Of a stretch of 32,091 nt of DNA, positions 1 through 32,091 are shown one piece after another. The translations under genes and the position numbers were made by a program. Source of the DNA: Desulfurivibrio alkaliphilus (lineage in GTDB: Bacteria > Desulfobacterota > Desulfobulbia > Desulfobulbales > Desulfurivibrionaceae). Each line of letters starts with the position of its first letter. The first letter of the stretch is position 1. The notes beneath the pieces are model-generated. The model worked only from the letters and a program-made list of their open reading frames with translations. It had not been told where the DNA came from and made no database searches. Location: positions 1 through 32,091 of the forward strand of contig DSDS01000137.1 in the NCBI GenBank assembly GCA_011048585.1. The letters are read 5' to 3'.

Positions 1-646
1 CAGTTTTGACGCCATCGGGGCCTTCTCCCGGCGGGAGGATGCCCCGCATCAGGCTTCCCGCCCCTTTGATCAGGAGCGCGACGGCCTGATTCCCAGCGGG
101 GGAGCGGCCATCCTTTTTCTGGAGGCGGAAGAGGTCGCCAGGGCCAGAAAAGCTAAAATCATCGCTGAAATCAGCGGCTACGACTTCTCTTCCGACGGTT
201 ATCATCTTTCTGTGCCCAGCGGCGAGGGCCTTTCGCGCGCCATGCGGGGGGCCCTGGCCAACGCCGGAGTTTTACCCGCCGAGATCGATCTGGTGATGGC
301 CCACGCCACCTCCACCCCGGCCGGAGATGAAAAAGAGGCCCAGGCTTTGAGTCAGCTTTTCGGCCTGGAACAGGGGGAGCAGGGACCAGTGGTGGCCGCC
401 ACCAAGTCCCTTACCGGCCATGAATTCTGGATGGCCGGCGCCTCCCAGCTGATCTATGCCCTGCTCATGAGCCGGGCCGGTTTTGTCGCCGGCCACCCCA
501 ATCTGAGCAAGCCGGCCCCGGAAGCGGCGCTTTTACGAATACCCACCGCCACCATCGCCGCCACCCCTCACCATATTCTCTGCAACGCCGCCGGATTCGG
601 CGGCGTCAACGCCTGCCTGGTAGCCAAGGTACACCATGAAGTGTGA
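1..646 (+). CDS. Beta-ketoacyl-ACP synthase (KAS I/II type), 5' end missing
   Basis: This is the C-terminal half of a condensing enzyme that would extend an ACP-bound acyl chain with malonyl-ACP. The open frame enters from the window edge (first whole codon at base 2) and ends at TGA 644-646. Two thiolase-fold signatures are visible: the first catalytic His in AHATSTPAGD (codon 302-304), and the KSLTGHE block with the second His. The C-terminal glycine-rich FGGVNACLV is also typical. The active-site Cys lies upstream of the window, so activity cannot be confirmed. The stop overlaps the next gene by 11 bp, which suggests translational coupling. It heads, or continues, the long polyene/lipid operon. 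Confidence 0.9.
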   Translation, partial: SFDAIGAFSRREDAPHQASRPFDQERDGLIPSGGAAILFLEAEEVARARKAKIIAEISGYDFSSDGYHLSVPSGEGLSRAMRGALANAGVLPAEIDLVMAHATSTPAGDEKEAQALSQLFGLEQGEQGPVVAATKSLTGHEFWMAGASQLIYALLMSRAGFVAGHPNLSKPAPEAALLRIPTATIAATPHHILCNAAGFGGVNACLVAKVHHEV

Positions 647-2138
647 CGTGGTGGTGATCGGCAGTGGCATTAGCGGTTTGACCGCCGCCGCCCTGCTGGC
701 CAAAAGTGGCCGGAGCGTGGTGATCGTGGAGCGTACCTCCCGGCCGGGCGGGGCCCTGAAACGGTTTGTCCGCCAGGGGGTCCCCTTCGATGTCGGGTTC
801 CACTACACCGGCTGCCTGGGAGAGGGTGACGTGCTCACTACCCTCTGGGATTACCTGGGGGTGCGCGCCATAATCCCCATCCGCCCCTTCCCCCCCGACG
901 GCCACGACGAGCTGTCCATCGCCGGCTACGACCAGCCGGTACGGGCTTTTTTCTCCTACCGGCGCCTAAGGGATGAATTGGAGCGGAGATTCCCCGGAGA
1001 GCGGATCGCCATCGCTGACTACCTGGGCAAGATTGCCGCGATCTGCCAGAAAATCCCCTTTTACAACCTGGAGTTGCCCCTGACCCCGTTTCTGCGGGGC
1101 TTCCAGGAACCCCCCGTTTCATTGTGCGACTACTTAACCAAACTCACGGCTGATCCCCAGCTCCAGGCGGTCCTGGCCAGTCCCGCCTTCCTCTACGGGA
1201 TCCCGGTCGCGCGGGCAAGTCTGGCGGTCCACGCCATGGTCGCCCACGGCTTTTACCGCGGGGCCTATACCATAGATGGCGGTGGCCAAGCGGTGGTGGA
1301 CGCCTTCCTCCGGATCCTGGAGCAGGCCGGGGTAACCATAATCGGCAAAAACCGGGTCGACGAAATTCTGGTGGAAGGTGGCGTGGCGGCCGGGGTCCGC
1401 ACCGACCGCGGACAGATTATCCACTGTCGTGACGTAATCTACACCGGTCACCCTTCCGCCGTGCCGGCCATGGTGCCGGCGGGTATTTTCCGGCCGATCT
1501 ACCTGAAGAGAATCCAAGGGTTGCGCAACACCGCCTCCATGTTCGCGGTTTTCGCGGTGGCTCCGGATGAGACCCCCGGGGAACCCGACTGGGTCAACCA
1601 CTATCACATCCCGGCCGGGCTCGCCATTCTGCCCGAAACCGCGCGGGTGCCCAGAACGGAAAGGGTCCTGATGATGACCACCCCGGAGCGGGGCCGCTTG
1701 CCAAACTTGAAAAATAACCACCGGGGCATTATACTCCTCAGACCCGCGCTTTGGGAGGAGATTGAGAGATTCGCACCAACCGGTCGCCGCAGTCGCCCCC
1801 CGGCTTACCTGGCCTGGAAAGAGGAGCTGGCCGGGGAGATGATTGCGGCGGCCGGCCGCTACTGGGGGGAGAGCTACGCCGCCCTCCGTCCCTTGGCGGT
1901 GGGCACCCCCCTGACTTTTCGCGATGAGTTGGCCGCCCCTGAGGGAGCCGCCTACGGAGCCCAACATTGCCTGGGCCAGCACAACCCCGGAGCCCGGACC
2001 AGGCTGCCGGGCTTTTGGCTCGGTGGCCAGAGCACCCTGATGACCGGCGTGGTGGGGGCGGCCCTGGCCGGGTTGGTCAGCGCCGGAGAGATTTTGGGAC
2101 TGGAATCGACATGGGAGCAAGTGCGCCAATGCCGTTGA
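636..2138 (+). CDS. FAD-dependent oxidoreductase, CrtI/CrtISO (phytoene desaturase/isomerase)-like
   Basis: A 500-residue flavoprotein with an N-terminal dinucleotide-binding motif G9-x-G11-x-x-G14 and the ribose-binding Glu at about residue 32. The RPGG block that follows is typical of the CrtI/carotene isomerase/retinol saturase group. A C-terminal FAD-contact segment (WLGGQSTLMTGVVGAALAG, about residues 459-480) supports the same family. Such enzymes desaturate, saturate or isomerise long polyenes. The gene sits between two ketosynthase genes and overlaps both (11 bp before, 10 bp after), so its substrate is probably the acyl or polyene chain made by this operon rather than a carotenoid; no phytoene synthase is visible. 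Reaction direction cannot be read from sequence. It is not part of the usual E. coli-type aryl-polyene gene set. Confidence 0.85.
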   Translation: MKCDVVVIGSGISGLTAAALLAKSGRSVVIVERTSRPGGALKRFVRQGVPFDVGFHYTGCLGEGDVLTTLWDYLGVRAIIPIRPFPPDGHDELSIAGYDQPVRAFFSYRRLRDELERRFPGERIAIADYLGKIAAICQKIPFYNLELPLTPFLRGFQEPPVSLCDYLTKLTADPQLQAVLASPAFLYGIPVARASLAVHAMVAHGFYRGAYTIDGGGQAVVDAFLRILEQAGVTIIGKNRVDEILVEGGVAAGVRTDRGQIIHCRDVIYTGHPSAVPAMVPAGIFRPIYLKRIQGLRNTASMFAVFAVAPDETPGEPDWVNHYHIPAGLAILPETARVPRTERVLMMTTPERGRLPNLKNNHRGIILLRPALWEEIERFAPTGRRSRPPAYLAWKEELAGEMIAAAGRYWGESYAALRPLAVGTPLTFRDELAAPEGAAYGAQHCLGQHNPGARTRLPGFWLGGQSTLMTGVVGAALAGLVSAGEILGLESTWEQVRQCR

Positions 2139-3361
2139 AACGAGTTGTCATTACCGGGCGCGGCGCCGTTTCCCCCTTCGGCCTCGGAGTTCAACCCCTC
2201 CTGGAGGGGATCTGGGCCGGGCGCTCCGCCATCCGGGCCATGCCGGAGTGGGCCCGGATCGACGGCTTAAAAAGCCTCCTGGCCGCCCCGGTGCCCGATT
2301 TTGCCGACAAGGAGCTCCTGCCCCGCAGCCTGCGACGCACAATGGGCCCAATGGCCAAATATGCCACCTTGGCGGCTCTTGAGGCCGTCAAGGACGCCGG
2401 GATCGACCAATCCCTGCTGGCCACCGGCACCATCGGGGTCGCCGTCGGTTCCACCACCGGCAGTCCCTCCGCCTATGAAGATTTTTACCGCACCTTCCTG
2501 CCCGCTGAGACCATCGGCGGCATCAGGTCCGGCGAATTTTTTAAAATCATGGGCCACAGTTGCGCGGCCAATATCTGTCTGGCCTTGGGGATCCATGGCG
2601 AACAGTGGTCCCCGGTCAGCGCCTGCGCTTCCTCTTCCCAGGCCATCGGACTGGGCTATCTGCTGATCCAGGCGGGTCGCCAACGGGCCATGCTCTGCGG
2701 CGGCGCCGATGAAGTTCACCACTCGGTCACCGGGGTTTTCGACGTGGTCCGGGCCGCCTCGCTGCAAAACGACAATCCGGCCGCCACACCCAGACCCTTT
2801 GATGCCGAGCGGGACGGGGTGGTTTGCGGCGGCGGGGGCGGAATTATCCTGCTGGAGAGCTACGAGTCGGCCCGGGAAAGAGGCGCCAGGATTTACGGCG
2901 AAATCATCGGTTTTGGCAATGTCAACGACAGTGAGCATATCGCCAACCCCCATGAGGGCTCCATGGCCAGGGCCATGCTCAATGCCATGGACGAATCCAA
3001 GATCAGCCCCGCCGAGGTGGATTATGTCAACGCCCACGCCACCGCTACCCTGCTGGGCGATCCGGCCGAGGCCGCGGCCATCGCCAAGGTGGTGGGGGCC
3101 TCGGTGCCCACCAGCTCCTTTAAGGGGCATATCGGCCATACCCTGGGAGCGGCGGCGGCCCTGGAGACCATCGTTCTGCTGGAGATGCTCCAGCGCCAGG
3201 AGATCATTCCCACCCTTAATCTGGCAAACCCGGACCCGGAGTGCGCCGTGGCCAATCTGGTCCGTAAAATTGAAAAGAGAGCATTAACCACCGTGCTGAA
3301 AAACAACTTTGCCCTGGGCGGCGTCAACGCAGCTTTGGTTCTGAGGAGATTAACACCATGA
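2129..3361 (+). CDS. Beta-ketoacyl-ACP synthase II (FabF-like)
   Basis: A complete 410-residue KAS II-type condensing enzyme with the full triad: Cys166 in SACASSSQ, His303 in NAHATATLLGD and His337 in KGHIGHTLGAA. Spacing matches the FabF family. I chose the ATG at 2129 because MPLKRVVITGRGAVSPFG is the usual N-terminus; an in-frame ATG at 2111 is possible. The start overlaps the FAD oxidoreductase by 10 bp, and the stop overlaps the following ACP start in an ATGA arrangement, so KS and ACP are probably made in step. It most likely elongates chains on the ACP encoded immediately downstream. Confidence 0.93.
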   Translation: MPLKRVVITGRGAVSPFGLGVQPLLEGIWAGRSAIRAMPEWARIDGLKSLLAAPVPDFADKELLPRSLRRTMGPMAKYATLAALEAVKDAGIDQSLLATGTIGVAVGSTTGSPSAYEDFYRTFLPAETIGGIRSGEFFKIMGHSCAANICLALGIHGEQWSPVSACASSSQAIGLGYLLIQAGRQRAMLCGGADEVHHSVTGVFDVVRAASLQNDNPAATPRPFDAERDGVVCGGGGGIILLESYESARERGARIYGEIIGFGNVNDSEHIANPHEGSMARAMLNAMDESKISPAEVDYVNAHATATLLGDPAEAAAIAKVVGASVPTSSFKGHIGHTLGAAAALETIVLLEMLQRQEIIPTLNLANPDPECAVANLVRKIEKRALTTVLKNNFALGGVNAALVLRRLTP

Positions 3362-3627
3362 TGAGCAACGACGAACTTCGCCGTCGAGTAGTTGCAACCC
3401 TGGCGGAAGAACTGGAGCTGGACCCCGAGGCGTTGACTCCGGAGGCCACCCTATACGATGACCTGGGCCTGGACAGCCTTGACGCCGTGGATATGGTGGT
3501 GGCCCTGGAGAAGAGTTTCGGGATGAAATTTAACGATGAGGAGAGCCTGAAGGCTGTCCGCACGGTTAACGACCTTTTTGAACTGCTGATCAAGTTGAAG
3601 GAAAGCCAAACCGCGGATGAAGCTTAG
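3358..3627 (+). CDS. Acyl carrier protein (first of two)
   Basis: An 89-residue acidic protein with the 4'-phosphopantetheine attachment motif GLDSLDAVD; the modified serine is Ser40 (Ser39 if the second ATG at 3361 is used). Length and predicted helices fit a stand-alone type II ACP. GAGGAG 8 bp upstream is a good ribosome binding site. The start overlaps the upstream ketosynthase stop by 4 bp, and the end overlaps the acyltransferase start by 11 bp. It presumably carries the chain handled by the neighbouring ketosynthases, FAD enzyme and PlsC-like acyltransferase. A second ACP occurs at 12723. Confidence 0.95.
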   Translation: MMSNDELRRRVVATLAEELELDPEALTPEATLYDDLGLDSLDAVDMVVALEKSFGMKFNDEESLKAVRTVNDLFELLIKLKESQTADEA

Positions 3628-4345
3628 CAGGCTGGCGGCCAATCTCTATTGCTGGTCAACCTTTATCCTTGTTACTCTGGCCTTCGGAGCGTTCCTGCCG
3701 CTACTCGCGCTGGCCCAAACCCTCTCTCCGGGCAAATCGCCTGGTCGACCTCTGCGGCTTGCCATCAGGAGATACGGCTGGATCCTGCTGCGTCTCCTCT
3801 CCCCGGCCGTGCCCATCTCCGTCGAAAACCGGGCCGGCGCGCTGCCCTTGCCGGCAATCTTTGTGGCTAACCACCGCTCCGCCCTCGACCCCTATCTCTT
3901 CGGGATGCTGGAGGTGGAAAACGCCTTTATCACCGGCTGGCCGTTCAATATCCCAATTTACGGCCGGGTGATGCGGGCCGCCGGCTACATCGACGCCCGC
4001 AACGGCTGGCCGGAGGTTGAAGCCCAGGGCCAGCACCTAATCGACGAGGGCTGCTCGCTGATTATCTGGCCCGAAGGGCATCGTTCCCGGGACGGCAAGC
4101 TGGGCCGTTTCCGCCAGGGCGCCTTCAAGCTGGCGGCGGCCACCGGCCGCCCCCTGATCCCGGTGGCAATCATCGGGGCGGGAGAGGTGTTGCCCCCCGG
4201 TAAATCCTTGTTGACTCCCGGCCCGATCAAGTTGATCATTCTGCCGCCGATCACCTTGAAAAAAGGAGATGACGGTGTTATAGTCCCTCGTCTTTTGGCA
4301 GCGGAAACCCGCAAGGCAATCACCAAGGAACTGGCTGCTTGGTAA
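3617..4345 (+). CDS. PlsC-like 1-acyl-glycerol-3-phosphate acyltransferase family protein
   Basis: A 242-residue membrane-anchored acyltransferase. It has a hydrophobic N-terminal segment (about residues 10-33), the catalytic NHRSALD motif (His86, Asp91; the HX4D dyad) and the phosphate-binding EGHRS motif at residues 153-157, where most relatives have EGTRS. PlsC-family enzymes move an acyl group from ACP or CoA to a glycerol-phosphate or similar acceptor at the inner membrane. The gene follows the first ACP with an 11-bp overlap, so the donor is probably that ACP and the product a phospholipid or other lipid carrying the specialised chain. The acceptor is not shown by the sequence. Confidence 0.88.
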   Translation: MKLSRLAANLYCWSTFILVTLAFGAFLPLLALAQTLSPGKSPGRPLRLAIRRYGWILLRLLSPAVPISVENRAGALPLPAIFVANHRSALDPYLFGMLEVENAFITGWPFNIPIYGRVMRAAGYIDARNGWPEVEAQGQHLIDEGCSLIIWPEGHRSRDGKLGRFRQGAFKLAAATGRPLIPVAIIGAGEVLPPGKSLLTPGPIKLIILPPITLKKGDDGVIVPRLLAAETRKAITKELAAW

Positions 4346-4380
4346 GCGCAGCCTACAACTGTTGGCCACCGGAACCGGAG

Positions 4381-5706
4381 ATGCGGATACCGCCCCCCAC
4401 CAGCCGATACTCCCTCACAAGCGGGATCTCCCTGCGAGAGTGTGGAAAAACCGAACGAGAAGCCGCCCAGCTGGAGTTGCTGCGCCGCCACCTGGAGCTG
4501 GCGGGCACCTCCGAATTTTATCGGGAAAAATTCCAACAGGTGGGGTTGGTGCCCAGTCAATTGCGCTCCCTGGCCGAGCTTCACAAGCTGCCCCTCACCG
4601 AGCGGGCGGACCTGAACCGCGGTCATGGCTGTTTTTTCCCCGCCGCCGACCTCACCGCCACCGACCTAGCCCTCACCTCCGGCACCACCGGCAATGCCGT
4701 CACCGTTCCCTACACCAGTAATGACCTGGAGCGGCTGGCCTACAATGAGATGATAGCCTTTTTTCGCATCGGCATCAAACCCGGCCAACGGGTTCTGCTT
4801 TGCGTTACCCTGGATCGCTGCTTTATCGCCGGACTGGCCTATTATACGGGCCTGGTCCGGCTGGGGGCCACCGCCATTCGCAGCGGCGCCGGCAGCCCTT
4901 CCCGGCAATGGGAATTGATTCGCACTTTGAACCCTTCGGTCATCGTAGGCGTGCCCACTTTTCTCTGGCAGTTGGCCCAATGGGGGCTGGAGCACGGGCT
5001 CGATCCGACCCGGGCCGGCATCGAAACCCTGGTCACCATCGGCGAACCGATCCGCAAGGCCGACCTGACCCTCACTCCCCTGGGGGAGATGCTGGAAAAA
5101 GGGTGGGGAGCCAAAACCTACGGTTCCTACGGGGCCACCGAACTGGAAACCGCCTTTGTCGAATGTCCCGCCACCGCCGGGGGCCATGTCCATCCCGAAC
5201 TGATGCTCGTGGAGATTATCGACGAAACCGGCACGCCGGTGCCGGACGGCCAGCCGGGGGAAGTGGTGGTCACCCCCCTGGGGGTTGAAGGCCTGCCGCT
5301 GGTCCGTTTTCGCACCGGCGATGTCGCCCGACTCTACCCTGAACCCTGCTCCTGCGGCTGGCAGACCCCGCGCCTGGGCCCCATTGAGGGACGGTTGGCC
5401 CAACGGCTCAAGTGCCGGGGAACCACCCTCTACCCGGAAAACATCTTCCAGGCCATCGACGAAATTCCCGGCATTGCCGCCTACTACGTGGAAGCCCGGG
5501 CCCACTTCAGCCTCGCCGACGAGATCACGGTAGTGGTGGGCGGAGACGAAGCGGTTGAACCGGCCGCGATCCAGGAGCGGTTGCAAGCCAAACTACGGGT
5601 AAAACCGGAGGTTATAAAAAGATCTCCGGCCGAGGTGGTTGCTGTGATTGAAAAAGGCAGTGGCCGAAAAATGAAAAGATTTTTTGATTTTCGGAAGGTA
5701 GAATAA
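4381..5706 (+). CDS. PaaK-like (phenylacetate-CoA ligase family) AMP-forming ligase
   Basis: A 441-residue adenylate-forming enzyme. Motifs include the phosphate-binding loop SGTTGNAVTVPY (from Ser100), the SYGATE core (Tyr250-Glu254), FRTGD ending at Asp314, and the PCSCG...R...GR element seen in the PaaK branch. The C-terminal GRKMKRF supplies the expected late lysines. It activates a carboxylic acid as an acyl-adenylate, then transfers it to CoA or possibly ACP. In APE clusters an AMP-ligase loads the aryl starter, so this is the likely starter-activating enzyme here, although PaaK-type ligases are not the usual APE form. The ATG at 4381 follows GGAG closely; a TTG at 4339 is the alternative start. 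The gap from the previous gene is 35 bp. Confidence 0.85.
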   Translation: MRIPPPTSRYSLTSGISLRECGKTEREAAQLELLRRHLELAGTSEFYREKFQQVGLVPSQLRSLAELHKLPLTERADLNRGHGCFFPAADLTATDLALTSGTTGNAVTVPYTSNDLERLAYNEMIAFFRIGIKPGQRVLLCVTLDRCFIAGLAYYTGLVRLGATAIRSGAGSPSRQWELIRTLNPSVIVGVPTFLWQLAQWGLEHGLDPTRAGIETLVTIGEPIRKADLTLTPLGEMLEKGWGAKTYGSYGATELETAFVECPATAGGHVHPELMLVEIIDETGTPVPDGQPGEVVVTPLGVEGLPLVRFRTGDVARLYPEPCSCGWQTPRLGPIEGRLAQRLKCRGTTLYPENIFQAIDEIPGIAAYYVEARAHFSLADEITVVVGGDEAVEPAAIQERLQAKLRVKPEVIKRSPAEVVAVIEKGSGRKMKRFFDFRKVE

Positions 5707-5708
5707 CC

Positions 5709-6743
5709 GTGTCGTGTTTAAGTGAATATTGGGGGCAGGAGTTCACCCCGCAGGAGATCGCCCAGACCCGGAAAAACAACGGGCTGCTGTCGCTGGAGCT
5801 TGAGCTTTCCCGGGCGTGCAATATCCGTTGTGTGTACTGCTATGCCGCTTCCGGTCTACCCCTGGCCAATGAGCTTACCGCCGCCGAAATCGAGAATGTG
5901 ATCGACCAGGCCACCGCCCTCGGCATCCGCAAAATTATCGTCCTCGGCGGCGGCGAGCCCCTCTTCTATCCCAGCATTTTCGAGGTGATCGATTACATTC
6001 TGGCCAAGGGGATCAAGGTGGACATCTTTACCAACGGCACCCTGATCACCCCGGAGATCGCCGAGCTCCTGGCCCAGAAAGGGGTGGCGGTGGTGATCAA
6101 GATGAACAGCCGCGATGCCGCCGTCCAGGATTATCTGGCGGGACGGCCGGGAACCTTCGCCGCCATCGAAAAGGGCCTGGCGGCCCTGCTGGCCGCCGGC
6201 TACCCAAACGAGCATCTTCTGCTGGGCATTCAGACCATTATCTGTCGCCAGAACTATGATGAACTTCCCGATATCTGGCGCTGGGCCCGCAGCCGGAAGA
6301 TCATCCCCTATGTGGAGATGATGACCCTGCAGGGCAGAGCCTCCGAGCACCCCGAGTTGGAAGTTCCCATAACCGAGATCAAAACCCTTTTTGAAAAGCT
6401 CTCCGAGATCGACGCCAAGGAGTTCGGCCAAACCTGGACCCCCCACCCGCCCCTGGCCGCTTCCCAGTGTTCCCGCCATGAATACTCCTGTACCGTGACC
6501 TCCATCGGCGAGGTTCATCCCTGCCCCGGAGTTAACTTGCCGGTGGGCAACATCCGTGAGCAGTCGCTGGCCGATATTCTGCGCACCAGCAAGATTATCC
6601 GCGATCTGCGCAACATCCGGACCACCATCAAGGGTAAATGTTCCGGCTGTGACTATAACACCATCTGTTACGGCTGTCGCGGCCATGCCTACCAGGTAAC
6701 GGGGGATTACCTGGCCGAGGATCCGCTTTGCTGGCTGAAATAG
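5709..6743 (+). CDS. Radical SAM protein with C-terminal SPASM/twitch cysteine cluster
   Basis: A 344-residue radical SAM enzyme. The N-terminal CxxxCxxC motif binds the SAM-cleaving 4Fe-4S cluster (Cys37, Cys41, Cys44), followed by the GGGEP motif. The C-terminal part holds further cysteines at 254, 261, 272, 311, 314, 320, 323 and 341, a pattern of the SPASM domain that binds one or two auxiliary clusters. The start is GTG 5709, two bases after the ligase stop, with GGAAGG about 10 bases upstream. SPASM enzymes mostly modify peptides or small molecules, but no precursor peptide is visible nearby, and context suggests the acyl chain or starter as substrate. That last point is inference. Confidence 0.88.
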   Translation: MSCLSEYWGQEFTPQEIAQTRKNNGLLSLELELSRACNIRCVYCYAASGLPLANELTAAEIENVIDQATALGIRKIIVLGGGEPLFYPSIFEVIDYILAKGIKVDIFTNGTLITPEIAELLAQKGVAVVIKMNSRDAAVQDYLAGRPGTFAAIEKGLAALLAAGYPNEHLLLGIQTIICRQNYDELPDIWRWARSRKIIPYVEMMTLQGRASEHPELEVPITEIKTLFEKLSEIDAKEFGQTWTPHPPLAASQCSRHEYSCTVTSIGEVHPCPGVNLPVGNIREQSLADILRTSKIIRDLRNIRTTIKGKCSGCDYNTICYGCRGHAYQVTGDYLAEDPLCWLK

Positions 6744-6771
6744 CAAAACCGGGAAGAACCGGGGAAAACCG

Positions 6772-7419
6772 ATGAAGATACGCCGCCGCCCCGGCCAGCG
6801 CCACAACCCGCTCCGAATAAGTCCGGGGCGGGCGGCTTTCTCGGCCTTCTCCCTCTTTTCACTTATCTTAACCCACCTTTCTCCGGGTCCCTGGCTGCCG
6901 GGGGTGCTGGCCAGTGAGCGGGGGAGGGATAAGGCCGACTGGATTCTGCTGGCCGGCTACGGCACCAGCCATCCCGGGATGGGGGCCACCAAACTCCGGA
7001 TACAGACCGTCGATCTGGTCCCCAGGTATGAGCGGAACCTGACAGCAAACCCGGGCTCATCCTGGTACCGGGGTGAGCACTCTTTGCTGCTGGAGCTGCC
7101 GCTCCACCTGGCGGTGAGTCCTGACAGTACCCTCATGGCGGGGATCAACTTCCTGGCCTGCTGGCGATTCACCGCCCATGACCGGCTGCAGCCCTACCTC
7201 CTGGCCGGGGGTGGTCCCCTCTACATGGCCAGCAATCTGGAGGGGATGGGAACCAGGCTGAACGGCAACTACCAGTTCGGCATCGGCCTGCGCCGACCGA
7301 TGGGCCACCACAGATACCTGAATTTGGAATACCGTTTTCACCATGTCTCAAACGGGAACCGCAAGGAGCCCAATGATCCCCTCAACTCAAGCAAATTTTT
7401 GCTGGGGGTAACCTTTTAA
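6772..7419 (+). CDS. PagL-like lipid A 3-O-deacylase / acyloxyacyl hydrolase family protein
   Basis: A 215-residue probable outer-membrane beta-barrel. A long basic N-terminus and hydrophobic stretch (about residues 25-48) look like an export signal. The rest alternates in a beta-barrel manner (YLLAGGGPLYMAS, NYQFGIGLRR, LNLEYRFHHVSNG) and ends in aromatic GVTF. The HHVSNG segment matches the PagL catalytic His-x-Ser-Asn signature (His191, Ser193, Asn194). PagL removes the ester-linked 3-position acyl chain of lipid A in the outer membrane. Within this operon it may instead trim an ester of the exported product. GGAAG and GGGG lie upstream of ATG 6772. Confidence 0.72.
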   Translation: MKIRRRPGQRHNPLRISPGRAAFSAFSLFSLILTHLSPGPWLPGVLASERGRDKADWILLAGYGTSHPGMGATKLRIQTVDLVPRYERNLTANPGSSWYRGEHSLLLELPLHLAVSPDSTLMAGINFLACWRFTAHDRLQPYLLAGGGPLYMASNLEGMGTRLNGNYQFGIGLRRPMGHHRYLNLEYRFHHVSNGNRKEPNDPLNSSKFLLGVTF

Positions 7420-7436
7420 CCGAAGCGGAAGCAGCT

Positions 7437-7991
7437 TTGCCGACACCAAACAGCCCTGACTCGCGGGATTATTATCGTTATGCCTTCTGCGAAACGGCCA
7501 GCCCGGAGGTAACCCGACTGCTGGCGGCGACTCCTTCCCGCTGGGGACGAATGCCGCCCCTGAGTCGAGCCCTGGTGGTGGAAGCGGGCCGCGTCCTGGT
7601 GGAAAACGGTCTCTTGGCGCCGGGCGAGAAATTTTCGGACCAGGGCAAACGGGTGGGGCTGATCGGGGGCACCACCACCGGTTCCCTGGCCACTGATCTG
7701 GAGTTCGCCGCCACCCTGCTGACCGGTCCCAACCTGGCCAGTCCGGCCCTCTTCGGCTATACTCTGCCCAACATCCCCCTCTCCGAAGCCGCCAACCACT
7801 TCGGCCTGATCGGTCCGGTTTACGCGATCTTTGCCCCGGAGTCGCCGTTGGTCGCCGCCGAGGAGGAAGCCGGCCGCTGGCTCGTCAGCCAGCCCGAACT
7901 TACCCTGATGCTCGCCTGTGCCTTCGACAGCCGGCCCATGCCCGGTCAGGCCGGTCAACTGGCCATAACCTTCACCATCGTGAGCCGATAA
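7437..7991 (+). CDS. Truncated, Cys-less beta-ketoacyl synthase N-terminal-like protein
   Basis: A 184-residue protein resembling only the N-terminal half of a ketosynthase, with the GLIGGTTTGS element and the GYTLPNIPLSEAANHFGLIGP region that precedes the nucleophile in real enzymes. Where the active Cys should be, the sequence reads YAIFAPESPL, so it cannot condense. It belongs with the ketosynthase-like / chain-length-factor-like proteins (ketoacyl-synt_2 type) of APE clusters, and would act as a partner or scaffold for a full ketosynthase. No ATG is in frame; TTG 7437 preceded by CGGAAG is the best start. A second, longer protein of this kind is at 14225. Exact role unknown. Confidence 0.65.
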   Translation: MPTPNSPDSRDYYRYAFCETASPEVTRLLAATPSRWGRMPPLSRALVVEAGRVLVENGLLAPGEKFSDQGKRVGLIGGTTTGSLATDLEFAATLLTGPNLASPALFGYTLPNIPLSEAANHFGLIGPVYAIFAPESPLVAAEEEAGRWLVSQPELTLMLACAFDSRPMPGQAGQLAITFTIVSR

Positions 7992-7993
7992 AG

Positions 7994-9256
7994 ATGCAAA
8001 TCACCCTGGTGTACCCCAAGTGGAATAAGATCCCGGAACAGACCGAATTCCATCTGCCACCCCATGGCCCGGTCTGCGTGGCCGCCTCAATTCCCGATCA
8101 CCATCAGCTCAGGTTTGTCGACGAGAACGTCGACCCCCTGGACTTCGCCCAGCCCACCGAAGTGGTGTTGCTCTCCATGATGCTCACCTGCCAGCTTCCC
8201 CGGGGCAAGGAGATCGCGGCGGAGTACCGCAAGCGGGGAGTGCCGGTGATCTGCGGCGGCATTGCCACCATGCTCCACGCCCAAGAGATGGCCGGCTATG
8301 TTGATTCGGTCTTTCTGGGGGAAACCGAGGGGGGCCGGCTGGCCGCGGTGCTGGAGGATTGTCGGAACGGAACGCTGCAGCCCAAATACGATTTTTTCCA
8401 CGATTTTCCTCCCATTGATACTATCGGTCCCGCCCGCCGGGAGATTCTCAACCGGCAGCGCTACATCTATCGGGGGGTGCAGATGGTGGATCTGGTTCAC
8501 GCCTCCCGGGGCTGCCGCTTCAACTGTTTTCCCTGCGCCACCGCCTTTCTTGGCGGCCGCCAGTTTAGACCGCGCCCCATCGATCGGGTGGTGGAAGAGT
8601 TGGCCGGTATTGAAAACAACCGCCTCTTTCTGGTGGATAACTCCCTGGCCCAGGATAAAAAATGGGTGATGGAGCTTTTTGAGGCGATCAAGCCCCTGAA
8701 GAAGAAGTGGATCAGTCACCCCATTCTCGACGAAGATGAAGTGGTGGCCAAGGCGGCCGAAGCGGGGTGCTGGTACGTTTACCAGGCGGTATTCGATACC
8801 TCGCAGGTGATCCGGGACCGGGTCAAACGGCTGAAGGATCACGGGATCGGAGTGGAGGCCGCGGTACTGCTGGGGCCCGACAATCAGGACGCCGACTATA
8901 TCAAGCGGCTGGTTGACTTTCTGCTGGAGATCGATGTCGAAATGGCGGAGTTCTCCATTCTGACCCCCTTTCCCCATACCCCGGTCACCGCCCAGATGGA
9001 AAAGGATGGCCGCATTCTGCACCGGGACTGGAGCCGCTACACCACCGCCGAGGTCTGTTTCCAGCCCAAGAAGATGACCCCCGAGGAGTTGCAGGCCATG
9101 TATCACTACGCCTGGGACAACTTTTACCGGGAGATGCCCCAGTCCCTGCGGATGGCCCGCCTCTTCAGCGAAGTGGTTAAGAAAGAGATGGCCGATGGTT
9201 CATATGTACCCCGACGCCTGGCCGCGAAACGCGGCTGGGAACTGCCCCGGAGCTGA
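7994..9256 (+). CDS. B12-binding-type radical SAM protein (first of a tandem pair)
   Basis: A 420-residue protein with an N-terminal Rossmann-like region (about 1-140) of the cobalamin-binding radical SAM class, including ICGGIATMLHAQE and a GE pair. The radical SAM core follows with Cys174, Cys178 and Cys181 (CRFNCFPC). The classical DxHxxG cobalamin ligand motif is absent, as is common in this class. Such proteins catalyse methylations, ring contractions and other C-C bond chemistry on unreactive carbons. The start lies two bases after the stop of the half-ketosynthase gene, and the next radical SAM gene begins 5 bases downstream. Substrate is not evident; the operon context points to the lipid or polyene chain. 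Confidence 0.87.
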   Translation: MQITLVYPKWNKIPEQTEFHLPPHGPVCVAASIPDHHQLRFVDENVDPLDFAQPTEVVLLSMMLTCQLPRGKEIAAEYRKRGVPVICGGIATMLHAQEMAGYVDSVFLGETEGGRLAAVLEDCRNGTLQPKYDFFHDFPPIDTIGPARREILNRQRYIYRGVQMVDLVHASRGCRFNCFPCATAFLGGRQFRPRPIDRVVEELAGIENNRLFLVDNSLAQDKKWVMELFEAIKPLKKKWISHPILDEDEVVAKAAEAGCWYVYQAVFDTSQVIRDRVKRLKDHGIGVEAAVLLGPDNQDADYIKRLVDFLLEIDVEMAEFSILTPFPHTPVTAQMEKDGRILHRDWSRYTTAEVCFQPKKMTPEELQAMYHYAWDNFYREMPQSLRMARLFSEVVKKEMADGSYVPRRLAAKRGWELPRS

Positions 9257-9261
9257 TCGCC

Positions 9262-10608
9262 ATGGGCCTGAACTGCCTCTTGGTCTCCGTCAACCAGGCC
9301 GTTGTCCCCTACCCGGTGTATCCCCTGGGAGTGGCTCACCTTTGCGGGGCCCTGCGGGAAGCCGGCCACGTTCCCACCCACTTTGATCTCCTGGCCGACG
9401 GCGGCCGGGATGGACTTGAGCGGCTGCTCCGGGAAAACAGCTACGAGCTGATCGGACTCTCCATCCGTAACCTGGACACGGTGGACAGCTCCGACCCCCA
9501 CGGTTACCTGCCGGAGATTGCCGAAACCGCCCAACTGATTCGCCGCTGCTCGGCGGCGGTGATGGTGCTGGGAGGATCGGCCTTTTCCATCATGCCCGGC
9601 GAGGTCCTGGCCTACCTGCAGGCCGATTACGGAGTGGTGGGCGAAGGGGAGCTGCTCCTGCCCTGGCTGGCCGATGAGCTGGCCGCGGGCCGTCGTCCCG
9701 AGGCCCGGCTCCTGTACAGTGAACGCAAGGATGATAGCTGGCCCCAACCGATCTTCAGCCCCAGCTCCCTCAAGTACTACATCACCCACGGCGGGATGCT
9801 CAATATCCAAACCAAACGCGGTTGCCCCCACCGTTGCGCCTACTGCTCCTACCCGACCATCGAGGGCAGGACCATGCGCTACCGCGACCCGGAGGAAACC
9901 GCCGCCGAAGTTGGCCGCTTGAGTACCGAGCATGGGGCCAGGTTTATCTTCTTCACCGACTCGGTGTTCAACGACGCGGCCGGCCATTTCCGCCTGGTGG
10001 CGGAGGCGCTGATCAAAAACGGCAACACCACCCCCTGGTGCGCCTTTTTCCGGCCGCAAAATCTGGACCGGGAGGATCTGCTGCTGATGAAACGAGCCGG
10101 CCTGGCCGCCATGGAGGTTGGAACCGATGCCGCCTCCGACCGAACCCTGGCCGCTCTGGACAAGGGTTTCTCCTTCGAGCAGGTGCTGGCCACCAATCGG
10201 CTGGCCCTGGAGGCGGAGATCCCCTGCGCCCATTTCGTCATGCTGGGCGGCCCCGATGAAAATCGGCAAACCCTGAACGAAGGACTCGCCAACCTGGAGA
10301 GCCTGGGAAAGTCCCTGGTCTTCGCCTTCACCGGCATCAGGATTTTGCCGGGCACCAGCCTGGCCCAACGGGCTGTGGCCGAAGGGGTTATCGAGGCCGG
10401 CCAACCGCTGCTGGAGCCGATCTTCTACTCATCACCCCAGCTCGCGGGGATCGATCTGGAGCGGGAGCTGACCGCCTCCTTCGCCGGCCGGCTAGATCGC
10501 ATCTACCCGGTTTCAGAGGCGATCGACCAGCTTACCATGCTCCACCGCATGGGCCACGTCGGCCCCCTTTGGGATTACCTTCTCCGGCCCCGCACCAGAA
10601 GACGATGA
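9262..10608 (+). CDS. B12-binding-type radical SAM protein (second of a tandem pair)
   Basis: A 448-residue protein with an N-terminal cobalamin-binding-like domain (YPLGVAHLCGALREAGH, then VLGGSAFSIMP and VVGEGE) and a radical SAM core with Cys188, Cys192 and Cys195 (CPHRCAYC). It is clearly different in sequence from the upstream radical SAM protein, so the pair is not a recent duplication. Domain order is that of the BchE/P-methylase-like class. ATG 9262 is 5 bp after the previous stop, and the final TGA overlaps the ATG of the glycosyltransferase by 4 bp, tying it to the APE-type half of the operon. Reaction unknown; methylation, cyclisation or other C-C bond formation are all possible. 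Confidence 0.87.
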   Translation: MGLNCLLVSVNQAVVPYPVYPLGVAHLCGALREAGHVPTHFDLLADGGRDGLERLLRENSYELIGLSIRNLDTVDSSDPHGYLPEIAETAQLIRRCSAAVMVLGGSAFSIMPGEVLAYLQADYGVVGEGELLLPWLADELAAGRRPEARLLYSERKDDSWPQPIFSPSSLKYYITHGGMLNIQTKRGCPHRCAYCSYPTIEGRTMRYRDPEETAAEVGRLSTEHGARFIFFTDSVFNDAAGHFRLVAEALIKNGNTTPWCAFFRPQNLDREDLLLMKRAGLAAMEVGTDAASDRTLAALDKGFSFEQVLATNRLALEAEIPCAHFVMLGGPDENRQTLNEGLANLESLGKSLVFAFTGIRILPGTSLAQRAVAEGVIEAGQPLLEPIFYSSPQLAGIDLERELTASFAGRLDRIYPVSEAIDQLTMLHRMGHVGPLWDYLLRPRTRRR

Positions 10609-11795
10609 ATGAAAAGGAAAACCCAAAAATTATCGTCGTCATTCCGGTTTACAATCATGGAGACTCCCTGCGGAAGGTGGTGGAAGGCACCCTGGCCGCC
10701 GGCTGGCCGGTGCTGGTGGTTGACGACGGCAGCGACGACGAGCCTCTGCGGCAGCTAACCGGACTCGACTGCGCCAAGCTCCGGCTGCCGACCAACGAGG
10801 GCAAGGGAACGGCCATCCTGGCGGGGGCCAGGGAGGCGGCCCGGCTGGGCTATGAAACCATGATTACCCTGGATGCCGACGGCCAGCATGACCCGGCCGA
10901 GGCGGAGCTGCTGGTCCGGCAGGCGGAGCTCATCGACCGACCGGCCATTGTGATCGGGGCCCGGCGGATGACCCAGGAGACGGCGCCCAAGGCCAGCCTT
11001 TTCGGCCGCGCCTTCTCCAATTTCTGGGTCCGGCTGGAATCGGGCCAGGAGCTGGCGGACACCCAAAGCGGCATGCGCCTCTATCCAATCCGCGAACTGC
11101 TGGCCCTGAACCTGACCTGCAGCCGCTACGATTTTGAGGTCGAAGTGCTGGTGCAAGCAGCCTGGGCCGGGGTTGCCCTGACCTCGGTGGAGATCTCGGT
11201 CCACTACCCTCCCCCCGGGCAAAGGATCACCCATTTCCACCAGTTACGAGACAATTTCCGCCTGACCCTGCTCCATACCCGCCTGCTGCTGCGCCGTCTG
11301 GCCCCTTGGCCCCACCGCCAGGTCTGCAGCCGGCCGGCCCCGCAAGAGAAAAAACTTCGCTTCCCCCGCCCCTGGCTGGCTATGCAGATGCTGTTTCGCG
11401 AACACAGTTCCGCGCCGGGGATGGCCACGGCGGTATGGCTGGGGCTGTTCATGGGCGCGCTCCCCCTGATCGCCGTCCATACGGTGGCAATTATCTACGT
11501 GGCCCATCGCCTCCATCTGAACAAGATGGCGGCGGTGGCGGCCAGCCAGTTCTGCATGCCGCCGGTGGTGCCGGTTATCTGCATTCAAGTCGGCTACTTC
11601 ATGCGGACCGGCCAGCTGCTTCTCGATCTCTCCCGGGAAAAATGGCTGCACGAGATCCATCTCCGCCTCTGGGACTGGTTGCTCGGCTCTCTGGTGGTCG
11701 GCCCCCTGCTGGGCCTCATCGGGGCCGTTCTGGTTTACTGGGCCCAAACCCGGCTGTTCAGGCGACAAACAAAGGAAAAGGGCCCGTCCGGATGA
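10605..11795 (+). CDS. Family 2 glycosyltransferase fused to DUF2062
   Basis: A 396-residue two-part protein. The first part (about 1-240) is a GT2 glycosyltransferase of the dolichol-phosphate-sugar synthase kind, with IPVYNHG at the start, Asp40-Asp41-Gly42 and the DADGQHDP metal/nucleotide-sugar motif at residues 90-97. The second part (about 260-385) is a DUF2062 membrane domain with several hydrophobic helices (WLGLFMGALPLIAVHTVA and later). It would move a sugar, or a related polar head, to a lipid at the inner membrane. GT2 and LpxL-type acyltransferases sit together or fused in APE clusters, matching the arrangement here. The ATG overlaps the previous stop by 4 bp. Confidence 0.87.
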   Translation: MNEKENPKIIVVIPVYNHGDSLRKVVEGTLAAGWPVLVVDDGSDDEPLRQLTGLDCAKLRLPTNEGKGTAILAGAREAARLGYETMITLDADGQHDPAEAELLVRQAELIDRPAIVIGARRMTQETAPKASLFGRAFSNFWVRLESGQELADTQSGMRLYPIRELLALNLTCSRYDFEVEVLVQAAWAGVALTSVEISVHYPPPGQRITHFHQLRDNFRLTLLHTRLLLRRLAPWPHRQVCSRPAPQEKKLRFPRPWLAMQMLFREHSSAPGMATAVWLGLFMGALPLIAVHTVAIIYVAHRLHLNKMAAVAASQFCMPPVVPVICIQVGYFMRTGQLLLDLSREKWLHEIHLRLWDWLLGSLVVGPLLGLIGAVLVYWAQTRLFRRQTKEKGPSG

Positions 11796-12697
11796 CCCCT
11801 GCTTCCCGGCCGCTTGGGGGCCGCCTTAAAATCAGGCTCGAAGCACTGGGCCACGGAATCTTCTATCTTACCCTGCGTCTTTTTGGTCAGCTGGGGGCCT
11901 ATCTGCTGCTGCTGCCGGTGATAGCGGCATATGCCGCTACCAGCCGGAAGATCGGGCGAAAAACGGCCCCCTACCTGAGCCGCCGTTTTCCGAGCGCCGG
12001 CCGTCCGGGCCGCTGGCTGGCCATGATCCGAAACCTGACCTCCTTTGGCCAGGTGCTGGTGGATCGCGCCTGGCTGGGAATCAAAGACGGCGATCTGCGC
12101 GGCGAATTTATCGGCTATCAGCAACTGGAAGAGCTGGTGAACCGGGGGAGAGGGGTGGTGCTGCTCACCGCTCATGTGGGCAACTGGCAGACGGCTCTGG
12201 CCCGACTGGACAGTCTGCCCACCCGGGTTCATGCCCTGATGCGCTACGATCAGGAGGCGGCGGCCAAACACTACTTCGACCTCCGTGACGGCAGGCGCCC
12301 CTTTGAAATCATCGACAGCGAGGGCCCCTGGGGTGGCATGATCGAGGCCACCGCAGCCCTCCAGCGGGGCGAGGTGGTCACCATCATGGGGGACAGGCTG
12401 GTTAAGGGCTCGGCGGTGACGGTGGATCTCCTAGGGGACCCAGCCAGAATACCCGAGGCCGCCTACTTTCTGGCCGGCTCGGTAGGAGCCCCGGTGGTTG
12501 TCATGTTTGCCGCCAAAACCGGGCGCAAATCATACCAGTTACGGGTCTGGGACAGTTGGTATCCCCGTTGGGAAAACCGGGAACAACGGGCGGAGGCCTG
12601 TCGAAACTCCGGTGCCAGGTTTGCCAAAAACCTGCAGGAGTATCTGGACGAGTATCCCCATCAATGGTACAACTTTTACGATTTCTGGCAGCAGTAA
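11792..12697 (+). CDS. LpxL/HtrB-like lysophospholipid acyltransferase family protein
   Basis: A 301-residue acyltransferase of the lipid A late-acyltransferase (LpxL/HtrB) family, with a hydrophobic N-terminal segment (LTLRLFGQLGAYLLLLPV) and the catalytic-site block AHVGNWQ. His128 is the expected catalytic base, but the acidic residue of the HX4(D/E) dyad is Gln133. The later GEVVTIMGDR segment and the C-terminal WYNFYDFW are typical of the family. It would acylate the head group made by the glycosyltransferase, probably with an ACP-bound chain. The ATG overlaps the previous stop by 4 bp. The Gln substitution could mean a different mechanism, reduced activity, or a subfamily feature. Confidence 0.82.
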   Translation: MTPASRPLGGRLKIRLEALGHGIFYLTLRLFGQLGAYLLLLPVIAAYAATSRKIGRKTAPYLSRRFPSAGRPGRWLAMIRNLTSFGQVLVDRAWLGIKDGDLRGEFIGYQQLEELVNRGRGVVLLTAHVGNWQTALARLDSLPTRVHALMRYDQEAAAKHYFDLRDGRRPFEIIDSEGPWGGMIEATAALQRGEVVTIMGDRLVKGSAVTVDLLGDPARIPEAAYFLAGSVGAPVVVMFAAKTGRKSYQLRVWDSWYPRWENREQRAEACRNSGARFAKNLQEYLDEYPHQWYNFYDFWQQ

Positions 12698-12722
12698 CTT
12701 AAACCAACCAAATGGAAGAAGC

Positions 12723-12980
12723 ATGGAAGAGCTCAAAGAGAAACTGAAGCGGATCTTGATCGACGAGATCAAAATCCAGGGGATGACCCCAGCGGACCTC
12801 AAGGACGATATGCCCCTGTTCGGCGATGACGGTCTGGGGCTTGACTCCCTGGATGCGGTGGAACTAGTCGTCCTGGTACAAAAGCATTTCGACGTCCAGA
12901 TTGCCGACATGGAGGAGGGCAAAGAGGCCTTCGCCTCCATCGCCAGCCTGGCCAACTATATTCACCAGAAAAAGAGCTGA
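12723..12980 (+). CDS. Acyl carrier protein (second of two)
   Basis: An 85-residue ACP with the GLDSLDAVE attachment site; Ser42 should carry phosphopantetheine. The segment before it (FGDDGLG) is slightly longer than in the ACP at 3358, as in APE-type ACPs. ATG 12723 is preceded by GGAAGAAGC, a good ribosome binding site; the gap from the acyltransferase is 25 bp. The next gene is a ketosynthase followed by a chain-length-factor-like protein, so this ACP is the probable carrier for the polyene made by the second module. Confidence 0.94.
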   Translation: MEELKEKLKRILIDEIKIQGMTPADLKDDMPLFGDDGLGLDSLDAVELVVLVQKHFDVQIADMEEGKEAFASIASLANYIHQKKS

Positions 12981-12992
12981 AGGTAAGTTTTG

Positions 12993-14228
12993 GTGCCAGC
13001 AGCAGACAGGATCGCCATCAGCGCCATGGGGTGCGTCTCCGCCGCGGGTCGAAATCCGGAGGAACACCTCCGATCGTTGAACGGTCGGCCGGTGCCCTGC
13101 GGCCCGGTGCCCGCAGAGACCTTTGCCACCTCCCTGACCTTCCCGGTATTCAGCGCCCCGGACGAGCCGCTACCATCCCCGACCCCTGATTACCCGCGGC
13201 TTGGCCAGATCGCCGCCGACCTGGGTCCCACCGCCAGGCTGGCCCTGCGGGCCGCCCTTCAGGCCCTGGTCCGCAGCGGGATAGAGCCGGCGGACCTGCG
13301 GAAAAAGCGGGTGGGGATCTGCCTGGGCACCACCGTGGGTTGCGCCTTTAACGATGAGGATTACTACCGAGCCTGGCGCCAGGGGGCACATCCACCCTTG
13401 GACCCGGTGCGCCGTTACCTGCGCAACAATATCAGCGCAATCCTGCAGGAGATCCTGGGGGTGAGCGGTCCCAGCCTGGTGGTCACCAACGCCTGCGCCT
13501 CGGGTACCGATGCCCTGGGCATCGCCGGCAACTGGCTGCGGAGCGGGCGCTGTGATCTGGCCATTGCCGGCGGGGCCGACGCCCTGTCACGTATCACCTG
13601 CAACGGCTTTGCCGCCCTCCAGCTCACCGATTCCGCTCCCTGCCGCCCCTTTAATCAGAACCGCCAGGGACTGAATCTTGGTGAGGGGGCCGCCGTGCTG
13701 ATTCTCGAAAATGAGTCCTCGGCCCACCGGGCCCGGCGCCGGCCGATAGGCTGGCTGCGCGGCTACGGCTGTGCCGCCGATGCCTGGCATCCCACCGCTC
13801 CCCATCCGGAAGGGCGCGGCCTGCAGGCGGCCATTACCGCCGCCCTTAAGGACGCCATGATCCCGAATCGGAAACAGATCGCCATGATCAACGGTCATGG
13901 CACCGCCACCCCCAGCAATGACCTGGCGGAGACCTCGGCCCTGGCCGCCATCTTCACCCTTGATTATCGCCCGCCGCTGATTTCCACCAAATCCCTGACC
14001 GGTCATACCCTGGGAGCGGCCGGGGCCATCGAGGCGGTCTTTACCCTGCTGGCCCTGCAAAACGAAACAGTTTCGGGAACCCGCCGCTGCCGCCAACCGG
14101 ACCCGGCCTTTCCCTACCGGCCGCTCACCGAAAATGAGCAGGTTCCGCTGACCGGCAGGATCGGACTTTCCCAATCCCTGGCCTTTGGCGGCGGCAACAG
14201 TTGCCTGGTTTTGGAGGCGGCCCCATGA
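12993..14228 (+). CDS. Beta-ketoacyl-ACP synthase (KAS II type), APE-type partner of the downstream half-KS
   Basis: A 411-residue condensing enzyme with an intact triad: Cys168 in TNACASGTD, His302 in INGHGTATPSND and His338 in KSLTGHTLGAAGAIEA. I place the start at GTG 12993, 8 bases after AAGGT; TTG 12990 is one codon earlier and also possible. It lies between the second ACP and a Cys-less KS-like protein, the order seen for the APE KS and its chain-length factor (ApeO/ApeC type). It probably performs the repeated elongations that build the polyene. The stop overlaps the next ATG by 4 bp, which supports a KS-CLF heterodimer. Confidence 0.92.
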   Translation: MPAADRIAISAMGCVSAAGRNPEEHLRSLNGRPVPCGPVPAETFATSLTFPVFSAPDEPLPSPTPDYPRLGQIAADLGPTARLALRAALQALVRSGIEPADLRKKRVGICLGTTVGCAFNDEDYYRAWRQGAHPPLDPVRRYLRNNISAILQEILGVSGPSLVVTNACASGTDALGIAGNWLRSGRCDLAIAGGADALSRITCNGFAALQLTDSAPCRPFNQNRQGLNLGEGAAVLILENESSAHRARRRPIGWLRGYGCAADAWHPTAPHPEGRGLQAAITAALKDAMIPNRKQIAMINGHGTATPSNDLAETSALAAIFTLDYRPPLISTKSLTGHTLGAAGAIEAVFTLLALQNETVSGTRRCRQPDPAFPYRPLTENEQVPLTGRIGLSQSLAFGGGNSCLVLEAAP

Positions 14229-15040
14229 GCAATCCGGTGAGCAAGGATGTTTTTGTCGCCAAGGTGGCACGGGAGATCGGGGTTCCAACCATTCCCGCCG
14301 ACCTGCTCCGCGACCTGCGCCGGGCCGATCTTTTTATCCAGGTGGCCGTGCTGGCCGGAAGCGCGGCCCTGGGTTCCGGCTCAGGCGATGATCCCTGCCA
14401 GACCGGGGTCTTTCTGGGCACCACCACCGGCCCGCTGGATACCAATTTCGGCTTCCTCGATTCCCTCTTCGACAACGGTGAAAGCCAGGCCTCTCCCACC
14501 CTCTTTTCCCATTCGGTGCATAACGCCGCCGCCGGCTATCTCGCCCGCCTCCTGAATCTCAGAGGACCGGCCCAAACGGTCACCAGTCCCGGCTGGCCCT
14601 TTCTGGCGGCCCTGGCCGAGGCCAAAACCGCCTTGGAGCTGATGCCGTTTAAAAGGGCCCTGGTGCTGGCCGTGGAGGAGGAATCCCCGGTGCTGGTTGA
14701 GGCCGCGACCAGGAGCTCGGCCCCGGCGTCGGCTCCCTCCCCGCGACGGGGAGCGGTAGCCTGGTTGCTGACCACCGAGACCGAGTCAAGGTACCGCTTA
14801 CCCAGATTAAACTCTATCCTGGTGGAAGAGAACCATTGCGCCGCCGAGTTCTACCTGCGGCGCCAGGAGGAGGTTTTTCAGCCGGATTTTACCCTTGCCC
14901 CCGGAGCAGAAGCCCCGGCCGGGCTGGCTGGGGCCCTGGCTTTGACCCAGGCCGTGGAGGAAATTGGACCCGGAGACGGCCCGCTCTTCTGGACCGCCAC
15001 TGCCTTCTGCGGCCGTGCCTCGGTTCGCATTGAACGGTAA
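14225..15040 (+). CDS. Chain-length-factor-like truncated ketosynthase (ketoacyl-synt_2, ApeC type)
   Basis: A 271-residue protein homologous to the N-terminal part of ketosynthases: GVFLGTTTGPLDTN, then SHSVHNAAAGYLARLLNLRGP. The nucleophile position reads TVTSPGWPF, without Cys, and neither catalytic His motif is present. This matches the beta-ketoacyl synthase chain-length-factor proteins encoded beside the APE ketosynthase. It is expected to pair with the ketosynthase at 12993 and set chain length. The ATG overlaps the ketosynthase stop by 4 bp. Compared with the 184-residue relative at 7437, it keeps about 85 more residues, including the ALVLAVEEESPVLVEAA strand-helix region. Confidence 0.8.
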   Translation: MSNPVSKDVFVAKVAREIGVPTIPADLLRDLRRADLFIQVAVLAGSAALGSGSGDDPCQTGVFLGTTTGPLDTNFGFLDSLFDNGESQASPTLFSHSVHNAAAGYLARLLNLRGPAQTVTSPGWPFLAALAEAKTALELMPFKRALVLAVEEESPVLVEAATRSSAPASAPSPRRGAVAWLLTTETESRYRLPRLNSILVEENHCAAEFYLRRQEEVFQPDFTLAPGAEAPAGLAGALALTQAVEEIGPGDGPLFWTATAFCGRASVRIER

Positions 15041-15092
15041 GGCTCTTGACCCCGTTTCGGGAAAGCAAACCACAACCCAAGGAGGTGTCAAA

Positions 15093-15698
15093 ATGAAATT
15101 AACCAACTGGATTCTGGCCACCACCGTCGCAATTGTCGCCTGCCATCTGAGCCTGGGAGCCACCCCGGCCCTGGCCATTCAATCCCTGAGCGGGATGGTC
15201 GGCCAGACTTACTATCTGGCCTACAATCTCCATCCCGATCCGAAAAGAAATACCCTCTCGTCGGTCAACTATCAACTGGATGGGGCCATGATCCCCTGGG
15301 GCACCCAGGTGAAGGTGCAGAGGGTCGACCGCCGGGGGATGAGACTGGAGGCGGTGGAGAGTAAAAAGGTTTACCTCTATCAGTTTCATCGGAACACCGG
15401 CCAGACCCTGGCCCTGAGCGACCACATGGCCAAACTGCTGGTCAAGGATATCTCCGGCCTGAAAAAGGAGGTCAATGCCCTGCCGGCTCTCGATCAGCGG
15501 GGCATCAAAGAGGGGCGGGTCAAGCTGGGGATGACCAAGCGAGGCACCCTGATCGCCATCGGTCACCCCCCGGAATTCGCCACCCCCAACCCCGAAAGCG
15601 ACAACACCTGGAATTACTGGTACAATCGCTTCCGCACCTTCATCGTTAATTTCGACGACAAGGGCAAGGTGGAAGGGCTAACCGGCTATCCCTTTTAA
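15093..15698 (+). CDS. Exported protein with BamE/SmpA-like C-terminal region
   Basis: A 201-residue secreted protein. A clear signal peptide (basic MK, hydrophobic core, ATPALA before about residue 29) predicts signal peptidase I cleavage, so it should be periplasmic. The C-terminal part (about 125-201: VKLGMTKRGTLIAIGHPP and later WNYWYNRFRTFIVNFDDKG) resembles the BamE/SmpA-OmlA fold, where such segments bind outer-membrane components. The SD sequence GGAGGT 6 bases before ATG 15093 is the strongest in the operon. I do not recognise it as a core APE gene; it may help hold or deliver the lipid product at the outer membrane. Function uncertain. Confidence 0.7.
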   Translation: MKLTNWILATTVAIVACHLSLGATPALAIQSLSGMVGQTYYLAYNLHPDPKRNTLSSVNYQLDGAMIPWGTQVKVQRVDRRGMRLEAVESKKVYLYQFHRNTGQTLALSDHMAKLLVKDISGLKKEVNALPALDQRGIKEGRVKLGMTKRGTLIAIGHPPEFATPNPESDNTWNYWYNRFRTFIVNFDDKGKVEGLTGYPF

Positions 15699-15740
15699 TT
15701 CCCGGTTTTCTTCGACAACTATTTACTTGATGGGAACAAG

Positions 15741-16469
15741 ATGACCCAAACACCCATAGCTTTCATCTCCGGGGCCAGCCGAGGCATTGGCGCCGCCATC
15801 GCCCTCCGGCTGGCCGCCGGCGGTTACGATATCTGGCTCAACTACCACGCCTCCCATGGCCCAGCCCAGTCCCTGCGCGAACAGATCGAGGCCATGGGCC
15901 GCCGGTGTACCCTGCTTTCCTTCGACGTGGCCGATGAGGCGGCGGTGACGGCAGCACTGGACCCCCTGCTGGACCAGGCGGTGCCCTACGCCTTTATCCA
16001 TAACGCCGGGATCACCCGCGATGGCCTGCTGCCCATGATGGGCCGCGACAGCTGGGACCAGGTCCTCAACACCCACCTCACCGGCTTTTTCCTCATGGGC
16101 CGCCTGATCTCCAAGGCGATGCTCTCCAAACGGCAGGGGCGAATCATCGCCATCGCCTCGGTCTCGGGCGAGACCGGCCAGGCCGGGCAGGTCAACTATG
16201 CCGCCGCCAAGGCCGGTCTGATCGGGGCCTGCAAATCCCTGGCCCGGGAGCTGGCCCGACGCAACATCCTGGTCAATGTGGTCTCCCCGGGGCTGATCGC
16301 CACCGAAATGATCAAGGATCTGCCCCTGGATAAGATCCTGCCCCTGGTGCCCTTGAACCGGGTCGGCACCGTGGATGAGGTCTCGGGAGTGGTCGAGTTT
16401 CTGCTCGGCCCGGCCGCCGGCTACATCACCGGCCAGGTGATCGGAGTCAACGGCGGCCTCTACATGTAG
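15741..16469 (+). CDS. fabG: 3-oxoacyl-ACP reductase, FabG-like SDR
   Basis: A 242-residue short-chain dehydrogenase/reductase. The cofactor motif GASRGIG is at residues 11-17, HNAG is intact, and the catalytic Ser140, Tyr153 and Lys157 (NYAAAK) are present. The C-terminal TGQVIGVNGGLYM is typical of FabG. It reduces beta-ketoacyl-ACP to beta-hydroxyacyl-ACP with NADPH. Placement between the KS/CLF pair and a dehydratase fits the APE elongation cycle (ApeQ role), so it is probably the dedicated cluster reductase rather than the primary fatty-acid one. The gap upstream is 42 bp with no obvious terminator. Confidence 0.93.
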   Translation: MTQTPIAFISGASRGIGAAIALRLAAGGYDIWLNYHASHGPAQSLREQIEAMGRRCTLLSFDVADEAAVTAALDPLLDQAVPYAFIHNAGITRDGLLPMMGRDSWDQVLNTHLTGFFLMGRLISKAMLSKRQGRIIAIASVSGETGQAGQVNYAAAKAGLIGACKSLARELARRNILVNVVSPGLIATEMIKDLPLDKILPLVPLNRVGTVDEVSGVVEFLLGPAAGYITGQVIGVNGGLYM

Positions 16470-16509
16470 CGTGACCGGCCGCCCGCCCAATCCACCCAAA
16501 AGGAACCCG

Positions 16510-16953
16510 ATGAACTCCATCCAACTGCCCCATCCGGTGACGGAATTTATGCCCCACCGACCACCGATGCTCCTGGTGGCCACCCTGCTGGAACGCGGCC
16601 GGGAGGCGGTGGTCGAGGCCACGGTGCCCGCGAAGGGCATCTGGCTTGACGAAAACTCCCGGGTGCTGCCCGAGTACTATATCGAGCTGGTCGCCCAGGC
16701 CATGGCCGCGGTCAATGGTTATGACGCCCGGCAGGCGGGGAAGGAACCCGAGGGGGGAATGCTGGTGGGGGTCGACCAATTCTCCCTGCGGGCTTTGCCC
16801 GATCCCGGCCGTACGGTTTGGATCGATGTCGCCAAAACCTTTGAGTTCGGGGCGGTCAAGATCGTCAACGGATCGGTGCGTGATGCCGGCGGCAAACTGG
16901 CCGAGGTCAAGCTTAAAATCTGGTCGGGCGACCTGCCGGGGGGGAACCCATGA
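16510..16953 (+). CDS. Hot-dog 3-hydroxyacyl-ACP dehydratase (ApeP-like)
   Basis: A 147-residue hot-dog protein. The N-terminal FMPHRPPMLLV motif places His16 at the dehydratase His position, and the EYYIELVAQAMAAVNGYDAR segment corresponds to the central hot-dog helix with its acidic residue. This is the form annotated as 3-hydroxyacyl-ACP dehydratase in APE clusters (ApeP), which pairs with a second hot-dog subunit, ApeI; a candidate partner is at 20609. It removes water from beta-hydroxyacyl-ACP without later enoyl reduction, leaving conjugated double bonds. ATG 16510 follows AAAAGGA. A GTG at 16471 would add 13 Pro-rich residues and is less likely. The stop overlaps the next start by 4 bp. 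Confidence 0.85.
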   Translation: MNSIQLPHPVTEFMPHRPPMLLVATLLERGREAVVEATVPAKGIWLDENSRVLPEYYIELVAQAMAAVNGYDARQAGKEPEGGMLVGVDQFSLRALPDPGRTVWIDVAKTFEFGAVKIVNGSVRDAGGKLAEVKLKIWSGDLPGGNP

Positions 16954-17591
16954 TCCTGGCCCGGCCCATAAGGGGGCTGTTCCTGCTGCTCTGTTTTTTG
17001 CTGCCGGCGGCACCCGCCACGGCCACCGGCGAAGATCCAGCCGCTCTGCTGCGGGAGCTGGAAGCCACCGCCGCCAAAGTCCGCAACCTCTCCTGCTCCT
17101 TTACCCAGGAGAAGCAACTGGCCCTTTTCGCCCGCCCGGTAATCTTCCACGGCACCCTCCATCTGGCCAGACCCGATCGTTTGCGCTGGGAATTTACCCG
17201 CCCGGTGCCTTCGGTCCTGATTTTCAAGGGGGAGAGCGGCCTGCGCTGCGCCGAGGGCCAAACCACCCGCTTCGACCTCAACAGCGATCCGATCACGCGG
17301 ATGGTGGCCCACCAGCTCTGGCTCTGGCTGGGCGGAGATTATGCCAAGCTGGCGGCCGAGTACCATCTCACCCTGGCCGCCCCCCACACCTTGCTGGTTG
17401 AACCCCAAAACCGGAAAATCGGCGAGTTTGTCGCCTCGGTCACCATCACTTTCGACCCGGCCTCCCTGCAGCCAAGGCAGGTGAAAATTGCCGAACCCGG
17501 CGGCGACACGACCACCATCTCCTTCCACGCCTACCAACTCGATGCCCCCCTTGATGAAAATCTTTTCAACCGTTGCGACAGCCGTGAGTAA
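16950..17591 (+). CDS. LolA-like outer-membrane lipid(oprotein) carrier protein
   Basis: A 213-residue periplasmic protein. A signal peptide occupies about residues 1-26 (hydrophobic core GLFLLLCFLLPA, ending ATA). The mature part has the LolA-type pattern: VRNLSCSFTQEKQL, GTLHLARPDRLRWEFTRP, then repeated beta strands ending in ISFHAYQLDAPLDENLF. Related LolA paralogues occur in APE clusters next to an MMPL exporter, where they are thought to carry the product across the periplasm. The ATG overlaps the dehydratase stop by 4 bp and the end overlaps the exporter gene, which suits a joint transport function. Confidence 0.85.
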   Translation: MILARPIRGLFLLLCFLLPAAPATATGEDPAALLRELEATAAKVRNLSCSFTQEKQLALFARPVIFHGTLHLARPDRLRWEFTRPVPSVLIFKGESGLRCAEGQTTRFDLNSDPITRMVAHQLWLWLGGDYAKLAAEYHLTLAAPHTLLVEPQNRKIGEFVASVTITFDPASLQPRQVKIAEPGGDTTTISFHAYQLDAPLDENLFNRCDSRE

Positions 17592-19968
17592 ACCTTCGCT
17601 GCCGTGGCCCTGGCTGCTGGTGCTGCTGATTGTGGCGGCCGGCACCTGGCAGGCTTTCAAGCTGGAGATCAACGACGACGCCCTGGATCTTTTACCCGGA
17701 GAGGCGGTCCGCGGCGACATTGCCCTGCTGCAGCAGCTGGGCCTGGTGGACCGCCTCTTTATCACCCTGACCCATGACCCCGCCCGCTACCCGGATGGGG
17801 AAGCAACGCTCAGCGCCCTGAAAGCCAGCGCCTTGGGAGTCGGGGAGGCCATGGCGGCGGCCCCGCTGTTCACCGAAGTGATCTACCGTTTTCCCCCCGA
17901 TTTTGAACTGGCCCTTTTCCAGGAACTTGAGCCCCACCTGCCCACCCTGCTCAGTGAGGATGAACTGACCGCCCTGACCCCTCGACTGGCCGAGCAGCAA
18001 CTGACCCGAACCCTAAAGACCAACTTTGCCCGCCTCAACAGTCCGGCCGGTTTTATCCTCAAAAACCAGGTCCAGCGTGATCCCCTGGGCCTGATGGGCC
18101 TGGTGCTGCAAAAACTGTCCCATCTTGAAAGCGGCTTCACCGGCTCCATCAGCGACGGCTTTTTCCTCAGCGATAATCGCCGCAGCATCCTCCTGCTGGC
18201 GGAAAGCGGCAGATCGCTGACCGACTCCAGCGGGGCCAGGGAGGTGGCCCGGCAGCTGGCGAAGATCATGGACGACAACCTGGCCGCCGGGGTGGAGTGG
18301 CGGGTAATCGGCTCCCTGCCCCACACCCTGGCCAATGCCGACTCCGTTCAGCGCGACCTGCGGCTGCTTCTGCCGGTGGCCACCATCCTCCTCTTTACCA
18401 TGCTGATCTTTACCCTGCGGGACTGGCGGGCTTTTCTGGTGCTGGGCATCCCCTTCCTGGCTGCTCCGGCCGCCATCGCGGTGATGGGAATGATCCATGG
18501 CCGGGTCAGCGCCTTGGCTCTGGGTTTCGGGATCGTCCTGATCGGCATCGCCGTTGACTTTGCCGTGCATATCTATCTGGCCCTGGTCGGCGCGGAGGGC
18601 GACAGCAAACAGATCAAGCAGTTGCTGTTGCGGCCCGTGGTCCTGGCCACCCTGACCACCGCCGGGGTTTTCATCATCCTGCTCTTTTCCGAAGTCCCCT
18701 CCCATCGCCAGATGGCCTCCCTCTCCCTGAGCGGCATTCTCCTGGCGGTGATCTTCTCCTGGCTGCTGCTGCCCACCATCGTTCACCCCGGGCGAAGAAG
18801 GGAGCGCCCGGCCCCCTGGTTCCGGGTGCCGAACATCACCTCGCTACCGGGGCGGCTTGCGGCTCTGGCCCTGTGGGGCTCCCTGCTGGCCGCCGGAGTG
18901 CTCTCCTGGCCGCAACTGACTTACAATGGCGACCTGCAGGTGCTGGACGCCCCCGACCCCAAAGTACTCGCCGATGAAGAGCACTTCCGCGCCACCTGGC
19001 GGGAGCGGGGGGACCAGGCCTTTGTGGTGGCGGCCGGCTCCACCCTGGAACAGGCTCTCGAGCGGAATTTCATCGTCTATCAGCACCTGGGGCAAACCGA
19101 CTCCCTGCGGTTTCAGAGCCTGGCTCCGCTGCTCCCCGGGCCGGCGGCCCAACAGCGGCAACTGACCGCCTGGAACGATTTCTGGCATTCCCACTCCGAG
19201 GAGTTCCTACCCCGGTTCAACAAGGCCGCGGCGGCGGCCGGCTTCGCCCCCGAAGCCTTTAAACCCTTCCTCCAGCGACTCAACGCCCCACCGGCGGCTT
19301 CCAGTCCGGAAAAAATTCTCCAGGGGCCGCTGCAACCCCTGCTGGCCACCATGGTAAGGTGGCCCAACCGGTCAACCGCCGGCAACAGAGCGGATATTCT
19401 GCTGTTGACCACGGTGGAACCGGCGGCCGAAGCCCTTCCTCTGCTGCTGGCCCTGGAGGCTGAACATCCCGGGATCACCGTACTCGCCAACCAGAAGTGG
19501 CGGCGGCAGGTGGAGGAGCTGATGCGCCACGATATGGTGGTCCTGGTCAGCGGAGCCGCCCTCCTGATCGGCCTGCTGGCCCTGCTGGCCTTCAAAAAAC
19601 CCCGGCTGGTGCTGGCCGTGCTGGCCCCGGTCCTGTCGGCCCTGGCCGCCATGATCATCTTCAGCCGGCTGACCAGCGGCGAACTCAACATGATGCATCT
19701 TTTAATGGGAATCATGGTGATCGGCCTGAGCGTGGATTACGGGATTTTCGTGGTCTGCGCCCGGGGGGGGCGGCTGGAGGGCAAAACTTTTCTGGCGGTT
19801 TCCATTTGCGCCGCCAGTTCGCTGCTCAGTTTCGGGGTCTTGGCCTTTGCTCAGCACCCCGCCCTCCACTCCCTGGGGGTGACCGTGCTTTGCGGCATCG
19901 GCCTGGCCTGGCCCACGGCGCTGTTGATCTCGCCCATTCTGGCCGGCAACGGCTACCAGGAACGCTAG
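17554..19968 (+). CDS. MMPL/RND-family lipid exporter
   Basis: An inner-membrane transporter of about 800 residues with the duplicated MMPL layout: one N-terminal membrane helix (WLLVLLIVAAGTWQ), a large periplasmic domain, a bundle of helices (LLPVATILLFTMLIFTL through GILLAVIFSWLLL), then a second helix, periplasmic domain and helix bundle (MVVLVSGAALLIGLLALLA to the end). GIAVDFAVH and GLSVDYGIF, with Asp in the membrane helices, are the expected proton-relay segments. It is the export step of APE-type pathways, beside LolA and a DUF3261 lipoprotein. ATG 17554 overlaps the LolA gene by 38 bp; GTG 17584, with an 8-bp overlap, fits the style of this operon equally well. Confidence 0.88.
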   Translation: MKIFSTVATAVSKPSLPWPWLLVLLIVAAGTWQAFKLEINDDALDLLPGEAVRGDIALLQQLGLVDRLFITLTHDPARYPDGEATLSALKASALGVGEAMAAAPLFTEVIYRFPPDFELALFQELEPHLPTLLSEDELTALTPRLAEQQLTRTLKTNFARLNSPAGFILKNQVQRDPLGLMGLVLQKLSHLESGFTGSISDGFFLSDNRRSILLLAESGRSLTDSSGAREVARQLAKIMDDNLAAGVEWRVIGSLPHTLANADSVQRDLRLLLPVATILLFTMLIFTLRDWRAFLVLGIPFLAAPAAIAVMGMIHGRVSALALGFGIVLIGIAVDFAVHIYLALVGAEGDSKQIKQLLLRPVVLATLTTAGVFIILLFSEVPSHRQMASLSLSGILLAVIFSWLLLPTIVHPGRRRERPAPWFRVPNITSLPGRLAALALWGSLLAAGVLSWPQLTYNGDLQVLDAPDPKVLADEEHFRATWRERGDQAFVVAAGSTLEQALERNFIVYQHLGQTDSLRFQSLAPLLPGPAAQQRQLTAWNDFWHSHSEEFLPRFNKAAAAAGFAPEAFKPFLQRLNAPPAASSPEKILQGPLQPLLATMVRWPNRSTAGNRADILLLTTVEPAAEALPLLLALEAEHPGITVLANQKWRRQVEELMRHDMVVLVSGAALLIGLLALLAFKKPRLVLAVLAPVLSALAAMIIFSRLTSGELNMMHLLMGIMVIGLSVDYGIFVVCARGGRLEGKTFLAVSICAASSLLSFGVLAFAQHPALHSLGVTVLCGIGLAWPTALLISPILAGNGYQER

Positions 19969-20553
19969 ATGGGAAGGTTACTCCGCCCGCTCACGCCACT
20001 GCTGCTGCTGCTCGGCCTGGTGGCCGCCTGCGCCCTGCCGGTCCGGTCGCCGGTCAGCGAGCCGGACCACCCGCCGGCCGCTTCGGCAGAGGGCGGGGAA
20101 CAGCTTTGGCGGATCAAGATCCTGCGGGGAGGAGAGACCCAATTTGCCGGCCTGCTCGGCACCAGAATGGAGGACGACGGGCTCTACTATGTCCTGCTGG
20201 ACGGCTCGGGAGTGACCCTGCTTGAAGCCCGACTGAGCGCCGGCGGCGAGTACCAGCCTATCCGGGAGCTGAAGATATTTCGCGACCACCGGCTGCCGGG
20301 GTTCCTGGCCCAATCCCTGCGGCGGATCTTTCTGCTGCAGCCGGCCGCCGCGCCCTGCGACCGCAACCTGTTGCTGCGCTTTTGCCAGCAGGAAGCCAGC
20401 GCTCAAGGGATGAAGAAGTTCGCCAAACTCGGCCCCCTGCCCCTCTGGAGGGTGGAGTACACCGGCCAACCGGCAACTTTAGCCGTCAACTGGACGGGAA
20501 TTGCTTTCACAAATCCCTGGCTCCGGGTAACATTACTCCTTACCAGAGAGTAA
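19969..20553 (+). CDS. DUF3261 outer-membrane-type lipoprotein
   Basis: A 194-residue predicted lipoprotein. The signal sequence ends in a lipobox, LVAAC, with Cys21 as the lipidation site; the residues after it are not Asp, consistent with outer-membrane sorting. The body (GLYYVLLDGSGVTLLEARL, LAQSLRRIFLLQPA) matches DUF3261 proteins, which recur in APE clusters directly after the exporter. A role in receiving or inserting the exported lipid is likely but unproven for the family. The ATG begins on the base after the MMPL stop. 55 bp follow before the next gene. Confidence 0.82.
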   Translation: MGRLLRPLTPLLLLLGLVAACALPVRSPVSEPDHPPAASAEGGEQLWRIKILRGGETQFAGLLGTRMEDDGLYYVLLDGSGVTLLEARLSAGGEYQPIRELKIFRDHRLPGFLAQSLRRIFLLQPAAAPCDRNLLLRFCQQEASAQGMKKFAKLGPLPLWRVEYTGQPATLAVNWTGIAFTNPWLRVTLLLTRE

Positions 20554-20608
20554 TCGACAATTTATCGACCCTGGTGAACACTTACCACCAGAGATTAGGA
20601 GAGGATTG
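20554..20608 (+). other. Intra-operon spacer with short hairpin and hexamer repeat
   Basis: This 55-bp gap is the longest between genes of the second module. It holds a direct repeat ATCGAC (20553-20558 and 20564-20569, one helical turn apart) and a small inverted repeat CTGGTG/CACCAG (20571-20576, 20586-20591) with a 9-base loop. The ribosome binding site AGGAGAGG for the next gene follows at 20598-20605. No T-run follows the hairpin, so it is not a standard terminator. It could be an mRNA processing or stability element; this is weak evidence. Confidence 0.25.
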
Positions 20609-20995
20609 ATGCCGGCGATTGAAGAGTCGCTACACAACTCCCTGCGCCGGTGGCAACGGGAACAGCGGGAGGGAGAGATCGCCGCGACCGGAGAATTCAG
20701 CTTCGCTCCCACCTTTCCCGCCTTCAACGGTCATTTTCCCGGGCAGCCGATCCTGCCGGCGGTGGTTCAATTGGCCGCGGTGCGCCATCTGGCGGAGCTG
20801 GCGATGGGTGAGAAACTCAGCCCCGGGGGCTGCCGCAACGTAAAATTCCGCAGCGCGGTCCGGCCCGATGACCTTATCCGGGCCGCCATCGTCCTTAAAC
20901 CCCAAGGGCCGGGCTGGCAGGCGAATTTCTCCCTGCAACGGGCCGGAGAAACGGTGGCCGACGGAACCATCGACCTCTCTTCGGCACACCGGTAA
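20609..20995 (+). CDS. Hot-dog dehydratase subunit (ApeI-like)
   Basis: A 128-residue FabA/FabZ-type hot-dog protein with the motif NGHFPGQPILPAVVQL; His42 is the usual catalytic base. The acidic residue expected six positions after the conserved Pro (Glu in FabZ) is Ala56. It may therefore depend on its partner, probably the ApeP-like protein at 16510, to complete an active site, or be mainly structural. ATG 20609 has a strong ribosome binding site (AGGAGAGG). The next gene starts 8 bp downstream. It belongs to the polyene elongation cycle. Confidence 0.82.
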   Translation: MPAIEESLHNSLRRWQREQREGEIAATGEFSFAPTFPAFNGHFPGQPILPAVVQLAAVRHLAELAMGEKLSPGGCRNVKFRSAVRPDDLIRAAIVLKPQGPGWQANFSLQRAGETVADGTIDLSSAHR

Positions 20996-21003
20996 CCTTT
21001 GCC

Positions 21004-21474
21004 ATGGGCCTGCTGAAAAAATATTTCCCCATCGATCCGGGCGCTCCCCCTCCCCTTACCGCCACCATCACCAGACGGGTGCGTTTCGAAGAGGTGGACA
21101 TGCTGAGAATTGTCTGGCACGGTCGCTACCCCAGCTACTTCGAAGATGGCCGCATCGCCTCCGGCGACCGCTACGGCTTGAGTTACCGCCAATTTATCGA
21201 TCACGGGGTTCTCGCGCCCATCGTCCAGATGCAGATCGACTACAAAGCTCCCCTCATCTTCGATGAAGAGATCACCATCGCGGCAACCCTGCACTGGAAT
21301 GACGCCGTGCGGCTGGACTACAGCTATCTGATCAGCGGCGCGGACGGCCGGGTGGCGGCCAGCGGCTGCACCGTCCAACTGCTGACCGATCCCCAAGGCG
21401 GCCTGATGCTGACCCATCCCGAGTGGATTGCAGCGTTCAGGGAAAAATGGCGGCGAGGCATTCTGGCACCATGA
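21004..21474 (+). CDS. 4HBT-fold acyl thioesterase (YbgC/ApeK-like)
   Basis: A 156-residue hot-dog thioesterase. The N-terminal block VRFEEVDMLRIVWHGRYPSY with Asp32 and the following FEDGR match the 4-hydroxybenzoyl-CoA thioesterase/YbgC pattern (D...vyh..Y..yfE..R). It hydrolyses acyl-thioesters on CoA or ACP. In APE clusters a thioesterase (ApeK) is thought to release or proof-read chains. The stop overlaps the start of the last ketosynthase by 4 bp, which fits an editing or release role next to a condensing enzyme. Confidence 0.87.
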   Translation: MGLLKKYFPIDPGAPPPLTATITRRVRFEEVDMLRIVWHGRYPSYFEDGRIASGDRYGLSYRQFIDHGVLAPIVQMQIDYKAPLIFDEEITIAATLHWNDAVRLDYSYLISGADGRVAASGCTVQLLTDPQGGLMLTHPEWIAAFREKWRRGILAP

Positions 21475-22577
21475 GTACGATTGTCGTCAGCATGACAGGA
21501 GTGGAAACGGCCCTGGGCAACGGCGAGGCGACCTGGCAGGGCCTGCTGGCCGGTCGTTCGGGTTTGCGAACCGACCCGCGGGCGGGCTTGTCCGATTCCC
21601 GGCCGGTGGGGATGGTGGCCGAGCTGCCGGCCCCCATCGGCACCGACAAACGGCTCCGAGCCCTGCTGGACCGGCTGCTGGCCACCATTCCGATCCTTCC
21701 CCCCCAAACCGCCCTTTTCTGCGCGACCACCAAGGGGGCGGTCGATGAACTGCTCGACGGACCGGGGCCCTGGCCGGGCCAGCCCCAGACCTTAAGCGGA
21801 TATCTCGGTCGGCAACTGGGCCTGGGCGGCAGCGACCATCTGGTAACCAGCGGAGCCTGCGCCTCGGGCACCATCGCCGTCATGCAGGCCGCCACGCGCC
21901 TGCAAGCCGGAGCCTGTCCGGCCGCCCTGGTGATCGGAGTGGATCTTCTCAGCCGTTTCGTCCTGGAGGGATTCGCCAGTCTCCAAGCCCTTTCCGCCAA
22001 CGGTTGCCGACCCTTCGACGCCGCCAGGGACGGCCTCTCCCTGGGCGAGGGGGGCGGCTGGATCCTGCTCACCACCGCCGCCGAGGCCGCCAACCGGCAG
22101 TGGCCGATCCTGGCACAACTCGCCGGCTTCGGCATCTCCTGCGATGCCTCCCACATTACCGCCCCCTGCCGCCACGCCAGCGGCCTGATCAGAACCCTGC
22201 AACAGGCAACCGCCAATGGCCGAAAAAAGGTCGGCGGGATCAATGCCCACGGCACCGGGACATCGTATAACGACGCCATGGAGTTGCTGGCCTTCTCTCG
22301 GGTCTGGGAGAGCCCCCCTCCGGTCCACTCGGTCAAAGGGGCTATCGGTCACTGCCTGGGGGCAGCCGGGGTGATCGAAGCGGCCATTGCCGTCCGCAGC
22401 CTCACAGAAGGCGTGCTGCCACCCACCGTGGGTCTCCGCCAGGGGGAAAACGCCGCCATCCCCATGCACGGCAACACCCCCCTACCCCTGACCGCCCCCT
22501 CGATAATCAGCTGCAACTCGGGTTTCGGCGGCATCAATGCCGCCCTGCTCTTCAGCAAGGATTCCGGGTCGCGATAA
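21471..22577 (+). CDS. Beta-ketoacyl-ACP synthase with shortened N-terminus
   Basis: A 368-residue ketosynthase with an intact triad: Cys130 in TSGACASGT, His260 in INAHGTGTSYND and His294 in KGAIGHCLGAAG. The Cys lies about 35 residues earlier than in the other ketosynthases here, because the region between the N-terminal strand and the nucleophile is trimmed. ATG 21471 overlaps the thioesterase stop by 4 bp. It is the last gene of the plus-strand run and occupies the place of the extra ketosynthase (ApeR-like) of APE clusters; it could do the first condensation onto the starter. It converges with the sensor gene, with 17 bp between stops and no clear terminator. Confidence 0.9.
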   Translation: MSTIVVSMTGVETALGNGEATWQGLLAGRSGLRTDPRAGLSDSRPVGMVAELPAPIGTDKRLRALLDRLLATIPILPPQTALFCATTKGAVDELLDGPGPWPGQPQTLSGYLGRQLGLGGSDHLVTSGACASGTIAVMQAATRLQAGACPAALVIGVDLLSRFVLEGFASLQALSANGCRPFDAARDGLSLGEGGGWILLTTAAEAANRQWPILAQLAGFGISCDASHITAPCRHASGLIRTLQQATANGRKKVGGINAHGTGTSYNDAMELLAFSRVWESPPPVHSVKGAIGHCLGAAGVIEAAIAVRSLTEGVLPPTVGLRQGENAAIPMHGNTPLPLTAPSIISCNSGFGGINAALLFSKDSGSR

Positions 22578-22594
22578 AACCGGGCCAGGGCTCT

Positions 22595-25500
22595 TTATCC
22601 GGCCGGGCCGACCCCCCAGGTTTTACTCCACTGGAACCCCTTCTCCTGAAAGAGGCGGACACAGGCAGCCACCACGGCCGGGTCATAGCGGCCACCCTGA
22701 TGCTCCCGGATCTCCTGGATCGCTTTTTCCAGTTGCAGGGCCGGGCGGTAGGGACGGTGATTGGTGATCGCTTCCACTACGTCGGCCACCGCGATGATCC
22801 GCGCCTCGAGGATGATCTCCTCGCCGCGCAAATTCTTAGGATAGCCGCTTCCATCCAACCGTTCATGGTGCTGGACCACCATCTCGGCCACCGGCCAGGG
22901 GAAATCAACCCCCTTGATGATCTCATAACCCACCTCGGAGTGGGTGCGAATGAAGCGAAACTCCAACTCGTCAAGCTCTCCCGGCCGGTTCAACAGTTCC
23001 GCCGGAACATAAATCTTGCCGATATCATGGATCATCGCCCCGAGACGCAAACCTTCGATGCGCTGCTCATCAAGCCCCATCTCCCGGGCGATGGCCACCG
23101 CCAGCTCCGCCACCCGCTGCTGGTGGCCGGCGGTATAGGGGTCCCGTTTTTCAATGGTGGTGGCAATGGCCTGGATCGTCTGCACCAGGCTGCGCTGCAG
23201 ACGCTCGGTCAATTGCTGCCGCCCCTGCTCGGCCTCTTTTCGTTTCGAGATATCGAAGATGCTGGCCCGACACTCCACGATCCGGTCCTCATCGTCGAAA
23301 ACCGGCTGAGCGGTGAGGCTGATCCAGATGGCCTCACCGTTTTTGCGCCTGACCTGCAGTTCCTGGTCCTTGAGTTGAGCCCCCCGGCTGAAATGGCGGA
23401 ACAGGGACTCGGCCCGGGCCAGACCGTTTGCCCCGGGGGGGAACAGGGCGAACAGCGAACTGCCAACCAGTTCCGACCTCTGATAGCCCAGCATCAGGAT
23501 AGCCGCTTCGTTGACCTGGATGATGATGCCGTCCTGCAAACGCAGCAAAAGATAACCCGCCGGCGCGTGTTCGAAAAGATCCTGAAACCGGGCTTCGCTG
23601 GCCGCCAGATCGCGGACCGCCGCCTCACGTTCGCCGCGAATCCGCAGCATATGGATGCCAAAGGCGAGATCATCAGCCAGCTCGCTGAGCAGCACCACCT
23701 CGTGGGTGTCGAAGGCATTGGGTTCGGCGGCATAAATGGAGAGGGCGCCGTACAACTCCTCCCCATTAAACAGGGGCAGGGCAATTACCGAGGCATAACC
23801 CCGCTCCAGGGCCTCGTCGCGCCAGGGGGCGAAATTCGGGTCGTTTCGCAGGTCGCGGGAGGTAACGGCCTGACGCCGGACAATGGCGATTCCGGTTGGC
23901 CCCCGGCCATGGGGTTCATCGGCCCAGGTTGTCGGTACCGCCCGCAGAAAGCCCTCCTCGCGGCCGGCGTGGGCCACCGGCCTTACCGTTTGCCCTTGAT
24001 CGGCCTGGATATAACCAACCCAGGCCATCTGGTAACCGCCGGTTTCCACCAGAATCCGGCAGACGTCGTTAAGCAGGCCAGACTCGTCAACGGCCCGAAC
24101 CAGCGCCTCATTGCCCCGGCTGATGGTGCGCAGGGACCGGTTCAACCGTTGCAGTTCCAAGGCAAAACGGCGCAACTCGGTTTGATCCTCTAAAATATGA
24201 ATGGAGTGGCGGTAACTCCCGTCGGCCCGGCGAATCCCGAAGGAGCGGGACACCAGGACCTCGCCCTGGGGCAGGGTTACTTTGTCGCCACCCACCTGGC
24301 TGAGCTTTTCCGGAAAGTCCCGGCAGGATGGCAACGGCTGGGAGAGCGGGGGGAAAACTTCGTAATAGATTCGGCCCCGCAACTCCTCCAGGGGCAGACC
24401 GGTCCGCCGAACATAGGCGGGGTTGGCGTGGACGATCCGGTGATTGCGATCATGGATGAAGATCGGATCCTGAATGGCATCGAAGGCGTCGTTCCAGTCC
24501 CGGTGGGCCATCTCGATGCGGCGCCGGCTCTCTTCCAACTCAACATTGGCCTGCTCCAGCTCGGCGGTGCGTTGCCGCACCCGCTCCTCGAGATGATCCC
24601 GGGCCTCCCGCAACTCCTGCTCCGACTTTTGCAAGTCTCGGGTGCGCTCTTCAACCCGCTGTTCGAGTTCCCGGTTGTAGAGGCGTAACTGCTCCTTTTT
24701 TTCCCTCAGGCTTGCGGCCATACTGTAGGCCGCCGCGGTCAGTTCAGCCAACTCATCCTTGTGCTGAAAAAATTTTATTTTCCCGCCCGGATCGGCAGAA
24801 ATCTGCTCCCGTGCCGCTTGGGGCGGTTCCTCCTGATCGCGAAATATCTCCAGAATCCCGTGCAGGTTGGTCACCACCATGCGGTGAAAGAAAAAATTGA
24901 GCGCCAACAGCACCAGGGCCAAGCCGCTGGCGACCACCAGGAAAATCAAAGTCGCCTTTTGCCGGGCCTCGACCAGGGTCGCCGCCACCGGCACCCCCAC
25001 CGTCACCAGGCCGGCCAGTTCGCCCGCGGTTCTGCCGAAACCCAAACGATCTCCATATGTCTCAACCAGGCTCGGCGGGGCGTGCTCCGAGCGGCCGTGG
25101 CAGAGCAGACACTCCTCCTCGAAGTAGACCGGCCGGAACCGTTTAAATTTGTCCTTGCCATCAATCTTCAGCAGACCCCGCCATTCAACCTGGTCGGGGT
25201 ACTCGATGAAGTAAGCGATCATCCGCCGCTCCAGTTCGTTGACTTCATAGCGGGGGTTACGGGCATTAATCGCCACCCGGCGATAGTCATAATCCCCCAC
25301 CAGGGGGGCGAAACGCTCCATCACCGCCCGCCCCACATATGAGGTGGACATAGCCTCGGGGAGAAAATAATCCCGGCCAAACCGGCTGTACATAACCGGC
25401 CGCAGCTCTTCCCGCACGTAAGCCCGGCTGGCCTCCACCGCCGCCATTACAAGCTCCGACTGGGCGAAAGCCCTTGCCACCAGTTGTTTTTTCTCGGCCT

Positions 25501-25666
25501 GATAGATGATCAGGGCCGTCCCCAGACAATTGAGCAGCAGGATCAGGCCGGTGACTAGAAAAAATTTGGACTGCACGCTCAAGGAATCCTTCAGCGCCCG
25601 GCGCAGCCAGGTCGATCCACCCCGGTCATTTTCAGGATTTTTACCAGCAATGAGTTTGTCATCCAT
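22595..25666 (-). CDS. Membrane haem-binding sensor (Tll0287-like) - PAS - GAF - PAS - HD-GYP phosphodiesterase
   Basis: A 1023-residue signalling protein. Two membrane helices (about 35-55 and 238-262) enclose a periplasmic Tll0287-like (DUF3365) domain with a c-type haem motif CLLCH (Cys186, Cys189, His190). A coiled-coil linker follows (about 320-390). Next come a PAS domain (about 395-500), a GAF domain (about 520-670) and a second PAS (about 690-800). The HD-GYP domain ends the protein, with His880-Asp881 and the Gly941-Tyr-Pro motif intact, so it probably hydrolyses c-di-GMP in response to redox or gas signals. AAGGAG lies 6 bases before the ATG. No GGDEF domain is present. Confidence 0.9.
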   Translation of the reverse strand: MDDKLIAGKNPENDRGGSTWLRRALKDSLSVQSKFFLVTGLILLLNCLGTALIIYQAEKKQLVARAFAQSELVMAAVEASRAYVREELRPVMYSRFGRDYFLPEAMSTSYVGRAVMERFAPLVGDYDYRRVAINARNPRYEVNELERRMIAYFIEYPDQVEWRGLLKIDGKDKFKRFRPVYFEEECLLCHGRSEHAPPSLVETYGDRLGFGRTAGELAGLVTVGVPVAATLVEARQKATLIFLVVASGLALVLLALNFFFHRMVVTNLHGILEIFRDQEEPPQAAREQISADPGGKIKFFQHKDELAELTAAAYSMAASLREKKEQLRLYNRELEQRVEERTRDLQKSEQELREARDHLEERVRQRTAELEQANVELEESRRRIEMAHRDWNDAFDAIQDPIFIHDRNHRIVHANPAYVRRTGLPLEELRGRIYYEVFPPLSQPLPSCRDFPEKLSQVGGDKVTLPQGEVLVSRSFGIRRADGSYRHSIHILEDQTELRRFALELQRLNRSLRTISRGNEALVRAVDESGLLNDVCRILVETGGYQMAWVGYIQADQGQTVRPVAHAGREEGFLRAVPTTWADEPHGRGPTGIAIVRRQAVTSRDLRNDPNFAPWRDEALERGYASVIALPLFNGEELYGALSIYAAEPNAFDTHEVVLLSELADDLAFGIHMLRIRGEREAAVRDLAASEARFQDLFEHAPAGYLLLRLQDGIIIQVNEAAILMLGYQRSELVGSSLFALFPPGANGLARAESLFRHFSRGAQLKDQELQVRRKNGEAIWISLTAQPVFDDEDRIVECRASIFDISKRKEAEQGRQQLTERLQRSLVQTIQAIATTIEKRDPYTAGHQQRVAELAVAIAREMGLDEQRIEGLRLGAMIHDIGKIYVPAELLNRPGELDELEFRFIRTHSEVGYEIIKGVDFPWPVAEMVVQHHERLDGSGYPKNLRGEEIILEARIIAVADVVEAITNHRPYRPALQLEKAIQEIREHQGGRYDPAVVAACVRLFQEKGFQWSKTWGVGPAG

Positions 25667-25725
25667 CCCCCGCTCCTTGGGCGCCTATCCCGCGCCCTTT
25701 ATCCGAGCCTAAAAGCGACTGTTTA

Positions 25726-25755
25726 ATTATCTTGAATCGTCGCCTGAGCTGTCAA
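25726..25755 (-). promoter_or_regulatory. Sigma-70-type promoter of the HD-GYP sensor gene
   Basis: On the minus strand, TTGACA (25755-25750) is followed after 18 bases by GATAAT (25731-25726). That is a perfect -35 and a 5/6 match to the -10 consensus. Transcription would start near 25719, leaving a leader of about 52 bases before the ATG at 25666. The gene can thus be transcribed independently of the upstream repair gene on the same strand. Confidence 0.7.
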
Positions 25756-25772
25756 CCTAAATGCCAGCTCGC

Positions 25773-27239
25773 TCAGGACGGGAGGGGGGCGACCAGCAGC
25801 AGTTCCACCGGGCAGTGGTCCGAGCCCATGATCTCCGGGAGGATGGCGGCCGCCTTTACCCGGGGGCGGCTGGCGACATCAACGCAGAAGTAATCGATTC
25901 TCCAGCCCACGTTGCGTTGGCGAGCGCCGCCCCGGTAGCTCCACCAGCTGTAGTGACCGCCTTCCGCATGGAACAGCCGGAAGGTGTCGACAAAGCCGGC
26001 GGCCAGGAACAGATCCATCCAGGCCCTTTCCTCGCGGGAAAAACCGGGACTCTGCCGGTTCTCCTCGGGGCGAGCCAGGTCGATCTCACGGTGGGCCACA
26101 TTGAAATCACCACAGACCACCACGGTTTTTTGCCGGGCCAGGCCGGCGGCAAATTCGGTAAAGCGGCGGCAGAAAGCGAGCTTATAGTCCAGGCGGGCCA
26201 GTTCGGGCTGGGCGTTGGGCAGGTAGGCGTTGATCAGAAAAAAGTCGGCAAACTCCAGGGTCAGCACCCGGCCCTCGCCTTCGAACTCCTCCACCTCCAT
26301 GCCGTAACGGACCGCCAACGGCTCCCGGCGGCTGAAGGTGGCCACCCCCGAATAGCCTTTCCGTTGGGCCGGCAGCCAATAGGCGTGGTAGCCCGGGAGC
26401 TCTCTCACTTCCTTGGGCAGTTGCTCGGGGTGGGCCTTGATCTCCTGCAGGGCCAGGATATCGGGGGCCAGTTGCCGCACGATCCCGGTAAAGCCTTTGC
26501 CGGCGATGGCCCGCAGGCCATTGACGTTCCAGGAGATCAGCCGCAACTCCGGCCTGGCGCCGACAGCGGTCGAGCCGGCCGGCACCCGGCGGGGGGTAAC
26601 CCCGATCCGGGGACACCACCGAACCACCGGGCAACGGTCGCAGTGGGGATAGAGGGGCTTGCAGACCGCCTGCCCGAAGGCCACCAGCATGGAGTTGATG
26701 GTCAGCCAGTATCTGTCCGGCAACTTGGCCCGCAGGGCCATTTCGGTGGCCAGCGGGGTGGCGGTTTGCACGTAACCCCAGATATTCATGATCCGATGGA
26801 CATGGGTATCGACACAGATCGCCGGTTTGCCGAAGGCCACCGCCACCACCAGGTTGGCGGTCTTGCGCCCCACTCCCGGCAGTTTGACCAACTCTTCCAC
26901 GGTATCGGGAATCCGGCCGCCGAACAGCTTGTTAACGGCCTCGGGCAGTTGGGTCAGATAGACCGCCTTGTTGCGGAAAAAACCCACCGGATGGATCAGC
27001 CGGGCCAGTTCCCCTTCCGTCAGGCGGCTTAAGGCATCCAGGTCCGGCGCCTTGGCGAACAGACGGGCGGCGGCCACGGCCGTGGTTTCATCCCTGGTAC
27101 GGGCCGAAAGGATGGTGGCTACCAGTACCTTGTACGGATCCCGGGTCTGGACCGCGATCAAATCCACCACCGGCACCCGGTAGTTGGGGATCTCCTCGGC
27201 CAGGCGAGCCAATATCTTATCAAGCGTAGCGGTGTCCAT
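25773..27239 (-). CDS. Fused endonuclease III (Nth) - exonuclease III (XthA) base-excision-repair protein
   Basis: A 488-residue bifunctional protein in one open frame. Residues about 1-212 are an endonuclease III: HhH motif LPGVGRKTAN with catalytic Lys126, Asp144 in VDTH, and the 4Fe-4S loop C-x6-C-x2-C-x5-C (Cys193, 200, 203, 209). After a short Pro/Arg/Ala linker, residues about 232-485 are an exonuclease III/AP endonuclease: WNVNG at 237-241, Glu266 in LQEIK, Asp378 and Asn380 in GDFN, and Asp474-His475 in GSDH. The first half removes oxidised pyrimidines and the second cleaves the abasic site, so two consecutive repair steps are joined. All key residues are present in both parts. It is divergent from umuD. 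Confidence 0.92.
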   Translation of the reverse strand: MDTATLDKILARLAEEIPNYRVPVVDLIAVQTRDPYKVLVATILSARTRDETTAVAAARLFAKAPDLDALSRLTEGELARLIHPVGFFRNKAVYLTQLPEAVNKLFGGRIPDTVEELVKLPGVGRKTANLVVAVAFGKPAICVDTHVHRIMNIWGYVQTATPLATEMALRAKLPDRYWLTINSMLVAFGQAVCKPLYPHCDRCPVVRWCPRIGVTPRRVPAGSTAVGARPELRLISWNVNGLRAIAGKGFTGIVRQLAPDILALQEIKAHPEQLPKEVRELPGYHAYWLPAQRKGYSGVATFSRREPLAVRYGMEVEEFEGEGRVLTLEFADFFLINAYLPNAQPELARLDYKLAFCRRFTEFAAGLARQKTVVVCGDFNVAHREIDLARPEENRQSPGFSREERAWMDLFLAAGFVDTFRLFHAEGGHYSWWSYRGGARQRNVGWRIDYFCVDVASRPRVKAAAILPEIMGSDHCPVELLLVAPLPS

Positions 27240-27247
27240 TTACCGCC

Positions 27248-27276
27248 GTTGTAAAAGTATTGGCGGCTCCGGTCAA
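27248..27276 (-). promoter_or_regulatory. Possible promoter of the Nth-XthA fusion gene
   Basis: On the minus strand, TTGACC (27276-27271) and TACAAC (27253-27248) are 17 bases apart, a 5/6 and a 4/6 match to sigma-70 boxes. Transcription would begin almost at the ATG (27239), implying a nearly leaderless mRNA. This is a weak call. Confidence 0.3.
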
Positions 27277-27324
27277 CCTTAAAGCGCCTGGGCAACCAGC
27301 CGGCGCCCTTTTTTCAACGAGCCG

Positions 27325-27340
27325 CCGATCCGCAAATCGG
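27325..27340. promoter_or_regulatory. Perfect inverted repeat upstream of umuD, possible operator
   Basis: CCGAT-N6-ATCGG forms a perfect 16-bp dyad ending 13 bases before the umuD ATG, in the 114-bp divergent gap. Position and symmetry suit a repressor site controlling umuDC. It does not match the E. coli (CTGT-N8-ACAG) or Gram-positive (GAAC-N4-GTTC) LexA boxes. A five-base-arm dyad can arise by chance, so confidence is low. Confidence 0.3.
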
Positions 27341-27353
27341 GTAAGCTGGCGCC

Positions 27354-27791
27354 ATGAAAAACGCCGCCGCCATCACCGTCATCAAAGCTTTTGATCGCAA
27401 GGATGAACTGAAAAGGCCGCTGTTCGCCCAAGGCGTCTCGGCCGGCTTTCCCTCCCCGGCCGAAGATTATATCGAAGGCCGACTTGATCTCAACGAGCTG
27501 ATGGTGGCCCACCCCGCCGCCACCTTCTTCGTCCGGGTGGCCGGAGACTCCATGATCGGGGCCGGCATCCACCATGATGACATCCTGGTGGTGGATCGTT
27601 CCCTGGAGCCGATCAGCGGCAAAATAGTAATCGCGGTGGTGGATGGTGAACTTACGGTAAAAAGACTGTTTAAGCGGGACGGCCGGGTACGGCTGCTAGC
27701 CGAAAACCCCGCCTACCCGCCCATCGAACTCAGTGGAGAGGCGACCTGCGAAATCTGGGGCGTGGCCACCTTCGTCATCCATACCCTGTAA
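27354..27791 (+). CDS. umuD: UmuD-like S24 family autoproteolytic DNA polymerase V subunit
   Basis: A 145-residue LexA/UmuD-type serine peptidase. The Ser-Lys dyad is Ser66 (GDSMIGAGI) and Lys103 (ELTVKRL), and the self-cleavage site is Ala30-Gly31 in VSAGFPSP. There is no DNA-binding domain, so it is UmuD and not LexA. RecA-stimulated cleavage would give the active form that joins UmuC as polymerase V for translesion synthesis. It is followed 9 bp later by umuC. The 114-bp divergent upstream gap holds a possible operator but no recognisable LexA box. Confidence 0.93.
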   Translation: MKNAAAITVIKAFDRKDELKRPLFAQGVSAGFPSPAEDYIEGRLDLNELMVAHPAATFFVRVAGDSMIGAGIHHDDILVVDRSLEPISGKIVIAVVDGELTVKRLFKRDGRVRLLAENPAYPPIELSGEATCEIWGVATFVIHTL

Positions 27792-27800
27792 GGAAAAACC

Positions 27801-29063
27801 ATGGGCCGAATATTCTCCCTGCTCGATTGCAACAACTTCTACGTCTCTTGCGAGCGGCTCTTCAATCCCCGGCTGGCCGACCGCCCGGTGGTGGTCCTCT
27901 CGAACAATGACGGCTGCATTATCGCCCGCTCCAACGAGGCCAAAAAGCTGGGGATCGGGATGGGGGAACCCTTCTTCCGCTGCCGCCGCTTGATCGAGGC
28001 CCACCGGGTCGAGGTTTTCTCTTCCAACTTTCCCCTCTATGGCGATATCTCCCGCCGGGTGATGGAGTTGCTGGGCCAGCTTGAACCGGAGGTGGAGATC
28101 TACTCCATCGACGAGGCGTTTATCCGGCTGCCGGCCAGCAGCCCGGCGAAACTGCTGATAAACGGCCGTAACATAAGGGACGCGATCGGCCGCCAGGTCG
28201 GCATCCCGGTTTCCATCGGTTTTGGCCCCACCAAAACCCTGGCCAAGATCGCCAACCGGATCGCCAAAAAGGAGACGGAACATGAAGGGGTTTTTCTGCT
28301 GCCGGAGCAGGGCCTTGATGATCTCCTGGCCACCGTGGCGGTAGACGATGTTTGGGGGATAGGCCCCCGCTCCGCCGCCCGACTGGCCACCCGCGGCATC
28401 CACACCGCCCTGGCCCTGAAAAACGCCGACGACGGCTGGCTGCGCCGGCATCTCGGCATCACCGGCCTGCGGGTCGCCATGGAACTGCGGGGGGTTTCCT
28501 GTCTGCCCCTGGTCTCGGCCCCGCCGGCCGGCAAATCGATCGCCTCCTCCCGTTCCTTCGGTCGGCCGGTAACCGCCTTGGCCGATCTGCGGGAGGCGCT
28601 CTCCTCCTACGTCTCCCTGGCCGCCGCAAAACTGCGCCATCAGCGGCAGAAAACCGGCGCCCTCCAGATCTATCTGGCCGACAATCTCTTCTCCGCCGAC
28701 CATGGGCGGCAGGTGGACGGCATGGCCGTCAACCTGACCCAGCCCACCTCCGACACCCCGGAGTTGATCAGCCGGGCCGCCGCCGTCCTGGAACGACTTT
28801 ACCGCCCTGGTCGCTCCTATCGCAAGGTCGGGGTGGTTTTGCTGGATCTCAGCCCCGCTTGTCAGGCCCAACCCAGCCTCTTTCAACCGCCTCTCCGGGA
28901 AAGGGAGGAATTGATGGGGGCACTCGACCGGATCAACCGCCGCTGGGGGCGGGACACCATCCACAGCGCCGCCAACGGACTGGCAAAAAACTGGAAAAAC
29001 AAGCAGTCCCGCAAATCCCCGGCCTACACCACCTCCTGGCATGAGCTGCCGGTAGTGGTATAA
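27801..29063 (+). CDS. umuC: UmuC Y-family translesion DNA polymerase
   Basis: A 420-residue Y-family polymerase, the catalytic subunit of polymerase V. Metal-binding residues are Asp9 (LLDCNNFYVSCE) and the Asp104-Glu105 pair in SIDEAF; the NNDGCIIARS fingers motif and the VWGIGPRSAARL helix-hairpin-helix are present. The C-terminal WKNKQSRKSPAYTTSW is typical of UmuC. AAGGA precedes ATG 27801. It copies past DNA lesions with UmuD'. The 119-bp gap to recD2 shows no clear promoter or terminator. Confidence 0.95.
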   Translation: MGRIFSLLDCNNFYVSCERLFNPRLADRPVVVLSNNDGCIIARSNEAKKLGIGMGEPFFRCRRLIEAHRVEVFSSNFPLYGDISRRVMELLGQLEPEVEIYSIDEAFIRLPASSPAKLLINGRNIRDAIGRQVGIPVSIGFGPTKTLAKIANRIAKKETEHEGVFLLPEQGLDDLLATVAVDDVWGIGPRSAARLATRGIHTALALKNADDGWLRRHLGITGLRVAMELRGVSCLPLVSAPPAGKSIASSRSFGRPVTALADLREALSSYVSLAAAKLRHQRQKTGALQIYLADNLFSADHGRQVDGMAVNLTQPTSDTPELISRAAAVLERLYRPGRSYRKVGVVLLDLSPACQAQPSLFQPPLREREELMGALDRINRRWGRDTIHSAANGLAKNWKNKQSRKSPAYTTSWHELPVVV

Positions 29064-29182
29064 GTTGGGGGTGCCGACTTACATAGCAACAGCGAAGGCC
29101 ACCATGGCGGACAAAGGGGCGGCCCGCGACCGGGTTAATGATTTGCCTTGCGGGCGGGGGCAAACCCGGAAATAATCGGGCG

Positions 29183-31684
29183 ATGGAAGATGAACTGAAG
29201 GGAATCGTCCAGGGGATCACCCACCACAACCCGGACAACGGCTGGACCGTCCTGCGGGTACAGCCCTTTGACCAGCGGCTGGAGCCGGTCAAGGTGGTGG
29301 TTCATCAGGCCCGGGTTTTCGCCGGAGCCACCATGCGTTTTACCGGAAGCTGGCACGAGCACCCCCGGTTTGGCCGCCAGTTCAAGGCCCGTGAAGCCCT
29401 GGAGCTCAAGCCGGCCACCGCCGCGGCCTTGGAAAAGTATCTCGGCTCCGGCCTGATCAAAGGAGTGGGACCCAAGACCGCCCGCAAAATCGTGCGCCAT
29501 TTCGGCGATCAAACCCTTACGGTTTTTGAGCAGGAGATCGAACGGCTCACCGAGGTGCCTGGCATCGCCCAAGGCAAACTGCAAAAGATCCGGGCCGCCT
29601 GGCAGGAACACCGAGCGATCCGGGAGGTGATGCTTTTCCTCCAGAACCAGGGGATCAGCACCCTGTTTGCGGTCAGGATCTACAAAGAGTACGGCGACCG
29701 GGCCATCGAGGTGGTCAGTCGCGACCCCTATCGGCTGGCCGAGGATATTTACGGAATCGGCTTCTTCTCCGCCGACCGGGTGGCCCTGGGGATGGGCTTT
29801 GCCGCCGACGGAGATCCCCGGCTGATGGCGGCCATCCGTCATATTCTGGCCGCCGGCCGGGAACAGGGCCACTGTTATCTGACCCGGGAGCAGGTGGAGC
29901 AGGAGGTGAAACAGTTGCTGGAGCTTGATCTCGGCGACCGGGTCGCCGGCCTGCTGGCACGGATGGCGAACGAAGGGCGGCTGATGGTGCGCCACCTGGC
30001 CGCAGAGGCAACCTCTCCGGCCCGCCCCTGCTACTACTCCAAAACCCTCTACTACGATGAGCAAGCGGTGGCCGACCGGATCCGGAGCCGCCTTGGGGCG
30101 GCGCCCCTCGACCGACAACAGGTGACAGCCTGGCTAGACCGTTACTGCCGGGGCCAAAAGTTGACGCTCTCCCCGGAGCAGCAGGCGGCGGTGGCCGGAA
30201 TCGCCGGTCGCCGCTGCGCCATTCTCACCGGGGGGCCAGGTTGCGGCAAAACCACCACCACCAGGGTTTTGGTCCGGTTGCTGGAGGCCATGGGCCGGCG
30301 GGTGTTGCTGGCCGCTCCCACCGGCCGGGCCGCCCAGCGGCTGAGCGAGGTGGTGGAGCGTGAGGCCCGGACCATCCATCGCCTGCTGGAATGGGCCGGC
30401 AGCGGCTTCAAGCGCCGGGCCGATAATCCCTTAAATTGCGATTTCCTGATCGTTGATGAATCTTCAATGCTCGACATCAGCCTGGCCGCCGCCCTGCTCC
30501 AGGCGGTTCCGCCGGAGGGGCAACTGCTGCTGATCGGTGACCCGGACCAGTTGCCCCCGGTGGGAGCCGGCAATGTGCTGCGCGATCTCATCGCCTCGGA
30601 CCGGGTCCCCTGTTTCAAGTTGAGCAAGGTTTTCCGCCAGGCGGCAACCTCGGCCATTATCCGGTTCGCCCACCAGATCAACCGGGGGGAGATCCCCCGA
30701 ATCACCTCTCCCTTCCACCGCCCGGCCAGCTGGCGGGAGGACAACGACTGCCTCTTTATCGATTCCGACGAAGCCAGCCAGGAGCAGTTGCGGTTTCTCC
30801 ACCGGGTCCGTGGCCATTTCCGGGAAAAGAGCGCCCCGGTGCCGTTGGCCGGCGACCCCTATGAGTTCAGGCTGGGAGAGAAGGTGAGCCCCTATGAAAG
30901 CGAACTGACGGTGCCGGCCAAGTTCAGCCACGTCAATCTGGAGCAACTGCTGGCCGCCGAGACCAAGGCCGAGGAACTGCAGGCCCTGCTCAGCCGGGTC
31001 CACCCCTGGTCTTCGCTGCACTATGGATTGACGGCGGTTGAGGTGGTGGTCAAGCTCTACCGGGAGTGGATCCCCAAGTACCACGGCGGGCAAACCGAGA
31101 TCCAGATCCTGACCCCCATGACTCGGGGAACCCTGGGCACCCGCAATCTCAATCAGGTGATCCAGGCCCGGATCAATCCCGCCGGGGCGGGCAGGCCGGA
31201 AATTGCAGCGGGCAGCCGCCTGTTGCGTCTGGGCGACCGGGTGATCCACACCCGCAACAACTACGATCTGGAGGTGTTCAACGGCGATATTGGCACCATC
31301 AGCGCCATCGACCATGAAGAGCAGACCTGCCAGGTCACCTTCCCCCCCGATGATCGCCGGGTCACCTACCGCCGTGACCAGATGACCGAACTGGAACTGG
31401 CTTACGCCATCACCATCCACAAATCCCAGGGCAGCGAGTTCGCGGCGGTGATTATGCCGCTGCTGACCCAGCACTACAAGATGCTCTTCCGCAACCTGGT
31501 CTATACCGGCCTGACCCGGGCCAAAAAGCTGGCGGTGCTGGTGGGCAGCCGCCGGGCCCTGGCCCTGGCGGTCAACAACCAGGACACCTCCCGCCGCCAA
31601 ACCGCCCTGGCACAACTGCTAAGGGGTGATGCCGCCCCGGGGGCTATCCAGCATGGCCAGGGCCAGAGCGGCGGCCCGCCGTGA
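29183..31684 (+). CDS. recD2: RecD2-type ATP-dependent 5'-3' DNA helicase
   Basis: An 833-residue SF1B helicase. The N-terminal part (MEDELKGIVQ, then repeated helix-hairpin-helix such as IKGVGPKTARKIV) is typical of RecD2, which lacks RecBC partners. The motor has Walker A GGPGCGKT (350-357), Walker B DESSMLD (from Asp425), GDPDQLPPVGAGNVLRDL and the late TIHKSQGSEF motif. I chose ATG 29183 because RecD2 proteins begin near this motif; ATG 29138 would add 15 unconserved residues. The last 20 or so residues are low-complexity and lie where the gene overlaps lpxB. It acts in repair or replication-fork processing and may share transcription with umuDC. Confidence 0.94.
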   Translation: MEDELKGIVQGITHHNPDNGWTVLRVQPFDQRLEPVKVVVHQARVFAGATMRFTGSWHEHPRFGRQFKAREALELKPATAAALEKYLGSGLIKGVGPKTARKIVRHFGDQTLTVFEQEIERLTEVPGIAQGKLQKIRAAWQEHRAIREVMLFLQNQGISTLFAVRIYKEYGDRAIEVVSRDPYRLAEDIYGIGFFSADRVALGMGFAADGDPRLMAAIRHILAAGREQGHCYLTREQVEQEVKQLLELDLGDRVAGLLARMANEGRLMVRHLAAEATSPARPCYYSKTLYYDEQAVADRIRSRLGAAPLDRQQVTAWLDRYCRGQKLTLSPEQQAAVAGIAGRRCAILTGGPGCGKTTTTRVLVRLLEAMGRRVLLAAPTGRAAQRLSEVVEREARTIHRLLEWAGSGFKRRADNPLNCDFLIVDESSMLDISLAAALLQAVPPEGQLLLIGDPDQLPPVGAGNVLRDLIASDRVPCFKLSKVFRQAATSAIIRFAHQINRGEIPRITSPFHRPASWREDNDCLFIDSDEASQEQLRFLHRVRGHFREKSAPVPLAGDPYEFRLGEKVSPYESELTVPAKFSHVNLEQLLAAETKAEELQALLSRVHPWSSLHYGLTAVEVVVKLYREWIPKYHGGQTEIQILTPMTRGTLGTRNLNQVIQARINPAGAGRPEIAAGSRLLRLGDRVIHTRNNYDLEVFNGDIGTISAIDHEEQTCQVTFPPDDRRVTYRRDQMTELELAYAITIHKSQGSEFAAVIMPLLTQHYKMLFRNLVYTGLTRAKKLAVLVGSRRALALAVNNQDTSRRQTALAQLLRGDAAPGAIQHGQGQSGGPP

Positions 31685-32091
31685 AGCGCCGCTCCCGCCC
31701 AACCGCCGGCGGACCTGGGCCAGGGCGGCCACCATCTCCGCTCTTCGGCTCTCATCCACCAGCAAATCCGCCACCGCTCGGCTGATCTTTTCCGGGGTGG
31801 CTTCATACTGCAATAACTCCGGAATAACCTCCCGTCCCGCCACCAGGTTGACCAGGGTGGCATGGGGCAGATCGATCAGCAAGCGGCCCAGAAGATAGCT
31901 GAAAGGTGAAAGCTTATAGGCGGCCACCATGGGAACTCCCAGGATCGCCAGTTCCAGAGTGACGGTGCCGGAGGCGGCCATCACCACATCACAGCGGGCC
32001 ATGGTCCGGTGGCGCTGTTCGGTGCTGATTTCGACCTGAAGATCAGCGGCCTGATCAAGCCCGTAACGCCGTAATTCCCGGGGATCAAGAC
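31619..32091 (-). CDS. lpxB: Lipid-A-disaccharide synthase LpxB, C-terminal part (5' end outside window)
   Basis: The minus-strand frame is open from the window edge to TAG at 31621-31619 and gives about 157 residues. The sequence MAASGTVTLELAILGVPMV, then LVNLVAGREVIPELLQ, is the conserved C-terminal donor-binding region of LpxB, a GT19 enzyme that joins UDP-diacylglucosamine and lipid X to make the lipid A disaccharide at the inner membrane. The N-terminal half is missing from the window. The 3' end overlaps recD2 by 66 bp, tail to tail. It shows that the host makes lipid A. Confidence 0.93.
   Translation of the reverse strand, partial: LDPRELRRYGLDQAADLQVEISTEQRHRTMARCDVVMAASGTVTLELAILGVPMVAAYKLSPFSYLLGRLLIDLPHATLVNLVAGREVIPELLQYEATPEKISRAVADLLVDESRRAEMVAALAQVRRRLGGSGASRRAAALALAMLDSPRGGITP

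Follow-up and report, generated by a model that had tools for sequence, protein, structure and literature searches.

The adjacent genes RS1 and RS2 encode two real and distinct radical-SAM enzymes, one belonging to a named family and the other to none, that lie in a widespread, anaerobic, aryl-polyene-like gene cluster. Gene coupling, family assignment, predicted folds, residue conservation and the surrounding cluster lead us to infer a substrate, a reaction and a product: we propose, with moderate confidence, that the two are translated together and act as non-redundant tailoring enzymes under anaerobic conditions, where RS2 would C-methylate an aryl head group and RS1 would carry out a second radical step. 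The DNA analyzed (‘the window’, 32,091 nucleotides) makes up an entire contig of a MAG of 1.75 Mb (78% complete), and the nearest named relatives of the organism are Desulfoprunum/Desulfobulbaceae.

A tandem pair of unlike radical-SAM genes

RS1 and RS2 are separated by 5 bp (9257–9261), and RS2 overlaps the glycosyltransferase gene that follows it in the sequence ATGA (10605–10608). The coordinates, strand, gap and overlap given in a preliminary description of the region were exact when rechecked against the open reading frames of the window (Table 1). Both proteins carry the CxxxCxxC motif reported there, and its three cysteines are invariant among 55 RS1 and 52 RS2 homologues. The two proteins do differ widely, as had been claimed: the best BLASTP match between them has an E-value of 0.11, and their relationship is visible by profile comparison only. 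In the all-against-all sequence-similarity network that the same description had called for, RS1 and RS2 homologues remain separate clusters at E<1e-40. Since the two represent distinct families, separate catalytic steps for them, as first suggested, are likely.

Among 60 fetched loci in which both genes are complete, RS1 and RS2 lie at most 300 bp apart in 59, mostly with overlaps of 1–16 bp, and the tandem arrangement is not due to chance. Gene positions indicate translational coupling of the two in almost every locus that contains both. They occur together in 40 of 43 long loci (by a loose BLAST criterion), and their pairwise identities correlate (r = 0.86), a value that shared ancestry alone could yield. 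A scan for promoters and terminators returned counts close to those expected from shuffled sequence. An apparent fusion of RS1 to a glycosyltransferase in one locus (L066), where RS1 is truncated and RS2 is missing, was set aside as a probable deletion or misassembly.

Table 1. Features of the window, numbered from its first nucleotide
Feature	Position	Strand	Basis
Phytoene-desaturase-like oxidase (636–2138) and ketosynthase (in frame 1967–3361)	636–3361	+	Pfam
Acyl carrier protein	3358–3627	+	PP-binding, 53.8 bits
FlxY-like (flexirubin-type) AMP ligase, putatively for an aryl acid	4339–5706	+	NF053551, 406 bits (cut-off 520)
Radical SAM/SPASM enzyme, in the slot of an aromatic ammonia lyase elsewhere	5709–6743	+	Pfam/NCBIfam, locus comparison
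Small conserved protein directly upstream of RS1	7437–7991	+	No Pfam match; kept upstream of RS1 in many loci
RS1, radical-SAM enzyme of unnamed family	7994–9256	+	ORF, 420 aa
RS1 N-terminal Rossmann-type domain, B12-binding-like	7994–8383	+	Pfam B12-binding, 23.6 bits (cut-off 32.1)
RS1 Met63, aligned with TsrM/RS2 Arg69 under cobalt	8180–8182	+	53/55 homologues; RS1–RS2 profile alignment
RS1 CRFNCFPC (CxxxCxxC), predicted [4Fe-4S] site	8513–8536	+	Invariant Cys
RS2, TIGR04072 (rSAM_ladder_B12) B12-binding/radical-SAM enzyme	9262–10608	+	448 aa; 584.7 bits
RS2 Arg69 of RNxD motif, equivalent to TsrM Arg69	9466–9468	+	52/52 homologues
RS2 CPHRCAYC (CxxxCxxC)	9823–9846	+	Invariant Cys
RS2 Val235, at position of TsrM Glu273 (cluster-blocking)	9964–9966	+	V/I in 49/52
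GT2 + DUF2062 glycosyltransferase	10605–11795	+	Pfam; 4-bp overlap with RS2
Right module: acyltransferase, ACP, KS, CLF-like, KR, ApeP-like dehydratase, LolA	11792–17591	+	Pfam
Right module: MMPL-type exporter, FabA/ApeI-like dehydratase, thioesterase, KS	17488–22577	+	Pfam

Families, folds and conserved residues

By its profile score RS2 is a full member of TIGR04072, exceeding the cut-off of 360 bits and covering positions 2–442 of the 443 in the model; a limited literature search found no paper on this family. It also matches the Pfam B12-binding (47.4 bits, cut-off 32.1) and Radical_SAM (75.3 bits) models. The best fold for its predicted structure (pLDDT 92.7) is TsrM (PDB 6WTE/6WTF; TMq 0.85), which is likewise its top PDB profile match (1.8e-55). 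Work on TsrM (PMC8992657) describes an arginine that blocks the lower cobalamin face and a glutamate, Glu273, that keeps SAM off the cluster. The RS2 residues Arg69, Asn70 and Asp72, all present in every homologue examined, align with Arg69-Asn70-Asp72 of TsrM, and the RNxD motif is kept in the anammox relatives of RS2. A predicted cobalamin site in RS2 is well supported by this fold and the Arg69 motif.

Because RS2 keeps Arg69 but has a valine at the Glu273 position, it should be radical-competent. By analogy we infer that Arg69 would hold the cobalamin base-off, without a lower ligand, and that the free iron of the Fe-S cluster would bind SAM and give rise to a 5'-deoxyadenosyl radical. RS2 is thus, on its residues, not simply TsrM-like, since Val235 removes one hallmark of TsrM; considered as a nonradical methylase of the TsrM type, it has the arginine, lacks the glutamate (as do nearly all its homologues) and scores 118 of the 500 bits set as cut-off, and is not a member.

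That TsrM-type model (Trp 2-C-methyltransferase) is the third-ranking NCBIfam match of RS2. The second-best family is BzaD (TIGR04385; 162 bits, cut-off 450), the benzimidazole methyltransferase of anaerobic B12 lower-ligand synthesis, although no bza genes were seen in the window. Both are aromatic methylases, and they are the nearest characterized families of RS2. The preliminary description had favored chain methylation or ring formation; because BzaD and TsrM both act as ring methylases and the surrounding cluster looks aryl-polyene-like, the evidence for RS2 points by analogy to aromatic C-methylation instead. That RS1 and RS2 methylate or cross-link the polyene or acyl chain, and not the aromatic head, we consider unlikely: unactivated sp3 carbons are indeed methylated by cobalamin radical-SAM enzymes, and the two genes sit among chain-extension and dehydration genes, but the families closest to RS2 act on rings and an ammonia lyase gene adjoins RS1 in several loci.

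A grouping with hopanoid or tRNA-modification enzymes, which had been raised at the outset, was not found. Scores to the hopanoid enzymes HpnR and HpnJ were 43–71 bits (cut-offs 650 and 577.6), and RS2 scored 17.5 bits (cut-off 251) to the MiaB/RimO tRNA or ribosomal methylthiotransferases, to which RS1 gave no match. In-frame TGA codons in RS2 homologues, considered as possible selenocysteine codons, were ordinary C-terminal stops in those checked. Many relatives carry a third B12 radical-SAM enzyme (HpnJ/BchE-like, ∼480 aa) between RS2 and the glycosyltransferase (L128:12648–14078, L133:12626–14116 and others) that is absent in the window.

RS1 is, by profile comparison, a member of no named family: none of the NCBIfam models came close to its cut-off, and its Pfam Radical_SAM score (22.7 bits) falls under the cut-off of 29.5. 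We assign it to the radical SAM superfamily on its cysteines, kept in 55 of 55 homologues, and on a predicted fold (AlphaFold2, pLDDT 93.0) that matches radical-SAM structures. The nearest of these is AprD4, a radical SAM diol dehydratase (PDB 6FD2; TMq 0.78, compared with 0.62 for TsrM) that is also the only significant PDB profile match of RS1; at 18–19% identity and 36.1 bits (NF033070, cut-off 500), RS1 is not a member of the AprD4 family, which serves an unrelated pathway.

The B12-binding-like domain that the preliminary description had noted in both proteins holds up for RS2. For RS1 the Pfam match to the domain is sub-threshold, with a Rossmann-type fold still predicted, and cobalamin binding is uncertain, its nearest solved fold being AprD4. 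Strand-end loops of this domain are 83–91% conserved, compared with 63% elsewhere in the domain, which suggests a real ligand site, for which cobalamin is a candidate rather than a proven ligand. A tentative alternative is that RS1 is cobalamin-free and has kept the B12-type fold while performing a radical dehydration or rearrangement, leaving RS2 as the only methylase. AprD4 is itself cobalamin-independent. Its rank as best fold and sole PDB profile match, the sub-threshold B12-binding score and a domain model in which strands 2 and 3 have no predicted helix between them all favor this alternative, but the loops placed to hold cobalamin show the highest conservation in the domain, unlike a vestigial site, and the AprD4 family score is far under its cut-off. 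A cobalamin-free RS1 would be compatible with our main explanation, which leaves the RS1 cofactor open.

Across distant loci RS1 has a median identity of 60.6% (next gene, 48.5%; RS2, 40.7%), a ranking somewhat biased by the use of RS1 as the query with which loci were fetched; on these sequences no other protein of the cluster is as conserved as RS1. Of the 395 genomes of the phylum, about 50 carry a member of its ortholog group (56–81% identity). Homologues at 57–80% identity occur in 80 named contigs, both MAGs and isolates, and the record titles (which for MAGs can be wrong) place them in Desulfobacterota, Nitrospirota, Omnitrophota, Kiritimatiellia, Lentisphaerae, Verrucomicrobia, Planctomycetota, Elusimicrobia, Acidobacteria and others.

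RS1 is also found outside such clusters in some Acidobacteria; in one acidobacterial MAG (L144:9920–13052) it lies beside an HMPTM/Tes-like radical-SAM protein and a complex I operon. A pairing of RS1 with that type of enzyme was rejected, the partner being absent beside RS1 in two relatives. We also rejected RS1 as an anammox ladderane enzyme, as the anammox RS1-like protein is 30% identical and is nearer to the HpnJ/BchE models than RS1 is.

Cluster content and a proposed aryl starter

The placement of RS1 and RS2 in a surrounding FAS/PKS cluster was borne out: by Pfam/NCBIfam gene content, one cluster spans positions 1–22577. Genes on its left side include ketosynthases, a phytoene-desaturase-like oxidase, an ACP, an acyltransferase, a FlxY-like ligase, a SPASM enzyme and a PagL-like protein. 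Among the aryl-polyene/flexirubin marks, the ApeP-like protein scores just over its cut-off (27.6 against 27), and the ApeI-like (26 against 28.5) and FlxY-like (Table 1) proteins score under theirs. Downstream of the cluster lie ordinary SOS-type genes (27354–31684: S24 peptidase/UmuD-like, UmuC-like Y-family polymerase, then RecD2 helicase), and a 423-aa ORF with no Pfam/NCBIfam match (25761–27032) faces a larger ORF on the opposite strand (25773–27239).

The strongest pointer to an aryl starter, at the level of gene content, is the slot that follows the FlxY-like ligase. This slot holds a SPASM enzyme in 23 of 31 loci and an aromatic ammonia lyase in the other 8, with no locus having both or neither (Fisher 1.3e-7, a value that ignores shared ancestry, so that the swaps may be few), and the flanking gene order is alike in most loci compared. 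Besides the window, the loci with this slot include L128:1533–2966, L105, L111, L114, L116, L124, L135 and L147. The lyase matches the FlxA, TAL and HAL models, in all cases under cut-off, and a second type of ammonia lyase lies directly downstream of RS1 in five further loci (L049, L058, L059, L064 and L070). The SPASM enzyme is therefore a candidate functional replacement for the lyase. No PF00221 ammonia lyase was found in the window's genome (which is incomplete) or in two close relatives (one of them single-contig), as would be expected if SPASM replaces the lyase; it follows that the aryl starter in the window's genome depends on the role proposed for SPASM.

The cluster is probably of an aryl-polyene/flexirubin-like kind, found in oxygen-avoiding bacteria, with an aromatic polyene lipid or pigment as its product. 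It shares with flexirubin/aryl-polyene clusters (FlxY, FlxA, ApeP/ApeI) the FlxY-like ligase, ApeP-like dehydratase, KS/CLF, KR, LolA, MMPL exporter, acyltransferase and thioesterase, and in its relatives the FlxA/TAL-like lyase; it differs in having the SPASM enzyme in place of an ammonia lyase. We know of no radical-SAM enzymes in the aerobic flexirubin/aryl-polyene clusters.

In the pathway we propose, the product of this type II FAS/PKS cluster would be a lipid or pigment of the aryl-polyene/flexirubin kind. The SPASM enzyme (or, in relatives, the ammonia lyase) would supply an aryl acid, to be activated by the FlxY-like ligase and extended on the ACP by KS/CLF, KR and dehydratases, then glycosylated or acylated, and exported by LolA/MMPL. 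RS2 would most likely act as a cobalamin-dependent C-methylase of the aromatic head, and RS1, with or without cobalamin, would act on that aryl-polyene intermediate too, in a second radical step that is the more invariant of the two.

Anammox genomes and the ladderane label

Genome surveys routinely apply the label ‘ladderane’ to clusters like this one. Under a ladderane-type explanation, RS2 (as a Kuste3342-type protein) and its partners would cyclize a polyunsaturated acyl-ACP to cyclobutane or other strained rings with the help of RS1, which we regard as very improbable. One locus (L211, in genome G493) has the same ligase-SPASM-RS2 order as the window, and its RS2 scores 440 bits to TIGR04072. 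Its full order (ketosynthases, methyltransferase, ketosynthase, small ORF, ligase, SPASM, RS2, FabG, ACP, FabZ-sized ORF) matches the published Kuste3349–3339 order (PMC4790861), from which G493 would be Kuenenia. The Kuste3342-type anammox member of TIGR04072 shares the CxxxCxxC and RNxD motifs and the ligase-SPASM-RS2 content, and is 36% identical to RS2; the window's cluster adds RS1 and the aryl-polyene-type genes. The Kuenenia and Desulfotalea FASII loci of Rattray 2009 (PMC2649909) contain the same kinds of genes in the same ligase-SPASM-RS2 order, and the portion of that paper considered here makes no mention of RS1 among its genes. The paper proposes radical SAM enzymes for ladderane cyclization but describes Desulfotalea as being without ladderanes. 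A ladderane synthase is listed elsewhere among non-methylating cobalamin enzymes (PMC13142503), yet candidate genes expressed in E. coli gave no detectable ladderanes (PMC4790861). The replacement of SPASM by an ammonia lyase in relatives also speaks against ring formation of this kind.

We surveyed 19 genomes with full-length HzsA, treating as anammox-type the 14 with an HzsA identity of at least 80% to G493 (G493 included), and scored the locus as present where SPASM, a Kuste3347-type methylase and TIGR04072 were found above cut-off. It is present in 4 of the 14, including G493, G573 (L210) and G738 (L216), and thus missing from most anammox genomes tested; G527, G622 and G652 are without it, and the anammox-type genomes that lack it include three single-contig ones. 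The remaining 5 of the 19 are also without SPASM, the methylase and TIGR04072 above cut-off. To our knowledge, all anammox genera studied make ladderanes. Against that background, a locus carried by 4 of 14 genomes is an improbable ladderane pathway, an indication that clusters of the window type have usually been mislabelled as ‘ladderane’. We saw no evidence of ladderane production by the window's cluster.

Somewhat more speculatively than for the pair itself, RS1 may found an uncharacterized catalytic family, present in mostly anaerobic bacteria from many phyla and a marker of a large class of aryl-polyene lipids, with SPASM as the lyase replacement and with Kuste3342–3344 acting in an aryl rather than a ladderane pathway. 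Were the aryl-polyene reading true, many ‘ladderane’ labels would be misleading, the true ladderane synthase would have to be sought elsewhere in anammox genomes, and the highly conserved RS1 family would gain a concrete substrate hypothesis. The exchange of SPASM for ammonia lyase amounts to a testable prediction of a radical-SAM route to the aryl starter acid.

A weaker relative of TIGR04072 (305–339 bits) occurs in 11 of the 14 anammox-type genomes. In the one case examined (G527, L207:9659–12187, minus strand), a TIGR04072-like B12 radical-SAM protein is directly followed by a chalcone/stilbene-type (type III) PKS.
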